DNA of 64,000 nt from Spelaeicoccus albus (GTDB lineage: Bacteria > Actinomycetota > Actinomycetes > Actinomycetales > Brevibacteriaceae), in contig NZ_JACBZP010000001.1 in the NCBI RefSeq assembly GCF_013409065.1, positions 1,364,001-1,428,000 on the forward strand. Reading direction: 5' to 3'. Positions within the stretch are counted from its first letter, which is position 1. Every line of letters starts with the position of its first letter. Position numbers and translations under genes: made by a program. Of the stretch, positions 1 through 64,000 are shown one piece after another. The notes under the pieces were generated by a model that was not told where the DNA came from, did no database searches, and was given only the letters and a program-made list of their open reading frames with translations.

Positions 1-1
1 C

Positions 2-1336
2 GACGAGGTCCGTTACACGCTCGAACAGTCGAAGTCCCGATTCCTTGTCACGGAGCCACGGGTGCTGAGCTCCGATTTCGCGAGCATGCTCCGCGACATC
101 TGCCCGGAGATCGGTACGGCATTGCCGGGGCCGGCGCTTCCGGACCTTGAACAGGTGGTTTTCACTTGCGACGACGACGTTCCGGACGGCGCGACCGGCT
201 GGACCGAGTTTCTCAAGGCCGCGGACGAGGTCGACGCTTCCGGCGGGTACACGGCCAGCCCCGACGACGTGGCATTGATCCAGTACACGTCGGGGACGAC
301 GTCGCGACCCAAAGGCGTGCTGTTGACGCATCGAAGCATGTGCATGGACGCGTATTTCTCCGGCACTCGCATGGGCCTTCGGCTGGCGGATCGATTCCAT
401 TCCGTTCGCCCGTTCTTTCACGTGGCGGGGAGCACGTTGTCCGTGCTGACGAGCGGCCAATGCGTGAACACGCTCGTCACGATGCCGCGATTCGAGCCGG
501 GCCCGGCGTTGGAAATCATGGAGCGCGAACGGTGCACGCACTTTTCCGGCAACGACACGATCGCGCTGATGCTGCTCAATCACCCGGATCGTGCCAGCCG
601 GAACCTGAGCCTGCGGGGCGGTTGGGTGGCCGCCGCGCCGGCGGTGATCCGCAGGGTGATTGATGACCTGGGAGCCACCGAAGTCGTCGTCGGATACGGG
701 TTGTCGGAGGCCGCGCCGAACGTCGCGCAGTCGTCGTGGCACGAAGACCGGGAATTGCGGATTTCCGCGGCCATGCTGCCCGAACCCGGCGTCGAAGTCC
801 GAATCTGGAGCCTCGTCGGCGCCGGCGAATGCGGTGTGGGTGAACGCGGCGAGATCCAGGTGCGCGGCTGGAGCGTCATGCAAGGCTACTTCAACCAGCC
901 AGAGCAGACCGCGAAGGCATTTACAGAAGACGGGTGGCTGAAAACCGGCGACATCGGCGTCATGGATGACACCCGGCGGATCACGTTCGTTGGACGGACG
1001 AAGGACCTCATCCGGGTCGGCGGCGAGAACGTCGCACCGGCCGAAATCGAGAACATGTTGCATCGCCATCCGTTGGTGAAACAAGCGGTGGTCGTCGGCG
1101 TGCCGGATGCACGGTTGGGCGAAACCCCGTTCGCGTTCGTCATCCTCAACGAGGGGGCGTCGGCCATCGAGTCCGAATTGGAACAGTGGATGAAGGATCG
1201 GATCGCGGGGTTTAAATTGCCCCGGTATTTCCGGATCGTCGATGGATTTGAGGATATCGGCATGACCGCGAGTTCGAAGATTCAGAAGAACAAGCTGCGC
1301 GAGCACGCGTCGTCACTGTTGGAAGGCGCGAAGTGA
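2..1336 (+). CDS. Acyl-CoA synthetase / AMP-dependent ligase (5' truncated by window edge)
   Basis: ATP-dependent activation of a carboxylic acid to its CoA thioester through an acyl-adenylate. The frame is open from base 2, so the N-terminus lies outside the window; about 444 residues remain. Visible ANL-family motifs in order: the phosphate-binding loop YTSGTTSRPKG (about bases 280-315), GYGLSEAAPNV (A4/A5 region), WLKTGDIG, the hinge segment FVGRTKDLIRVGGENVAP, and the C-terminal catalytic lysine context SSKIQKNKLREH. The asparagine in RVGGENVAP and the overall pattern suit a medium/long-chain or aromatic acyl-CoA ligase; the substrate cannot be read from the sequence. The stop overlaps the next start (GTGA), so it is translationally coupled to the nitronate monooxygenase-like gene. 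Confidence 0.9.
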   Translation, partial: DEVRYTLEQSKSRFLVTEPRVLSSDFASMLRDICPEIGTALPGPALPDLEQVVFTCDDDVPDGATGWTEFLKAADEVDASGGYTASPDDVALIQYTSGTTSRPKGVLLTHRSMCMDAYFSGTRMGLRLADRFHSVRPFFHVAGSTLSVLTSGQCVNTLVTMPRFEPGPALEIMERERCTHFSGNDTIALMLLNHPDRASRNLSLRGGWVAAAPAVIRRVIDDLGATEVVVGYGLSEAAPNVAQSSWHEDRELRISAAMLPEPGVEVRIWSLVGAGECGVGERGEIQVRGWSVMQGYFNQPEQTAKAFTEDGWLKTGDIGVMDDTRRITFVGRTKDLIRVGGENVAPAEIENMLHRHPLVKQAVVVGVPDARLGETPFAFVILNEGASAIESELEQWMKDRIAGFKLPRYFRIVDGFEDIGMTASSKIQKNKLREHASSLLEGAK

Positions 1337-2289
1337 ACGACGCAATTAGCACGCGATTTACCGAGTTGGTCGGGGTGAAATACCCGATCGTGCAAGCGGG
1401 AATGTCCTGGGCATCGTCATGCTGGGAACTCCCGGTTGCGGTGAGCAACGCGGGCGGACTTGGCGTTCTGGCGGCCGGGCCGATGCGGATCCCCGACATC
1501 AAACAGACGATCGATGAGATTCAAGGACGGACGGATCGGCCGTGGGCTGCGAATCTGCCGTTGTACCGCAAGGGGGTCGATGAGGCGAAGCAGGTTATCG
1601 CCAACGCGGCGCCGCCCGTGCTGGTGGCTTCGCAAGGCGGCCCCAAGGCGTACTTGAGCGAATTCCACGATGTCGGCACCAAGTGCTTGCACGTCGTGGG
1701 GAGCGTGACGCATGCGCTGAAGGCCGCGGAAGCCGGAGTTGACGGTTTGATAGTTGTTGGTGGCGAGGCCGGAGGGCACCCGCCTAAGGAGATGGTGTCG
1801 ACGACGGTGCTGGCGCGGCGGATCGCGCTGGCGGTTCCGGAGCTGCCGATCATCGCGTCGGGCGGTTTCGTTGACGGCGCCGGGTTGGTCGCGGCGCTGG
1901 CCGTGGGAGCAAGCGCGGCTCAGTTCGGCACGCGCTTCTTGGCATCGACCGAGGCATCGGTGCACCCGGCGTACAAGCAGATGGTGCTGGACGCGGACGT
2001 CGACGACACGAGGACGGTGGGCCGTGACCTCGGCGTCATCCGCGCCATCGCCAATGATTTCACTGCCGAGATGGAAGAGCTCGAGGTCGGCGGGGCATCG
2101 AAAGACGCGCGCAAGCTGCGATTCGGTTCATCGGTGTTACGTCAGGCCGCGGCCGACGGCGATGTTGCGCAGGGGAAAGTCGAGGCGGGCCAGTCGGCCG
2201 GTCTGATCGGGTCTGTCGAGGATGCTGCAACAATCGTGAGCTCGATCGTTTCAGAGTACCGCGCCGTGGTCGACGGTTTGCCCGGTTGA
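1333..2289 (+). CDS. Nitronate monooxygenase / NPD-family flavoprotein
   Basis: Protein of 318 residues with the 2-nitropropane dioxygenase (NPD) TIM-barrel pattern: an N-terminal YPIVQAGMSW, SNAGGLGVLAAG, the flavin/catalytic-loop signature VVGGEAGGHPP, then IIASGGFVDGAG and AAQFGTRFLAS in the FMN phosphate-binding half. Members oxidise alkyl nitronates or, in the FabK branch, reduce enoyl-ACP; the GGEAGGH loop is shared by both branches. GTG start overlaps the stop of the acyl-CoA ligase, so the two are one operon. Coupling to a ligase hints at a role in breakdown of an aliphatic or aromatic acid rather than in lipid synthesis, but this is inference. Confidence 0.85.
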   Translation: MNDAISTRFTELVGVKYPIVQAGMSWASSCWELPVAVSNAGGLGVLAAGPMRIPDIKQTIDEIQGRTDRPWAANLPLYRKGVDEAKQVIANAAPPVLVASQGGPKAYLSEFHDVGTKCLHVVGSVTHALKAAEAGVDGLIVVGGEAGGHPPKEMVSTTVLARRIALAVPELPIIASGGFVDGAGLVAALAVGASAAQFGTRFLASTEASVHPAYKQMVLDADVDDTRTVGRDLGVIRAIANDFTAEMEELEVGGASKDARKLRFGSSVLRQAAADGDVAQGKVEAGQSAGLIGSVEDAATIVSSIVSEYRAVVDGLPG

Positions 2290-2551
2290 ATTGGATAGCG
2301 CCGTCAGGCATTGCGAGTGGCACTATTGTTTGCGATGGTCAAAGCTGGGCCACCTACGTGCCGAAAATTTAAGATGCGGTTGAACAACCTGCTCGACTTG
2401 TTCTTTGTCCGTGGCGGCCTCGGTGTCTCCGGGCATTGCGTAGAACTCGTTGCTCATACCGCCGAATTTTCCGGCTCGTCGTGATTCCTCAATTCTGCCG
2501 CTACCGTCCCAGCCAGCAGGACGTGGACGGTATGGACGACTCAGGCCGCGG
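2290..2551. other. Intergenic gap with a possible 44-residue reading frame
   Basis: About 260 bases between convergent genes. On the minus strand 2457-2323 reads as a 44-residue frame beginning MSNEFYAMPGDTEAATDKEQ with protein-like codon use but no recognised family and only a weak ribosome site (GGCGG). It may be a remnant. No terminator hairpin was recognised. Confidence 0.25.
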
Positions 2552-3466
2552 TCACGGCTCATCTAAGGTGCCTCCGGTCTGGCGTACTCTTCGTACAGCG
2601 AGCTCGGCCATGCGGCGAGCTGCCGGGGAAAGGCTCTCTCCTTTGCGTGAAACGAGAGCGAGCGTGTCGTAAAGAGGTTCAGCGAATGGCACCGTGTTCA
2701 TGCTTTCCGGAATCGCGCCTGAACGCTCGATCGCGGAGTTGACAATCGTGTCCGCTTGTCCGCTAGCGGCAATCAGCATGGCTGTTTCAACGTGCTCGAC
2801 TTCGAGGTGCGGGTCCAGCGTGAGCCCGCGGAGCGCAGCGCGGTTCAGCAACTGCTTGCGAGTGGGGTCGTCCCACCCTGTATACGCGTCGTAGAGCACC
2901 AGGACGGAAGCCGCGGCCTCCTCCATCGTGATCGGTCCGTTTCCCGGATCTCGCGTGGCCGATGCGTATAAGACTTCGTCTCTGGCAAGCGGCTTGATGT
3001 CCAAGCGCTGATCGTCAGTAGGAAGAACGACCAACCCGGCCTCGAATTCCCCTTCGGCAATCGAGTGGGCGACTAGTGCTGAGTTCACGCCGAGCAGTCG
3101 AACGCGCACGCCGGGGTAGCTTTGATGGAAGCGTTCTGCAAGGTCCGACAACCCGTAGTATGCCGCGTTACGTGGCACACCGAACGTGCATGTTCCTGAC
3201 TCGAGTGCATTTAATGCATGCACGGCGTCGACTCCGTTGCTCATGGCGGTCAGTGCCTGGCGCGCATGTTGACGAAGTTCGTTGGCGGCCTCCGTGGCGA
3301 CTAATCGCCGGCCGCCGCGAACGAAAAGTCGTGTTCCGAGTTCCGCTTCCAACCGGGCGACCAGTTCAGATACGGACGCTTGAGAAGTACGCAAGGTCCT
3401 CGACGCAGCAGTGAATGTGCCCTCGTCGAGGGTCGACAAGAACGCCTGCAACTGGGTTAAAGTCAT
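2552..3466 (-). CDS. LysR-family transcriptional regulator
   Basis: Protein of 304 residues. The N-terminal 60 residues form the LysR winged helix-turn-helix: MTLTQLQAFLSTLDEGTFTA, ASVSELVARLEAELGTRLFV. The rest is a periplasmic-binding-like effector domain (VRVRLLGVNSALVAHSIAEG, EFEAGLVVLPTD). The start was set at the internal ATG of MTLTQLQ because LysR proteins normally begin a few residues before the first helix; a longer reading from 3487 adds seven residues. It is transcribed away from the histidinol-dehydrogenase-like gene, the usual arrangement for a LysR activator of the adjacent divergent operon. Confidence 0.9.
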   Translation of the reverse strand: MTLTQLQAFLSTLDEGTFTAASRTLRTSQASVSELVARLEAELGTRLFVRGGRRLVATEAANELRQHARQALTAMSNGVDAVHALNALESGTCTFGVPRNAAYYGLSDLAERFHQSYPGVRVRLLGVNSALVAHSIAEGEFEAGLVVLPTDDQRLDIKPLARDEVLYASATRDPGNGPITMEEAAASVLVLYDAYTGWDDPTRKQLLNRAALRGLTLDPHLEVEHVETAMLIAASGQADTIVNSAIERSGAIPESMNTVPFAEPLYDTLALVSRKGESLSPAARRMAELAVRRVRQTGGTLDEP

Positions 3467-3498
3467 CGCTTCCTCCGCGACCAACACGAATATACAAG

Positions 3499-3514
3499 GA
3501 ATCCCTATAGATTC
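3499..3514. promoter_or_regulatory. Candidate LysR operator, inverted repeat GAATC-N6-GATTC
   Basis: A 5-base inverted repeat (GAATC, six bases, GATTC) in the 100-base divergent gap between the LysR gene and the dehydrogenase. It is AT-rich and correctly placed to control both genes. Binding by the LysR protein is inferred from position only. Confidence 0.35.
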
Positions 3515-3566
3515 TATCGTAATACATAAGGTTGTGCATGGGCATTATTGGTTTTAGGGTCGTCAC

Positions 3567-4898
3567 ATGCGAATTCAAGACAGCGATATGCACCGGATAA
3601 CCGGCAGGTTTACGACGTTGAAGGACTACGCTGAGAAATACGCTCGGGATGGCGGCTCATCGAGCGTCGTTGAAACGGTCACGACGATGTTAGACGACAT
3701 CGAAGCCAACGGGATCGAAGCTGTGCGGCGCTACGCCAAGTCTCTCGACAAGTGGGAATCACCAGATTTTGAGGTTTCGGGAGAACAGCTGGCGCACGCT
3801 GGCGACGCCTTGGACACGACGTTGCGTGAGGCGATGCGAGCTAGCGCCGAGCGGACCAGGGCGTTCGCCCGAGCGCAGCGTGAGCATTTGAACGACCTCG
3901 ATTTTGAATTGTTGCCTGGGCTCCAGGTCGGTCATCGTTATGTTCCCGTCGCAAGTGTGGGCGCGTATCTCCCAGCCGGTCAGTTTCCGATCCTTTCAAG
4001 TGCATTCATGTCAATCAATGTGGCAAAGGTTGCTGGCGTCTCGAATACGATCGCCTGCACGCCTCCAGCGAGTGATGGAAGCGCCAATCCGGCCGTTTTG
4101 TACGCAGCGTACCTTGCCGGTGCCGATCATGTATTCGTCCTCGGTGGAGTCCAAGCGCTGGCAGGAATGGCCTACGGTCTCCTTGGTCAACCACCCGCGT
4201 CGATGATGGTGGGCGCGGGGAACGCGTTCGTCACTGAAGCAAAGCGACAGCTCTTCGGAAAGGTGGGCATTGACCTGCTTGCCGGGCCGTCTGAAATCGC
4301 CGTGATCGCCGACGACAGTGCCGATCCGGCATGGGTCGCAGCAGATTTGCTCGGGCAAGCCGAGCATGGGGTGCAGTCCCCAGCCTCGCTTGTGACAACT
4401 TCACAAGCGTTTGGGGAAGCGGTCATCGAAAATATCGACAAGCAGCTGCACACGCTGACGACAGCTCACATCGCTGGTCCCGCGTGGCGGGACTTCGGTA
4501 CCGTCTACGTAGCCGACGGTAACGAGGCGGCCGTCGAACTGATGAACTTGTTGGCTCCTGAACATCTCGAGCTACAAACAGAGGATGACAATTGGTTCTA
4601 CGAGCGTCTGACCAACTATGGATCAATTTTTATCGGGCCATGGTCGACGGTGGCGTTTTCTGACAAGGGCCAGTCGGGTACGAATCACACGCTACCGACT
4701 GGCCGCGGTGCGGCCTCATCGGCCGGCCTTTCTGTCGCGCGTTTCCTGAAGCCTTTGACTTTTCAACGAGCAACGCAACAATCGATCGCCGCACTGGCTC
4801 CGAACACGGCTGCCATCGCGCACTACGAAGGCATGGCTGCTCATCAGGCAACGGCCGACATTCGGGCAATGGCCGCAGACGTCCGATCGAATGAGTAG
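3567..4898 (+). CDS. Histidinol dehydrogenase-family NAD-dependent alcohol dehydrogenase (possibly sulfopropanediol dehydrogenase-like)
   Basis: Protein of 443 residues with the HisD fold over its whole length: VPVASVGAYLPAGQFPILSS, the dinucleotide-binding YLAGADHVFVLGGVQALAGM, then GNAFVTEAKRQLFGKVGIDL, LAGPSEIAVIAD, the zinc-ligand region LLGQAEHG, and APEHLEL followed by NYGSIFIGPWS and GTNHTLPT. HisD catalyses the two-step oxidation of histidinol to histidine; paralogues outside his operons oxidise other secondary alcohols, for example 3-sulfopropanediol (HpsN). Here there are no his genes nearby; instead a LysR regulator is divergent and an MHS-type transporter follows, which argues for uptake and oxidation of a small polar substrate. 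ATG start has AGGG seven bases upstream. The specific substrate is not determinable. Confidence 0.8.
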   Translation: MRIQDSDMHRITGRFTTLKDYAEKYARDGGSSSVVETVTTMLDDIEANGIEAVRRYAKSLDKWESPDFEVSGEQLAHAGDALDTTLREAMRASAERTRAFARAQREHLNDLDFELLPGLQVGHRYVPVASVGAYLPAGQFPILSSAFMSINVAKVAGVSNTIACTPPASDGSANPAVLYAAYLAGADHVFVLGGVQALAGMAYGLLGQPPASMMVGAGNAFVTEAKRQLFGKVGIDLLAGPSEIAVIADDSADPAWVAADLLGQAEHGVQSPASLVTTSQAFGEAVIENIDKQLHTLTTAHIAGPAWRDFGTVYVADGNEAAVELMNLLAPEHLELQTEDDNWFYERLTNYGSIFIGPWSTVAFSDKGQSGTNHTLPTGRGAASSAGLSVARFLKPLTFQRATQQSIAALAPNTAAIAHYEGMAAHQATADIRAMAADVRSNE

Positions 4899-5061
4899 AC
4901 GAGTTTGGCATGAGTAGTTACGGCCGCGCCAGTGCGCGTGTGCTCAGCGGCGACTGGGCTGTCACGGTCAAGGTACTGGCGCGGCCCAAATTTCGGGTAA
5001 TGACGTGCATGGCTATCAAATTACGAATCCTTCCTTCTTCCAACGACGCAAAGGAGCGATC

Positions 5062-6375
5062 ATGAAGGGTAATACTCGAGACCAGCCAGCCGAGCTACGA
5101 CGTCGCCCGCTTGCACGGGTAGTACTCGCGTCGTCTATCGGCACATTCATCGAATATTATGATTATGCGGTCTTCGGTGCGGTGGCACCGATCATTGCGT
5201 CGCTGTTCTTTCCCTCTAGCGATCCCACGGCGGGATTACTCGCAACCTTTGCAGTGTTCGGGCTAGCATTTGTCCTTCGCCCGGTCGGAGCATTCATATT
5301 CGGTCCGATGGGTGATCGCTTAGGTCGAAAAAAAACGCTGATCATTGTCATAATATGTATGGGGCTAGGCACGTTCATTATTGGTTTCTTGCCGACGTAT
5401 TCTCAGGCCGGTATATTTGCGCCGATTTTGCTTGTCGCCGCGAGACTTGTGCAAGGACTTTCAGCAGGCGGTGAGCTGTCCGGAGCCTCTATCTACGTGG
5501 CCGAGAGCGCGCCGCAGAACCGCCGTGGTCTGATGACGAGTTGGTTACAAGTGGCGAATACCGTTGCTTTCCTTCCCGGCTTGGCAATCGTCGCGATTCT
5601 CGAGAGTGTGCTCTCTGACTCTGCGATGGACAGTTGGGGTTGGCGAATCCCGTTTCTCGTGGCGGGCCCGTTGGCATTCATCGGCCAATACATGCGCCGA
5701 CGATTGGAGGAGTCGCCTGTATTTGAGAATATTGTTGCCGCCGGGTCGCGAACTCGGGCACCGCTAAAAAGCACGTTTACAAATACTGCAACTTATAAAG
5801 ATCTAACATTTATCGTATTCTATGGCGCGGCGACGTTTGTTGGATTCTATTTTATCCTGACATATTTGCCTACATTTGTGAGCACCACGCTTAATTACAA
5901 TTCGAATTTCGGCATCCTTGTCGTTGGGGCGTTTTGTGTCGGTAGCGTGGTCGCGATTCCTGTGGCCGGCTTGCTTTCGGACATAGTCGGCAGGAAACCC
6001 GTTTCGCTTGCGTCGTGTATAGGGTTTTTCGTACTTGCCTACCCTGCCATCTTGTTGCTCAAGCCCGGAAACGTTGTTCTTGCTGTCGTTGCAGGATTGT
6101 TGCTCGCTATCCCGACCTCGGGCTTCCAAGCGGTTTTGTTGGTCACGTCGCTCGAGCGATTCTCGTCGCCCATCCGGTACACGGGGTACGGGGTGGGGTA
6201 TGCATTGCTGTCCGCGATTTTCGGCGGAACCACGCCATACGTCACTGAATCGCTTACGTCGGCGTCTGGGAATTACCTCATGCCAGCTTATATCTTGATG
6301 ACCGCAGCGCTTATATCACTGGTTCCGACGATCTTCATGCGGGAGACGGCTCACAGACGGCTGGTGGATATATAG
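5062..6375 (+). CDS. MFS transporter, metabolite:H+ symporter (MHS) family
   Basis: Protein of 437 residues with about 12 hydrophobic segments. MHS hallmarks: an N-terminal VVLASSIGTFIEYYDYAVFG, the loop 2-3 motif FGPMGDRLGRKKTL, LVQGLSAGGELSGASIYVAE and, in the second half, LSDIVGRKPV. This family imports carboxylates, betaines, shikimate and related compounds with protons. The start at 5062 was chosen for its strong ribosome site AAAGGAG eight bases upstream; an ATG at 5005 would add 19 non-membrane residues. It follows the HisD-like dehydrogenase by 163 bases and probably imports its substrate. Confidence 0.88.
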   Translation: MKGNTRDQPAELRRRPLARVVLASSIGTFIEYYDYAVFGAVAPIIASLFFPSSDPTAGLLATFAVFGLAFVLRPVGAFIFGPMGDRLGRKKTLIIVIICMGLGTFIIGFLPTYSQAGIFAPILLVAARLVQGLSAGGELSGASIYVAESAPQNRRGLMTSWLQVANTVAFLPGLAIVAILESVLSDSAMDSWGWRIPFLVAGPLAFIGQYMRRRLEESPVFENIVAAGSRTRAPLKSTFTNTATYKDLTFIVFYGAATFVGFYFILTYLPTFVSTTLNYNSNFGILVVGAFCVGSVVAIPVAGLLSDIVGRKPVSLASCIGFFVLAYPAILLLKPGNVVLAVVAGLLLAIPTSGFQAVLLVTSLERFSSPIRYTGYGVGYALLSAIFGGTTPYVTESLTSASGNYLMPAYILMTAALISLVPTIFMRETAHRRLVDI

Positions 6376-6800
6376 GCTATTCGGCGTGTTTGAAGCATCT
6401 CGTAAGCGATATTCCCAACTGGACTGAGTCGGTTTCGTGTAAGACATTTCGGTCTCGGAAACCACTCGCGCGACACGTTCAATTGGCTCCGGACAGCCGA
6501 GCCTCTTAGGACGGGTGGCTTCACGCGGGGGCGGTACGCTGGTCGAATCTGTTCTTGAATTGAATTAGGGCGGAAATCGGGTCGTTGGGTCTGAGAGGTT
6601 CGAGCGCGTAGATTCGGGCTTGGCGGGCAGCTCAGATGGCCGAATACGATAGTTCCGAGTAGGGCCGGCGGAGATGTCTGATACAGCGATGTGGTCTTCG
6701 GGACGGTCGCATCAATTGATTGCCGTGGAAGTCCCAATGTGTTTGCCTCTGGGCTGAACATCTCCACTTTTACCGCCGATATATCGTCAAGGCTGCTCCC
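6376..6800. other. Intergenic region, no gene recognised
   Basis: About 425 bases between two genes that converge on it (MHS transporter and ROK regulator). Short frames here lack a family match and have poor starts; no clear hairpin terminator or repeat was found. Confidence 0.5.
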
Positions 6801-8039
6801 TCACGCCGGCAAAAACAGGTGTGACGGGCGCGCGGAAACGGCATTTGCGAGGACCAGCGAAGCTGCTCCGATAGGGCCCACGTCTTCGCCCAGCGTCGTA
6901 CCGCGAATTTCGACACCGTGGACGTCACTGAAAATGTGGAGCTTTTCCACGATGGGCGGCACCACGCGCATGAAGATCGGTGCAAAGGATTGCCAGTTCG
7001 GCCCTCCGAACACGACCGTGTCGAGATCGAGTGTGTTAATGAGGTTGGCGGCGGCCCGTGCGAAGCCGCGAGCGGCCCGCTCGACGATTATGCGCGCTCC
7101 CTCGTGGCCATCATCCGCACGACGACATAATTCCGCTACCGCTTTCTCGACCTCGGCAGCGTCGTCGTGGTCGACGGAATCAATGAGACCGTCGCGTTCA
7201 GCTTGTTTGACGAGATCGAGGGGCATCGCCGTCACGGCGAGACACCCACGGTCGCCGCAGTAGCAGCGCGGTCCGTCCGGATCGCCGGTCAGGTGTCCGA
7301 AGTTGCCGAGATTTCCCGATGATCCGTGCATGATCTCGCCGCCGAGTACGACGCCGACCCCGGCGCCCGTACCGAGATAAATGAATCCAAAATTGTTCGA
7401 CGCGTCGGAATCTGCCCACACCTCTCCAGTGATGGCGGCGACGGTGTCCTTTTCCAGAACGACAGGAATGTTCAGCCGTGCGCTCAGCTCGTCGCGAAGC
7501 CGGACTATCGTCCATCCGCGGAGGTTCGGCGGTCCGATGAGAGCTCCGGCAGCCATCCCAATTGGCCCTGGTGCGGCAACCCCGAGCCCGCTCAGGCTGG
7601 TCGATGACACGTTGTTGCGTTCGATCAGCGTGCGGACGTGCTCGACGAGCGCGTCGATGACATCGGCGGGATCATTGGTCATCGGATTGACAAGGGAGAG
7701 TCGATCGACGATGCACCCACCGAGATCGACAAGCGCGAGAACGGTGCGCGCCGGATCGATGTGCAGACCGATGGCGCACTTGCTGTTCGGGATGATCTCG
7801 TACACGGTCCTGCGCTTGCCGAGGTCCCCCGTCACGCGTCCGGATTCGCGGATGAGGCCTTCCGCCGTGAGACGTCGGCAAATGTTCGTGACGGTCTGGC
7901 CAGCCAGACCTGTCTGATCGGTGAGTTCGACCCGGCTAATGCCCGGTTGTCGGCGGATGAGATCGACGATCAGTACCTGGTTGTAGTCGCTGACGCGCGG
8001 CAGATTCGATCCCCGGTTTCTCAACTTCACTCCCGCCAA
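6801..8039 (-). CDS. ROK-family transcriptional repressor
   Basis: Protein of 412 residues. Residues about 15-75 form a MarR-like winged helix (NQVLIVDLIRRQPGISRVEL, LAGQTVTNICRRLTAEGLI). The rest is the ROK sugar-kinase fold: ATP-binding GLHIDPARTVLALVDLGG, AAPGPIG, LEKDTVAAITGEVW, GFIYLGTGAGVGVVLGGEI, and the zinc cluster CYCGDRGC preceded by FGHLTGDPDGP. ROK regulators of this kind repress a divergent sugar operon until a sugar or sugar phosphate binds. It faces the ABC/sulfatase/mannosidase operon across a 129-base AT-rich gap, so that operon is the likely target. The HTH marks it as a regulator rather than a free-standing kinase. Confidence 0.9.
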   Translation of the reverse strand: MAGVKLRNRGSNLPRVSDYNQVLIVDLIRRQPGISRVELTDQTGLAGQTVTNICRRLTAEGLIRESGRVTGDLGKRRTVYEIIPNSKCAIGLHIDPARTVLALVDLGGCIVDRLSLVNPMTNDPADVIDALVEHVRTLIERNNVSSTSLSGLGVAAPGPIGMAAGALIGPPNLRGWTIVRLRDELSARLNIPVVLEKDTVAAITGEVWADSDASNNFGFIYLGTGAGVGVVLGGEIMHGSSGNLGNFGHLTGDPDGPRCYCGDRGCLAVTAMPLDLVKQAERDGLIDSVDHDDAAEVEKAVAELCRRADDGHEGARIIVERAARGFARAAANLINTLDLDTVVFGGPNWQSFAPIFMRVVPPIVEKLHIFSDVHGVEIRGTTLGEDVGPIGAASLVLANAVSARPSHLFLPA

Positions 8040-8168
8040 TGTCGTTGTTCGATCACATGGTTGAGCCTAAATTATATGCACGAACTATAGACAAAACAAT
8101 TTGATTGGCATACGTTGTGAGCACATCACGGTCGCGAGCTTTACTGAGCGCCTCAAGGGAGAAGGACG
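8040..8168. promoter_or_regulatory. Divergent promoter region of ROK gene and mannosidase operon
   Basis: A 129-base gap containing an AT-rich core (about 8068-8112, including AAATTATATGCACGAACTAT) in otherwise GC-rich DNA. GGGAGAAGGACG just before 8169 is the ribosome site of the lipoprotein gene. No perfect operator palindrome was seen. Confidence 0.45.
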
Positions 8169-9449
8169 ATGCGAAAGATACGCACAGCCGTAGCAGTGCT
8201 TGCAGTGGCAGCCCTGGTGGGTGGGCTCACAGCCTGCTCGGGCAGCGGTGATTCAGCAACAACGAACCTCGTATTCCAACAGTTCGACCCAGCCGGCGAA
8301 GTCAAAGGACTTCAGACCGCTGTGGACAATTGGAACGATTCCCACCCGAAGATCCAAGTCAAGATGCAAACGCAGAGCCCGGCCAATCCGCAGCAGCTGG
8401 CACGCGAAGCAAATACGGGGTCGGGGCCGGACGTCGTCCAGCTCGCGAACGCCAACGTCGCGTTCCTCGCCAAGCCGAAGATCCTCAAGCCGCTCGATGG
8501 GCTGATCAAGAAGGCGCCAATGGCGCACGGCACAGACGACCTGCTCGCCAAGGACATGGTCAAGTTCGACGGCAAAATGTGGGCCTTGCCGTGGACCGCT
8601 GACACGATGGCGCTCGTCTATCGGCCGTCCTCGCTGAAAGCAGCGGGCATCTCATCTCCGCCGACCACATGGGACGAACTCGCCAGCGACGCGGCGAAGA
8701 TCAGTCGCCATTCCAATGGCAAGACCGCGGGCTTCTGCTTCGGCGCTACGGGATCGGCCTCAGCAACGCAGTGGTTCGCGATCAACTACTACATTTGGAA
8801 AAACGGTCATTCCCTCGTGAAAAAGGGCGCGGGCGACGCGTGGACGACGGGGATCGATAAGCCCCAGCTGACGTCGGCGATCAACTACTTCAACGGCTTG
8901 TTCAAGTCCGGCGCGACGCCGAAATCGTTCCAGTCGGTTGAAAGTTACACGGACCCCGCGATCGCGAACGGCTTGGCCAATGGGTCGTGTGCGATGACCT
9001 ACGCGCCGCCGCAGACGTTCCGGACGCTCGAGAAGACGGCGGACGCCACGGTAACGACGGCACCAATGCCCGGCGGACTCACGGACGGAGCGACGCACCT
9101 CGGCGGGCGGTCGCTTGGCATCAACCGCAACACTGAGCATCCGGCCGAGGCATGGAAGTTCATCAAATACCTGGCAAGCAAGAAGACATTCAAGACGTAC
9201 GAGCAATACCCCGCGGCGAAGTCGACGTTGAAGAGCCTCGACGTGCCCAAGAACCAGCAGGGATTCATCAAGCAGCTGCCACACGCCCGTTCGTTCGCCC
9301 GATACATCGGATCGGACATGTCGGTCGCGTCGATGCAACAACTGATCAACCAAAAATTCTCCGCCGTCTACTCTGGTCAGTCGAGTAGTTCTGCAGCAGC
9401 AGCCGCGATCTTGGCGAACCTGAAGTCGGGAATCAAGGGTAAAGGATGA
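8169..9449 (+). CDS. ABC transporter sugar-binding lipoprotein
   Basis: Protein of 426 residues. Signal peptide with lipobox LTAC (lipidated cysteine at residue 23) followed by a serine/glycine linker, then a family-1 extracellular solute-binding fold: LVFQQFDPAGEVKGLQTAVD, GSGPDVVQLANANVAFLAKP, WALPWTADTMALVYRPSSLK, ITSAINYFNGLF-like helix and GGRSLGINRNTEHPAEAWKF. It captures an oligosaccharide outside the membrane and delivers it to the two permeases encoded immediately downstream (ATGA overlap with the first). The operon continues with a sulfatase and GH38 mannosidase, so a mannose-containing ligand is likely. Confidence 0.92.
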   Translation: MRKIRTAVAVLAVAALVGGLTACSGSGDSATTNLVFQQFDPAGEVKGLQTAVDNWNDSHPKIQVKMQTQSPANPQQLAREANTGSGPDVVQLANANVAFLAKPKILKPLDGLIKKAPMAHGTDDLLAKDMVKFDGKMWALPWTADTMALVYRPSSLKAAGISSPPTTWDELASDAAKISRHSNGKTAGFCFGATGSASATQWFAINYYIWKNGHSLVKKGAGDAWTTGIDKPQLTSAINYFNGLFKSGATPKSFQSVESYTDPAIANGLANGSCAMTYAPPQTFRTLEKTADATVTTAPMPGGLTDGATHLGGRSLGINRNTEHPAEAWKFIKYLASKKTFKTYEQYPAAKSTLKSLDVPKNQQGFIKQLPHARSFARYIGSDMSVASMQQLINQKFSAVYSGQSSSSAAAAAILANLKSGIKGKG

Positions 9450-10357
9450 GTACCGCCACGCGTCGGGGGAGGAGTCAACCCCCCCTGCTTACAGGACCTG
9501 CATTACTTGTCATTGCGCTCCTGTTTCTATTCCCGATGGTGTACAACATCATCCTCTCGCTGCAAAAGCTCAGCCCGTACCAATCTCCCGGGGACGCTAT
9601 CTGGGTGGGGCTGTCGAATTTCACAGAGATATTCACCAACGGTGAGACGGCGTCGTCCGCCTGGAACACGGCGTTCTGGCTGACCGCGTTGACCGTCGCC
9701 ATCCGCCTCGTAGTCGGCATGGCGATAGCGCTTTTGCTGCAAAGCAGAGTGCTTGCACGGTGGAAGCTCCGCGGAGTGTGCCGCACGGCGGTCCTCATCC
9801 CGTGGATGGTACCGCCGGTAGTGGCCGTCGCGTGCTGGAAGTGGATCCTCGACGCCAACACCGGCGTGTTGAACCAGGTGCTCGTCTCCCTCGGCTTGGT
9901 GCCACGGGGAGTCCCATTTCTCGCGGACACCTCCACAGTGTGGTGGTCGATCGTTGCCATCGTCGTGTGGCGCGAACTTCCGTTCGTCGTCATCGTGTTG
10001 ATGGCGGGTCTTCAGTCCATACCGCAAGAACAATACGAGGCGGCCGCGCTGGACTCCGCCGGGCCGTGGAAATCGTTCCTGCACGTCACGGTTCCGAGTT
10101 TGCGGCCGGTCATCACCGTCGTCGTCATCATGACCGTGATCCAAACATTCAACAATTTCGTCTACGTCTGGCTGACGACCGGTGGGGGACCGGGCACCTA
10201 CACGCAGGTGCTCGCCACACAGCTTTATTCCGCCGCATTCGTCAAGAACGACCTCGGACATGGGGCGGCAATCGGCATCGTGATGTCCGCCATCATGGCG
10301 ATATTCGCTCTGGTCTACTTCCGCGTTGCCAACCGCGATGAGGTGCGTGACGTATGA
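9446..10357 (+). CDS. ABC sugar transporter permease (MalF/UgpA type)
   Basis: Protein of 303 residues with six predicted membrane segments. The cytoplasmic EAA loop that docks to the ATPase is visible as QEQYEAAALDSAGPWKSFLH, and the late YTQVLATQLYSAAF segment is typical of the first permease of sugar importers. Overlaps both neighbours by ATGA, so it is co-translated with the binding protein and the second permease. No ATPase gene is present in the operon; a shared MsiK-type ATPase encoded elsewhere is expected. Confidence 0.92.
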   Translation: MSTATRRGRSQPPLLTGPALLVIALLFLFPMVYNIILSLQKLSPYQSPGDAIWVGLSNFTEIFTNGETASSAWNTAFWLTALTVAIRLVVGMAIALLLQSRVLARWKLRGVCRTAVLIPWMVPPVVAVACWKWILDANTGVLNQVLVSLGLVPRGVPFLADTSTVWWSIVAIVVWRELPFVVIVLMAGLQSIPQEQYEAAALDSAGPWKSFLHVTVPSLRPVITVVVIMTVIQTFNNFVYVWLTTGGGPGTYTQVLATQLYSAAFVKNDLGHGAAIGIVMSAIMAIFALVYFRVANRDEVRDV

Positions 10358-11271
10358 CCACCACGACCTCTTCGACGACGCAGCCCAAAGAGGCGGACTC
10401 CAAACAAAACAACCGCCGGCCGGCCAAGCGGCGGCTCAGCAACAGCCGACGCCCTCGAGACCTGCTGGTGATCATCCCGACGTTCGTGCTGCTGTTGGTG
10501 ATCGTCTTCCCCGTCCTGTGGATGGTCTTCACCTCGCTACGACCGGCTACCGCGCTCGCCGGCAACGTGCCGTGGAGCCAGTACTTCTCCGGGCTCGGTT
10601 TCGACGCTTACCGCCGATTGTTCGACGGGACGACGTTCGCTCGGTACATCTTGAACAGCGTCGTCATCTCCTGCGCCAGCACAGTCTGCACGATCATCTT
10701 GGCGAGCATCGCGGGCTACGGCCTGTCCCGATTCCGGTTCCGGCTGCGCGGATTCATGCTTTTCATCATCATGGGCACGCAGCTGCTTCCGTTCGTCGTC
10801 CTGATCACGCCTGTGTACACGTTTTTCTCGGTGATCGGACTCCTCAACTCATACGTCGGAATTATCATCGTCTACACCGCGATGACACTGCCATTGTCGA
10901 TTTTCCTCACGCTCGGATATTTCGACACGATCCCGCGCGTGGTTGATGAGGCGGCCCGAATTGACGGCTGTACGACCCTCGGCGTGATCTTTCGGATCAT
11001 CGTGCCGCTGTCATTGCCCGGAATCGTTACCGTGGCCGTTACGGCGTTCATTGCGACGTGGGAAGAGTTCCTGTTCGCGACAGTATTGCTGACACAAGAC
11101 CAGGTGAAAACGGTACAAGTCGGACTCGCCGGCTACTTCGGGGAGTATTCGACCGACTGGGGCGTCATCATGGCCGCGGCAACGGTCGCGGCGATTCCGA
11201 CGATCTTGTTGTTCTCCATCGTCCAAAAACGACTGGTTGCCGGAATGGCAGCGGGAAGCGTTAAAGAGTGA
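10354..11271 (+). CDS. ABC sugar transporter permease (MalG/UgpE type)
   Basis: Protein of 305 residues with a long charged N-terminus and six membrane segments. EAA motif: VVDEAARIDGCTTLGVIFRI. It ends with the family-typical RLVAGMAAGSVKE. Partner of the permease encoded just upstream (ATGA overlap); its own stop overlaps the GTG start of the sulfatase (GTGA), so uptake and desulfation genes form one transcription unit. Confidence 0.92.
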   Translation: MTTTTSSTTQPKEADSKQNNRRPAKRRLSNSRRPRDLLVIIPTFVLLLVIVFPVLWMVFTSLRPATALAGNVPWSQYFSGLGFDAYRRLFDGTTFARYILNSVVISCASTVCTIILASIAGYGLSRFRFRLRGFMLFIIMGTQLLPFVVLITPVYTFFSVIGLLNSYVGIIIVYTAMTLPLSIFLTLGYFDTIPRVVDEAARIDGCTTLGVIFRIIVPLSLPGIVTVAVTAFIATWEEFLFATVLLTQDQVKTVQVGLAGYFGEYSTDWGVIMAAATVAAIPTILLFSIVQKRLVAGMAAGSVKE

Positions 11272-12602
11272 CTAATGAACGCCGGCGACCGAACGTCGTC
11301 ATCATTTATGCTGACGATCTCGGGTGGGGTGATCTCGGATGTTTCGGCGCGGACGATCTGCACACCCCCCACCTCGACGCGTTGAGCGCGTCCGGAGTGC
11401 GGCTGCCGAACTGGTACGCAAACTCACCGGTGTGCTCACCATCGCGCGCGGCGCTTCTCACCGGTCGTTACCCGGCGGAGGCCGGCGTCGAAGCAATCCT
11501 GGGAGGGTCACGCCGGACTGCGGGGTTGCCGGATCAGCCGACCATCGCCAGCGAACTGAAGCGGCGAGGCTGGTCGACGGCTATTTTCGGCAAATGGCAC
11601 CTCGGCGTGGAACCGTCCTATTCGCCGACGCATCGCGGCTTCGACACCCATTTCGGCTTCCGCGCCGGCTGCGTCGACTACTACTCGCACATCTACTACT
11701 GGGGCGACGAAAATCCGCTGCACGATTTGTGGCAGGACGACGACGAAGTCTGGATGAATGGCGAGTACCTCACGAGCGCGATCGCTCGCCGCGCCAGCGA
11801 CTACATCGAGGAACATGCTGCCAAACCGTTCTTCGCGTACGTGCCGTTCAATGCCCCGCACTACCCCCTGCACGCGCCCGACGAGTACGTCGAACGGTTC
11901 GCGCACCTGCCGGAAGGCCGACGCATGATGGCTGCGATGATCGCCGCGATGGACGACGGCGTCGGCCAAATCGTCGAGACCCTCGAACGGCTCGGGCTCA
12001 GGGACGACACCCTCGTTTTCATGTCCTCGGACAACGGACCGTCGATCGAAGAGCGTAACTGGCTGAACGGTGAAGAAGTCTCATACACTGGCGGATCGGC
12101 TGGCGGGCTGCGCGGACACAAGGGCTCGCTGTTCGAAGGCGGCATCCGCGTGCCCGCGATGCTCTCCTGGCCCGCGCGAATCCCCGCCGGGCAAGACTCC
12201 TCGGTCGTCGGTTCGATGATGGACTTGCTGCCCACGATCCTCCACGCTGTGGACGGCGACGAGTCGGAGATTCTGGAGGGCTTCAGCGGACAATCCGTGC
12301 TGAACAGTCTCATTGACGGCGAGACTGGCCCTGACCGCCGGATCTTCTGGGAGTACGAGGGGCAGACGGCCATGCGGCACGGGCGCTGGAAAGTCGTCCT
12401 CGACGTTACCGAGAGCATGAAGGCGCCCGTCGCCGTGCGCGAGGGCGTTTTCGACCTCGAGGCCGACCCGCACGAGACCCAAAACCTGCGGGATGCCGCA
12501 CCCGAGATACTCCGCGACGGCCGCGAGCGCATCGCCGACTGGAAACACCGCATCGATGCCGTGAGCGAACGACACGACAAGCAGCGGGGAGCAAAGCGCT
12601 GA
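11268..12602 (+). CDS. Sulfatase (type I, formylglycine-dependent)
   Basis: Protein of 444 residues. N-terminal metal ligands in VVIIYADDLGWGD (Asp16, Asp17), then the formylglycine consensus PVCSPSRAALLTGR with Cys56 as the residue modified by the formylglycine-generating enzyme. Further signatures: FGKWHLG, the second metal site FMSSDNG, and LRGHKGSLFEGGIRVP. Hydrolyses a sulfate ester, probably from a carbohydrate. There is no signal peptide, so it appears cytoplasmic and acts after uptake of the sulfated oligosaccharide. GTG start overlaps the permease; the stop overlaps the mannosidase start (TGATG). No formylglycine-generating enzyme gene is in the window. Confidence 0.92.
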   Translation: MTNERRRPNVVIIYADDLGWGDLGCFGADDLHTPHLDALSASGVRLPNWYANSPVCSPSRAALLTGRYPAEAGVEAILGGSRRTAGLPDQPTIASELKRRGWSTAIFGKWHLGVEPSYSPTHRGFDTHFGFRAGCVDYYSHIYYWGDENPLHDLWQDDDEVWMNGEYLTSAIARRASDYIEEHAAKPFFAYVPFNAPHYPLHAPDEYVERFAHLPEGRRMMAAMIAAMDDGVGQIVETLERLGLRDDTLVFMSSDNGPSIEERNWLNGEEVSYTGGSAGGLRGHKGSLFEGGIRVPAMLSWPARIPAGQDSSVVGSMMDLLPTILHAVDGDESEILEGFSGQSVLNSLIDGETGPDRRIFWEYEGQTAMRHGRWKVVLDVTESMKAPVAVREGVFDLEADPHETQNLRDAAPEILRDGRERIADWKHRIDAVSERHDKQRGAKR

Positions 12603-15600
12603 TGCACGATGGCGACCGAATTGTCGAGGCCCGCATCGACCGACTCATCCACGACTACATCGACCCCGCCGTCTACCGGCGCTCCACGCCCGCGACGGTC
12701 GCGGCCTGGCAGGTCCCCGACGAACCGGTGCCGTTCGCGACTGCGCGACGGCAACACTACGAGCCGTTCCAGGTCGGCTCACCCTGGGGCGGGAAGCCAT
12801 GGGGGACCACGTGGTTCCGCATCACGGGCAAGATCCCGCCGGACTACGGCACCCAGCCGGGAACCAGTGTCGAACTACTTGTCGACCTGGGATTCTCCAC
12901 GCGCCAGCCGGGCTTCCAAGCCGAGGGCCTGGTCTGGTCGGTGGACGGCGACACCGTCAAAGCGATCGAACCGCTGAACAACTACATGCCACTTACCGCC
13001 GGCCCGGGCGCGAGTCTCGACTATTACCTCGAGGCGGCAGCCAACCCCGACGCCGGCGGACACTACAACTACGACGAGACGTGGGTCGGCTCGAAGACAA
13101 CCGCCGGCAATGAACCGATTTACGTGCTTCGTCACATCGACATCGCGGAACGAGACAACACTGTCTGGGAGCTTCAGCGCGATCTTTGGACGCTGCGGGG
13201 CCTCCGCGACGAACTGCCCGAGAACTCGACGCGTTCTTCGTCTTTGCTTCGCAATCTCGAACGCGCTTTGGACGCGGTCGACCCGGACAACGTCGCCGGC
13301 AGTGCCCCGCAAGCACGCGCACTCCTTCGGCAAGCGCTCGATCGCCCGTCCCATGCGTCTGCGCACCGGATGATCGCAGTCGGTCATGCGCACATCGACT
13401 CCGCGTGGCTTTGGCCCGTCCGGGAGACGATTCGCAAATGCGCACGGACCTTCACCAACGTGCTTCAACTCATGGACGACGATCCTGACTTCGTCTTCGC
13501 CTGCTCCAGCGCACAGCAATACGCTTGGATCCGCGACTACTACCCCGAACTGTATGCACGGATCAAGTCTCGTGTGGCGGAAGGTAGATGGATTCCGGTC
13601 GGAGGAATGTGGGTCGAGTCCGATACGAACCTTCCAGGTGGCGAGGCCTTGGCCCGCCAGTTACTGATGGGCAAGCAGTTTTTTCTTGACGAATTCGGTT
13701 GCGATACGCCCGAAGTGTGGCTGCCGGACTCGTTCGGGTACACCGCGGCCATGCCGCAGCTGGTGCGTGCGAGCGGATCCAAGTGGTTCTTGACGCAGAA
13801 GCCCTCGTGGAACGAAACCAACGTCATGCCGCACAACTCGTTCCTGTGGGAAGGGATCGACGGTACCCGTGTGCTGACGCATTTCCCGCCGGCAGACACC
13901 TACAACTCCGACGTTTCCGGCGCGGATCTCGCGCGCGCCGAGCGCCAGCACAAGGAGAGCGGCGTATCTGACGTATCGATGCTGCTGTACGGCTATGGGG
14001 ACGGCGGGGGAGGGCCAACCCGCGAGATGCTCGCCGCTGCTCATAGAACGCACGACCTCGAGGGCTCGCCCCGCGTCGAACTCGGAACGCCGAAAGCCGC
14101 GTTCGAACAGATCGAGGCGACGCTGCCGCAACCGCCCGTTTGGCGTGGCGAGATGTACCTGGAACTGCACCGCGGCACGTACACCTCGCAGGCGCGGACG
14201 AAGCGCGGAAATCGACGTTGCGAACACCTTCTGCGAGAAGCGGAACTGTGGGCGACGATGGCAGCGGTGCGGCTCGGCAAACCGTACCCGTACGACGAGC
14301 TCCGCAAGGCATGGGAGGTCGTCCTCCTGCAACAGTTCCACGACATCTTGCCGGGCTCATCGATCGCGTGGGTATACGAGGTCGCCGAGAAGAATTACGC
14401 CGACGTCATCGCAACGCTTCGTCAGCTCGTCCATGAATCGACTACCGCGCTCAGCGAGACGATTCTCTCGGATAACGGAGAGCACGTGGGGGAGTGCTCG
14501 ACGGTCTATCCCTCCGGCGATATCGCAATGATCCGATTCAATGCCGCGCCGGTCACCGCCGACGGAATTCCACCGATGGGAGTCGGCATCGGGACAGCAA
14601 CGCCGAACGTTGAGCCTGTGAATTTTGCGGACGGTTGGAGAATCGATACCGGATCGATCACTACAACGATCGACGACGCCGGCCTGATTGTGTCGATCGT
14701 GGATCGTGACACGGGTCGCGAGTTAGTGCCGGAGAACGAACCGGCTGGCGTCTTGACGGTGTACCAGGACACGCCGCACCAATGGGATGCCTGGGACGTC
14801 GACCAAGCCGACCGTCGCAAGGCGACACGGCTGACGGCCGCCGAAACCGTAAGTCTCACTCCTGCTGGGGACCAGGTGGAAGTCCGCCGCACATACGGGG
14901 CCTCACAGTTCATTACGCGCTATTCCGCCGTGGCAGGTGCGCGCGAGCTCGTCATCGAGACGGAAGTTGACTGGCACGAGCGGAGAAAACTTCTCAAACT
15001 CGCTCTGCCGTTTGACCTCAAAGCCGATGATGCGACATCTGAAATTCAATTCGGCAACGTTCAACGACCGACGCACACGAACACATCGTGGGACAAAGCG
15101 CGGTTCGAAACCGCCGCGCACCGCTGGATTCACGTCGGTGAGCCCGACTTCGGAGTAGCAGTGGCGAACGATTCGACATACGGACACGACGTGACCCGAT
15201 GGACGAGGGAAGACGGCACGGTAACGACAACGATTCGCGAATCGCTGCTTCGCGCGCCCACCTTTCCGGATCCACTCGCGGATCAAGGCAATCACACGCT
15301 ACGCACCGTCGTCCGGGTGGCTCCTACGATCGTCGAAGCTGCCGACACGGGTTATCGAATCAACCTGCCCATCCGTGAAATGCCTTTCGGTACCCGTCAT
15401 GCTGAGGCGAACGCGAATACGGCAGAAGAATTCCCTCCGGTTGTGTCCGTTTCATCGCACTGTGTCTTCGTCGAAGCCGTAAAACTCGCCGAAGATCGCT
15501 CCGGCGACGTCATCGTCCGCCTCTACGAAGCTCGCGGCAGCCGCACGACCGACGTGGTTGTTACCTTCGGATTCGACGCCGCAGCAGTCTGGACGACTGA

Positions 15601-15751
15601 CCTCCTCGAGCGCCCGACAACAGGGGATACCGGCGGGGACCCGACGGTGGATGAACCCACTGTCGAGAAAAGTCGCTCTGTGACGCTGTCCATGCGCCCG
15701 TTCGGAATCACGACGCTGCGAGTCCAGCGCCAAACCCAAGGACGCGCATGA
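12602..15751 (+). CDS. Alpha-mannosidase, glycoside hydrolase family 38
   Basis: Protein of 1049 residues, the usual length of bacterial GH38 enzymes. The catalytic domain begins near residue 255 with the zinc-binding VGHAHIDSAWLWPVRETIRK; GGMWVESDTNLPGGEALARQ and the nucleophile aspartate in EVWLPDSFGY (about residue 376) follow; LQQFHDILPGSSIAWVY is the helical middle-domain signature. The C-terminal half is the beta-sandwich region. It removes alpha-linked mannose from glycans; no signal peptide, so cytoplasmic. As the last gene of the ABC-sulfatase operon it probably completes breakdown of a sulfated or N-glycan-derived mannoside. Linkage preference cannot be told. Confidence 0.93.
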   Translation: MHDGDRIVEARIDRLIHDYIDPAVYRRSTPATVAAWQVPDEPVPFATARRQHYEPFQVGSPWGGKPWGTTWFRITGKIPPDYGTQPGTSVELLVDLGFSTRQPGFQAEGLVWSVDGDTVKAIEPLNNYMPLTAGPGASLDYYLEAAANPDAGGHYNYDETWVGSKTTAGNEPIYVLRHIDIAERDNTVWELQRDLWTLRGLRDELPENSTRSSSLLRNLERALDAVDPDNVAGSAPQARALLRQALDRPSHASAHRMIAVGHAHIDSAWLWPVRETIRKCARTFTNVLQLMDDDPDFVFACSSAQQYAWIRDYYPELYARIKSRVAEGRWIPVGGMWVESDTNLPGGEALARQLLMGKQFFLDEFGCDTPEVWLPDSFGYTAAMPQLVRASGSKWFLTQKPSWNETNVMPHNSFLWEGIDGTRVLTHFPPADTYNSDVSGADLARAERQHKESGVSDVSMLLYGYGDGGGGPTREMLAAAHRTHDLEGSPRVELGTPKAAFEQIEATLPQPPVWRGEMYLELHRGTYTSQARTKRGNRRCEHLLREAELWATMAAVRLGKPYPYDELRKAWEVVLLQQFHDILPGSSIAWVYEVAEKNYADVIATLRQLVHESTTALSETILSDNGEHVGECSTVYPSGDIAMIRFNAAPVTADGIPPMGVGIGTATPNVEPVNFADGWRIDTGSITTTIDDAGLIVSIVDRDTGRELVPENEPAGVLTVYQDTPHQWDAWDVDQADRRKATRLTAAETVSLTPAGDQVEVRRTYGASQFITRYSAVAGARELVIETEVDWHERRKLLKLALPFDLKADDATSEIQFGNVQRPTHTNTSWDKARFETAAHRWIHVGEPDFGVAVANDSTYGHDVTRWTREDGTVTTTIRESLLRAPTFPDPLADQGNHTLRTVVRVAPTIVEAADTGYRINLPIREMPFGTRHAEANANTAEEFPPVVSVSSHCVFVEAVKLAEDRSGDVIVRLYEARGSRTTDVVVTFGFDAAAVWTTDLLERPTTGDTGGDPTVDEPTVEKSRSVTLSMRPFGITTLRVQRQTQGRA

Positions 15752-15862
15752 CCGGGTGTTGATTCAATTGTCGCAAGGTTGGCTGCTCCGTCAGCGCGTT
15801 GATGCCCGAAGCTGCAGCTCGCGGCTCGTAGTGACGGTACGAAGGGATGAAAGCAGTTGGAG

Positions 15863-16168
15863 TTACGTCAGCGTCCGTGTCTGTGCGGTGTCATCGACTA
15901 CCGTGCAGGCGTTGGATACGATCGTGGCTTGCCGATCCGGGCAGTCGCGGGACCACATTATTCGCTTGTCGCGCCATCTGTCGTAGCAGCTGTCCCACCC
16001 CTCCGGCTCGGCAGCGTCCAGCACGAAGCGCGTCGCTATCGAGACTAGCAAGCTCGCCGCGAATTCGCTGATGACCGGGATGGTATCGCAGTAGCGCGGC
16101 GCGTACCAGACGGTGTTGTCACGGAACGCCCGCTACATATCGATGACGACGATCCGTTGTGTGGCGCT
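15863..16168 (-). pseudogene. Remnant of isochorismatase-family cysteine hydrolase with nonsense codon
   Basis: Reading the minus strand gives SATQRIVVIDM, then TAG (bases 16135-16133), then RAFRDNTVWYAPRY and, further on, IATRFVLDAAEPEGWDSCYD followed by RWRDK. The segment RIVVIDMQ-RAF is the N-terminal strand and catalytic aspartate of isochorismatase-like cysteine hydrolases, where the residue after M is glutamine; CAG to TAG explains the stop. TRF-PEG-YYxRW is the next conserved block. The domain half with the catalytic cysteine is absent. It is a decayed fragment in the 555-base gap after the mannosidase; nothing else was recognised in that gap. Confidence 0.7.
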
Positions 16169-16306
16169 CCGTGTCCTCGGCCGTACGCCCGAGCTCGGTG
16201 GAAAGCGCCGAATATTGTCTTCGATGATGCGAATGTCGGCAATGCGGACACGGGCGTGACCGTAGGAGCTGGCAGTGCGACTAGCCCGACGCTCGTAATG
16301 TCGAGC

Positions 16307-17671
16307 TTAGGACGAAGTGAGCGTGCTGTCATCGGATTGCGTCGTTTGGCTTTCCAATGACATCTCCGGCGGAGTCTTCCGAAAGCCTCTGGTCAGGACA
16401 GCGAGGTATAAGATGCCCAGCGCCAGCCAGCAAAGGCCCAAATAAAGCGCTATGGTACCGAGCTGCGTAAGAAGGTAGAAATCCACGGTTGCACCGAGGA
16501 GCGGTAGGACGACGAACTTCATGACGGAGAGGCGATTTTGGCGAGCGCGTTGCTTCCAGAAGTGGACGATTACGCAAATATTGACCATCGTGAAAGTCAG
16601 AAACGCGCCGAAGTTGATAAACGACGTGGCCGTGTCCACGGATAGGACCAAGGCGATCAGCCCGACCACGGCGACCAGCAACAGGTTCAAAGTGGGAGTC
16701 TTCAGCTTGGGGTGAAGACGTCCAAAGAAGCCGCGCGGCAGCACACCATCTCGCCCCATGACGAACATAAGCCGGCTTGTGCTTGCCTGGACGGCAATGC
16801 ATGATGCAAAGCTGCCGGCAAGGATAACGATATTGACAATGTTGGCAAATATTGGTCCGCCCACCAGGTTAAACATGGGGAAGGCGACCGAAGACGGATC
16901 CTTGAAGCTGCCGCCCGGGTGCACGAGTTGCATGATGTAGGAGACAACGACAAAGATACCGGTGCCGACAACGACCACCAGCAGAATTCCGCGTGGGATA
17001 TTTCGCTTTGGATTAATGGTTTCTTCGCTAAGTGTGCTGATTGCATCGAAGCCAAGGAATGAATACGCGGCAACTGCGGCACCTGACGAAACAAGCGCGA
17101 TGCTAGTCGAGGAGTTCCATAGGGGCGTCGTGAGCGAGGCCGACGGGACCGTAAAGATGAGGTGCTTTACACAAAGCACGACGAACGCAGCCATACCGGC
17201 CAAAGTGAGCGTTAGCAGCGTCTTGTTCACCCTGTCGGCGAGCACGATGCCCAATATATTGACCGCAGTCGTGACGGCTATGACGAGAACAAGCCATATC
17301 CACAGTGGCACGCTCGGAAATTGTGCGCTGATGTAGACGGCGGTCACTAGCCAAGCCACCATCGGAAGGAAGAAGTAGTCCAGGAGGATTGCCCAGCCTA
17401 CAAGGAACCCGGTGTGCGGATTGATCATCTTTCGGGCATAAGTGTAGGCAGAACCCGATGAGGGGTAAATTCGCGCCAATTTTCCGTAGCTGAGAGCGGT
17501 AAGCGCCATCGCCGCACCGGCAATTAGATATGAGGTAGGAGTGGATCCGTGGCTTCTTGACGCGATAACCCCGAACGTTAATATGACAATCGACGGAGCC
17601 ATGTAGGCGACTCCAAACACGACGAGCGAAGTCAGCGACAACTTCGCTGCCATTCTCTGCGGAGAGCTCAT
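16307..17671 (-). CDS. APC-superfamily amino acid/amine permease
   Basis: Protein of 454 residues, about 12 membrane segments. N-terminal LSLTSLVVFGVAYMAPSIVI corresponds to the APC TM1 unwound region, and SSGSAYTYARKMINPHTGFL, GFDAISTLSEETINPKRNIP and ASTSRLMFVMGRDGVLPRGF are conserved family blocks. Imports an amino acid or amine, probably with H+. The second ATG (17671) was chosen because AAAGGGA sits a few bases upstream of it; the first ATG (17692) would encode a short charged leader. Followed on the same strand's upstream side by the carbon-nitrogen hydrolase gene, suggesting uptake plus hydrolysis of an amide-type compound. Confidence 0.88.
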   Translation of the reverse strand: MSSPQRMAAKLSLTSLVVFGVAYMAPSIVILTFGVIASRSHGSTPTSYLIAGAAMALTALSYGKLARIYPSSGSAYTYARKMINPHTGFLVGWAILLDYFFLPMVAWLVTAVYISAQFPSVPLWIWLVLVIAVTTAVNILGIVLADRVNKTLLTLTLAGMAAFVVLCVKHLIFTVPSASLTTPLWNSSTSIALVSSGAAVAAYSFLGFDAISTLSEETINPKRNIPRGILLVVVVGTGIFVVVSYIMQLVHPGGSFKDPSSVAFPMFNLVGGPIFANIVNIVILAGSFASCIAVQASTSRLMFVMGRDGVLPRGFFGRLHPKLKTPTLNLLLVAVVGLIALVLSVDTATSFINFGAFLTFTMVNICVIVHFWKQRARQNRLSVMKFVVLPLLGATVDFYLLTQLGTIALYLGLCWLALGILYLAVLTRGFRKTPPEMSLESQTTQSDDSTLTSS

Positions 17672-17766
17672 TCTTCTTCCCTTTCTCTTCATTGAGCAGG
17701 TTGCTTTGAGTCGCAGTGGTCGAGATTCATTTGCAGCAATCGGAGCACCGAAGCGTGGCGCTTCTT

Positions 17767-18675
17767 TTAGGCAGTTGTCGGCTGGTCGGCGCTACATTGT
17801 GGGTGCCACTTTTCCGGGGTCAGAGCGCCGTCGTACAGCGGCAACGGGATGCTGTCGTCGATACCCTCGAATTGCTGCCACGGACGAGTGACCCCACCGG
17901 TTCCGTGCTGACGAACTGCGTGAACTTCATCGAGGTCGATAACGTCGGTCAACACCGTCGATTCTGAGCTCGTCGATTCAACACATACTCGTCCTTGCGG
18001 ATCGATGAGTAGGCTTCGGCCGAGGCCATCTGGCGCCGCCGCGTTGACGCTGGCGACAAAAACTTGGTTAGCAATGGCGTTAGCGCGATTAAGCGTTACC
18101 TCTTGCGCGCGGTCCGAGGTTGGCGTCAAGACCACGTTGACGATTAGTTCGGCACCCATCCAGGCCAAGTGTCTGCTCGCCTCTGGAAACCACGAGTCGT
18201 AGCAGATGGAAAGCCCGATGCGTCCGAAACCGGCCATGTCGAAGACGACAAACCGGTCTCCGGCACTGACCTTTTCGTGTGGCCGCCACGGGAACACTTT
18301 CCGGTAGGATGCGACTCGCTGGCCCTCGGGCGAATACACTGCGGTCGTGTTGTATATGAGCCCGTCGTCTCCGCGTTCGTAAAAGCTTCCTGGTATCAAC
18401 CAGATTCGTAGGTCTCCCGCGATTTCAGCGAGGAGTCGATTCCGCTTGCCGTCGATTGGTTCGGCCATGGCTTCGATGAGCGCCTCCGTCTCGTGGTGGG
18501 ACGCGTCACCGGTTGGATTCAGATGAAGTTCGGGGAATACGAACAACTGGGTGTCCGTGTAGCGCTGAGTCAGGCCCTCTAACTGCGTAGTGAACGATGC
18601 GAGAGTTGTGTCTGCTCGGATCGACTGCGGTGTAGCAGGGGATTGGACGAGCGCAATTGGAAGGAGTCTAGTCAT
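17767..18675 (-). CDS. Carbon-nitrogen hydrolase (nitrilase superfamily)
   Basis: Protein of 302 residues with the nitrilase catalytic triad: Glu49 in LFVFPELHLNP, Lys126 in VASYRKVFPW, and Cys158 in GLSICYDSWFPE. Superfamily members cleave amides, nitriles or N-carbamoyl groups in the cytoplasm; ICYDSWFPE is the amidase-type cysteine context. It lies upstream of the APC permease on the same strand and divergent from a TetR regulator, with a perfect palindrome 25 bases before its start. In this context it may act on N-carbamoylputrescine-like or gamma-glutamyl/amide intermediates of amine breakdown; the exact substrate is inference. Confidence 0.88.
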   Translation of the reverse strand: MTRLLPIALVQSPATPQSIRADTTLASFTTQLEGLTQRYTDTQLFVFPELHLNPTGDASHHETEALIEAMAEPIDGKRNRLLAEIAGDLRIWLIPGSFYERGDDGLIYNTTAVYSPEGQRVASYRKVFPWRPHEKVSAGDRFVVFDMAGFGRIGLSICYDSWFPEASRHLAWMGAELIVNVVLTPTSDRAQEVTLNRANAIANQVFVASVNAAAPDGLGRSLLIDPQGRVCVESTSSESTVLTDVIDLDEVHAVRQHGTGGVTRPWQQFEGIDDSIPLPLYDGALTPEKWHPQCSADQPTTA

Positions 18676-18699
18676 CGTAACCGGTTTCCAAGTCGGTAA

Positions 18700-18717
18700 T
18701 ACCGGCCGCGGCCGGTA
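18700..18717. promoter_or_regulatory. Perfect 18-base palindrome, candidate TetR operator
   Basis: TACCGGCCGCGGCCGGTA is its own reverse complement. It lies 25 bases upstream of the carbon-nitrogen hydrolase and 138 bases upstream of the TetR gene, in their shared divergent gap. GC-rich against an AT-rich surround. A TetR site is the simplest reading. Confidence 0.5.
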
Positions 18718-18755
18718 ATTCTTTGAATAAATTTTAAGAAATAAATTCTAAGAAT
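18718..18755. promoter_or_regulatory. AT-rich inverted repeat ATTCTTTGAAT ... ATTCTAAGAAT
   Basis: Two 11-base arms (18718-18728 and 18745-18755) are inverted copies with one mismatch, each itself nearly palindromic. They abut the GC-rich palindrome. This may be a second regulator site or overlap the promoters of the divergent genes. Confidence 0.4.
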
Positions 18756-18854
18756 GTCAAGAGGCGGTGCTTCGGTGCTTCGCGGCTTCTCTAGCTACCC
18801 GACGCCGGATTGACTGGCGGAGCTGCGAAACCGTCTGTGTGCGAACATCAATGT

Positions 18855-19451
18855 ATGGCGAGGCCGAAAAATCAGACGCTGCGACGGCAGCAGCTCGTCG
18901 AAGCCACCGCCAGTATTGTGCTGCTTCATGGCGCGGCGTCGACTAAATTGACCGACATTGCGGCCGAGGCTGGGCTGGCGCCGTCGGCAGTTCTTTACTA
19001 CTACCCTGACGTGCGTGAGCTCTATAAAGCGGTACTCAATAAGGGTGGTGCTCAATATTGTGAGAGCCGCGAAATGAGCGTCGCGGAGGCTTCTACACCG
19101 GAAGAGCGCCTACGGGAGTGCATACAGTCGGGTGTGCCGCGTCCCGGTGCCGCGGAAGAGGCGAGCCGTCTGTTATATGAGCTTGCGCCAATCGTGCTTC
19201 GCAACGATGATGCAGCGGACGAATATGAGAAGTTAATCGCGCGACAAGCCGCGCTATACGAGTCCGTCCTCGAACAATGCGAGGCGAGTGGTGGCTTTGC
19301 GTTGGCCATGCCCGTAAAGTCCCTCGCTCGATCTTTCGTGGCGCTTGAGGATGGATACGGCATCGATGTCCTGACGGGAGCGATTACCCCCGACGAAGAG
19401 GAAAATCTGCTCCTTGAATATGCGCGGATAATGGCGAGGCGGATCGGTTGA
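18855..19451 (+). CDS. TetR-family transcriptional regulator
   Basis: Protein of 198 residues. Helix-turn-helix at residues about 10-55: RRQQLVEATASIVLLHGAAS, KLTDIAAEAGLAPSAVLYYY, the last block being the family's recognition helix. The C-terminal part is a helical ligand-binding domain. ATG of MARPKNQ was chosen over the upstream in-frame start at 18810, which gives a non-family leader. It is divergent from the carbon-nitrogen hydrolase and convergent with the second APC transporter; the adjacent palindromes are its likely binding sites. Confidence 0.88.
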   Translation: MARPKNQTLRRQQLVEATASIVLLHGAASTKLTDIAAEAGLAPSAVLYYYPDVRELYKAVLNKGGAQYCESREMSVAEASTPEERLRECIQSGVPRPGAAEEASRLLYELAPIVLRNDDAADEYEKLIARQAALYESVLEQCEASGGFALAMPVKSLARSFVALEDGYGIDVLTGAITPDEEENLLLEYARIMARRIG

Positions 19452-19517
19452 TCGCGGCGACTGGTTTATTGCGAGCCGATCGAACTCGTCGTCCAGAATC
19501 GCCGTCCTTCTCATTAG

Positions 19518-21080
19518 CTAGTCGTCGATCTCATCAAGCAGCTTGCTGTCATCGACCGTCAGCTGGGACTTGTCGAGGTGTTTCATGAAGTGTTTCCGGC
19601 CCCGGGCAAACCACAGGACAACGGTCAAGATCGCCACGACAATGACTGCGATCGGCGAGTAGTTGAATGTTTGTATGGTTATGGGGAGCGTGGGTGGCAG
19701 GACAAACAAGATGCAGATCAAGATCACCCAGCACACCGCTATCCACCCGATGACCGGGCTCCATTTGCCCAGCTGCCACGGGCCGGGCACGAACGCTTTG
19801 CCTTTCAGTCGTCGAAGCAACACAGGCGTGACATACGCGATGTACAGGCCGATCACTGCCACGCTGGTCACGGCCAGGTACGCGGTCGTGTTGAACAGAG
19901 CCGGCACCGTCAGCAACGTGGAGAGCACGATGCACAGCCATATCGAATTCGTTGGTGTGCCCGATCGAGGGTTGACTTTTTTCCAGTGCTTGGAACCGGG
20001 AATGGCGTCGTCGCGGGAGAATGCGTAGCTCATTCTGGAGTTCGCCGTGACCGACGCCATCCCGCAGAAGAACTGCGCGCCGCACACGATGAACAGTAGG
20101 AACTTCGCCATTGTCGGATTGTTCAATGCGTCCAAGAACACCTGGGCGGGCGGCAGCCCGGTTGTCGTATTCAACAGCTTCGTCAAGCCCGATGACGACC
20201 CGTCTTGGATGGATGCGGTGATCGAGAACAGCAGTATCCAGCCGCCGATGATCGAGATGACGACGCTCATCACGATTCCCTTCGGCGCGGCCGTTGCAGC
20301 GTTGCGTGTCTCCTCCGACACGTGCGCCGAGGCGTCGTACCCGGTGTAGGTGTATTGCGCCATTAGTAGGCCCATGAGAAAGACGAATGGCATGAACGAG
20401 AATCCGGTCTCGTTGTGCCAGGCTGTCATCGTCCAGCTGAATGTTTGGTGGCTGGTCGGCATGATCCACAGCACTGCCACGATGATGGCGACGCCGACGA
20501 TGTGCCACCATGCTGACAAGCTCGAGAGAAGGTTGACGAGCTTCACACCGAAGGTATTGAGCAGGCCGTGCGCGACGATGATGACGATGAAGAGGCCGAA
20601 CGTGTTGTACGCGTTCGGTTCGACGCCGAACGTCAGCGAGGCAAATGCCATCATTGTCGTTGCGGCGCCGAAGTCGATTGCGGCCGTGACGGCGACCTCG
20701 CCAAGAAAGTTGAACCAGCCGACGAACCATGCCCAGTGCCGCTTATTGCGTTTAGCGAGACGGCCAGCCCAGAAGTAAAGCCCTCCGGCAGTCGGATAGC
20801 GCGAACACACTTCCGCCATCGACAGCGCTACGCACAGGACGAAGATGCCAACTATCGGCCAGCCGAGGTCGATGGCAGCCGGCCCGCCCGAGCCGAGTGC
20901 GATCGAATACGACGTGATGCAGCCGGCGAGAATCGAGATGATGGAGAAAGATACGGCGAAATTGCCGAATCCGGACATGCCGCGCTTGAGTTCCTGTTTG
21001 TACCCCAGTTCGGCGAGGCCCGCCTCGTCGGACGTTCCCGAGCTCTGAGCCTCTGGCGTCATTGCCTCATCTTTACTCAT
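19518..21080 (-). CDS. APC-superfamily amino acid/polyamine transporter
   Basis: Protein of 520 residues with a hydrophilic N-terminus and about 12 membrane segments. GYKQELKRGMSGFGNFAVSF opens TM1, and SYSIALGSGGPAAIDLGWPI, YPTAGGLYFWAGRLAKRNKR, TGYDASAHVSEETRNAATAA and SRDDAIPGSKHWKKVNPRSG match the branch of amino acid/choline/GABA-type transporters. It is divergent from the gamma-glutamylpolyamine-synthetase-like gene across 161 bases, the placement expected of a PuuP-like importer feeding that pathway. Substrate is inferred from neighbours only. Confidence 0.88.
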   Translation of the reverse strand: MSKDEAMTPEAQSSGTSDEAGLAELGYKQELKRGMSGFGNFAVSFSIISILAGCITSYSIALGSGGPAAIDLGWPIVGIFVLCVALSMAEVCSRYPTAGGLYFWAGRLAKRNKRHWAWFVGWFNFLGEVAVTAAIDFGAATTMMAFASLTFGVEPNAYNTFGLFIVIIVAHGLLNTFGVKLVNLLSSLSAWWHIVGVAIIVAVLWIMPTSHQTFSWTMTAWHNETGFSFMPFVFLMGLLMAQYTYTGYDASAHVSEETRNAATAAPKGIVMSVVISIIGGWILLFSITASIQDGSSSGLTKLLNTTTGLPPAQVFLDALNNPTMAKFLLFIVCGAQFFCGMASVTANSRMSYAFSRDDAIPGSKHWKKVNPRSGTPTNSIWLCIVLSTLLTVPALFNTTAYLAVTSVAVIGLYIAYVTPVLLRRLKGKAFVPGPWQLGKWSPVIGWIAVCWVILICILFVLPPTLPITIQTFNYSPIAVIVVAILTVVLWFARGRKHFMKHLDKSQLTVDDSKLLDEIDD

Positions 21081-21241
21081 GCTTGCAAATCCTTGCAGTG
21101 CCCGAGGGCAGTGTCAATAGGCTTGGTGACATACCTTTAAGGCGGTATTAACGCAGACTATGCACGCGAAAGATCGAGTGTTAGTGTGCCAGAAAAGTTT
21201 AAAAACATACCAATAGATTTGGTTCCGGGAAAGAGATTCAC

Positions 21242-22606
21242 ATGAGCACAGGTAGTGCCCCTTTGACGTTGGATCAGCTCAAGGGAGAGATCACATCCGG
21301 CGATATCGATACCGTGCTGATAGCGGCGACCGATATGCAAGGCCGACTACAGGGCAAGCGCGTCACCGGGCGCTTCTTCCTTGACGAGGTAATGGATCAC
21401 GGCACCGAAGGCTGCAATTATCTGCTCGCCGACGACGTCGAGATGAATACGGTTAACGGCTACGACCTCACGTCGTGGGAACGCGGGTACGGCGACCTGG
21501 TTTTTCACCCGGACTTCGACACGATCCGGCGAGTCCCGTGGCACAATGCGACCGCCATGGTGCAGTGCGACTTGGCGTATCTCGACGGTTCTCCGGTCAA
21601 GCAGTCTCCACGTCAGGTCCTCCTTCGTCAGCTTGAACGTCTAAAAGAGCGTGGGTATGCCGCCGTGGGCGCCACCGAACTGGAGTTCGCCCTCTATCGC
21701 ACCAGCTACCGGGATGCGGCGGCAGGCGGATATCGGAATCTTGAACCCGCGAGCACGTACAACATCGACTACTCTCTATTCGGCACGGGCCAGGTCGAAG
21801 GATATCTGCGCCGTGTGCGAAACGAGATGGACCAGGCCGGGCTTTACACCGAAAGTGCCAAGGGTGAGTGCAATCTGGGCCAGCTCGAAGTTGGATTCCG
21901 CTTCACCGACATTTTGGCCACGTGCGACAACCACGTGGTGTACAAACTCGGCTCTAAGGAAATCGCGGATCAAGAAGGCTATTCCGTCACCTTTATGGCT
22001 AAACCGAATGAGCGTGAGGGCTCCTCGTGCCATATCCACATGAGCCTTTTGGACGACGCGGGCAACGCTGTCTTCCCCGCTGGTGACGGAGCCGAGATGA
22101 CGGACACGATGCGGCACTTCGTTGCCGGCCAGATCGCCGCTCAACGTGAATTCACGTACTTTTACGCGCCGAACATTAACTCGTATAAGCGCTATGCTGA
22201 GGGGTCGTTCGCCCCGACGGCAGTCGGGTGGGGCTGGGACAACCGCACGTGCGCCCTGCGAGTAGTCGGGCATGGGCCGGGCCTGCGATTCGAGCAGCGC
22301 GTCCCGGGCGCCGATGCCAATCCGTATCTGGCCGCTGCCGCATTGGTAGCCGCCGGCATCTACGGAATCGACCACAAGCTGGAACTTGAAGAACCGACGG
22401 TCGGCAACGCGTACACGCAGGACATTCCGCATATCCCCAGCAGGCTGCACGACGCGGTACGGCTTTTCAAAGAGTCGGACATGGCGCGCGATGCGTTTGG
22501 GGACGAGGTCGTCGACCATTACGTCCACGCTGGCGAAGTGGAAATGGCCGCGTTCGACGCCGCCGTCACCGATTGGGAGGTCCACCGTGGATTCGAAAGG
22601 CTCTGA
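21242..22606 (+). CDS. Glutamine synthetase-like gamma-glutamylamine ligase (PuuA/GlnA3 type)
   Basis: Protein of 454 residues. Glutamine-synthetase blocks: IAATDMQGRLQGKRV (beta-grasp), AAVGATELEFALYRTSYRDA with metal-binding glutamates, AKGECNLGQLEVGF, SVTFMAKPNEREGSSCHIHM (ammonia/ATP site), NSYKRYAEGSFAPTAVGWGW, and EQRVPGADANPYLA. Residues and gene company fit enzymes that join glutamate to amines such as putrescine using ATP rather than to ammonia. It heads a compact operon with a gamma-glutamyl-amine hydrolase and aldehyde dehydrogenase, overlapping the next gene by 20 bases. Ordinary GlnA and other GlnA paralogues differ mainly outside these motifs, so substrate assignment rests on context. 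Confidence 0.88.
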   Translation: MSTGSAPLTLDQLKGEITSGDIDTVLIAATDMQGRLQGKRVTGRFFLDEVMDHGTEGCNYLLADDVEMNTVNGYDLTSWERGYGDLVFHPDFDTIRRVPWHNATAMVQCDLAYLDGSPVKQSPRQVLLRQLERLKERGYAAVGATELEFALYRTSYRDAAAGGYRNLEPASTYNIDYSLFGTGQVEGYLRRVRNEMDQAGLYTESAKGECNLGQLEVGFRFTDILATCDNHVVYKLGSKEIADQEGYSVTFMAKPNEREGSSCHIHMSLLDDAGNAVFPAGDGAEMTDTMRHFVAGQIAAQREFTYFYAPNINSYKRYAEGSFAPTAVGWGWDNRTCALRVVGHGPGLRFEQRVPGADANPYLAAAALVAAGIYGIDHKLELEEPTVGNAYTQDIPHIPSRLHDAVRLFKESDMARDAFGDEVVDHYVHAGEVEMAAFDAAVTDWEVHRGFERL

Positions 22607-23393
22607 TCTTTCGCAAGACCCTGGGCTCTCGCACGGTTGTCGGCGTCCGCTCATCGGCCTTCCCACGTATTACGGACGCAGTCAGCACGGCGTCTGGGAC
22701 GTCAAGGCGGCGTTCCTGCATGCGACCTATATCGATGCGGTTAGCAGGGCAGGTGGTCGGGTCGCGTTGCTGCCGCCGCAACAGGCTTGGACGGTGTCCG
22801 AAACAGCCGAGCTTGATGGCCTGATTCTCACCGGCGGGGAGGACATCGACCCGGCCAGATACGGCGAAGGCCGCGGCCCGTCGACGGGGTGGACGAATAC
22901 TGAACGGGACGATTTCGAAAGCGACCTCTACCGGTCGGCCCGCGCCGCCGGCGTCCCCCTCCTGGGCATCTGTCGCGGTGCTCAGGTGATCAACGCCGTC
23001 CACGGCGGCACCCTCTACCAACACCTGCCCGATGTCCAAGGCCTCGATAAACACGAAGGCACCCGACGAGACGAGTTCCAACACGTCGAGGTGGCCACAA
23101 TTCCGGGGACGACGGCGTCGGGCGTGCTCGGCGGCGGTGTGCAGGTGAGGTGCCATCATCACCAGGGGATCGACAGGCTTGGATCGGATTTGCGTGTCAG
23201 TGCTCGCGCGACCGACGGCGGCATTGAAGCTATTGAAACCACCGCGCCGACCGGCCCAATGCTGCTGGCCGTGCAATGGCATCCCGAAGAATCACTGGAC
23301 GATCTGCGGCTTTTCCAAGCCCTAGTGGACGCTGCAGCCCACCGGCAGCAGCGCTCGACCCACGAGCCGACGAACATCAAGGAGCGCGCATGA
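22587..23393 (+). CDS. Gamma-glutamyl-gamma-aminobutyrate hydrolase-like class I glutamine amidotransferase (PuuD type)
   Basis: Protein of 268 residues. Start GTG at 22587 follows GGGAGG by six bases and gives the normal N-terminus RRPLIGLPTYYGR; longer upstream reading lies inside the previous gene. Peptidase C26 triad: Cys129 in LLGICRGAQVINAVHGG, plus His and Glu in AVQWHPEES. DGLILTGGEDIDPARYG is the family loop. It cleaves the gamma-glutamyl bond at the end of the glutamylated putrescine route, releasing GABA. Stop overlaps the aldehyde dehydrogenase start (ATGA). Confidence 0.9.
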   Translation: MDSKGSDLSQDPGLSHGCRRPLIGLPTYYGRSQHGVWDVKAAFLHATYIDAVSRAGGRVALLPPQQAWTVSETAELDGLILTGGEDIDPARYGEGRGPSTGWTNTERDDFESDLYRSARAAGVPLLGICRGAQVINAVHGGTLYQHLPDVQGLDKHEGTRRDEFQHVEVATIPGTTASGVLGGGVQVRCHHHQGIDRLGSDLRVSARATDGGIEAIETTAPTGPMLLAVQWHPEESLDDLRLFQALVDAAAHRQQRSTHEPTNIKERA

Positions 23394-24748
23394 CCTACGA
23401 CGTCATCAACCCTGCCACCGAACAAGTCGTCCAGACGATCGAGATGAACGACGCAGAGTCCGCGAACGCCGCCGTGCAACGTGCAGCCGCCGCTTTCGAA
23501 AGCTGGCGCACCGTGTCACCGGCTGACCGAGCCAGGCTGTTGCGCCGTTTTGCCGATGCGGTCGATTCCGACATCGAAAACCTCGCCGATCTCGAGGTCA
23601 AGGAAGCCGGCCACACCATTACGAACGCGCGAGGCGAAGCAGAGAACGTGCGCGACGTGCTGCATTACTTTGCCGGGGCGGTCGAGCGGCATCTCGGTGA
23701 CCAGATCCCGGTCGAAGGCGGTATCGACGTGACTTTCCACGAACCGCTTGGCGTGGTGGGCATCATTGTCCCGTGGAACTTCCCGATGCCAATCGCCGGA
23801 TGGGGATTCGCGCCGGCGCTGGCGGCAGGCAACACCGTGGTGTTGAAGCCGGCCGAGTTGACGCCGCTGACCGCGGTGCGTATCGGGGAACTGGCCCGCG
23901 AGGCTGGGCTGCCGCCTGACGTGCTTCAGGTGCTGCCCGGCAAAGGATCGATCGTTGGGCAGGCGTTCACTGATCACCCGCGGGTGGCGAAGATCGTCTT
24001 CACTGGATCGTCGGCCGTAGGCAAGAAGATTCTGGCCGGTTCGGCGGACACGATGAAGCGGACGACGCTCGAGCTCGGCGGCAAAAGCGCCAACGTGATC
24101 TTCCACGACGCAGATATCGAGCAGGCAGCGGCGACGGCGCCCTACGGAGTTTTCGACAACGCCGGTCAAGATTGCTGTGCACGGTCTCGTTTACTGGTGC
24201 AGCGAAGCGTGTTCGACGAGTTCATGGAGCTACTTGAACCGGCGATTGCGGGCGTGCGCGTGTGCGACCCCGCGGATGAGAAGTCCGAGATGGGCCCGCT
24301 GATCTCGGCCGAGCAGCACCGCGTGGTCAGCTCATTCTTGGACGACGGCGCGGACGTCGCATTTACGGGCTCGGCGCCGAACGGGCCGGGGTACTGGTTT
24401 GCTCCGACCGTGGTGATCGCTGGGTCGCCGAACGACCGGATTGTGACGGACGAGATCTTCGGTCCGGTAGTTACGGTGCTGCCGTTTGACGATGAAGCGG
24501 ATGCGATCCGGATAGCGAACGACTCAATCTACGGCTTGTCCGGATCGATTTGGACCGAGAATGTGCGGCGCGGGCTGCGTGTGGCGCGGGCGATCGATTC
24601 GGGGGCGTTGTCGCTAAACTCGCATGCCGCAGTTCGGTACAACACTCCGTTCGGCGGCTTCAAGCAGTCGGGCATTGGCCGCGAGCTAGGTCCGCACGCG
24701 CTGGATTCATTCACCGAGACCAAGAATCTGTTCATCGCCACAACGTAG
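23390..24748 (+). CDS. NAD(P)-dependent aldehyde dehydrogenase (PuuC-like)
   Basis: Protein of 452 residues. Start ATG at 23390 has AAGGAG eight bases upstream. Signature sites: GIIVPWNFPMPIAGWGFAPA (coenzyme), KPAELTP, FTGSSAVGKKI, catalytic Glu228 in LELGGKSANVIF and catalytic Cys262 in FDNAGQDCCARSR. GVFDNAGQDC-type enzymes oxidise small amino-aldehydes or betaine aldehyde. Between the PuuD-like gene (ATGA overlap) and an SDR gene, it probably oxidises gamma-glutamyl-aminobutyraldehyde or a related aldehyde. The amine oxidase step (PuuB) that would produce this aldehyde is not encoded here. Confidence 0.92.
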   Translation: MTYDVINPATEQVVQTIEMNDAESANAAVQRAAAAFESWRTVSPADRARLLRRFADAVDSDIENLADLEVKEAGHTITNARGEAENVRDVLHYFAGAVERHLGDQIPVEGGIDVTFHEPLGVVGIIVPWNFPMPIAGWGFAPALAAGNTVVLKPAELTPLTAVRIGELAREAGLPPDVLQVLPGKGSIVGQAFTDHPRVAKIVFTGSSAVGKKILAGSADTMKRTTLELGGKSANVIFHDADIEQAAATAPYGVFDNAGQDCCARSRLLVQRSVFDEFMELLEPAIAGVRVCDPADEKSEMGPLISAEQHRVVSSFLDDGADVAFTGSAPNGPGYWFAPTVVIAGSPNDRIVTDEIFGPVVTVLPFDDEADAIRIANDSIYGLSGSIWTENVRRGLRVARAIDSGALSLNSHAAVRYNTPFGGFKQSGIGRELGPHALDSFTETKNLFIATT

Positions 24749-24761
24749 AAGGGCAGCCATC

Positions 24762-25553
24762 ATGGACACACTGGAAGAAATCGTATGCCGACGGCTGCCC
24801 GGACGAGCCGCGGTGGTCACCGGCGGAGCGAGCGGCATCGGCCTGGCCACGGCCAAGCGCCTCGCCTCGGAGGGGGCGGACGTCGTCGTGGCAGACATGA
24901 ACGACGAGGCTGGACAAAAGGCGGCCAAAGAAGTCGGTGGGCTATACGTGCACGCCGACGTGACGGACCCGGGCGACGTCGAGAACCTGTTCCACGTCAC
25001 GAACGAGACGTACGGGCGGGTGGACATCGCATTCAACAACGCGGGCATTTCGCCTCCGGACGACGCGTCGATCACCGAGACCGGTCTCGAAGCGTGGCGC
25101 AAAGTGCAGGATGTAAACCTGACGTCCGTGTACCTCTGCTCGAAGCAGGCACTGGTTTATATGCGCAGGCAAGGCAAAGGCTCGATCATCAACACGGCAT
25201 CGTTCGTGGCACACATGGGAGCGGCGACGTCGCAGATTTCGTACACCGCGTCGAAGGGCGGTGTGCTGGCTATGTCGCGCGAACTCGGAGTGGAGTTCGC
25301 GAAGGAGGGCGTCCGGGTCAACGCGCTGTGTCCCGGGCCGGTGAACACGGAGTTGTTGCAGGAGCTGTTCGCCAAAGATCCGGAGATGGCAGCCCGGCGG
25401 CTCGTGCATGTGCCGATGGGGCGGTTCGGTGAGGCCGAGGAGATGGCAGCAGCTGTAGCGTTCTTGGCCAGTGACGACGCGTCATTCGTGACGGCCTCGA
25501 GCTTCATGGTGGACGGCGGACTGACCAACGCCTACACGACGCCGCTGGGGTAG
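24762..25553 (+). CDS. Short-chain dehydrogenase/reductase (classical SDR)
   Basis: Protein of 263 residues. Nucleotide motif VVTGGASGIGLATAKRLASE (residues 18-37), VVVADMND suggesting NAD(H) preference through the aspartate, NNAGIS, and the catalytic Ser147, Tyr161, Lys165 in NTASFVAHMG and YTASKGG. The C-terminus FMVDGGLTNAYTTPLG is the usual family end. Thirteen bases after the aldehyde dehydrogenase, so in the same operon; it may handle a hydroxy intermediate of the amine pathway. Substrate unknown. Confidence 0.9.
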   Translation: MDTLEEIVCRRLPGRAAVVTGGASGIGLATAKRLASEGADVVVADMNDEAGQKAAKEVGGLYVHADVTDPGDVENLFHVTNETYGRVDIAFNNAGISPPDDASITETGLEAWRKVQDVNLTSVYLCSKQALVYMRRQGKGSIINTASFVAHMGAATSQISYTASKGGVLAMSRELGVEFAKEGVRVNALCPGPVNTELLQELFAKDPEMAARRLVHVPMGRFGEAEEMAAAVAFLASDDASFVTASSFMVDGGLTNAYTTPLG

Positions 25554-25585
25554 GGAAGGCGCTCGTTGACTAAGGAGGTCGTTCG

Positions 25586-26347
25586 TTGAGCTTGTCGAAA
25601 CGCCCAGAGCCCGCCGAGCCGTCAGGGGAGTTCTCGTCACTGCGGGCGGTTGCGCCAGCGCGCACCGGCAACGTCTTTGAAGAGACGATCGAATGCCTGC
25701 TGCAGATCATCCGACTGGGGATCGTTCCGCCAGGCGCGCGATTTCCACCAGAGCGGGAGCTGGCCGCGCAGTTCGGAGTATCGCGGGCAACGCTAAGAGA
25801 AGCGATCTCAGAGTTGAACAGCGCTGGATGGGTAGACGTGCGGCGCGGACGCGGCGGCGGAACTTTCGTCGCGGAGCAGAGCGGCGAAGCGCCACGAGGG
25901 ATCGGCAAACCGGTGGAGCAGGAGAGCTTGTCGGCTGCAGAAGTGGAAGACACGCTCGCATGGCGACGCGTGATCGAGTTGGGCGTTGTCGAAGTTGCGG
26001 CGGAGCAAAGCCTGTCGGCCGCGCAGCGACAAGAGCTGAACCAGGCGATGAGCGAAAGCCTCGAATCGACGCTGGGAAACTATCGACGGTTGGATTCGCG
26101 GCTCCACCTGACGTGGGCGAAAGCGACCGGGTCGCCGAGTTTAGTGCGGTCGATGGCAGAAAGCCGGACGCGAATCAACAAGTTGCTGGGAAGGATACCG
26201 ATGATCGAAACGAACCTGACGCACTCCCATGAGCAGCATCAGCGTGTAGTCGACGCGATCTTCGGTGGAAATGCGCAGGCCGCGCGTTCCGCCATGGCCG
26301 AACACCTCGATGGGACCGCTGCCTTGTTACGTGGGTTTTTGATGTAG
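25586..26347 (+). CDS. GntR-family (FadR/FCD) transcriptional regulator
   Basis: Protein of 253 residues. Winged helix at about residues 30-95: ECLLQIIRLGIVPPGARFPP, ERELAAQFGVSRATLREAIS, VDVRRGRGGGTFV. C-terminal FCD helical domain with metal/ligand histidines (RLDSRLHLTWAKATGS, HEQHQRVVDAIFGGNAQAAR). TTG start at 25586 sits five bases after AAGGAGGTC, a near-perfect ribosome site. It closes the polyamine operon and probably regulates it. Confidence 0.9.
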   Translation: MSLSKRPEPAEPSGEFSSLRAVAPARTGNVFEETIECLLQIIRLGIVPPGARFPPERELAAQFGVSRATLREAISELNSAGWVDVRRGRGGGTFVAEQSGEAPRGIGKPVEQESLSAAEVEDTLAWRRVIELGVVEVAAEQSLSAAQRQELNQAMSESLESTLGNYRRLDSRLHLTWAKATGSPSLVRSMAESRTRINKLLGRIPMIETNLTHSHEQHQRVVDAIFGGNAQAARSAMAEHLDGTAALLRGFLM

Positions 26348-26606
26348 GAGACAGCTTTGCCCTGGCTGCGGTTTGACTCATTGTCGGCGATGACCGCGTA
26401 AGTGCCGACAGCGCTTCTAACTCTGTGACATTCAAACGAAGGACGCTCGTACACCAATGGCTTGGAGATACCACAGTTGGCCTCATTCGTAGTCGATTAC
26501 TTCCGATGCATCCTCGGCGTCTGATGAGAGTTGCACTAGGAATAGAATTTGATCTCCGGCGGTCTCGCAAAAGCGATTGAGGGTGCCAATCCTGTTAGGA
26601 GTTGTC

Positions 26607-29600
26607 ATGGACGAAGAAGTCTCTGCAGCGACGGTTCCCGCAATCGACGTGTCTGTTGACGCGCTGGATTCGGTCAGCTACGCCTTGGTCGCGAATCGGC
26701 TACCTGCGCTCAGGGCAATCAAAATCACCAACAACAGCGGTTCCGCGCTATCCGACGTGTCGATTGATGTCACTATTCGGGCTGCGGGAACCAATCTTGT
26801 CGACAAATGGCACTACGACGTCGGCGTAGAAATCGCACCGAATGATTCGTTCATTCTGGACACGCGTGAGATCGTCGATCTCGATATCGACACAGAGTTT
26901 TTATCAAATCTGACAGAGAGCATAAGGGGCCGATTTGGTGTCGCACTCAACTGTCGTTGGCACGAAGAAGTGCGATCAACAGAGTCGTTTACTTTGCTTG
27001 CAGCAAACGAGTGGTACGCCGCCCCGGAATTGCGCGAAACCCTGATCAGCTTCGTTCAGCCAAACACCAACACCGTCATATCCCTGCTACAAGACGCATC
27101 GTCAATACTGAATGCGACGACCGGCTCTGGGGCACTCGAGGGGTATCAGAGCGGTCCCCGGCGAGCTATGGAAATTGGTTCAGCCATCTATGCCGCGATA
27201 AACAAGAAGGGCATTAACTACTTAGAGCTTCCGGCGTCATTCGAGGAGACAGGGCAGCGAGTCAGAACTCCGGCTGAGGTCATGCAGACTGGCTTTGGAA
27301 ACTGTGTTGATCTATCGCTCCTATATTGTTCGGCACTCGAACACGCAGGACTTGAACCGTTCATTTGGCTCACTAACTCGCATGCAATGTCAGGTTTTTA
27401 CATCGAGCCAATGGCAGTTGCCACCCGGCAACCGGTGTTAGATGACCACAGTATTGCGCGGAATCTCGTCGATAGCGAACGCGCCGTTGCGGTAGAAAGT
27501 ACCGCATTGGCGACGTCTGACTGCAGGTTTGTGGGAGCCATCAGTGCTGGCAAGGAGAAGACGACAAGCCACGCGTTCCAAGCTCTTCTTGATATTAGAG
27601 CTCTACGCCGTATAGGGATCCGTCCGCTGCCAAGCCCGGACGACGTCGCAGTTCAGCCCACCGTCGACACCGGTAAATCATCAAACAAGACCTTTACAAT
27701 GAGTGAGACGCTGAGCCTTCCGGACGTCACACCCCCTGCAAATGAGGATGCCAATGAGCTTGCAAGGCGGCAGGACAATTCACCGCTTCGGATTCAGCGA
27801 TGGAAAAAGTCGCTACTCGACCTGAGCCTTCGAAACCCACTACTGAATTTGCCGCGCACGTCACGCGTGCTGCGGCTGCACATGCCATCCGGATCACTTG
27901 CCGAGCTCGAAGACCTAGTCTTTCAAGGAAAAGCGTTTTCAATCCTTCCGGACGACGACCTTACGCAATTCCAGCATGCTCGAGGCGTCCAATCCGTGAC
28001 CGAGCTTGGCCCGGACGAACTTGCGCGCGATCTGACCGATGAGAAGGTTCTCTATGCGAGTGTCTCGTCGGCCGCGTATCGAAAGCGTCTCAAAGACTTT
28101 CAACGTGCAGCAAGATCGATGCTCCAGGAGACTGGCAGCAATTACCTCTATCTGTGCCTCGGCAGTCTTGTGCACCCCGGTTCAAGTCGCGCTGCGGAGG
28201 CACCGCTATTCATCCTGCCGATTCGTGTAACCGGTGGTGTTGGCAATGGGCCGTACAAATTCGATGTCGACGGTGACCAACTTGCGGTGCCTAACCTTTG
28301 CCTGGTCGAGTGGTTAAAAGTCAAGCATCACCTCGCCGTTCCCGCATTGGAGAACCCTCCGCGTGATGAATCTGGCATTGATATTGACGAAGCGTTGAAA
28401 CAAATTCGACGTGGGATCGCTGATGCCAACTTGAGCTACCACGTCAACGACAGTGCGAGTCTCGCAATGCTTTCGTTTAGCACATTTCAAATGTGGCGAG
28501 ATCTCGAAGAAAATTGGCAGTTGCTGTCGAAAAATTCCGTTGTCCGACATCTGGTCGAATCGCCGGGGGCAGAATATTTAGATCCGGTGGTTGACTCTGA
28601 TATGGCGGCTTCTGTGCCGAGGGAAGAGGACTTGCAACTACCTATTCCTGCCGACGGTTCGCAGATTGAGGCCGTAGGGATGGCCATGCTGGGACAGTCG
28701 TTCGTACTAGAAGGTCCTCCAGGTACTGGCAAGTCCCAGACGATTACCAATATGATCTCCGCCTTGTTGGCTAGCGGTAAGCGCGTACTCTTCGTGGCCG
28801 AGAAGCAGGCCGCACTCGAGGTTGTCAAGAAGAGACTCGATAAAATCGGTCTCGGACCATTTGCTCTCGACATTCACGGCCGCGATCAGTCGATAAACGC
28901 GGTACGCAGTCAAATCAAAGACGCAATGGAAATTCCGGCAACGCGTGATGCATCGACAATTCAGCGACTCGGGCGAGATCTTTCGTCGAGCATCGGAGAG
29001 CTTAAAACTTACCCGGAGGCCATTCACTCTGCGAACGCAAGTGGGCAGTCGCTCTGGTCTGCGTATGAGCAGAGTCTAATTCTTAGGGACGGGCCGGCCT
29101 TTAAGCTGCCAACAACTGTGCTGAACTTGTCCGTAGATGCGCAGCGTGACGTTGAACGAGCGCTTACGGAATTTGCAACGAATGCTTCACGGGCCATCCA
29201 TACCGGTGGCGATACAGCCAGAGGCCTTACAAGTTGTGCATGGAGCCTGAGCACAGTCGCCGACTTTGAAAAGTTGGACGCGAACGTCCTGAGAGACCGA
29301 TTAGACGCTATCGAGCGAAGTATGGCGGCTTTCTCAAGCCTCCCCGAGCCGCTCCGTGTCTTCGCTTCGCAGCGTAAGCCCGACGGGTTGGTCGAGGATG
29401 CAGAAATACTAAGTAAGCTGGCGCGCACGAAATCGCTTCGCCGTGAGGCGTTATCGCTGGCCGCGAATCCGCGCGTTGTCTCCGATATTCGTTCGCTCCT
29501 CCAGCAACAGGGTCGCTTTTTGATGCAGCACCGCGAACTATTTACTCTCGTTCGGCCGGAAATTTTACGAGCGAAAACGCTTCGCGGTTGGCTTGAAGAC

Positions 29601-32600
29601 GCTAAGGCCGGCGAGGCCAAGACTTTCGGACGCAAAAAGCGGCGAAACATCTTGGCTCAGGAAGTTGCAGGATATGCACATCCCGGACGGACAATCGCCC
29701 CCGACACGATCCTAGAATTTTTGAGCAAGCTCAACGTCGCGCAGAACGATGCGTTGCTATTGTTTCAACGATCTAAGAAGGTCGGAATCGACTCTATCCT
29801 TCCGGGGTGGCTTCCGGAGTCCGAACAGGCCTATGAAGGTCTGTCGCAGCAATTGGAAAGTCTCGTCTCTGCCCTCGAGCTTCGTCGGGAATACGCAGAG
29901 CACTGGACGTTGCTGGAGACGCCGGCTGGCAGTGATAATCCGCTCGCGCACATCGCGCCCGAAATCCACGACTTTACCGAGACATTCCGGGATACGGCAG
30001 CCGCCTGGAGTTCGTTCAGACAAACTCTTGGGGTAACGAACGAGTCATTGGAACGCTGGATCCGCGGATCGACTGGGCGAACTTGGGCAGAGGCATGGCA
30101 AGGCTCCAGCACCACGTGGCGCTCGGATAACGAGTTTTTCCGCGGGCTCGCAGCATGGACACGAGTGGCAGCAGCGCTCGGAACTATCGAATCTTACGAG
30201 TTAGGTGAATTAGCGCATCAACTCGTTGACGGAGGTATCGAATTCCGCGATGTCACATCAGCCTACGACCGCGGCTTTTATCAGGCGGCCATCAACGAGC
30301 GGCGAACCGCAGCCGGCCTGGATTGGTTTGACGGGCGGGTCCGGGACCAAAAGACCGATCGGTATTTGAATGCATCAACGGACATTCAAGACGAGCTGCC
30401 AACCGCGTTACCCACTTTGGTGTCACGGCATCGTGGGTTCACATCAGTACCGCCGCGCTCGCCGCAAGCCACATTAAAGAAGGAACTCGACCGGAAACGT
30501 GGTGGTCTGAGCATTCGGCAATTGTTTGACCGGTATTCTGAAGTGATTTTGGGGCTGACACCGTGTGTTCTGATGTCACCGGCGTCAGTGGCAAACTTCG
30601 TTGCTCCTCGAGACGAGCCGATATTCGACGTCACTATCTTCGATGAAGCGTCGCAAGTCAGAGTTTCTCAAGCCGTCGGCTCGATTGGACGAGCGCGATC
30701 ATGCATTATCGTTGGCGATTCCAAGCAGATGCCTCCTTCATCGATCATGCAGGCAAGCGGGCGGTCGGTTGAAGAGTCCGACCTGAACGTCGATCCCACT
30801 TCCGAGAGCGCCATGGTCCCGGAAGATATGGAGAGCATTCTCAGCGAAGCGGTCGAGTCTCAGCTACCGCAGCAGTGGCTGTCTTGGCATTACCGAAGCC
30901 AACATGAAGGCTTAATTGCCTTTTCGAACAACGCATACTATGAAAACCATCTTGCGACTATTCCGTCGCCTGCAACCGTCGATGAGAGTGTTGAATTTCG
31001 ACGAATTAACGGGACGTTTGGTCGCGGAAAGGATCGCACGAACCCAGCAGAAGCTGAAGCTATCGTCGATGAAGTCGAGCGACGGATCCACTCTCCGGAA
31101 TCTTCTAGCGACAGTATTGGTGTCGTTACATTCAATACGCAGCAACGCGACCGCATACTTGACCTGTTGGAAAACCACGCTGACCCCGTCATCCGCCAAA
31201 TGATGGCCGAGGAATCGACCGCAATATTCGTCAAAAACCTCGAGAATGTTCAAGGCGACGAGCGTGACGTTATTTTGTTCTCCGTCGCATTCTCAAAGGA
31301 CCCGGCAACCGGAAAGGTACCGCTCCAATTTGGGCCACTTAACACAGACGGAGGGGAACGGCGCCTTAATGTCGCGATTACGCGAGCAAAGAAGCAGGTC
31401 GTCATATTTTGTTCGTTCGACCCGGAAAATTTGGAGCTGGGGTCGTCACGTTCTCAAGGACTGAACGATCTCAAACGGTACCTGGTGGCCGCTCGAGACC
31501 ATGCGTATCGGCCCGTTAGCTCAAACGTAACCCAAACTCGGAATGCCCAAGGCGTAGCCAATGAGATTGCTTGTCACCTCAGAGAACGCGGCTTCGACAC
31601 TGAGCTGGCGTATGGGCTGTCACGCTTCAAAGTTGACGTGGTCGTCCGCGAGGCCAATTCAAGTGAGGAACCAATCCCATGGAGGACCGCCGTAATTCTT
31701 GACGGCCACGGCTGGGCACGACAGCCCACTGTCGCGGATCGCGAGGGGTCGCCCGAGTTATTACTCAGCCCGATGAATTGGGGCGCCGTCAAGAGAGTTT
31801 GGTTACCCGAATGGATAGCCAATAAGGACGCTGTAGTTGAAGATATTGCCTCTCGTGTCGATGCAGCCGTGGAGAGCGCCGCCCAGGAGGCACGAGACCG
31901 TACCGAACGCGAGCGACAGAAAGCGGATTTACTCGAGGGTCGTCGACGTGAGGCCGAGGTACTGGATGTACTGGACCAGATTAATAACTCAACGGTCGAT
32001 AACGACCAGGACAAAGGCGTTGCTGAGGAAGTCACATCGGCCGACGAGCCAGAAGAGGTCGAGGGAGCGACCGGTGCTGAGCAACGCGTGACCGAGCACT
32101 CACTGCAAACCGATCGCGACGCGGGCGGCGTGAGAGAGGTTGCGGAAACTCCCAAACATCACGACAATTTGCGCACTCCATTCATCAGTGCCGCAGAACG
32201 CTACCAAACCCTTGTTGGTGAAAAAGAGGAACTTGACCAACTGCGCCGAAACAGGCTGGTCCGGTCGAAGATGCAGGATGTTCTGCGGGAGTTGGTGGAA
32301 TTCGAAGGACCGATTGAAGTTGAACGATTGCTGCTACTGGCGCATCGGCGTTTCGGCATGATGAAAGTTGTTGGGACGCGACGAGAAGTTGCGCGCGGGC
32401 TAATTGACCCGTCTGCGTTTTACTCGGAAGACGGTCACAAGTTTGCTTGGCCCTCCCGTCTTGATCCAAACGAGTGGTTTGGTTATAGATTCGTGACGAG
32501 CAGCACCGACAGGACCATTCATGAGGTCGCGCCGGAAGAGATCGCCAACGCAATGCGCTCCGCACTTATGAATGGCTCCGCGATGAGCAGCGAAGAGCTG

Positions 32601-32732
32601 ATGCGTGAAGCTTATACTTCGCTCGGTTACAAGCGTATGGGCGGACACGCCAGGGAGACGCTTCTCACAGCGCTTCGATTGGGGGTGAGCACCGACCGAT
32701 TCGTGGTTGTCGAGGGCAAATATCGGCTCTAA
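26607..32732 (+). CDS. Very large DUF4011 / superfamily 1 helicase / Vsr-like nuclease protein (Hhe-like)
   Basis: Protein of 2041 residues; ATG at 26607 has TTAGGAG seven bases upstream. Order: N-terminal beta-rich region; transglutaminase-like segment (about 230-270, TGFGNCVDLSLLYCSALEHA); DUF4011 from about 395 (RWKKSLLDLSLRNPLLNLP); helicase Walker A EGPPGTGKSQTITN near 701; Walker B FDEASQVR near 1345 and VGDSKQMPP; motif VI GERRLNVAITRAKK near 1590; nuclease-like region about 1650-1770 (GLSRFKVDVVVRE, AVILDGHGWARQ); then an acidic linker and a DUF3320-like tail (EFEGPIEVERLLLLAHRRFG). This architecture is that of the single-gene DUF4011-helicase-Vsr anti-phage system I recall as hhe. 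Base composition is visibly more AT-rich than the flanks, suggesting transfer. An Mrr-type nuclease gene follows. Confidence 0.85.
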   Translation: MDEEVSAATVPAIDVSVDALDSVSYALVANRLPALRAIKITNNSGSALSDVSIDVTIRAAGTNLVDKWHYDVGVEIAPNDSFILDTREIVDLDIDTEFLSNLTESIRGRFGVALNCRWHEEVRSTESFTLLAANEWYAAPELRETLISFVQPNTNTVISLLQDASSILNATTGSGALEGYQSGPRRAMEIGSAIYAAINKKGINYLELPASFEETGQRVRTPAEVMQTGFGNCVDLSLLYCSALEHAGLEPFIWLTNSHAMSGFYIEPMAVATRQPVLDDHSIARNLVDSERAVAVESTALATSDCRFVGAISAGKEKTTSHAFQALLDIRALRRIGIRPLPSPDDVAVQPTVDTGKSSNKTFTMSETLSLPDVTPPANEDANELARRQDNSPLRIQRWKKSLLDLSLRNPLLNLPRTSRVLRLHMPSGSLAELEDLVFQGKAFSILPDDDLTQFQHARGVQSVTELGPDELARDLTDEKVLYASVSSAAYRKRLKDFQRAARSMLQETGSNYLYLCLGSLVHPGSSRAAEAPLFILPIRVTGGVGNGPYKFDVDGDQLAVPNLCLVEWLKVKHHLAVPALENPPRDESGIDIDEALKQIRRGIADANLSYHVNDSASLAMLSFSTFQMWRDLEENWQLLSKNSVVRHLVESPGAEYLDPVVDSDMAASVPREEDLQLPIPADGSQIEAVGMAMLGQSFVLEGPPGTGKSQTITNMISALLASGKRVLFVAEKQAALEVVKKRLDKIGLGPFALDIHGRDQSINAVRSQIKDAMEIPATRDASTIQRLGRDLSSSIGELKTYPEAIHSANASGQSLWSAYEQSLILRDGPAFKLPTTVLNLSVDAQRDVERALTEFATNASRAIHTGGDTARGLTSCAWSLSTVADFEKLDANVLRDRLDAIERSMAAFSSLPEPLRVFASQRKPDGLVEDAEILSKLARTKSLRREALSLAANPRVVSDIRSLLQQQGRFLMQHRELFTLVRPEILRAKTLRGWLEDAKAGEAKTFGRKKRRNILAQEVAGYAHPGRTIAPDTILEFLSKLNVAQNDALLLFQRSKKVGIDSILPGWLPESEQAYEGLSQQLESLVSALELRREYAEHWTLLETPAGSDNPLAHIAPEIHDFTETFRDTAAAWSSFRQTLGVTNESLERWIRGSTGRTWAEAWQGSSTTWRSDNEFFRGLAAWTRVAAALGTIESYELGELAHQLVDGGIEFRDVTSAYDRGFYQAAINERRTAAGLDWFDGRVRDQKTDRYLNASTDIQDELPTALPTLVSRHRGFTSVPPRSPQATLKKELDRKRGGLSIRQLFDRYSEVILGLTPCVLMSPASVANFVAPRDEPIFDVTIFDEASQVRVSQAVGSIGRARSCIIVGDSKQMPPSSIMQASGRSVEESDLNVDPTSESAMVPEDMESILSEAVESQLPQQWLSWHYRSQHEGLIAFSNNAYYENHLATIPSPATVDESVEFRRINGTFGRGKDRTNPAEAEAIVDEVERRIHSPESSSDSIGVVTFNTQQRDRILDLLENHADPVIRQMMAEESTAIFVKNLENVQGDERDVILFSVAFSKDPATGKVPLQFGPLNTDGGERRLNVAITRAKKQVVIFCSFDPENLELGSSRSQGLNDLKRYLVAARDHAYRPVSSNVTQTRNAQGVANEIACHLRERGFDTELAYGLSRFKVDVVVREANSSEEPIPWRTAVILDGHGWARQPTVADREGSPELLLSPMNWGAVKRVWLPEWIANKDAVVEDIASRVDAAVESAAQEARDRTERERQKADLLEGRRREAEVLDVLDQINNSTVDNDQDKGVAEEVTSADEPEEVEGATGAEQRVTEHSLQTDRDAGGVREVAETPKHHDNLRTPFISAAERYQTLVGEKEELDQLRRNRLVRSKMQDVLRELVEFEGPIEVERLLLLAHRRFGMMKVVGTRREVARGLIDPSAFYSEDGHKFAWPSRLDPNEWFGYRFVTSSTDRTIHEVAPEEIANAMRSALMNGSAMSSEELMREAYTSLGYKRMGGHARETLLTALRLGVSTDRFVVVEGKYRL

Positions 32733-32864
32733 CTCACGACCCGATTCAACTATCCAACGACCATCCCCGTTCTGCGCTTTAATTCTGACGTGCAAATTCG
32801 ACCTGTCTCGAAGTGCGATCAGCCTCGCCGAAGTGACAAGTCATGTTTGTGACAAAGTGACCTT

Positions 32865-33938
32865 ATGACTTCATGGATGATTCGCGCCGGAAGTGCTGGC
32901 GAACGCGAAGACTGGGCTCTCGAAACTGGATGCTCGGGTGCAGGGTTCGGCGAGGTCGCTCCGCTCTATGACGCAGACAGGCGCGATGATGTCGTCGATG
33001 CCGTGAACGCGGTGTATTCAGATTCCGGAGATGGAGCGGTCCGGAACTTCGCTGCACAGCTTTGGGCGCTGCGTGGGCGAATGGCCGTTGGAGACCTCGT
33101 AGTCATGCCCCTTAAACGGACGCCATCCATCGCTTTGGGAATCATCACGAGCGACTATGAATATCTGGCAGACGAACCTGATATACAGCGTAGACATGTC
33201 CGCCGTATCGATTGGAAAGTCACTGACTTAGGCCGAGCGCGCGTCAAACAGGACTTGCTGTATTCGTTGGGTGCCTTCTCCACAATTTGTCAGATCAAAA
33301 GAAACGATGCCGAGTTCAGGCTCCGAACGTGCATTGAGCGAGGAGTCGACCCTGGCGCGCGCAACTCCTCCGTAGCAGCGCAGGCTGCCGCCGCGCCCCC
33401 AGCTGAGGTGACGATTGGGCAGGAAGAAGCCGATGATTCTGAGGCCAACATTCCGGTCGACCTTGCTCGAGTAGCGGCAGACAGCATTGCCAGTCGTGTC
33501 ATCGAAGTATTTGCCGGGCACAAGATGGAGTCGCTCGTCGCGGAGATATTGCGAGCGAATGATTACGTCTGCATGGAGCACGGCGCGGGCACGGACGATG
33601 GCATCGATCTTGTCGCCGGAAAAGGGCTGCTGGGACTCGAGGCGCCGCGCATCATTGTGCAAGTGAAATCACAGGCATCATCGGTCGACAGCCCAACCGT
33701 TCAGCAATTGCACGGAGCCTTGAAGATGCACGATGCTGATCAAGGTCTCTTAGTGGCATGGGGAGGACTCACTAAGGCCGCTCGCAAGCTCGTCGACTCC
33801 CATCGCTTCGCCGTGAGGGTGTGGGAAGCGGACGACGTGGTGAACCTTATTGAGCGGCACTACCTGGACTTGTCGGCGTCGATTCGGAAGGATCTGCCGC
33901 TTCGGCAGATCTGGACTCTGGCCGAGGACGCCGGGTAG
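32865..33938 (+). CDS. Mrr-type restriction endonuclease with N-terminal sensor-like domain
   Basis: Protein of 357 residues. The C-terminal third is the Mrr_cat PD-(D/E)xK nuclease: KMESLVAEILRANDYVCMEH, GTDDGIDLVAGKG (catalytic Asp near 243) and IIVQVKSQ (QxK near 265), followed by QLHGALKMHDADQGLLVAWG. The N-terminal 150 residues (MAVGDLVVMPLKRTPSIALG) resemble the small beta-barrel found in other Mrr fusions that gate cleavage. Type IV-like enzymes of this form cut modified foreign DNA. It lies 132 bases after the giant helicase on the same strand; the gap has no clear promoter, so they may be co-transcribed. Confidence 0.88.
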   Translation: MTSWMIRAGSAGEREDWALETGCSGAGFGEVAPLYDADRRDDVVDAVNAVYSDSGDGAVRNFAAQLWALRGRMAVGDLVVMPLKRTPSIALGIITSDYEYLADEPDIQRRHVRRIDWKVTDLGRARVKQDLLYSLGAFSTICQIKRNDAEFRLRTCIERGVDPGARNSSVAAQAAAAPPAEVTIGQEEADDSEANIPVDLARVAADSIASRVIEVFAGHKMESLVAEILRANDYVCMEHGAGTDDGIDLVAGKGLLGLEAPRIIVQVKSQASSVDSPTVQQLHGALKMHDADQGLLVAWGGLTKAARKLVDSHRFAVRVWEADDVVNLIERHYLDLSASIRKDLPLRQIWTLAEDAG

Positions 33939-34188
33939 ACGGTCGGAGTTCGACAGCGCTAATTGAAATCAGCCCGCTGCCGCTAAACGTCTTAGACCCA
34001 AGGCCAATATCTTGTCCTGAGAATACTGCCATCATCGGAAGACCTCGATGCGAACGCCAATTACGCACTCAATCGCGAAGGGCCAGGAATCTCGACAATT
34101 TCGGGGTTTAGACGCGACTTTAGGTTGGTCCGCTCGCTGCCATTCTTCCGCTGACCTTGAGGTCTTGCGGTACCGGCAGGTGTGCGCG

Positions 34189-34797
34189 TTATTTCCGGGC
34201 CTTCGCCTCCCAAATCGCGTGATCAACCATCCATGGTGTTATCGCAAGGGCGTCTGCCGCCTCTGCAAGTAGTGCGCGGGCTTCTGTCACGGTGACCTCG
34301 CGGTCGAGAATCTCTCGCAGCCACGACAGGATGTGTCTGTCGGGTTTCACTTGCGAATCGTCGCCAGCATTCATCCAAAGATTGCCGGTGCGGACGGCAT
34401 CGATTCCGTGGCCTGGCACCTCGGCAAGTGCGTGTTCAACTTCAACCACGCGATCTACGTCCGACAGCAATTTACTGACATCTGATAGCACCTCGATCTT
34501 GTGGTCGAGCAGGATACCGGCAGTTTGCCGAACCGCGGCGGCTTTTAAAACACCACTTCGAGTCGAGGTTCGCTGATTATTGTGCAGGATGTCGCCGGCG
34601 AAAGCCCCGTCTGTCAGAGAATCGATTGAGTCGAGGAAGTTAGTAAGCGTTTGTTCGTCAGAGCGCGGGCTGATGCTGCCAGCTATTACGTCTCCCGTTA
34701 AGAGCACTGAAGAAAGGCCTGCCCATTTTGCGTACCGATGGACCACTGGGACGACGACCGAATCGTATTTGGCGTTGATCGAGTAAACAGCGTCCAA
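34189..34797 (-). CDS. HhH-like (helix-hairpin-helix) protein of unknown function, start unclear
   Basis: 202 residues when begun at the TTG at 34797. GHGIDAVRTGNLWMNAGDDS followed by QVKPDRHILSWL resembles the HhH-GPD-like end in which a V-K-P-D-R-H/M block follows a hairpin-helix-hairpin; such domains bind DNA or remove bases. The same frame stays open upstream to a TAG near 34990 and encodes SLNPQLRKSGWGHLGLCILD immediately before DAVYSINAKY, which looks like the genuine N-terminal helix, yet it contains no ATG or GTG. The gene may use an unusual start, or its 5' end is damaged. It sits downstream of the helicase/Mrr pair in opposite orientation. Confidence 0.6.
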   Translation of the reverse strand: MDAVYSINAKYDSVVVPVVHRYAKWAGLSSVLLTGDVIAGSISPRSDEQTLTNFLDSIDSLTDGAFAGDILHNNQRTSTRSGVLKAAAVRQTAGILLDHKIEVLSDVSKLLSDVDRVVEVEHALAEVPGHGIDAVRTGNLWMNAGDDSQVKPDRHILSWLREILDREVTVTEARALLAEAADALAITPWMVDHAIWEAKARK

Positions 34798-35054
34798 GAT
34801 GCACAGGCCCAGGTGACCCCACCCGGATTTTCTCAGTTGCGGATTCAGTGATTTAACCGCGATGGCTACCGAGTCAATGTCGGCGGGAGCGTTTTGCGTT
34901 CTGTCGGATACTTGGAAAGCCCTTCCGTTGACGAAATCGTGGACCCATATCGAAGCCGTTTCCTCTGACAGTGCGGATATCTATGAATGGGCTGCCACGA
35001 TCGTTCTACGCGGAGTAAAACGAGAACATCTACTCTCATGGTTGGCCCTGAACC

Positions 35055-35078
35055 TGGAGGGCGTATCAGCGCCCTCCA
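35055..35078 (-). terminator. Hairpin downstream of ABC/kinase operon
   Basis: TGGAGGGCG-TATCAG-CGCCCTCCA, a perfect 9-base stem with a 6-base loop, 50 bases past the stop of the last permease. It lacks a T tract on either strand, so it may be a weak or factor-assisted terminator. Confidence 0.5.
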
Positions 35079-35127
35079 AACCGTGAAACACCGGTGAACA
35101 CCTGCAACTCGTGCCAGATTCCCACCC

Positions 35128-35952
35128 CTACTCCTTCACGGCGCCGCTGACCATTCCTTCGATGAAGCGCCGCTGGAAGATGAGGTAGACGATGACCACG
35201 GGCAGGGCGACGAGCACTGCGCCGGCTGCCAGCAGGGAAATATCCGACGAATGCTGTCCTTGGAAGAATGCCAGTCCAAGCGGCACGGTGCGGTGGTTCC
35301 CCGACGAGATCATCACCAGCGGCAGCAGGAATTCGTTCCACGTCCACATGAAGGTGATAACGATCATCGTCGTGATCGCCGGGCGCCCGGACGGCACCAG
35401 GATCCTCCACAAAATGCCCCAACTCGACGCGCCGTCGAGGCGGGCGGCCTCGATCAGCGAGCGCGACGCCGACACGAAGTACGTGCGCATCCAATACGTG
35501 CCGAACGCGACGGACTGCGCCGTCTGCGGCAGGATCAACGCCCAATACGTGTTCGTCAGATTGAGATCCCGAAACCCGTAGTACAGCGGGATCACTATCA
35601 CTTCCTCCGGGATCGTCAGCCCGAGGACGAACAGGTAGAACAGCACTTTCGAGCCGGGAAAGCGCATCGTGCCGAACGCATAGGCCGCCATGATGGAAAA
35701 GATCCCGGCCGCCACGACCACCGTGACCGCCACGAGAACCGACGATCCGAGGAACGAACCGAAGTGCCCGCGCGTCCACGCATGCACGAAGTTCTCCAGA
35801 TGCAACCCGTCCGGGAACCGCAGGCCCGGCTGAGCGTACTGATCCGTCGACAACGCCGCCGACAGGATCTGCACAAGCGGCACGAGCGCGATGATCGTGA
35901 ACACGATCAAGATGACGTATGTGACGCTCCGGTCCCGGCGCGAACTGATCAC
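35128..35952 (-). CDS. ABC sugar transporter permease (MalG type)
   Basis: Protein of 274 residues, six membrane segments. EAA loop SRSLIEAARLDGASSWGILW and the family end RFIEGMVSGAVKE. Second permease of the minus-strand sugar importer; start overlaps the stop of the first permease (ATGA). As in the other ABC cassette of this window there is no ATPase gene. Confidence 0.92.
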   Translation of the reverse strand: MISSRRDRSVTYVILIVFTIIALVPLVQILSAALSTDQYAQPGLRFPDGLHLENFVHAWTRGHFGSFLGSSVLVAVTVVVAAGIFSIMAAYAFGTMRFPGSKVLFYLFVLGLTIPEEVIVIPLYYGFRDLNLTNTYWALILPQTAQSVAFGTYWMRTYFVSASRSLIEAARLDGASSWGILWRILVPSGRPAITTMIVITFMWTWNEFLLPLVMISSGNHRTVPLGLAFFQGQHSSDISLLAAGAVLVALPVVIVYLIFQRRFIEGMVSGAVKE

Positions 35953-36911
35953 TGCTTACCCTCCACCAGTCGCGACACCACGGCGGTCAGCACGAACACC
36001 ACGACCGTCAGGCCGACGCCGACCGTCGCTGCCGAGCCGACCTGGCTCAGTTCGAACGCGCGGTGGTACACCTCGTACGCCGGCACCGACGTGCTGTTGC
36101 CCGGGCCTCCCGACGTCGTCAGGTAGATCAAGTCGAAGTTCCGCAGGCCCGCCACGATCGTCAACGTCGTCGCCACCGCGATCTGCGGCCGGAGCGCCGG
36201 AAGCGTGACCGCGAAGAACTCCCGCACCGCGCCGGCGCCGTCGAGCCGAGCCGCCTCGTACAGCTCGCGCGGAATCGACTGGACGCCGGCCATGAACAGC
36301 ACCATGCACAGGCCGAACCCCACCCACGTGCCCGCGATGCCGATTGCCGGCAGCGCCAAGTCCGGGTTGCCGAGCCACGGCTGGCCCTTCGAGCCGAGGC
36401 CGATGAGCCCGAGCACCTGGTTCACGACGCCGGACGGCGCGTACACCCACCGCCACGCGACCGCCACCACGACCATGGCCAGCACTTGCGGAAGAAACAG
36501 GACCGTCCGAAAGAACGTCAGGCCGCGAACGCGGATCCTTGACATCGTCGCCGCCAACAACAGCCCGATGAGCACCGGCAGCGCCGCATAAAACAGCAGC
36601 AGAATCAGCGCGTGCACGAACGCGCCGCGCAGATCCGGATCGGTCAGCAGCGCAACGTAATTGTCGGCGCCCGCCCACCTCGCCGGCGACAGCCCGTCCC
36701 AGTCGTAGAGCGAGTACCGCACGGACTGCAGCAACGGCAGCACGATGAACACCACGAACACCGCGAGCGCCGGCAGGATGTACAAGTATCCGACGGTCCG
36801 CGGCTCCCCGGGAGCGCGGCGGTACACGTGCCACGGCCGCCGCCGTCTGGCTGATCCGCCCGGCCGCGCCGACCGGCCCGGCCCCGCCTCGCCCTTCTCC
36901 GTCAGTGACAT
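35949..36911 (-). CDS. ABC sugar transporter permease (MalF type)
   Basis: Protein of 320 residues with a basic N-terminal tail, then six membrane segments beginning VGYLYILPALAVFVVFIVLP. EAA loop PRELYEAARLDGAGAVREFF. It follows the binding-protein gene by 12 bases on the minus strand, with the second permease next, the usual order for carbohydrate uptake type 1 importers. Confidence 0.92.
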   Translation of the reverse strand: MSLTEKGEAGPGRSARPGGSARRRRPWHVYRRAPGEPRTVGYLYILPALAVFVVFIVLPLLQSVRYSLYDWDGLSPARWAGADNYVALLTDPDLRGAFVHALILLLFYAALPVLIGLLLAATMSRIRVRGLTFFRTVLFLPQVLAMVVVAVAWRWVYAPSGVVNQVLGLIGLGSKGQPWLGNPDLALPAIGIAGTWVGFGLCMVLFMAGVQSIPRELYEAARLDGAGAVREFFAVTLPALRPQIAVATTLTIVAGLRNFDLIYLTTSGGPGNSTSVPAYEVYHRAFELSQVGSAATVGVGLTVVVFVLTAVVSRLVEGKQ

Positions 36912-36923
36912 CGATGGTGACGA

Positions 36924-38291
36924 TTACTGCTGGCTGTGGAACTTGTTGACGTCGGATTGCAGCTTGTCCGCGAACTGTTTCGGGCTGAGACTGCCGCCAA
37001 TGAGTTCTTGCAGCGCGGCCGTGATCGTGTCGTAGAAGGTCGGCGACGAGTAGTCGAGGTACGGCACCAGACCATCGACGCTGTTGATCTTCTTCCAGTC
37101 CCGGAACATGTCCTTGTCGACCGCGTACTTCGACTTCGGCGAGGTCGCACCGGGCACGGCGGGCAGGTTGCCGGTGTCGGCCATGACCTTTGCCGCGTGC
37201 TTGCTGGTGAGGAAGTTGATGTACGCCGCGGCAACATTCGGATGCTTGGACTTCTGCGTGATACTCAGCGCCAGGCTCTCGCCGCCGGTCGTGGCTTGTT
37301 GCTGCCCGGCGGGCGCCGGCGGAAGCATCATCCGTAGCGAGTTGCCCATCGGCTTCTTAATGTCCGCGGCCTCCCAGGTCCCGGTGATCAGGTAGGCGCC
37401 CTGCCCGTGGGAGAACTGCTTCGCGGCGTCGTCGTATCCGATGCCGTTCGGCCCGGACGGGAAGTACCCCTTCTTCGTCCACTGCTGAAGCGTCTTTGCC
37501 GACTTTTCAAATCCGGGGCTCGTCCACTTCGTATCCCCGCCCCCGTACACGAGCGAGCGAATCTGCTTCGTCGGCTGGTTTTGCGCCTGAATCAGCCCGA
37601 TCGTGTGAATGGCGGGGTACTTGTCCAGATTGCCGAACTGGATCGGCAACTGACCGGCCTTCTTGATCTTCGCCAAGCTCTGCTCGAACTGCGACCAGTT
37701 CTTTGGCGGTTTGATGCCGAGCGACTTCAGCTTCTTCTGGTTGTAGTAGATGCCGATGAACTCGCCCATCTGCGAAACGCCGTAGAGGTGGCCTTCACCG
37801 AATTTCGTCGCCGAGTTGTTCACCCGGTTCAAGTCGAGCAGCGCGGGCGAGTACCGGGACTTCCAGTCGTACGCCTTCGCGTACTTGTCCAGGTTCATCA
37901 GCATGCCGGCGTGCACGAAGGACACCATGTCGGGGTAACCCTGGTTCACTTCGACGACGTCCGGCGGGTGATTGCCCGACAAGGAGAGTTTGAGCGTGGT
38001 CTTGAGATCGGAGAAGCTCTTCGACGTGCGTTTGATCGTCACGTTCGGGTACTTCTTCATGAACTCTTTGTTCAGCCGAGTCATCTCGGCGTTCTGCCCG
38101 CCGCGGACCTCCTGGTCCCATTCGCGTAGCGTGACCTTGCCCGCTTTGGCGACGTCCTTCGACACGCTCGTGGGCTCGGTCGACTTTTTGCTTCCGCCCG
38201 AATCTGCGCCCGGGGCACTGCAGGCGGCGAGCACCACAGCGACCGGAAGTGCGACCCACGCCGCGATTATCCTTCTGCTAGAGCGTTTCAT
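36924..38291 (-). CDS. ABC transporter sugar-binding lipoprotein
   Basis: Protein of 455 residues. Signal peptide with lipobox LAAC (Cys24), then a serine/glycine linker and a family-1 solute-binding fold: VTLREWDQEVRGGQNAEMTR, LNKEFMKKYPNVTIKRTSKS, HPPDVVEVNQGYPDMVSFVH, LYGVSQMGEFIGIYYNQKKL, and QGAYLITGTWEAADIKKPMG. AAGGAG precedes the ATG. It supplies the two permeases downstream. The PfkB kinase upstream and the divergent GH4 enzyme suggest an alpha- or beta-glucoside or related disaccharide ligand. Confidence 0.92.
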   Translation of the reverse strand: MKRSSRRIIAAWVALPVAVVLAACSAPGADSGGSKKSTEPTSVSKDVAKAGKVTLREWDQEVRGGQNAEMTRLNKEFMKKYPNVTIKRTSKSFSDLKTTLKLSLSGNHPPDVVEVNQGYPDMVSFVHAGMLMNLDKYAKAYDWKSRYSPALLDLNRVNNSATKFGEGHLYGVSQMGEFIGIYYNQKKLKSLGIKPPKNWSQFEQSLAKIKKAGQLPIQFGNLDKYPAIHTIGLIQAQNQPTKQIRSLVYGGGDTKWTSPGFEKSAKTLQQWTKKGYFPSGPNGIGYDDAAKQFSHGQGAYLITGTWEAADIKKPMGNSLRMMLPPAPAGQQQATTGGESLALSITQKSKHPNVAAAYINFLTSKHAAKVMADTGNLPAVPGATSPKSKYAVDKDMFRDWKKINSVDGLVPYLDYSSPTFYDTITAALQELIGGSLSPKQFADKLQSDVNKFHSQQ

Positions 38292-38314
38292 CGATACTCC
38301 TTGACTGAAGGCGC

Positions 38315-39424
38315 CTACCGCGGCGTCATGTGTGAACCCGGATGCGTAGAAAAAGTCGCCTCGGCCAACCGCCTTGCGTGGGCCTTGCTCGGCAAACGGA
38401 TGCCGTCGAGAAAAGCATAGCGCCGGCGCAGCGACGTCACGTAGGCGTTCGAGCGTTCGTCGTTATTTAACGTTCGCCACCATTCGAGGACCTCGGCCAG
38501 ACCGGGGCTCGACAGCGATCCGCCGAATTGCTGGACGGCGAGTGCTGAGCACAGTGCCGCAAACGCGAGGCGGTCGGTCAAGGGCCATTGGCCGAGCGTT
38601 CCAAGCATGATCCCGGCGACGAAGACGTCGCCCGCGCCGGTTGCGTCGATTGCGGGCACGTTCAGGGCGGGAACCTGCGCCTCCTCGCCGGTGCGCGAAT
38701 CGATGGCCATTGCGCCGTCCGCGCCGTTGGTGACGACCGCGATCGGCACTCGGTCGGCTAGGGCGTACAGCGCGTCGCGTGGCGAGTCGGTGCGGGTGTA
38801 GGCCATCGCCTCGCCTGCATTCGGCAGAAAGGCGTCGCATTCGGCGAGTAGGTCGAGTTTCGATGGCGCCCATTCGCCGCTTTCGTCCCAGCCGATATCG
38901 GCGAACACTGTCGCGCCTTGCGAGCGTGCGTGCCGCAGCCACTGCGGTGATTCGCCGTCCGTCCACGACCCGTCGTCCAGATCGGCGACGACAGCCCGCG
39001 CTCGCGGCGGGGTGCCGATCATCTCGGACGCCGTCAGGGGCGGCGGGTGGCTGTGCGTGACCATGCTCCGGTCACCGCGCGTGGCCATCGACACCGTGAC
39101 GGGCGAGTGCCACCCTTCAAACCGGCGCGAGCTCGAAAGGTCGACGCCTTCCTGCTCGGAAAGGGTGGACCAGCAGAAATCGCCGTAGACGTCGTCGCCG
39201 AACGCCGCGGACATGGATGTCAAGAGCCCGAGCCGGCTCGATGCGGTGGCCAGGTTGGCGATGCCGCCGGGGGAGGAGCCCATGCCGCTGGCCTGTAGCT
39301 CGACGCCGGGCGGCGGCACTGATTCGAGTCCGGTGAAGATGAGATCGAAGAAGACGGTGCCGTGAACGAACACGTCGAAGTCGGGACGTGCGCCGTGCTC
39401 GGCGTCGTTGTCGCTCGCTGCCAT
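38315..39424 (-). CDS. PfkB-family carbohydrate kinase
   Basis: Protein of 369 residues from ATG 39424 (GGAG nine bases upstream); a start at 39463 would add 13 residues. Ribokinase-like motifs: N-terminal FDVFVHGTVFFDLIFTGLES, GGIANLATASSRLG (substrate loop), VVTNGADGAMAIDS, and the anion-hole/catalytic base motif VPAIDATGAGDVFVAGIMLG. Phosphorylates a sugar or sugar derivative with ATP. Encoded immediately upstream of the ABC binding protein, it probably traps the imported sugar; phosphorylation would also suit the divergent GH4 enzyme, a family that often uses 6-phosphoglycosides. Confidence 0.88.
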   Translation of the reverse strand: MAASDNDAEHGARPDFDVFVHGTVFFDLIFTGLESVPPPGVELQASGMGSSPGGIANLATASSRLGLLTSMSAAFGDDVYGDFCWSTLSEQEGVDLSSSRRFEGWHSPVTVSMATRGDRSMVTHSHPPPLTASEMIGTPPRARAVVADLDDGSWTDGESPQWLRHARSQGATVFADIGWDESGEWAPSKLDLLAECDAFLPNAGEAMAYTRTDSPRDALYALADRVPIAVVTNGADGAMAIDSRTGEEAQVPALNVPAIDATGAGDVFVAGIMLGTLGQWPLTDRLAFAALCSALAVQQFGGSLSSPGLAEVLEWWRTLNNDERSNAYVTSLRRRYAFLDGIRLPSKAHARRLAEATFSTHPGSHMTPR

Positions 39425-39485
39425 TGCAAGTCTCCGTTGTCGCATACGTTCATAAGTGCGCAATCAGAGTATCAATGATGACTGT

Positions 39486-39528
39486 GAATGAACAGAGTTG
39501 ACTGGAAATGCTCATTCTGGCTTAGACT
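39486..39528 (+). promoter_or_regulatory. Promoter and operator of the DeoR gene
   Basis: An inverted repeat GAATGAACA ... TGCTCATTC (39486-39494 and 39509-39517, one mismatch) overlaps a -35-like TTGACT (39498-39503); a -10-like TAGACT lies at 39523-39528. The -10 ends six bases before the GTG start codon, which would place transcription start at or next to the start codon (leaderless mRNA). DeoR autoregulation and control of the divergent kinase/ABC operon are inferred. Confidence 0.5.
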
Positions 39529-39534
39529 AATGTC

Positions 39535-40287
39535 GTGTTGCAGGCAGACAGGGAGGCCGAGATCGTCCGGGCCGTGCGCCGTTCCGGCCCGGTGTCGGTC
39601 GACGATTTGTCCCAGCTCCTGGGCGTGAGCGCGTCGACTGTGCGACGCGATTTGAACCGTTTGAACGGCGAGGGAACGCTCGAACGCATCCGCGGGGGCG
39701 CGCGAATTTCCGACGACGCCGACAATTTGCACCCGTTCTCGTCAGTCGCCGTCACCGACAAAGTAGAGAAGCTCGACGTCGCGCGCCGTGCGGCGTCCTT
39801 GGTCGAGGACGGCGCGATCGTCCTGCTGGACATCGGCACAACGACGGCGAGTCTCGCCGAACAACTGCGCGGGCGACGCCTGACGGTGATCACGGCAAGC
39901 CTGGCCGTCTATGAGATTTTGCGGAATGAAGCGGGCATCGAACTGATTTTGCTGGGCGGCGTGGTGCGCCGGTCGTACCAGTCGATGGTCGGCCAGTTGA
40001 CGACGTCGGCGCTGGGCCAAGTGCGCGCCGACATCACCTTTCTCGGCACGAGCGGCGTGCGAGCAAACGGGGACGTACTCGACAGTACGCCGAGTGAAGT
40101 GCCGGTGAAATGTTCGCTGATGCGGGCGGCCGAGCGGTCCGTCCTGGTTGCCGACGAGCACAAATTTCCCGGGTCGGGCGCATTCAAGGTCTGCAGTCTG
40201 AGCGACGTCGGCACGCTTGTGTCGAACGCCGACATTCCGCGGCAGACTCGCCAGTACTGCGACGAACACGGAGTAGAGGTCCTGTGA
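39535..40287 (+). CDS. DeoR-family sugar operon repressor
   Basis: Protein of 250 residues. N-terminal HTH: EAEIVRAVRRSGPVSVDDLS, LLGVSASTVRRDLNRLNGEG, TLERIRGGARI. C-terminal DeoRC sensor with the sugar-phosphate-binding signature VLLDIGTTTASLAEQLRG and the end block VLVADEHKFPGSGAFKVC. Binds phosphorylated sugars as inducer. Start GTG with no ribosome site upstream, consistent with leaderless expression. Divergent from the kinase/ABC operon and overlapping the GH4 gene by GTGA. Confidence 0.9.
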   Translation: MLQADREAEIVRAVRRSGPVSVDDLSQLLGVSASTVRRDLNRLNGEGTLERIRGGARISDDADNLHPFSSVAVTDKVEKLDVARRAASLVEDGAIVLLDIGTTTASLAEQLRGRRLTVITASLAVYEILRNEAGIELILLGGVVRRSYQSMVGQLTTSALGQVRADITFLGTSGVRANGDVLDSTPSEVPVKCSLMRAAERSVLVADEHKFPGSGAFKVCSLSDVGTLVSNADIPRQTRQYCDEHGVEVL

Positions 40288-41606
40288 AACTGACAATCAT
40301 CGGTGGCGGCGGGTTCCGCGTGCCGCTCATTTATCACGCTCTCTTGATGGACGAGCGTGAGCCGCGCATCGACGACGTGACCTTGTACGACGTTGACCGG
40401 GATCGTTTGGCCGCCATCAAGGCCGTGGTGGATCAGCAGCAGGCCGAAGCTCCCGAGCGGGACGGGCCACGCGTGACGCTGTCCACCGACTTGCACGAGG
40501 CGATCGGCGGAGCCGACTTCATCTTTTCGGCAATGCGGGTCGACGGATTGCGGGGACGTGCGTCCGACGAGCACATTGCGCTGGAATGCGGGGTGCTCGG
40601 TCAGGAGACTACCGGCCCCGGAGGGTTGGCGTACGGGTGGCGTACCGTGCCGGTGGCGCTGAGACTTGCGGAAGCGATCGCGGCGGACGTGCCGGGGGCG
40701 CAGGTCATCAACTTCACGAATCCGGCCGGCATGATCACCGAGGCGATGCAAAGCGTGTTGGGCGATCGGGTCGTGGGGATCTGCGATTCGCCGGTCGCTT
40801 TGATTCGCCGGGCGGCGCGGGCTGTCGGTGTCGACCCGCACGAGACAATTGCCGGGTATGCGGGGCTGAACCATCTCGGCTGGTTGCGCTCGCTCGAACA
40901 CGACGGCACGGATCTGCTTCCGGGGCTGCTTGCGGACAACGGCCGGTTGGCGCACATCGAGGAAGCGCGGCTGTTCGGATACGACTGGGTCCGACTTCTT
41001 GGTGCGCTGCCGAACGAATACCTGTACTACTATTACTTCGCACGGGAAGCCGTCGGGTCCGTGCGGTCGGCGGAGCAAACGCGCGGGGACTTCTTGCTAC
41101 AGCAGCAGACGCAGTTCTATGACGCGGTGGCGCGAGATCCTGAGCATGCGCTGGAGGCGTGGCGGCAGAGCCGGCGCGAACGGGAGACGACCTATTTGGC
41201 CGAGCTGCGCAATCCGGACGACGAGCGCGAGTACGAGGACATCGCCGGCGGCGGGTACGAAGACGTGGCGTTGGAATATATGGCCGCAGTGATGCGCGGC
41301 GAGGCTACGCGGATGATCCTCAACGTGCGCAACGGTCACGCACTGCCGGGGCTACCGGAAGACGCCGTGGTGGAGGTGCCGTGCCACATCGCCGGGCAGG
41401 GGGCGGAGCCGCTGGCCGTGGCTCCGTTGGAAGGCCACCAGCTCGGACTCGTGCAGCAGGTAAAGGCTGTCGACCAGTTGACGATCTCGGCCGCACGCGA
41501 TGGTGATCCGGAGAATATGGTGAAGGCCTTCGCGCTGCACCCGCTCGTCGGCTCGGTGTCGGCGGCGCGGAGGCTGGCGAAGTCGTACCGGATTCTTAAC
41601 AGGTAG
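40284..41606 (+). CDS. Glycoside hydrolase family 4 (6-phospho-glycosidase-like)
   Basis: Protein of 440 residues from GTG 40284, which gives the canonical N-terminal NAD-binding strand MKLTIIGGGGFRVPLIYHAL; upstream reading lies in the DeoR gene. GH4 features: RVDGLRGRASDEHIALECGV, GQETTGPGGLAYGWRTVPVA, INFTNPAGMITEAM, the metal-binding Cys in VGICDSP (about 168) and His in GLNHLGWLRS (about 199). GH4 uses NAD+ and Mn2+ and an oxidation-elimination mechanism, with alpha- or beta-glycosidase or 6-phosphoglycosidase activity. Context with a PfkB kinase and importer supports intracellular cleavage of a disaccharide or its phosphate. Confidence 0.92.
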   Translation: MKLTIIGGGGFRVPLIYHALLMDEREPRIDDVTLYDVDRDRLAAIKAVVDQQQAEAPERDGPRVTLSTDLHEAIGGADFIFSAMRVDGLRGRASDEHIALECGVLGQETTGPGGLAYGWRTVPVALRLAEAIAADVPGAQVINFTNPAGMITEAMQSVLGDRVVGICDSPVALIRRAARAVGVDPHETIAGYAGLNHLGWLRSLEHDGTDLLPGLLADNGRLAHIEEARLFGYDWVRLLGALPNEYLYYYYFAREAVGSVRSAEQTRGDFLLQQQTQFYDAVARDPEHALEAWRQSRRERETTYLAELRNPDDEREYEDIAGGGYEDVALEYMAAVMRGEATRMILNVRNGHALPGLPEDAVVEVPCHIAGQGAEPLAVAPLEGHQLGLVQQVKAVDQLTISAARDGDPENMVKAFALHPLVGSVSAARRLAKSYRILNR

Positions 41607-41978
41607 TCGCCGTACGAATTTGCTGACTGATATTTCAAGATCTTTAGACCATCAGAGATTTAAAAGACAGATACGACTTTGGACCGCACTGTAGAGGAAC
41701 TATCGTCCTGGAAACCGACGATGTGTACCGTGCCCACTTTCCTACTTCTTGGCTGATTGACGCGAACGAGACGTGCGTTGGAACTCAACCAGATTCGTAA
41801 ACACAGGACGCGCTGGACGTTGCAATTGACGTGGTGGCGATGGAGTTCGACCAGGTACGTGTCTGTAGCACGGCAGTATTGACGCTGCTATCGCGAGCGT
41901 CCTGTCGTCGTGGCTCAGGTAGCGGAAGTTATGACCAGTGTGTGGATGGTTCCGGATAATTTGGCTGGCGTCGGCCCG

Positions 41979-42315
41979 CATGAGTTGTTGAGTGTGGACG
42001 AGTTCGAATCGCTGCGTGATGTAGTGATCGATTAGAAGCGGGGTATTATCAAGTGGACGATGCCCTCGAAGCGGCCCGGCTCGATGAACGGACGGTATTG
42101 AAGCTGCGGCACTTCGCGGTGTTGCCCCACAGCATGGATAACAGCACATAGCGGCGATCGTACCGTTACGGGTTGCCGAGCGGTTCACAAAGTCGTGGCC
42201 TTTCGCGATTCGCGAGCTGCCCTTCGACATTCCGACGTTCGACGAGAGCTTGCATTGGAACGATGTCAAAACGGAGTCCAAGGTGAGCCGAAGGTTCCTT
42301 GCGCTGCTGAGTCGG
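41979..42315 (+). pseudogene. LysR-family regulator remnant with frameshifts
   Basis: Three overlapping frames read through one LysR effector-domain end: frame 3 HELLSVDEFESLRDVVID then TAG (42033), frame 2 GYYQVDDALEAARLDERTVL followed by KLRHFAVLPHS and TAG (42149), and frame 1 AAIVPLRVAERF, IRELPFDIPTFDESLHWNDV. The blocks VDDAL, HFxxxPH, LP.R(V/L)AERF and LPFxxP....SLHW occur in this order near the C-terminus of LysR proteins. The DNA-binding half is missing. It is a decayed gene, not a functional regulator. Confidence 0.65.
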
Positions 42316-42804
42316 CTGCTGAGCCCGGCGGCCGCCAGCTCCTTCGAGGTAGCGGGGAGCTTGCGAAATGGCCAAAGTCCAGCTGGTTCCGCTAAGCCGC
42401 TTACATGTCCCGGTGGAGTCCCCCTACGTCGTCGATCCGGTGGCCTTCCGATTAAGAGATCGCCTCATTCGCGGGTTTCTGCGGGATGCCGTGAGCTTCG
42501 ATCATGCCTGGTCAGAGGTCGAATCCGATGTCAGGCTCTACTTCGCTTTGTCGCTGAATCTGCGGAGTAGATGCGAGATCTTGGGGCAGTCTCAGCGAGG
42601 CCCGCGATCACATCGGGTGCAGCGTGCGGTCGGCATCGCTTTAGCTGAGGTGGCTCTAGTCCCATTAAGCGTCTGTGGGCGATCGATCGTAGGAGAAGGT
42701 TGCCGCAGGGTCATCGCTGAGTCGATCCGTCGCTGTGACATACCTCGCCCGTAGTATTGAGAAAGCTCGCCAGTTTGTCTCGTCTACCAGGAGAACTCTC
42801 AATC
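42316..42804. other. Non-coding gap before type I R-M operon
   Basis: About 490 bases. A 128-residue frame at 42368-42754 has no recognisable motif and an ordinary shadow-like composition, so it is not called. AGGAGAA at 42789-42795 is the ribosome site for hsdM. The operon promoter should lie here but no consensus was identified. The preceding 41607-41978 stretch also shows no gene. Confidence 0.45.
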
Positions 42805-44808
42805 GTGTCAGCTCTGTCAGGCTTCGTATGGAGTGTCGCCGACACTCTGCGTGGCCCGTATTCCGAGTCCGAGTACGGCTCTGTCATCCTCCCGTTCACG
42901 GTGCTGCGGCGCCTGGAATGTGTCATGGATCCACACCGGGAAGTGATGGCGGAGGTCGTCGCCGGCTACGAGGGGGAACAGCAGCGGCGCACGCACCTGA
43001 AGCTGAAGACACGGACGGCCGATAACCCTGGCCTGTCGTTATGGACGACGAGCGACTACACGTTGAAGAAGGCGCTGCAAGACCCCGACAACCTCGCGGA
43101 GAACCTCATCGACTACGTCGGCGGGTTCTCGACGAACCTCGACGTGTTCAAGTCCTTCGACTTCGAGAACATCATCCGCACGCTAGACAGCCGCGACCGA
43201 CTGCAGCAGGCGACCCGACACTTCGAGAGCATCGATCTGTCGCCGGGTTCAGTGTCGAACGCCGACATGGGCGACCTGTTCGAGAACCTCATCTACCGCT
43301 TCGCTGAGTCGGCCAACGAGGGCGCAGGCCAGTTCTACACCCCGCGCGACGTCGTTAGGCTCCTGGTCGACCTCGTCTATGCCGATGACGCCGATGCTCT
43401 TCGAGGCCGCGGTACGGTCCGATCGATCTACGACCCGACCGTCGGCACCGGAGGTATGCTCAGCGTCGCCGACGATCACCTGCGCAGCTTCAGCCCGGAC
43501 GCGTCGACGGCGCTGTTCGGACAGGAGATCAACAAGCGCACCTATGCGATCTGCAAGGCCGATCTGCTCATCACCGGCCAGGACCCGACCAACGTCCGTC
43601 AGGGCGACACGCTCACCGTCGACCGATTCGAGGACCGCCAGTTCGACTACGTCCTGTCGAACCCGCCCTTTGGGACCGACTGGAAGGCCGTCGAATCGGA
43701 CGTAAAGGCAGAGCACGCTCGCGGCGGACAGGGGCGCTTCGCGCCCGGGCTTCCTGCGGTCGGTGATGCGGCGATGCTCTTCCTCCTGCACGTCGCCTCG
43801 AAGATGCGCGACGTCGACGAGACAGGTCGCGGAGGCAAGGCCGGCATCGTCTTGAACGGTTCGCCGCTGTTCAACGGCGGGGCGGGCTCGGGGCCGTCGG
43901 AGATCCGCGGCCACATGCTCGAGAATGATCTCGTCGAGGCGATCGTGGCACTGCCGAACGACATGTTCTACAACACCGGCATCGCGACCTACCTGTGGAT
44001 CCTGTCGAACGCGAAGCCGGAGGACCGCAAGGACACGGTCCAGCTGATCGATGCGACGGGTCTCGGCGCGAGGCTGCGCAAGTCGATCGGGTCGAAGAGA
44101 ATGGAGATCCCTGACGCGCACCGCGACGCCGTCGTGCGAGCCTTCACCGGCACCTTGAGCGAGGACGATGTCGAGGTCCCGGTGAAGACGTTTCACAAGC
44201 GCGACTTCGCGTACTGGACGGTCACAGTCGAGCGCCCACTGCAGCTGCGGTTCCAGTGCACGCCAGAAGCGATCAGCACCGTGGCGGAGCAGAAGACCCT
44301 GGCGAAGATCGACGGCCTCACCGCGGCGCTCGAGGCGTTCGGCGACGACGTCTACCTGAACCGAGAAAAGTTCGACAAGGAGCTCGGTCGCCACCTCGGA
44401 GATCACGGCGTGAAGCTCACGCCGGCACAGCGCAAGAAGCTGTGGCAGACGGTCGGCGTCCACGACGAGACGGCCGACTACTGCCGCGTGCAGTCTGGCA
44501 AGAATAAGGGCGATCTCGAGCCGGATCCCGCGCTTCGCGACACCGAGAACGTCCCGTTCGGCTGGAGTGATTACCCCAAGACGCACGAGGCGTGCGAGGA
44601 GACTGTGCAGGCGTACTTCGCCGCGGAAGTGAAGCCGTACGTTGCCGATGCGTGGATTGACTGGGACAAGACGAAGACCGGGTACGAAATTCCGTTCACG
44701 CGCCACTTCTACACGTATGAGCCGCCCCGGCCACTCGAAGAGATCGACGCCGACCTGGAGCACGTCGTCGGCGAGATCATGGAGCAGTTGCGGGACGTGG
44801 AAGCATGA
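42805..44808 (+). CDS. hsdM: Type I restriction-modification methyltransferase subunit HsdM
   Basis: Protein of 667 residues. GTG start at 42805 gives the typical SALSGFVWSVADTLRGPYSE N-terminus and follows AGGAGAA; a TTG at 42757 would add 16 residues without a ribosome site. N6-adenine methylase motifs: helical HsdM_N domain, FYTPRDVVRLLVDL, motif I DPTVGTGGMLSVAD (about residue 210), and motif IV YVLSNPPFGTDW (NPPF near 287). Methylates adenine in the recognition sequence using SAM, in complex with HsdS, protecting host DNA. A C-terminal extension of about 200 residues beyond the catalytic core is present. ATGA overlap with hsdS. Confidence 0.95.
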   Translation: MSALSGFVWSVADTLRGPYSESEYGSVILPFTVLRRLECVMDPHREVMAEVVAGYEGEQQRRTHLKLKTRTADNPGLSLWTTSDYTLKKALQDPDNLAENLIDYVGGFSTNLDVFKSFDFENIIRTLDSRDRLQQATRHFESIDLSPGSVSNADMGDLFENLIYRFAESANEGAGQFYTPRDVVRLLVDLVYADDADALRGRGTVRSIYDPTVGTGGMLSVADDHLRSFSPDASTALFGQEINKRTYAICKADLLITGQDPTNVRQGDTLTVDRFEDRQFDYVLSNPPFGTDWKAVESDVKAEHARGGQGRFAPGLPAVGDAAMLFLLHVASKMRDVDETGRGGKAGIVLNGSPLFNGGAGSGPSEIRGHMLENDLVEAIVALPNDMFYNTGIATYLWILSNAKPEDRKDTVQLIDATGLGARLRKSIGSKRMEIPDAHRDAVVRAFTGTLSEDDVEVPVKTFHKRDFAYWTVTVERPLQLRFQCTPEAISTVAEQKTLAKIDGLTAALEAFGDDVYLNREKFDKELGRHLGDHGVKLTPAQRKKLWQTVGVHDETADYCRVQSGKNKGDLEPDPALRDTENVPFGWSDYPKTHEACEETVQAYFAAEVKPYVADAWIDWDKTKTGYEIPFTRHFYTYEPPRPLEEIDADLEHVVGEIMEQLRDVEA

Positions 44809-46121
44809 CCCGCGAGGATTGGATCGGCGACTTGCCGCCTGCGTGGACCATTGTACGTCTGGGCGCTCTCGGGAGCCTCGGCAAAGGAAGTGGTGGATCC
44901 AAGGAGGACAACCGTGATTCGGGCGTCCCTGTAGTGCGATACGGCGAGCTCTACACGAAGTTCGACAGGGTCATCAGGGATGCACACTCTTTCATCAGCC
45001 CGGATGACTCTTATCGTTATACACCGCTCCCGAGAGGGAGTCTGGTGTTCGCGGGATCTGGAGAAGATCCTGAGGAGATCGGTAAAGCAGCGTTGTCACT
45101 CCTCGCATCACCGGCGTTCGTAGGCGGCGACTCAGTAGTCTTCACGCCGCATCGTGCGGTGGTCGACTCTGTTTACCTTACATATGTGTTGGACTCGAAG
45201 CCGTTGAGAGCGCACAAAGCTATTCGTTCGACCGGCTTCACCGTCGTGCACATCAGTGCTGGAAAGCTGAAGACGTTACCGATCCCGCTCCCGCCACTCG
45301 ACGAGCAGCGTGCCATTGCAGACTACCTGGACCACGAGACGGCCCAGATCGACGCGCTTGTGACGAAGCAGGATGAGCTGATTCGACTGCTAAAGGAACG
45401 ACGGATAGCAGTGCGCTCAGCTCTCGCGACCCGAGGCGTGTCCGCCGACGTCGACCTTTCCCCGACTGACCTCGTCTGGGCTCCAAAAGTTCCTGCCGCT
45501 TGGCGAGTCGTGCCATTGACGAGTATCGCGAAACTGGAGAGCGGGCACACGCCCAGCCGAAGCCGTCCGGAGTGGTGGGTGGACGCTTACATCCCATGGA
45601 TAAGCCTGAATGATGTATCCGCTCTTTCTGACTGGGAGTACATCGCGGAGACGGTCAACCTGATCAGCGATGCGGGGATTGCCAACAGTTCGGCGCGCCT
45701 GCTCCCTGTGGGAACCGTCGTCCTCTCGCGTGACGCTACCATCGGACGATCGGCGATCATGCAAGCGCCGATGGCCACATCACAACACTTTGCGAACTGG
45801 GTATGCGGCCCAGCTTTAAACCCGAGATACCTCTGGCTGTTGTTCACGTCAGCGATGCAGCAGTACTTCGACAGCCTGACGGACGGGTCGACTATCAGGA
45901 CGATCGGGATGGGCGACCTAAGAGCGTTTAAGATCCCCTTGCCGTCACCAGAAGAGCAAGAGCGCATCGTGTACAGAGCGCATCACGCGACCTCCCGCAT
46001 CGATACCCTCATCGCCAAGGCTGAAGAGCACATCGCGCTGGCGAAGGAGCGCCGTGCCGCGTTGGTCACGGCGGCGGTGACGGGGCAGTTCGACGTGCGC
46101 ACAGCACGAAAGGCTGGTTGA
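44805..46121 (+). CDS. hsdS: Type I restriction-modification specificity subunit HsdS
   Basis: Protein of 438 residues with two target-recognition domains, each followed by a conserved helical spacer: PLPPLDEQRAIADYLDHETA with QIDALVTKQDELIRLLKERR near residue 165-205, and PLPSPEEQERIVYRAHHATS with RIDTLIAKAEEHIALAKERR near residue 380-425. The two TRDs read the two halves of a bipartite DNA site; the site cannot be deduced here. Start overlaps hsdM (ATGA). Confidence 0.94.
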   Translation: MTREDWIGDLPPAWTIVRLGALGSLGKGSGGSKEDNRDSGVPVVRYGELYTKFDRVIRDAHSFISPDDSYRYTPLPRGSLVFAGSGEDPEEIGKAALSLLASPAFVGGDSVVFTPHRAVVDSVYLTYVLDSKPLRAHKAIRSTGFTVVHISAGKLKTLPIPLPPLDEQRAIADYLDHETAQIDALVTKQDELIRLLKERRIAVRSALATRGVSADVDLSPTDLVWAPKVPAAWRVVPLTSIAKLESGHTPSRSRPEWWVDAYIPWISLNDVSALSDWEYIAETVNLISDAGIANSSARLLPVGTVVLSRDATIGRSAIMQAPMATSQHFANWVCGPALNPRYLWLLFTSAMQQYFDSLTDGSTIRTIGMGDLRAFKIPLPSPEEQERIVYRAHHATSRIDTLIAKAEEHIALAKERRAALVTAAVTGQFDVRTARKAG

Positions 46122-46126
46122 AGACG

Positions 46127-49100
46127 ATGGCGTTATTAGACGGTACCCGCGAGGAAGCGCTCGAGGTTGAGATCGCTGAATTCCTCGGTAAGCATGAGTG
46201 GCTATACAGCCCGAACGACGACGGCTATGACACGGAGCGTGCGATCTGGTCCGAGGACGTGCTCTGGTGGCTCAGCGAGACCCAGCCAGACGAATACGCG
46301 AAGGTAGTGCGCGTCGGCAACGGTGCCGAGCAGGCCGATCGCGAGGCGTTGCTGTCGACGCTCGTCACTCGACTGGACACTTCGATGAGTTCGGGCGGCG
46401 GGACGCTCAACGTCCTGCGTCGGAAGTTCTCGCACACGCGCGGGGCGACGGCGCATTTCCGGATGTGCCAGTTCAAGCCGGCGACGACCCTGAATAAGAC
46501 CGTGACCGAGCAGTACCAGAAGGTGCGGCTGCGCGTTGCCCGGCAGGTCTACTTCTCGCCGAAGAGAGGGGATACGCGGTCGATCGACCTCGTCTTCTTT
46601 GTCAACGGCCTGCCCGTGGCGACCTGCGAACTGAAGTCGTTCTTCAAGCAGCAGTGGCGCACGGCCGTCACCCAGTACCGGAAGGACCGAGACCCGGCCG
46701 GCCAGCCGCTGCTCGGGTTCGGCACGCGCGCGCTGGTGCACTTCGCGGTCGACGACGACGAGGTGCACATGACGACGAAGCTGGCGGGGGAGACGACATA
46801 CTTCCTGCCCTTCAACCGGGGCCATGACGACACCGGTGCCGCGGGGAACCCAGCGAATCCTTCGCGGCCTGCGACCTCGTACCTCTGGGAGGAGGTGCTG
46901 CAGCGCGACAACTTCCTGTCGGTCCTCGGCTCGCAGATGTTCCTGAAGACCGACTTGGACGAGGACCCGGCGACGGGGAAGATCACGCGGTCGACGGCGC
47001 TGATGTTCCCGCGCTATCACCAATGGCGTGCGGTGAAGAAAGTCGTCGACACGATCGGCGACGAGGGCCCAGGCCGCAGGTACCTGATCGAGCACTCTGC
47101 CGGGTCGGGGAAGACGAACACGATCGCGTGGACGGCGCATCGCCTCGCCCGCTTGCACGACCGGTCGAACGAGAAGGTGTTCGACAAGGTCATCATCGTC
47201 TCGGACCGCCGGGTGCTGGATGCGCAGCTACAGCAGGCGGTGGAGCAGGTCGACGACGCTCGCGGCATTGTCGCAGTGATCGACTCGCCGGCCGTGCGCC
47301 GCTCCGGGGGCTCGAAGTCTCGGGCGCTGCTGGACGCGCTGACCGGGTCGTCGCTGATCATCGTCGTCACGCTGCAGACGTTCCCGTTCGTGAAGGATCT
47401 GCTGGAGACGAAGCTCGGCACGAAGAACTTCGCGGTGATCGTCGACGAGGCTCATACCTCTCAGTCGGGCAAGACGGCGGCGGAGCTGAAGAACGTGCTC
47501 ACCGAAGGCGGCGAGCTCGCCGATGATGACGAGTTCGATGGTCAGGATGTGATTAATCAGCTCGTCGAAGCGGACGCGGCCCGTGAACGCCAGATCGCGG
47601 CGGAGACGGCGGCGCGCGCCGGCGCGCGGAACGTGTCGCTGCTGGCGTTCACGGCGACGCCGAAGGCGAAGACGAAGCAGCTGTTCGGTCGTCCGGGTGA
47701 TGATGGCATGCCGGTCTCGTTCGACGTGTACCCGATGCGGCAGGCAATTGAGGAGGGCTTCATCCTCGACGTGCTCCGCGGCTACCAGACGTACCGGACG
47801 GCGTTCGAGATCGAGCAGCAGGGCAAGGCCGGGATCGCGACGGGCATCGGCCCGGACGACGATCTTCTCGTGGACCCGAAGACGGCGACGCGGAAGATCA
47901 TGCGGTTCGCGAACCTGCATCCGACGAACATCGGCCAGAAAGTCGAGATCATCGTCGAGCATTTTCGGGCCAACGTCGCGCACCTGCTGGACGGGCACGC
48001 GAAGGCGATGGTCGTCACCGACTCTCGCCAGGCTGCACTTCGGTACAAGATCGAGACCGACAAGTACCTCAAGCAGCGCGGATACGCGTACCAGTCGATC
48101 GTCGCGTTCAGCGGCAGCTTGAGCGACGAGGACTATGGCATCGAGGACGCGACCGAGGCATCGATGAACTCCGGCGTCGGGTCCGACCTCGTGCGGGAGT
48201 TCCGCCGCTCCGAGTACCGGCTCATGATCGTCGCCGACAAGTTTCAGACCGGCTTCGACCAGCCGCTGCTGTGCGCGATGTATGTGGACAAGAAGCTGCC
48301 GGACGTGCATGCGGTGCAGACGCTGTCGCGCCTGAACCGTACGTATCGTGCGCCGTCGGGGGAGATGAAGGACCGCACGTTCGTGCTCGACTTCGTCAAC
48401 GATCCCGATGACATCCACGAAGCGTTCTTGACGTACTACCTCGAGGCGTATGTGGAGAAGGAGACCGACCCGAACCTCGTGCACCAGTTGGCCACCAAGC
48501 TCGCTCAGGCTCGGATTTACACTCCGAACGATGTCGAGCGCTATGCGGAGGCATGGTGGGCGCGGAAGCAGTCGCATGCCGCGCTGGCCGCGGCCGTGAC
48601 TCCGGCGCGCGATGAGTTCGTCGCCCGCTGGAACGAAGCGCAGGCCGACGAAGACAGCGAAGCGCTCGACGAACTGCGCACGTTCCGGAAGGACTGCGGC
48701 TCGTACGTCAGGCTGTACGACTTCATGTCGCAGGTGGTCGACTACGGCACGAGCGACTTGGAGAAGCTCGCCGAGTTCCTGCGTCAGCTGGTGCGTCTGC
48801 TGCCGACCGACGGTGCTGACCCGGACGTGGATGTGTCGGGCTTGGAGATGCGCAGGGTCCGACAGATCGACCAGGGCAGGGCCGACATCGCGTTGTCTGG
48901 AGACCAGGAGGCTCCGGGCCTGCAAGGGATAACGGGTCTCGGATCGCACGTGTCGCGTCAGGATCCGCAACAGGCGTTGCTGTCGGAGGTGGTGTCGAAG
49001 ATCAACGAGTTGTTCGGCTCCGAGTTCGCCGACCCGCAGATCGAAGGCTTCGTCCACGCAGCGGCTGGCATGGCCGAGGAAGACTCTCGCATCGCTGATC

Positions 49101-49342
49101 AGATTGATCACAACGCGCTCGACCAGTTCATGGCGTCGCCTGAGCTACGCGAGACGCTCACGGATGCGGCTGTGCTCAACGAGGGCGCGTTCGGCAAGCT
49201 CACCGGTGCGCTTACCGGTGAGAGCGACCGCGCCGATGAGTTCATCCGGCTGATCGGGCAGTACCTTTACCAGTCTCGCAGGCTGCGAATGGCGGATGAC
49301 ACAGATTCGGAAGACCACGCGGAATCGGGCAAGGGTGAGTAG
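46127..49342 (+). CDS. hsdR: Type I restriction endonuclease subunit HsdR
   Basis: Protein of 1071 residues. N-terminal PD-(D/E)xK nuclease: RSIDLVFFVNGLPVATCELK with the D and ExK residues near 150-167. SF2 translocase: Walker A IEHSAGSGKTNTIAW near 322, VIVDEAHTSQSGKTA (DEAH) near 438, SLLAFTATPKAKT, and motif VI QTLSRLNRTYRAPSG. A C-terminal helical region contacts HsdM. It pumps DNA and cuts when unmethylated sites are met. A TTG at 46118 overlapping the hsdS stop is an alternative start; ATG 46127 was preferred. Large antisense frames inside it are shadows. Confidence 0.94.
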   Translation: MALLDGTREEALEVEIAEFLGKHEWLYSPNDDGYDTERAIWSEDVLWWLSETQPDEYAKVVRVGNGAEQADREALLSTLVTRLDTSMSSGGGTLNVLRRKFSHTRGATAHFRMCQFKPATTLNKTVTEQYQKVRLRVARQVYFSPKRGDTRSIDLVFFVNGLPVATCELKSFFKQQWRTAVTQYRKDRDPAGQPLLGFGTRALVHFAVDDDEVHMTTKLAGETTYFLPFNRGHDDTGAAGNPANPSRPATSYLWEEVLQRDNFLSVLGSQMFLKTDLDEDPATGKITRSTALMFPRYHQWRAVKKVVDTIGDEGPGRRYLIEHSAGSGKTNTIAWTAHRLARLHDRSNEKVFDKVIIVSDRRVLDAQLQQAVEQVDDARGIVAVIDSPAVRRSGGSKSRALLDALTGSSLIIVVTLQTFPFVKDLLETKLGTKNFAVIVDEAHTSQSGKTAAELKNVLTEGGELADDDEFDGQDVINQLVEADAARERQIAAETAARAGARNVSLLAFTATPKAKTKQLFGRPGDDGMPVSFDVYPMRQAIEEGFILDVLRGYQTYRTAFEIEQQGKAGIATGIGPDDDLLVDPKTATRKIMRFANLHPTNIGQKVEIIVEHFRANVAHLLDGHAKAMVVTDSRQAALRYKIETDKYLKQRGYAYQSIVAFSGSLSDEDYGIEDATEASMNSGVGSDLVREFRRSEYRLMIVADKFQTGFDQPLLCAMYVDKKLPDVHAVQTLSRLNRTYRAPSGEMKDRTFVLDFVNDPDDIHEAFLTYYLEAYVEKETDPNLVHQLATKLAQARIYTPNDVERYAEAWWARKQSHAALAAAVTPARDEFVARWNEAQADEDSEALDELRTFRKDCGSYVRLYDFMSQVVDYGTSDLEKLAEFLRQLVRLLPTDGADPDVDVSGLEMRRVRQIDQGRADIALSGDQEAPGLQGITGLGSHVSRQDPQQALLSEVVSKINELFGSEFADPQIEGFVHAAAGMAEEDSRIADQIDHNALDQFMASPELRETLTDAAVLNEGAFGKLTGALTGESDRADEFIRLIGQYLYQSRRLRMADDTDSEDHAESGKGE

Positions 49343-49346
49343 GGCG

Positions 49347-51869
49347 ATGGCGACGAAGAGCGCACCGCACCCGGCGATTCGCGCCGTGAACGAGGACTCT
49401 GAGTCCGTCCCGTATTCGGGCAACGATCGCGGACTGGCCGGCTTGGAGCACGCGACGAGCGTGTCCTTGGCGCGGGCACTTGCCGTCGGCGGCCTCAGCC
49501 GGCTCGACCCGAGTCTCACGACTGTGAACGTCTGGGACCCTGCGGCCGGACTGGGGTTTGCCGGGTACCTCCTGGTCGACGCGCTGCAGAGATCGGGAGC
49601 GCAGGTCCGCTACCGCGGTCAGGACATCAACGAAGCCGCCGTGGCCAAGAGTCGCCGGCGATTCGAGACAGTTCCCGACGCGGAGATTGCCCGTGCGGAC
49701 ACGCTGGCGCACGATGCCTTTGAGGACTTCTGCGCCGATCTGGTGATCGTCGATGCGCCCTGGGGGATGGACTGGCAGGGCTCGGCAGCTGCTGTGGAAG
49801 CACGACAGAAGCACGGCGAGTTCGGATTCGGCCGCCCTCAGCGTTCCGACAGCACCTGGCTGTTCATCTCCTTGGCGCTCGAGAAGCTCCGCCCAGCAGA
49901 GGAAGGTGGAGGACGTGTCGCCACCTTGGTGAACCCCGGTGCGCTGAGTTCTGGCGGTGCAACTGCCGTTGTGCGGGAGCGGATCGTCCAGGCCGGCTTG
50001 CTGGAGTCGGTCACCCGCCTTCCCGACGGCCTCGCACCGAACACGGCGATTCCGCTGTATCTCTTGACCTTCTCGAACAAACCTGAGGACGTCGCCCGTG
50101 GCAAGGCGATGATCGCCGATCTGCAGACCGAGTTCACGATCCAGCGCCGGCACCGCTCGATGCGGGGCAATGCCTTCCGGGATCTCGAGTCGGGGCTCAG
50201 GACCGGTAAGCCCGGGCCCCGCAACCGCAACATCGCCGTCCGGCAGTTCACTCGACGAGACACACGCCTCGAACGGGTGTCGAACGAGGGAAAGCGGCTT
50301 TCATGGCGTGTGACGACGTACGCCGACACACCGATCGACGACCGGTTCCTGGAGTCCCGCTACGGTCCGGCCTCTGGGGTATCGGTCGTCGGCGACAACC
50401 GGGAGACCATCGATCTCGACCCGAGCCGCTTCTTCGGGGACGATTCGCGCGAGCTTTTCAAGGACATCGAGTCGAAGGGCTGGCGGGCGCGACGGCTGAG
50501 TAGCTTGATCGCATTCGAGCCTGTGTCTGTGAAAGCTTCAGGAAATTCCGCTCCAGACGGGCAGCTGTACGTCCCGACGACGCGAGAGGGCAAAGTGGCC
50601 GCGGAGACCTCTGCCACGGGCTCCAGTGGTCGGGTCCTCTCAATCCGGTTGGATGACGAGGTGGTCGACCCGAACTTCTTGACGGCGTGGCTCAACTCGG
50701 AGCAGGGTTTCTCCAGTCGCCGGCGGGCCATCGAGGCCAGCAGCACTGGGACTTTCCTCCACGCGCTGAGATCGGACTCCAGATCCTTGATGCGCTGGGC
50801 GGATGAGCTCATTGTCCCCGTGCCGGATCGCGGCACGCAGCTCGCGCTCGTGTCGGCCGATGAGCGACTCGCTTCCTTCGAAGCAGAACTGAACGCCCAG
50901 CGAGAGAGCGTCTGGGCGTCTCCCGAAACTGCCGAGTCTGTCGTGAGCAGAATCGCTGGCGCATTCGACGACTCGGTCAGCGCGTGGCTGGACCAGCTGC
51001 CGTACCCGGTCGCTTCGGCGTTGTGGACTGCTGAGACGGCATCGACGCCTGGTGAGCAGCAACGCGCCTACATCCACGCGTGGGAAGCGATCGTGACGTT
51101 CCATGCCACCGTCCTGCTCTCTGCGAGTCGCACCGATCCGGGAAACAGTGGTGAGGTCGAGGCCGCGATCGGAGACGCGTTGCAGCAGCAGCATCTGGGC
51201 ATCGAGCGGGCCTCGTTCGGGACTTGGGTGATCATCATCGAACGAGTTTCGAAGGAGTTTCGCCGGGCGCTCGAAGGAGGCGACGCCGATGAAATCGCTC
51301 GTGTACGCAGATCGTTCGCCGACCTGGGCCAGGGCGGGATAGAACGGCTGGTCTCGAAGAACCTCGTCAAGAAGGTCAACGAGGTGAACACCAAGCGGAA
51401 TCGGTGGCTCGGCCATACCGGCTATACCTCGGACGAGGAGTGGAGGGCGCAGGTGGTGTCCCTCGTGTCGGACCTCAGCGAACTGCGGCAGATCCTCGGG
51501 AATGTCTGGACACAGCTGCTCCTTGTGCGCGCCGGAAGCTCGAAGCTCCGACGCGACGGGCGCGTCCAGACGGCTGAAGTCGCGGTCGGGACCCGATCCC
51601 CGTTCAAGACCAAGGACTTCAGCATCGGCGACGAGATGATCCACGGCAACTTGTACCTGGTGCGGGATGGGTCGCAGACGCCGTTGCGGTTGGGACAGTT
51701 CGTGCAGCTGCGCGCGTCTCAGCGGGACGCGCAGTACACGACCTACTTCTACAACCGGACGGAGGGTGCCAGTGTCCGCATGGTCAGCTATCAATACGGT
51801 CCGGAGAGCGAGATCCAAGACGACGCTGAGGGATTCCGCTCGGCATTTGGGGGGTTGGCGCTCGGATGA
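49347..51869 (+). CDS. N6-adenine methylase-like protein with S-subunit-like segment and possible HEPN C-terminus
   Basis: Protein of 840 residues, starting four bases after hsdR (AAGGGTGAGTAGGG upstream). Residues 30-220 form an N6-methylase-like core with motif I VWDPAAGLGFAGYL and motif IV LVIVDAPWGMDW, where DAPW replaces the usual NPPY/NPPF. From about 370 to 540 it resembles a type I specificity domain: GWRARRLSSLIAFEPV, DPNFLTAWLNSEQGF, WADELIVPVPDRGTQLALVS. The C-terminal 270 residues are helical and contain KRNRWLGHTG near 682-690, similar to the Rx4-6H signature of HEPN ribonucleases. It is not a standard HsdM. A modification or sensing protein added to the type I locus is the most cautious description. 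Confidence 0.75.
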   Translation: MATKSAPHPAIRAVNEDSESVPYSGNDRGLAGLEHATSVSLARALAVGGLSRLDPSLTTVNVWDPAAGLGFAGYLLVDALQRSGAQVRYRGQDINEAAVAKSRRRFETVPDAEIARADTLAHDAFEDFCADLVIVDAPWGMDWQGSAAAVEARQKHGEFGFGRPQRSDSTWLFISLALEKLRPAEEGGGRVATLVNPGALSSGGATAVVRERIVQAGLLESVTRLPDGLAPNTAIPLYLLTFSNKPEDVARGKAMIADLQTEFTIQRRHRSMRGNAFRDLESGLRTGKPGPRNRNIAVRQFTRRDTRLERVSNEGKRLSWRVTTYADTPIDDRFLESRYGPASGVSVVGDNRETIDLDPSRFFGDDSRELFKDIESKGWRARRLSSLIAFEPVSVKASGNSAPDGQLYVPTTREGKVAAETSATGSSGRVLSIRLDDEVVDPNFLTAWLNSEQGFSSRRRAIEASSTGTFLHALRSDSRSLMRWADELIVPVPDRGTQLALVSADERLASFEAELNAQRESVWASPETAESVVSRIAGAFDDSVSAWLDQLPYPVASALWTAETASTPGEQQRAYIHAWEAIVTFHATVLLSASRTDPGNSGEVEAAIGDALQQQHLGIERASFGTWVIIIERVSKEFRRALEGGDADEIARVRRSFADLGQGGIERLVSKNLVKKVNEVNTKRNRWLGHTGYTSDEEWRAQVVSLVSDLSELRQILGNVWTQLLLVRAGSSKLRRDGRVQTAEVAVGTRSPFKTKDFSIGDEMIHGNLYLVRDGSQTPLRLGQFVQLRASQRDAQYTTYFYNRTEGASVRMVSYQYGPESEIQDDAEGFRSAFGGLALG

Positions 51870-52225
51870 CCCTGACGCTCGAACCGATCCTCCGCAGCGC
51901 CGGGATCGACCCTGACGACGCCCATGCCATCCGCCACGCATTCGTGCGCGAGCACGAGGACTCCGGACTGCCCGGCATCAACGCGGACTCGACCGCCGAG
52001 GAGATCCTCGCGTACACGAGCCAGCAGTCGGCGAGGCCGAAGATTTTCCCAGCGCACCCGCCCAGGCTCTGGGTCGTGTTCATCCGCGAGGGCGGAGACC
52101 GGGCCCGGCTATGGTCGGTGCTGGAGAACCGCGGCGAGGTCTCCAACGACGGCGCTCGGCGCATCTTCGACTTCGTCGTCTCCGAACACCTCGCGGATCT
52201 CAGAAACCGCCTCGTGATCGGCTGA
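51866..52225 (+). CDS. N-terminal part of a GIY-YIG nuclease gene interrupted by in-frame TGA
   Basis: 119 residues up to a TGA at 52223-52225, coupled to the methylase-like gene by ATGA. It contains LEPILRSAGIDPDDAHAIRH and, later, RPKIFPAHPPRLWVVFIREG, matching the N-terminal region usual in this GIY-YIG family. The next codons continue in the same frame (RSPRTWRLNG) into the GIY-YIG domain, so this is the first half of one gene. The TGA stands where family members usually have tryptophan (I-x-W), consistent with TGG to TGA. Confidence 0.6.
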   Translation: MTLTLEPILRSAGIDPDDAHAIRHAFVREHEDSGLPGINADSTAEEILAYTSQQSARPKIFPAHPPRLWVVFIREGGDRARLWSVLENRGEVSNDGARRIFDFVVSEHLADLRNRLVIG

Positions 52226-52279
52226 CGGTCACCTCGCACCTGGCGTCTCAACGGTCCGACGGCGGCCGGCTACCCGGTC

Positions 52280-52678
52280 GTGGAGATCGCCGACGCGCAG
52301 CCGGTGCCGTTCCCCGGCTTCGACCGGCTCGTCCTCGACCGCGCGCAGCTGCAGGCGGTCATGCGCGAGCACCAGTACGCGGCCTGGAGGGCGGCGCTCT
52401 CGTCTGTGGTGGGCATCTACCTGATCACCGATACCCGCTACGGACGCCATTACGTCGGCAAGGCGGATGGTGCCGAGAGCATCCGACAGTGCTGGAGTGC
52501 CTATGTGGCGAACGGTCATGGCGGCAACGTCGAACTGCGTGGCCGCGACCCTGCGACCTTCCGCTACCCCATCCCGCGAGTGTTCGACCCGGCAACGCCG
52601 AGGCGGGAGGTCGACGAGGCCGAAAGCCATTTCAAATACGCGCTGGACACCCGCAGGCACGGGCTGAACCGGAACTGA
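52280..52678 (+). CDS. GIY-YIG endonuclease domain (C-terminal part of the split gene)
   Basis: 132 residues from GTG 52280, same frame as the upstream half. The GIY-YIG core is complete: VVGIYLITDTRYGRHYVGKA, QCWSAYVANGHGGNVELRGR, then RYPIPRVFDP and the metal-ligand glutamate region EVDEAESHFKYAL. These domains nick or cut DNA using one divalent metal. It might be expressed alone from this start, by readthrough of TGA 52223, or not at all. Linked to the type I R-M locus and methylase-like gene. Confidence 0.65.
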   Translation: MEIADAQPVPFPGFDRLVLDRAQLQAVMREHQYAAWRAALSSVVGIYLITDTRYGRHYVGKADGAESIRQCWSAYVANGHGGNVELRGRDPATFRYPIPRVFDPATPRREVDEAESHFKYALDTRRHGLNRN

Positions 52679-52712
52679 TCGGCGCAGGCCCTGACAGCGG
52701 CCGCCTACCCGC

Positions 52713-53549
52713 TCAGCGCCCGGGCGGCGTGCGGTCGATGCGCGAGCGCAGGCCCGGAGGCAGGTTCACGTAGCGGTCGCCTTTGTGCACTGGAGCGATG
52801 TCGGAGGGATTGACCTCGGCCAACGGCTCGGGCGACGCGATGTACAGGTCATCGTTGCTGGTCACCGTCCAGCCATGCGCCCGGTAGAAGGTTCGGAGCT
52901 GCACGTCGTCGGTGGCCAGCGGGATGCCCGTCGTGAGGGAAGTGGCCGCGACGTACATGTCGTTCATCGCGTTTCGCACCGTTCCCCTCACATGCAGGCC
53001 GGAGTCGACTAACTCGTTCGCCAGCGCCCCGGCGCAGGCGGCGATGCTTTCGTCCAGCGGGATCACCATATCCAGCTCTTCACGGAGGAACTCCCACTTG
53101 TCCATGATTCGGCTCAGCTGCTTGCGCCTCAGCGCGCGAGAGGCGAAAACGCGGAAGAGCCGGTCCTGCCCCGTTTCGTGTGCGAGCGAGATCGCCCAGT
53201 GGCCGAGTTCGCGTGTCTCCGGGCACAGCCGAGAGGCAGGCACAATGAGGGAGTCCGTCTGCCTGGACACCGGCCTGTGCTTCGCGTGCTCGGACATCCA
53301 GCGTAGGAACTGGGCCGAAGAGACGCCCGCGTGGTGGACAATGCGGTCCTCCATCACCGGGAGGGCGTAGCGATATCTCACCTCCCTGTCCGGCCTCTGC
53401 ATACCGAGGACCTCCTGGACGGAGGTCGATGAGGTCACCAGCGTCGCACCGTTCCAAGACTCGTGCTCCGCCAGCTTCTCCGGCGACAGGACGTTGGTGT
53501 CGAGAAGGAGAAGTTTGGATGATTCGGTTGGCACGAGCTGCCCTGTCAC
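52713..53549 (-). CDS. PIN-domain protein, putative toxin-like ribonuclease
   Basis: Protein of 278 residues. PIN acidic sites: Asp17 in KLLLLDTNVLSPEKL, Glu in SSTSVQEVLGM, and the late aspartates in RNAMNDMYVAATSLTTGIPL followed by ATDD. PIN domains are metal-dependent RNases, often toxins. GTG start overlaps the stop of a truncated ImmA/IrrE-type frame (GTGA), so the pair formerly made a two-gene unit; with the partner damaged the current state is uncertain. It converges on the GIY-YIG gene, with only 34 bases between stops. Confidence 0.75.
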   Translation of the reverse strand: MTGQLVPTESSKLLLLDTNVLSPEKLAEHESWNGATLVTSSTSVQEVLGMQRPDREVRYRYALPVMEDRIVHHAGVSSAQFLRWMSEHAKHRPVSRQTDSLIVPASRLCPETRELGHWAISLAHETGQDRLFRVFASRALRRKQLSRIMDKWEFLREELDMVIPLDESIAACAGALANELVDSGLHVRGTVRNAMNDMYVAATSLTTGIPLATDDVQLRTFYRAHGWTVTSNDDLYIASPEPLAEVNPSDIAPVHKGDRYVNLPPGLRSRIDRTPPGR

Positions 53550-53821
53550 TCCGTGAAGCTGCCTGCGAGGTCTACGCTGAGACGGTTGCCGAACTTGCAG
53601 TCCAGCAGCCTGGGCCGGTGCATCTGATGGACGGCGACGCCCGGCGCGATGCCGATCTCGCGCGTCTTGTCGGCGATCTCCCGGTCGTAGGACAGGCCCC
53701 GGAATTGCGAGACGCCCGCCTCGCCGAAGAGGATCTCCATCGCGAACGCGTTGGCCCCCTTCTCGGCGGCGGAGTTGCCCGCCGCTTCGCGAAGGACTGG
53801 AGAACTACTTTGAAGAGACCG
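53546..53821 (-). pseudogene. ImmA/IrrE-like metallopeptidase fragment (5' truncated)
   Basis: Minus-strand frame reading REAAGNSAAEKGANAFAMEI then LFGEAGVSQF, and APGVAVHQMHRPRLLDCKFG with the terminal NRLSVDLAG. In ImmA/IrrE proteins an E-x-E-ANxFA block follows the HExxH zinc motif, and the last helices resemble this end. The HExxH part is missing: the frame runs into a TGA at 53824-53822 next to an unrelated plus-strand gene fragment. The remaining stop overlaps the PIN gene start. Confidence 0.55.
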
Positions 53822-53847
53822 TCAGCACTACGCTTCTCGATGTTGGG

Positions 53848-54012
53848 ATGAGGCACGCTCTGACAGGCGGGGCTGATCCCTTCAGCATCGAGAAGGTGGT
53901 GGAAGAGTCACTTTCTGAGCTCGAGCAGACCTTCGGTGCGCCAAACGATCGCGAACTGGCGCGGATAGCGATCCGTGCTTACCTCGACGAAGCGCATGGG
54001 AAGAAGAAGTGA
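53848..54012 (+). CDS. Small protein or gene fragment of unknown function
   Basis: 54 residues from ATG 53848: MRHALTGGADPFSIEKVVEE, then SLSELEQTFGAPNDRELARI and AIRAYLDEAHGKKK. Coding composition is convincing. The frame also reads LENYFEETVSTTLLDVG directly upstream in the same style, but with no start codon, so this may be the C-terminal end of a larger gene cut at about 53790. No family recognised. A 14-base hairpin follows 37 bases downstream. Confidence 0.45.
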   Translation: MRHALTGGADPFSIEKVVEESLSELEQTFGAPNDRELARIAIRAYLDEAHGKKK

Positions 54013-54048
54013 GCAGAGCCTGCACGCGCGATAGTCGATGACCCATGT

Positions 54049-54080
54049 AGTAGAGCGCCGAGAATGCTCGGCGCTCTACT
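54049..54080 (+). terminator. Perfect 14-base hairpin terminator
   Basis: AGTAGAGCGCCGAG-AATG-CTCGGCGCTCTACT, a 14-base perfect stem with a 4-base loop. It lies between the small plus-strand gene and the minus-strand XRE gene and could terminate both. No T run follows. A second small hairpin, GGCCGGC-TAC-GCCGGCC, is at 54142-54158. Confidence 0.6.
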
Positions 54081-54256
54081 CATCACTGGTTGCGCGGCTT
54101 CTCAGCGACGCGCCCATGATTGCCTACCCGTCAATCTCCAGGGCCGGCTACGCCGGCCAGGATCAGCGTCAACCCGCAAGGCCGGGGAGCATCACTCGGG
54201 GCGCGAATCGTGCGACAGGCTCCTGATAGCGGGCCGGTGAATCTGTCACATTTCCG

Positions 54257-54475
54257 CTACCGGTCGCGGACGAGCGCAGCAACAGTGACGTCAAGAGCCT
54301 TGGCGATCCGCACGATCAGGTCGAACCTCGGTGATGATGTCGCGCGTTCGATCCGGCTCATCGTCGTCCTATCACATCCAACCGCGTCTGCCAGTGCTCT
54401 CTGTGACATGGCAGCGCTCGTCCGTGCGGTGCGGATGCGATCGGCGAGCTCATAGTGGGCTCGGACATTGTGCAT
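54257..54475 (-). CDS. XRE-family helix-turn-helix regulator
   Basis: 72 residues from ATG 54475 (a start at 54511 would add 12). Almost the whole protein is a lambda-repressor-like HTH: ELADRIRTARTSAAMSQRAL, ADAVGCDRTTMSRIERATSS, PRFDLIVRIAKALDVTVAAL. Such small XRE proteins regulate adjacent mobile or toxin-antitoxin genes. It may have been the first gene of the XRE-ImmA/IrrE-PIN unit now interrupted at 53.8 kb, or control the divergent unknown genes at 54.7 kb. Confidence 0.85.
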   Translation of the reverse strand: MHNVRAHYELADRIRTARTSAAMSQRALADAVGCDRTTMSRIERATSSPRFDLIVRIAKALDVTVAALVRDR

Positions 54476-54689
54476 GGATCCGATCGTAGTCGCTGCACCG
54501 TTTGACGACACAGGGCCGTTTCAGCATCCGACGAATCTGGTTGTGAGAAACGCGGATCTCGATCCCGTCCGGGCTATGGGTCCGCCCTTGATCCATGGGA
54601 TCAGGCGTGAAATGGACCTGCGCATCGCACCTCGGCCTCCGCGCGGCGCTGTACTAGGCAAGGGGGCCTTATTCCAGCACGATGGAACT

Positions 54690-55460
54690 ATGCGGAAGGA
54701 CGATCTGATCAAGGGCAGAAAGTACGCACTGAGGCCGAAGGGCTCCGGACCCGGCGAACCGTTCATCAAGGCCACCTTCATCGGGCCGGCGCGTGGTCGC
54801 CAATGCCGGATTCGCTACGAGGACGGCGAACTAGAGGACCTCGAGGAGTGGGTGCACACTCGTCTGATCGCATGCGTATGGGGCGAGAGGAAGTTTTTCC
54901 TCCGCGATGAGGAGCGCGCTGCTCGACTAGCCAAGGCCGACGCAGAGCTGTGGGATCCGGTCACCGAGGAGGCGATCTCTGCCGTGATGACAGCGAGCGG
55001 TGAGTACACCGGGTTCCTCCGGCGCTGGGACACCGACCCAGTCTCGGCGGAGCGCTACTGGGCCCGGGGAGGGGTGGAGGGGACGCCCCTAGAAGACGAC
55101 CCGGCGAACTACCAGGACCGCGGTGGGGTCTGGCATCTCTCGTTCCGGTCGGCGCTCAAGGCTGCGCGGGCCTTCGCCGCAGCGGATCCCGAGATGGTTG
55201 ACCTCTACCTGCGCGGCTGGGAGGAGGAGTTGAAGGCGGAGGGCTTCGAGCCGGGAGGACGCCATAGCCACGACCTCCTGCGCAAGTGGGCACCGAGCCA
55301 CGCTCTCGTGAGGGCGTGGAGTCAGGTACCGCGCGGGGTCGCGGCAGAGATGGAGATCGAGCGGCTTCGCGCGCTCGTATCCACGGCCGTCCGCTACCTG
55401 TACGAGGCAGGGGAGGATAGCAAGGCAGGGCGGATCGAGCGCGGTCTGCACGGGAGATAG
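54690..55460 (+). CDS. Protein of unknown function with SH3/Tudor-like N-terminus
   Basis: 256 residues from ATG 54690; an in-frame start at 54468 would overlap the XRE gene and gives an unlikely leader. The N-terminal 60 residues look beta-rich: LIKGRKYALRPKGSGPGEPF, FIGPARGRQCRIRYEDGELE, LEEWVHTRLIACVWGERKFF. The rest is charged and helical, with RGGVWHLSFRSALKAARAFA and a final EIERLRALVSTAVRYLYEAG. No family recognised. It precedes a second unknown gene by 60 bases and then the CBASS-like pair, all on the same strand. It could be an accessory gene of the same island. Confidence 0.7.
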   Translation: MRKDDLIKGRKYALRPKGSGPGEPFIKATFIGPARGRQCRIRYEDGELEDLEEWVHTRLIACVWGERKFFLRDEERAARLAKADAELWDPVTEEAISAVMTASGEYTGFLRRWDTDPVSAERYWARGGVEGTPLEDDPANYQDRGGVWHLSFRSALKAARAFAAADPEMVDLYLRGWEEELKAEGFEPGGRHSHDLLRKWAPSHALVRAWSQVPRGVAAEMEIERLRALVSTAVRYLYEAGEDSKAGRIERGLHGR

Positions 55461-55520
55461 GCCGCTGATCGTTCGAGATCTGACCCGACGCGTGTCAGTG
55501 CCTGCAGCGAAAATGGAGTC

Positions 55521-56495
55521 ATGGAACGACGAATCGAGTTCACACGAGACCGACACATGTTGTGCGGCAGCTGCGATCATCGGTTCGTCGTTGACCTTGA
55601 CTGGATCGACCGCTGGGGGCAGAGCGGCGAAGAGTGTCCCGGCTGCGGACTGACCTGCGAGTACGAGGATGCGGCTCGAGTGACGGTCGACCCCGACGAT
55701 CCGGCGCTGGACGATGAGCTTGTCGCTCAGTTCCACTGGTACCACACGAGTACCCAGCCGGACTGGCCTTCAAAGAATTTCGATCCCGCCGCGGACCTGA
55801 CAAGCCATATTCGCATGATGATGGGCGGTGACCGCAGGGTCTCTGAGTGGGCAGCAGGTCAGCAGGCGAAGGCGTTGCATGTGGGGACGTACGAGGCCGC
55901 GGTGCACAACATGCTCAGGCGGACGCGAGACCAGGCTGACCGTGGCCGCCGGTTCTATCTGTATCGCGTGTACCTCATGCCATCCGTCCTCGTGCGGGAT
56001 GGCTGGATCCCCGACCCTGGCGGTCTCGTCGGAGACGTCCCGTTGGAGGAAGTGTGTCCTCCGGGAGTGGATGTCGCCCGTTATCTGAACTACCACGAGG
56101 ACCCGGGAGGGCTCTCGCTCGCGCTGGGCAGGGACGCGATCGCTAGCGTCCAGCAGGTGGCGGTCCCGCTGCCCGGCGTCGTGCGGGACACCTGGGTTCG
56201 CGGTGCGATCGCAGGGCTCGAGAGCGCCTCCGATGCTCCAGTTCCGGGAAAGGACATCCTCGGCCGCTACAGACCAGGGCCCTCGCCGCGGGTCGACTTG
56301 GGCCGAGAACTCGCTGCAGCGCTGGCAGACAGGTTGCCGGTCAACCTTCGGGATCAGTTCCAGTCGGCCGCAGCATTCGCCGAGGGAGAGGACCCAGAGC
56401 TGTGGGCGCGCCGGGCAAACGGCCTCTTCGAGCTCATCGACGATCCTAGTCCCGCGCTGACAGCGCTCGACAAAACCGCGCGGCGTCAGGTGTGA
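55521..56495 (+). CDS. Unknown zinc-ribbon protein with possible ADP-ribosyltransferase-like core
   Basis: 324 residues. An N-terminal zinc ribbon is clear: CGSCDHRFVV ... CPGCG (CxxC-CxxC, residues about 15-44). Further on are FHWYHTSTQPDWPSKNFDP, KALHVGTYEAAVHNMLRRTR, FYLYRVYLMPSVLVRDGW, and RYLNYHEDPGGLSLALGRDA. The pattern YHTS ... HVGTYEAA ... YLYRV is reminiscent of NAD-binding strands in RES/ART-type folds, but this is a weak visual likeness. Not recognised as a named family. It lies between the Tudor-like unknown gene and the CBASS-like pair, on the same strand. Confidence 0.7.
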   Translation: MERRIEFTRDRHMLCGSCDHRFVVDLDWIDRWGQSGEECPGCGLTCEYEDAARVTVDPDDPALDDELVAQFHWYHTSTQPDWPSKNFDPAADLTSHIRMMMGGDRRVSEWAAGQQAKALHVGTYEAAVHNMLRRTRDQADRGRRFYLYRVYLMPSVLVRDGWIPDPGGLVGDVPLEEVCPPGVDVARYLNYHEDPGGLSLALGRDAIASVQQVAVPLPGVVRDTWVRGAIAGLESASDAPVPGKDILGRYRPGPSPRVDLGRELAAALADRLPVNLRDQFQSAAAFAEGEDPELWARRANGLFELIDDPSPALTALDKTARRQV

Positions 56496-56673
56496 GCACG
56501 ATCAGGCCACATTTCGCCCGCTCTGTGGGCGCGTCCTACGGTGCCGCTGACCTCGATGATCGGGGTGGCCGTGCCTCGACGCCAGTCGTGTGTCAGTGGT
56601 CAACGGCATACTAAGAGGACGTGCACCCGACGTCGGGCGCACGTCCAGGAGTCCTCGACCGAGCAGGAGCAAA

Positions 56674-57270
56674 TTGACACACGAGAGCGTCGCTGATCCC
56701 GACCGCGATCCATATTTGTTGGCGCAGGTGCGCGAGTCATTCGGGAGAGTGGTTTATAGCCATAAGACTCATGAGAAGCAGGCGGACATCTGCTTCATCA
56801 AGCACCGGTGGCAGCAGGGGGTCCTCATCGCCCTCACCGCGATCAGTTCCGGAACATTCCTGGTCGCAGTCGTCGGGCTGCTCGGCAACCAAGTGCTGAC
56901 CAGCCTCGTGACCTCGTCCATCGCGCTCCTGGTCAGCTGGATGAGCCTCGGGTCGAAGACCTTCAAGTTCGAGGAGGAGTCGGAGGCCCATCGCGGGATC
57001 GCCGCTCGGCTGTGGGACGTGAGAGAGTCCTACATCTCCCTGATCGCCGACCTTATGTCCGGCACCGTCTCCGACGCCGATGGCCGAGAACGCCGGGACG
57101 CGCTCCAGCAGGCGGCTCGTGCAGCGTATGCCGACGCGCTCCGAACGAGCACGAGGGCGTTCGAGCGGGCCAGCGAGGGCCTGCAGCACAACGAGGAGAT
57201 GACCTTCAACTCGCACGAGATTGATCTCTTCCTCCCGGAGGCGTTCCGGCTCCACGAAGGCGAGGCATGA
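56674..57270 (+). CDS. SLATT-domain two-TM effector protein (CBASS-like)
   Basis: 198 residues from TTG 56674, which has CAGGAG four bases upstream; an in-frame GTG at 56590 would add 28 low-complexity residues. Two adjacent membrane segments: GVLIALTAISSGTFLVAVVG and VLTSLVTSSIALLVSWMSLG, preceded by an amphipathic helix YSHKTHEKQADICFIKHRWQ and followed by a coiled region KTFKFEEESEAHRGIAARLW. This is the SLATT layout (SMODS and SLOG-associating 2TM effector), thought to form a pore when a nucleotide second messenger signals infection. It overlaps the nucleotidyltransferase start (ATGA), a strong functional link. Confidence 0.82.
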   Translation: MTHESVADPDRDPYLLAQVRESFGRVVYSHKTHEKQADICFIKHRWQQGVLIALTAISSGTFLVAVVGLLGNQVLTSLVTSSIALLVSWMSLGSKTFKFEEESEAHRGIAARLWDVRESYISLIADLMSGTVSDADGRERRDALQQAARAAYADALRTSTRAFERASEGLQHNEEMTFNSHEIDLFLPEAFRLHEGEA

Positions 57271-58586
57271 CCATGAAGACCTCCGAGACCTTCGACGCGC
57301 TGCTGAACAACCTCAAGGTCGGGGAGACGGCGACCACCGTCGCCGCCCGCAGGGACGAGATCGCCAAGGTGCTCAACAAGAACTTCCGTTCCAAGGACGG
57401 GTGCACCGACTACAAGCTGATGGTCGGCTCGTTCGGCCGGCACACTGCCATCAAGGGTGTGTCCGACCTCGACATGATCTTCATCCTCCCACCGCGGGTC
57501 CGCTCGAACTACGACGGTGAGAGGGGCCCGCGGCGCATGCTCGAGCGGGTCAAGGATGCCCTCACAGACCGGTACCCGAACACCGACATCCGCGTCGACC
57601 AGTGCGTCGTCCGGGTACAGTTCACGTTCAACGCCTTCAAGTTCGAGGTCCAGCCTGCGTTCGAAAACGCCGACGGCAGCTTCGAGTACCCGGACACGAA
57701 GGCCGAGGGCTGGAAGGCCACCAAGCCGCGCGAAGAGATCACCGCGACCAAGGAGTGCAACGACCGCACCTCCACGAACATGCGGCACTTGGCGCGGATG
57801 GCCAGGGCGTGGAAGAACGAGAACGGCGTGAGCATGGGCGGATTGCTCATCGACACGCTCGTCTACAACTTCTTCGCGCAGACGGACGACTACAACTCGG
57901 CCGGCACGGGTTCGTTCGACCGCATGGCCCGCGACTTCTTCAAATTTTTCAAGGACGAACCGGAGCAGGACTACTACCTGGCGCTGGGCAGTCGGCAGCG
58001 AGTCCATGTCAAGGCCAAGTTCCAGTCGAAGGCCAAGAAGGCGTACAACCGCTGTGTCGAGGCGATCGATCTCGGGGGCAAGTCGTCGGCCAACAAGAAG
58101 TGGCGCGAGGTCTTCGGCACGTCCATACCGCTGGCCAAGAGCGCTAGCGAGGCGTCGCGGTCGTTCAGAGACACCGAAGAGTTCATCGAGAACGACTTCC
58201 CGGTCGACGTCTCCGAGACCGTGTCGATCGACTGCGAGGTCACGCAGAACGGGTTCCGTCCGACCTGGCTACGTGCGATGCGCAGAGACAGAATGCTGCT
58301 CAAGGCGGACAAGAGCCTGAAGTTCAAGGTCACGAGCTGCTCAGTCGCTGAGCCCTACTCGTTGAAGTGGAAGGTGCTCAACCGCGGCCCGGAGGCTGAG
58401 CGCCGGGACATGGTCCGAGGCCAGATCGTTGACTCGAGCGGTCGTGGAACAAGGGTGGAGCGCTCCGACTTCAAGGGCGAGCACGTCGTGGAGTGCTACG
58501 TGGTCAAGAACGGGATCGTCGTAGCGCGGGACCGCATCGACGTGCCGATCAGCAACACGAGCGTCAGACGGGAGCCGGGGTCGTAG
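57267..58586 (+). CDS. CD-NTase (SMODS nucleotidyltransferase) with C-terminal sensor domain, CBASS-like
   Basis: 439 residues. Nucleotidyltransferase signature MVGSFGRHTAIKGVSDLDMI with Gly54-Ser55 and Asp67/Asp69; the third acidic position is Glu127 in FKFEVQPAFENADG. ATKECNDRTSTNMRHLARMA and NENGVSMGGLLIDTLVYNFF are the helical core of SMODS proteins. The C-terminal 130 residues (NDFPVDVSETVSIDCEVTQN onward) form a beta-sandwich matching the AGS-C type sensor domain. It would make a cyclic or linear oligonucleotide signal upon phage infection and activate the SLATT membrane protein encoded just upstream. The product nucleotide cannot be deduced. Confidence 0.88.
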   Translation: MTMKTSETFDALLNNLKVGETATTVAARRDEIAKVLNKNFRSKDGCTDYKLMVGSFGRHTAIKGVSDLDMIFILPPRVRSNYDGERGPRRMLERVKDALTDRYPNTDIRVDQCVVRVQFTFNAFKFEVQPAFENADGSFEYPDTKAEGWKATKPREEITATKECNDRTSTNMRHLARMARAWKNENGVSMGGLLIDTLVYNFFAQTDDYNSAGTGSFDRMARDFFKFFKDEPEQDYYLALGSRQRVHVKAKFQSKAKKAYNRCVEAIDLGGKSSANKKWREVFGTSIPLAKSASEASRSFRDTEEFIENDFPVDVSETVSIDCEVTQNGFRPTWLRAMRRDRMLLKADKSLKFKVTSCSVAEPYSLKWKVLNRGPEAERRDMVRGQIVDSSGRGTRVERSDFKGEHVVECYVVKNGIVVARDRIDVPISNTSVRREPGS

Positions 58587-58649
58587 AAGTCGGGGTGGCC
58601 GCACACCGGACAGAGTAAAACCCCGGTGACGTCACTCGAGGAGGAGGGG

Positions 58650-58958
58650 TCATCCGGGGTGTCCGCCGACCATGATGCCACACCGTGACGACTGCTGCAC
58701 GGTCTCGTAGACATCACCTTGACGGCACCGAGACGCGAAGCTGGTTTGCGCAGTGCTCCGCGTCTCGGAATCCCGGTCTCGCTGCTCCTGGCCCCGGTTC
58801 GGGGTTTTTGAGAGTCCGCTGGCTCGGGTGACGAGCTGATCCACCAATTCGTCGAGCTCCGCCCCTGGAGCCGCCGAGAGGCCGGCGATCTCGTTGGCCA
58901 GCGACTTCAGTTGGGAGCGCTCCGGAATCGTCTTGTCCCGCGCACGCTGGCGCACCAC
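58650..58958 (-). CDS. Doubtful small protein
   Basis: 102 residues from GTG 58958. The first half, PERSQLKSLANEIAGLSAAP then GAELDELVDQLVTRASGLS, is helical and protein-like; the second half is low-complexity. No family recognised. A 10-base hairpin lies just upstream of the start. It may be a remnant or a spurious frame in the 1-kb gap between the CBASS-like pair and IS debris. Confidence 0.3.
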   Translation of the reverse strand: MVRQRARDKTIPERSQLKSLANEIAGLSAAPGAELDELVDQLVTRASGLSKTPNRGQEQRDRDSETRSTAQTSFASRCRQGDVYETVQQSSRCGIMVGGHPG

Positions 58959-58979
58959 GGACTTGCTCTCGCCCTCCCC

Positions 58980-59006
58980 GCACGACGGCGGGTCCTGCCG
59001 TCGTGC
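58980..59006. terminator. 10-base hairpin
   Basis: GCACGACGGC-GGGTCCT-GCCGTCGTGC, perfect 10-base stem, 7-base loop. It could terminate transcription from the CBASS-like pair (about 390 bases downstream) or be an element end. No T tract. Confidence 0.4.
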
Positions 59007-59604
59007 AGCCGGGTACTTCAGTCAAGCATCGCAGCTGTCGCCAGTTGTGACCCCGATAACGGTGTCAGCTGAAGGTTAATAACCATGAATAACGGATAGT
59101 TGTGTGGCCGGTACACGCCTTCCTCAAGAAACGAGTGTGCTACTTATCGAGGGTCATCGTTCTCATCGATCAGGTCCGCGGAATGAGCATTGCTGAGTGC
59201 ATCTAGTCCGAACTCAGTCGCTTTGGCCCAAACGGCCTTATCGCCGGTAACGACGTTCTATTCGGCTGCCCACAGATACTGACTATCGTGTTCTTGCGCA
59301 TCCAAAGTGTATGCGATCACTATGAGGTCCGCATTGCATTGTCTCGAACAATGACCGGTACGGAAACTCGATCACGATCAGGACTACGCAGCCGGGCGCG
59401 ATGTCCGCTTGGCTGGGAGTCTGAACAGGGCAACTAGCTAGTGTTTTCTCGTTGGTACCTTCTGGCATTGACTCATGGATAGCTCCATACAACTGGCGTA
59501 TCCAGCAGTCGAAGCCCTCACCAGAAAACCATGCCGAGCCGGAAACTCATTTCTGAGCCCACAGCCCAACGCCCGGTGGAGGTTTTCTATGAGTCAACGC
59601 GGTT
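59007..59604. other. Intergenic stretch, no gene recognised
   Basis: About 600 bases with lower GC than the CBASS-like genes. Short frames only, interrupted by stops in all frames; no family motif seen. Probably decayed mobile DNA. Confidence 0.45.
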
Positions 59605-59660
59605 CGTTGCCTCATTAGTAATCTCCGGGAGGGAGTCGTTGCCTCAGTGATGGATCTCCG
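59605..59660. repeat. Tandem imperfect repeat at IS end
   Basis: CGTTGCCTCATTAGTAATCTCCG (59605-59627) and CGTTGCCTCAGTGATGGATC continuing TCCG (59637-59660) share the first ten and last seven bases, 32 bases apart. The second copy overlaps the stop of the transposase remnant, so these are probably repeated terminal sequences of that element. Confidence 0.45.
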
Positions 59661-60017
59661 CCTGTTTGGGTGTGTGGGTTGGTGAGTTCCAGGTGGAGTT
59701 CATTGGTCGGAGTCGGGTCGGTGTTTTGGCATTTGTGAGGGTTTCGAGTTGCCCTGTTAAGTCTGCGACTTGCCTGGATGGTGCCGCGGGGCGGATGCGT
59801 TTGAATGCCGCGTTCATTCGGATGATGGGTCGTTTACGGACTGTGGGGTCGGCGATGGCCCGCTGATGGGGTGTGGTGGGCTTGTCGTGTTTTTTGATCA
59901 CTTTGGCTCAGTGGCGGTGTTTCTCGATGAGTTTTTGCTGCGGTAGCAGATAGTTCGTGAACGTCCGGTCGAGCTCCCAGATCTCATTGAGCTTGGCTAG
60001 TTCGCCGGAGGTGAAGC
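59644..60017 (-). pseudogene. Transposase/integrase C-terminal remnant with nonsense codon
   Basis: Minus-strand frame FTSGELAKLNEIWELDRTFT, then LLPQQKLIEKHRH, TGA at 59910-59908, then AKVIKKHDKPTTPHQRAIAD and RQVADLTGQLETLTNAKTPT. The -NYLLPQQKL-EKHRHGAKV-KKHDKP.TPHQR- pattern is the C-terminus of actinobacterial DDE integrase/transposases; glycine (GGA) at the stop position is expected. The catalytic domain is lost, cut where the IS3-like sequence begins. Confidence 0.65.
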
Positions 60018-60063
60018 GTTCCGGGTTTGATGGAGGATAGTTCCACCCGGAAGGATGAGAGTT

Positions 60064-60429
60064 ATGGCTGCTACCCGTAAATATCCCGAAGAGCTTCGTC
60101 GGCGTGCCACGAGGATGGCTGTTGACGCGAGGAAGGATTCCGAGTCGAAGGCCGGGGCGATCCGTCGCGTTGCCGAGCAGCTTGGTGTGCATCCTGAGGC
60201 GCTGCGCACGTGGGTCAAACGCGCCGAGACCGACGAAGGTTTGCGCCCGGGCAGCACGTCGGAGGACGAGATGAGGATCGCCGGGCTCGAACGCGAAGTG
60301 CGTGAATTGCGGCGGGCGAACCAGATTTTGAGGTCCGCGTCGGCTTTCTTCGCGGCGGAGCTCGAGCGAGTGACTCTGATGGCAACGATACCGCTTTCGG
60401 GCCGCAGACGGCGGTTACGTATTATCTAG
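60064..60429 (+). CDS. IS3-family transposase OrfA, 3' truncated (orfB missing)
   Basis: 121 residues from ATG 60064 (AAGGATGAG upstream). HTH domain: RKYPEELRRRATRMAVDARK, AIRRVAEQLGVHPEALRTWV; leucine zipper AGLEREVRELRRANQILRSA then SAFFAAEL. This is OrfA up to the point where the programmed frameshift into OrfB normally lies; after AELERV the reading becomes unrelated and stops. No OrfB catalytic domain follows, because a DUF262 gene begins within 35 bases. The element cannot transpose by itself. Confidence 0.8.
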   Translation: MAATRKYPEELRRRATRMAVDARKDSESKAGAIRRVAEQLGVHPEALRTWVKRAETDEGLRPGSTSEDEMRIAGLEREVRELRRANQILRSASAFFAAELERVTLMATIPLSGRRRRLRII

Positions 60430-60459
60430 CTCTAGCGAATGCTCATCGAAGGAGATGAA

Positions 60460-62559
60460 GTGAAAGCTGTCGACTCGAATCTGCTGACGCTGCTGAAAGC
60501 AAGCAACCAGTTCATCGTTCCTATTTACCAGCGAGTCTATTCATGGCAGGAATCCGAGTGTGAACAGTTGTGGGCGGACATCTTACGTGCGGGAACAAAC
60601 CACGAGATCGGGGCCCACTTCACAGGGTCGATCGTCTACGTAGCCAAACGGAAGGGTACCAATACTTCGGCCGAGCCGGACTTGATTATCGATGGCCAGC
60701 AGCGTGTAACAACTGTGGTGTTGATTTTGGCTGCATTGGTTGCGCGTCTTAAGACCATGCCGGAAGAGTCACGTGAGCCGCAAGACGGCTTTTCGCCGAA
60801 GAAGATCCGGAATCGCTATCTGCTCAATGACGATGAGGAGGCAGAGCGTCAGTTCAAACTAATCCTGTCGCAGAACGATAAGGATGCTTTGATATCTCTC
60901 ATCAATGGTGTAGTGCCGAGCAGCGACGTGAACACCCGTGTGGCAAGCAACTACGCATATTTTCAACGCAAATTTGAAAACCCAAACCTAGATTTATCCA
61001 AAGTGTGTATGGGACTCAGTAAGCTTGTCGTTGTCGATGTGAAGCTAGAGAGAGGAATCGACAACCCGCAGCTCGTCTTTGAGGCGATGAATTCAACCGG
61101 GAAGAGGCTGTCGCAAGCTGATCTCATCCGAAACTACGTGCTTATGGACTTGCCGCCGAAGGAACAAGCTGATCTCTATTCGGCTTACTGGCGTCCGATG
61201 GAGCTTGAATTTGCTGGTGCAGACGAGCACGAGTTCGACAGATTCGTTCGTCACTACCTCACGATCAAGACCGGTGAGATCCCGCGCCTCGATGACATCT
61301 ACGACGGGTTCAAAGATCACGCCGCCGCATTGATGAGCCGCGGCGAATCGATTGAGTCACTTGTGGTGGACCTACGACAGTTCGCGAAGCGCTATTGTGC
61401 CATGGCCCTCGATAAGGAGACGGACCCTCGGCTCCAAAGGGCGTTCAAAGCCCTTGACCAGATCAAGGCCGACGTCGTCTACCCGTTCCTACTAGAGGCT
61501 TACACGGACTACGAACTCGCCATCCTGGAACGGGACGAGTTACTTGAGATCGTTGAGATGGTGACGTCGTACGTTTTCCGTCGTGCAGTCTGCCGCATAC
61601 CAACCAACTCGCTGAATAAGACGTTCGCTGGCTTTGGAGCAGCTGTCCAGAAGGACATGTACATCGAAAGCGTCAAAGCGCACTTCCTTGGGCTGACGAG
61701 CTACAGGTCATTCCCCACAGACGCAGAATTTCGTAGCGCGCTGATCACGACCGATCTCTACAACTTCCGACGCCGTTCCTATTTTCTACGACGTTTGGAG
61801 AATCACGGTCGCAAGGAGCGAGTCACGATTGAGGACTACACAATCGAACATATCCTGCCCCAAAATGAGCACTTGTCACAAGAATGGCAGGAAGCCCTCG
61901 GGCACGAGTGGCAAGAGGTTCAACGGAAGTATCTTCATACATTGGGGAACCTGACGCTGACTGGGTACAATTCGGAATATTCGGATAATTCTTTTGTGAT
62001 CAAACGTGATATGGAAGGAGGATTCAAGGATAGCCCACTGCGACTTAATAAGGGGCTAGGTCAATTAGAGACGTGGAACGTGGCGGCGATCGAGAAGCGT
62101 GCCGCGCGCCTTGCTGATGACGCGGTCGCTATCTGGCAGCGGCCGGAATTGCCTGACGGTGTGATTTCTCAATTTGAGCAGAGACACTCCGATTCTGTCT
62201 TTTCGATCGAAGATCACCCAAACCTATTGCCGCCTAAGCGTAGGGACCTATTCGAGAGGTTTAGTGCTGAAACACAAGCCCTCGATCCCGGCATCACTCG
62301 CCGGTTCCTTAGACGCTACGTCGCATTCAAAACAGAGAATAGCGTCGTAGACGTTGTTCCCCAAAAGGCAAGGATGCTATTGAGTGTCAACATTCCTCTT
62401 GAGGTTCTGAACGACGAACGTGGTCTGGCAGTAGATGTGAGCGACAAAGGACACTGGGGTAACGGACCTACCGAGGTGAGTCTGAACGAGGAGACGGACT
62501 TTAAGTACGTAATGGGGTTAGTTCGGCAGGCGTTCGAGTTCCAAATGGGCGAATACTGA
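60460..62559 (+). CDS. GmrSD-type type IV restriction protein (DUF262/DUF1524)
   Basis: 699 residues. GTG 60460 follows GAAGGAG by five bases and gives the family N-terminus VKAVDSNLLTLLKASNQF; ATG 60439 is an alternative. DUF262 (ParB-like NTPase): IVPIYQRVYSWQ near 25 and IIDGQQRVTT near 77. DUF1524 HNH nuclease: TIEHILPQNEHLS near 461 and LHTLGNLTLTGYNSEYSDNS near 492. A C-terminal DUF5655-like domain ends with NEETDFKYVMGLVRQAFEFQ. Single-chain GmrSD enzymes use nucleotide hydrolysis to cut DNA bearing modified bases such as glucosylated hydroxymethylcytosine. It abuts the truncated IS. Confidence 0.9.
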   Translation: MKAVDSNLLTLLKASNQFIVPIYQRVYSWQESECEQLWADILRAGTNHEIGAHFTGSIVYVAKRKGTNTSAEPDLIIDGQQRVTTVVLILAALVARLKTMPEESREPQDGFSPKKIRNRYLLNDDEEAERQFKLILSQNDKDALISLINGVVPSSDVNTRVASNYAYFQRKFENPNLDLSKVCMGLSKLVVVDVKLERGIDNPQLVFEAMNSTGKRLSQADLIRNYVLMDLPPKEQADLYSAYWRPMELEFAGADEHEFDRFVRHYLTIKTGEIPRLDDIYDGFKDHAAALMSRGESIESLVVDLRQFAKRYCAMALDKETDPRLQRAFKALDQIKADVVYPFLLEAYTDYELAILERDELLEIVEMVTSYVFRRAVCRIPTNSLNKTFAGFGAAVQKDMYIESVKAHFLGLTSYRSFPTDAEFRSALITTDLYNFRRRSYFLRRLENHGRKERVTIEDYTIEHILPQNEHLSQEWQEALGHEWQEVQRKYLHTLGNLTLTGYNSEYSDNSFVIKRDMEGGFKDSPLRLNKGLGQLETWNVAAIEKRAARLADDAVAIWQRPELPDGVISQFEQRHSDSVFSIEDHPNLLPPKRRDLFERFSAETQALDPGITRRFLRRYVAFKTENSVVDVVPQKARMLLSVNIPLEVLNDERGLAVDVSDKGHWGNGPTEVSLNEETDFKYVMGLVRQAFEFQMGEY

Positions 62560-62781
62560 CGTCGTTTCTGAGGGTGGTTTTTCCGAAATGTTGACTAATC
62601 TACGGCCACGTCTGGAACGGCGGTAGGTACTGGGGTAAAACAATTATTCCGGACGCGACCTCCGAATCCGTGACGGCGGTAGTGGACCCGGGCGTGCGTG
62701 GCTCTTCGCGGCTCGTGGTAGAAGCGTCTTGATGAGGCGATTTTTCACGCTGTTCTTGTGGTGCTGGTTTAGTTAGTTCGG

Positions 62782-63336
62782 CTATTGAGATTTTTCCGCG
62801 GTAATGTCCATCAATTGGTGGACGCCGCTGAGTGCCCTGTCGCGTTCGCGCTTGTTGCATCGCCGATACACGTTCGGCTCAGAGAGCTTCGTCTTGAGAT
62901 GTTGCTTCAAGTTGGCCGTGGCGTTGATGCATTCTTGTTTATTGATTTTGCTGGACGAGATTTTCTGATCGCCGAAAACGCCGCGCGACACCCAGTCCTG
63001 CATGAGCGCCAGAAAATCAGCGAAGTGTGGGTCGGTTCGACGAGCCCGAATGCTGAGAAAGCCAACGTCTTGGGACAGCTCCATGCATTTGGTCACGATT
63101 TCGACTTCCGAGGCTCCTCTGCCGGCCGCGGCGGGAAGTAGCATTCGGCCGAATTCATTGCTCTCGCCGAGTACCCGCTGAGTTTCATTCTGGACGTCGG
63201 TCTCTTCAATCCGTTTGCTCTGGACCCATAGCGTCGCTAGTAAGACTCCAACCGTCCCGAGAACGCCGACTATCGACCCGATGACACCCTGTAGGCCGGT
63301 TGTCAGCCACCAGTTATCGCTTGCCAAATAATCCAT
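62782..63336 (-). CDS. Single-membrane-pass protein of unknown function
   Basis: 184 residues from ATG 63336 (a start at 63414 would add 26). TM segment at about residues 16-38: GVIGSIVGVLGTVGVLLATL; the rest is a cytoplasmic helical domain with LGESNEFGRMLLPAAAGRGA and EPNVYRRCNKRERDRAL. No family recognised. It converges with the GmrSD gene, 222 bases apart, and could be part of the defence island or a phage-like remnant. Confidence 0.6.
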   Translation of the reverse strand: MDYLASDNWWLTTGLQGVIGSIVGVLGTVGVLLATLWVQSKRIEETDVQNETQRVLGESNEFGRMLLPAAAGRGASEVEIVTKCMELSQDVGFLSIRARRTDPHFADFLALMQDWVSRGVFGDQKISSSKINKQECINATANLKQHLKTKLSEPNVYRRCNKRERDRALSGVHQLMDITAEKSQ

Positions 63337-63774
63337 AAAATCAACAGTACGATTTATCGCCGACGATTCGGTCTCAGCTGCGTGAAGAGCGGCCCTTTGT
63401 ATTTGAGGGTGCAATTCTGCACGACTGGGCGTTTGAGTTCAGCGGCGGCGTGTCGATGGCCAGTAATGCGGTGGCCGTCACCGAGATGCAGAGGATAACG
63501 CCGAAGATGCTTGGCCGTAGAGATCGACCTCGATCTCACGTCGGTACTGCGCGGCTACCACGACCACGACGAGCAGAATGGTTTGAACCGCGCTCGATTC
63601 GTCTTCGCCGATTTAGTGGCGCACTCCGGAGCAGAGTAGCCGACCAGCGGAACGACGAGCGATCAATATTCCAATCGGACCCGCTATTGTCGTTCGAACG
63701 GCCCTTCAACGACACGTTTCGGTGTTGTGGCCGGGGGTGTACAACGTCTGTATAGGGCGGTATATAGGCGATCC
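63337..63774. other. Intergenic region, nothing recognised
   Basis: About 440 bases. Short frames on both strands show no family motif. Contains the upstream region of the membrane protein; AT-rich TATAGGGCGGTATATAGG near 63751-63768 may be promoter DNA for the right-edge genes. Confidence 0.4.
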
Positions 63775-63852
63775 GTGAAGACCCGAATCTCGCTAGGAGT
63801 GCTGAGGGACCTCGAGAAGGTGATCGGGTTCGTCCCGTCCGAGTGGAAGTGA
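63775..63852 (+). CDS. Possible 25-residue leader or gene remnant before HicB-like gene
   Basis: GTG-initiated frame MKTRISLGVLRDLEKVIGFV then PSEWK. It ends eight bases before the HicB-like start. Too short for a known HicA toxin; may be a toxin remnant, a leader, or chance. Confidence 0.25.
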   Translation: MKTRISLGVLRDLEKVIGFVPSEWK

Positions 63853-63860
63853 GGAACGCT

Positions 63861-64000
63861 ATGAACTCGCCAACGTACCAACTCAATGTGAGCCGAGAGG
63901 GCAGATGGTGGATCATCGATGCGCCAGAAGTCGACTATCGGACGCAAGCTCGAACTCTTGCCGACGTTGAGGAAATGGGCCGGGATCTGATTGCTGGAGC
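63861..64000 (+). CDS. HicB-like antitoxin, cut by window end
   Basis: Starts at ATG 63861 with TGAGGAA seven bases upstream. First 46 residues: YQLNVSREGRWWIIDAPEVD, YRTQARTLADVEEMGRDLIA. This is the HicB/DUF1902-type strand-strand-helix in which Q(A)RTL-EVE-MARDLIA is typical. Function as antitoxin of a HicAB-like pair is inferred; the rest lies outside. Confidence 0.65.
   Translation, partial: MNSPTYQLNVSREGRWWIIDAPEVDYRTQARTLADVEEMGRDLIAG

Follow-up and report, generated by a model that had tools for sequence, protein, structure and literature searches.

At least 16 clades of HEPN domains are linked to restriction-modification (R-M) systems, and PrrC, the HEPN anticodon nuclease of the type Ic system EcoprrI, was proposed to act as a second line when restriction is neutralised (PMC3710099). 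Like PrrC, the protein analyzed here and designated X carries an RNase signature and is encoded with hsdMSR, but PrrC contains an ABC-type NTPase where X displays a methylase-like core and an HsdS-like segment and, unlike PrrC, X is found behind many unrelated R-M systems. Swt1-type HEPN domains, including the HEPN-DUF499 proteins of BREX-related systems, are also linked to R-M-like loci (PMC3710099, PMC12839542). Their RN.W.H motif stands in register with that of X; they are however fused to AAA+ ATPases, unlike X, and the similarity is too weak for an assignment based on sequence. The 2013 HEPN survey gives nucleases, helicases and ATPases as the fusion partners of R-M-linked HEPN domains and states that methylases are not among them (PMC3710099), and no description of the X architecture was found in a literature search mostly limited to open-access papers. 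The other half of X recalls type I HsdM and HsdS, type IIG enzymes and PglX of BREX, in which an N6 methylase core is likewise followed by an HsdS-like recognition segment, but it differs from HsdM, type IIG and PglX by the lack of the HsdM N-terminal domain and of a recognisable DNase domain, and by an eroded motif IV. The gene behind X matches UzuA from Uzume, a system described as having an unknown mechanism (PMC10482375); the copy found here is broken, and the gene has no regular tie to X.

The window, a stretch of 64,000 nucleotides from Spelaeicoccus albus, corresponds to bases 1364001-1428000 of a 4.03-Mb single-contig genome. Gene X directly follows a type I operon (positions in the window):

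42757-44808, forward strand: hsdM, type I methylase subunit (N6_Mtase 192 bits, HsdM_N, motif IV NPPF)
44805-46121, forward strand: hsdS, specificity subunit of 438 residues (Pfam Methylase_S)
46118-49342, forward strand: hsdR, restriction/translocase subunit (Pfam HSDR_N, SWI2_SNF2)
49347-51869, forward strand: gene X, open reading frame for an 840-residue methylase-like / TRD-like / HEPN-like / OB-like fusion

The first-pass annotation of this DNA had reported a complete hsdM-hsdS-hsdR operon with gene X located 4 bp after hsdR, and the domains of the three subunits (42757-49342) were confirmed by Pfam. The sequence of X also reads as it had claimed, with 840 residues, motif I DPAAGLG and motif IV DAPW, the start being set at 49347 and not at 49296 from the conserved N-terminus. 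In the closest relative, G044, X is 79% identical to that of the window; hsdS is only about 37% identical between the two loci, yet hsdM and hsdR reach 90-92%. X is under purifying selection, with a dN/dS of 0.17 between the window and G044 (Nei-Gojobori) and its lowest value, 0.076, in the HEPN-like part. The identity to G044 is 66% in the methylase-like part and 87% in the remainder, whereas other relatives of the same R-M lineage retrieved in the order search show 78-82% in the methylase part and 60-70% in the remainder. These differences along the protein reveal a mosaic history in which segments of X were exchanged between lineages.

Pfam and NCBIfam scans of X retrieved the methylase core alone, with no N-terminal ABC-type NTPase such as that of the PrrC/RloC anticodon nucleases, and AlphaFold2 provided no usable model of the full-length protein aligned with five close relatives (pLDDT 38). 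The following parts were delineated by profile comparison, by motif and by modelling of the C-terminal region:

49443-50198, forward strand: residues 33-284, HsdM-type methyltransferase core (Pfam N6_Mtase 71 bits; hhalign to HsdM 1.8e-36)
49536-49556, forward strand: motif I (SAM binding), DPAAGLG, read from the sequence
49752-49763, forward strand: motif IV, DAPW, non-canonical, read from the sequence
50232-50861, forward strand: residues ~296-505, HsdS-like single target-recognition segment (hhalign to HsdS, E 2.5e-4)
50970-51515, forward strand: residues 542-723, helical HEPN-like bundle (AlphaFold2 mean pLDDT 84, helical core mostly >85)
51396-51416, forward strand: RNRWLGH, candidate HEPN active site (R684, N685, H690), from conservation
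51516-51824, forward strand: residues 724-826, beta tail, OB-like in its first 60 residues (VIA-align)

The methylase-like half is of HsdM type. The HsdM N-terminal domain is absent (HsdM_N not matched by Pfam) and TIGR00497 scores 26 bits against a cut-off of 243. Most copies of X keep motif I, and the canonical form of motif IV, [DNS]PP[YFW], occurs in a single one of the 21 readable copies, G044 (DPPW). The 20 others display DAPW (14 copies), DAPS, DPQW, DSPW, EIPY (2 copies) or DVPM, the distant relatives having EIPY or DVPM, while NPPF or NPPY was found in all five HsdM compared. X is thus doubtful as an active methylase, and its methylase-like half is probably not one, even if the DPPW of G044 leaves methylation possible for some members. 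The degenerate motif IV suggests that catalysis was lost and that a SAM- or DNA-binding shape was kept. The S-subunit-like segment proposed in the first-pass annotation is supported by the hhalign comparison with HsdS, in which the X segment is in register with the end of the HsdS target-recognition domain and with its LPxPxxxQ boundary. No DNase domain was found in X by Pfam, and the scanned neighbours of X include no brx or pgl genes.

The motif RNRWLGH is present in the C-terminal part as previously noticed, with residue numbers one higher than those given before (R684 and H690 instead of R683 and H689). Its conservation among homologues, which had been proposed as a check, is complete for the two key residues: R684 and H690 are invariant in the 22 aligned sequences, with identities down to 26%, and N685 is kept in all but one of them. 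The most distant methylase-type copy reads RTAGAH, without the Asn (L111: spacing 4, T after R). The HEPN signature has been defined as Rx4-6H with a polar residue after the Arg (PMC3710099), and the X motif, R684-N-R-W-L-G-H690 with a spacing of 5, agrees with it. The HEPN fold has a four-helix core in which the motif sits at the H3-H4 hairpin. AlphaFold2 modelling of the C-terminal 350 residues from 22 diverse sequences confidently predicted an all-helical bundle (pLDDT 84, pTM 0.82), in which RNRWLGH closes one long helix (181-199 in model numbering) and another long helix (206-227) comes next. The beta tail aligned with several OB-fold proteins (VIA-align Z 5-6, rmsd 1.7-2.5 over 52-59 residues). 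Foldseek searches of PDB and BFVD with the C-terminal model gave no match at E <= 0.001, and the VIA-align rows contained no HEPN chain, which is not evidence against the fold. Pfam HEPN_Swt1 scored X at noise level (E 0.055), unrelated families scoring equally. Against a profile of seven Swt1-type HEPN domains, RNRWLGH fell in register with RNxWAH at an hhalign E of 0.0029 and a probability of only 11%, a match better than all 150 column shuffles and the reversed-profile control. The module also occurs outside the methylase-type proteins, since in G1193 it is fused to two Ser/Thr kinase domains with the Arg and the His retained. We consider it likely that the C-terminal domain of X belongs to the HEPN superfamily.

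Counting duplicates once, X was recovered in 24 loci, 20 from close and four from distant members. Close relatives occur in G044 and in three other genomes of the order. GTDB genomes contributed sixteen loci, two of them on contigs that, judged by length, are identical to two of those three, and a Gordonia plasmid carries a copy split by a frameshift. The distant relatives are found on Streptomyces plasmids (28% identity), in G534 (31%), in G732 (26%) and in G765, where the gene is broken. All the named hosts are actinobacteria, including Mycobacterium, Nocardia, Rhodococcus, Cellulomonas, Georgenia and Leifsonia. X is a sparse family, with matches in five of the 395 genomes of the class sample and in six of the 396 of the order sample, two of the latter being judged spurious; the weak order-wide matches in G401 and G096 were discarded, as they lie on the strand opposite to likely genes. 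No relatives were found in viral contigs or phage records, and a profile search of 396 genomes of the phylum gave none beyond the window's own.

The association of X with restriction systems is frequent and loose in its choice of partner. The possibility that homologues would always lie apart from R-M loci is contradicted by 18 of the 24 loci, in which hsdR stands upstream of X; these correspond to 17 of the 20 close relatives and one distant member. In 17 of these 18 loci the hsdR-X junction ranges from a small overlap (several of 4 bp) to a gap of about 240 bp, and in the remaining one (L099) an ORF of 241 codons separates the two genes. The HsdR partners are 92, 80-83, 50-51, 44 or 23% identical to that of the window and represent at least five type I lineages, while X itself remains at 62-79%; in L085, X is 68% identical although HsdR is only 23% identical. 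This steadiness of X against the variation of HsdR suggests that X moves between restriction systems. Other contexts were also encountered: in L084, X stands between the end of hsdR and an EVE-AAA McrB-like gene, which is followed by mcrC; in L110 X lies beside a type III system, and the copy of G534 is divergently oriented from a type III mod-res pair; in L094 X is close to a Gabija pair. From a reading of the ORFs, no R-M genes are near X in L097, L098 and the Streptomyces copy, and no type I genes are in view of X in L094, L097, L098, L100 and L110. Because some relatives stand alone, an R-M system cannot be the sole trigger of X. Judging from these gene neighbourhoods, X is best seen as an accessory that can be transferred among restriction systems, rather than a subunit belonging to any single one.

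The gene behind X had been taken as a GIY-YIG nuclease completing a five-gene layout, and its remains are the following:

51866-52678, forward strand: broken homologue of uzuA, GIY-YIG family (PADLOC UzuA)
52223-52225, forward strand: in-frame TGA at codon 120 of uzuA (Trp in intact relatives)
52490-52492, forward strand: Cys codon at the conserved GIY-YIG arginine of uzuA

The frame does overlap the stop of X by ATGA at 51866, but it ends at a TGA after 119 codons; the sequence for the GIY-YIG part continues in frame downstream of this stop. In PADLOC, the two halves of the gene match UzuA separately (95 and 178 bits) and together span its full length. In G044 (L033), uzuA is one intact frame of 270 residues with a Trp at the position of the TGA, and where the window gene reads RQCW, an Arg precedes the Trp in the 20 other aligned homologues. 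uzuA follows X in only two of the 24 loci, one of them being the broken copy of the window, with a remnant of 25 codons in a third. Thus the five-gene layout does not constitute a conserved unit, which is formed of four genes, hsdM-hsdS-hsdR-X. Homologues of uzuA were identified in 33 of the 396 genomes of the order, and those whose surroundings were retrieved are away from X. The uzuA homologue of G134 adjoins another type I operon. In the window, uzuA is a broken passenger and no functional partner of X, and we infer that it is an independent, decayed defence gene beside X.

From a conserved fusion bearing a HEPN-like signature and linked to restriction systems, we infer all of the following model. 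It was initially proposed that X could be a back-up firing when restriction fails, coupled to the GIY-YIG nuclease. The back-up RNase remains plausible because RNRWLGH is conserved and homologues occur at R-M loci, the genomic context thus adding support, whereas the coupling to the GIY-YIG gene is not retained, this gene being broken here and mostly absent elsewhere. By analogy, we give an even chance to X working in the manner of PrrC with EcoprrI, as a mobile effector accessory to restriction systems. The methylase-like half would in most copies no longer methylate and would still read DNA and/or SAM, while the C-terminal domain would be a HEPN endoribonuclease kept inactive as long as the reader is occupied by its normal ligand, which could be modified host DNA, SAM or the Hsd complex. 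Either the reader half of X or the Hsd complex, or the two together, could accordingly restrain the RNase. This restrained state might be upset by phage DNA, by anti-restriction proteins or by a loss of SAM, and the freed RNase would then stop translation or kill the cell as a second line after restriction. An intrinsic sensor is favoured by the diversity of the R-M systems, the lack of a fixed partner and the orphan copies. A more precise version can be put forward tentatively, as possible though somewhat doubtful: a catalytically dead, single-chain HsdM-HsdS-like reader of DNA or SAM would directly gate a HEPN RNase, making X a transferable abortive-infection effector placed on type I, III or IV systems, with an effector module that is also connected to protein kinases.

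The same architecture could be read as that of an active adenine methylase that works alone through a recognition domain of its own and sets a second host mark, which would for example protect host sites or regulate genes, the C-terminal part being a non-catalytic HEPN-like or dimerisation module. The motif I kept in most copies, the HsdM-type core (hhalign 1.8e-36), the canonical DPPW of one copy and the existence of non-catalytic HEPN domains (PMC3710099) all fit such an enzyme, which we nevertheless regard as unlikely, considering that motif IV is non-canonical in 20 of 21 copies, down to the EIPY or DVPM of distant relatives, and that the HEPN-like Arg and His are better conserved than the methylase motifs and persist when kinases replace the methylase half. 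The HsdM-like and HsdS-like halves and the position of the gene directly behind hsdR would equally suit a regulatory decoy, a truncated HsdM-HsdS mimic without toxin that would bind the same or overlapping DNA or subunits and thereby tune restriction by the type I enzyme. This appears less probable still: the sequence of X is retained while its partner HsdM, HsdS and HsdR change completely, X occurs in the five loci without type I genes in view (L094, L097, L098, L100, L110), and the most constrained part is the HEPN-like and not the Hsd-like one.

A two-component defence unit formed by X and the GIY-YIG gene and coupled to the R-M operon would account for the ATGA overlap in the window and for the intact pair in G044. 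It is however largely refuted by the distribution of the genes and highly improbable, as in 21 of the 24 loci no uzuA follows X and a further locus has only a remnant, the window copy is broken, and uzuA stands apart from X in many genomes.

If the accessory effector model is true, X represents an exception to the statement of the 2013 HEPN survey on methylase fusions, and restriction failure would be sensed through a degenerate methylase and a recognition domain, not through an NTPase. As the X family is annotated solely as “N-6 DNA methylase”, counts of active methylases in actinobacterial genomes may include proteins that are in reality effectors. The conserved R684/H690 pair makes the role of X directly testable.

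About 4 kb downstream of the locus, at 56590-58586, a SLATT_4 effector and a SMODS/AGS_C nucleotidyltransferase form a CBASS-like pair, and a weakly matching PIN-domain gene is encoded on the minus strand (52713-53549), so that the locus belongs to a defence island.

X, the methylase-like/HEPN-like fusion protein (window 49347-51869), is a mosaic whose methylase and C-terminal parts differ in their nearest relatives among the X loci compared (L033, from the closest relative, and L070-L072), which suggests an exchange of segments. The following loci from other genomes carry X, its C-terminal module or the GIY-YIG-family gene uzuA.

L084, 1-6690: end of hsdR, X, EVE/McrB-like AAA gene, McrC gene
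L123 (G1193), 9214-11865, minus strand: kinase fusion of the X C-terminal module
L071, 6697-6771: uzuA remnant directly behind X
L080 (G134), 5075-7986, minus strand: intact uzuA and a different type I operon

In L123, two Ser/Thr kinase domains, scored as PD-T4-6-like by PADLOC, replace the methylase and are joined to the HEPN-like region and beta tail of X. In L084, X is flanked by a type I system on one side and a type IV-like system on the other.

The 25 codons of uzuA kept in L071 point to repeated loss of this gene. In L080, intact uzuA lies directly upstream of the type I operon, and uzuA is therefore tied to R-M loci in its own right.

Two neighboring features were observed in the window.

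52713-53549, minus strand: gene with a weak PIN-domain match, possibly a toxin gene
56590-58586, plus strand: CBASS-like pair

The former adjoins the broken uzuA. The latter lies downstream of the R-M operon at a distance of about 4 kb and comprises a SLATT_4 two-TM effector gene and a SMODS/AGS_C CD-NTase gene with overlapping reading frames.
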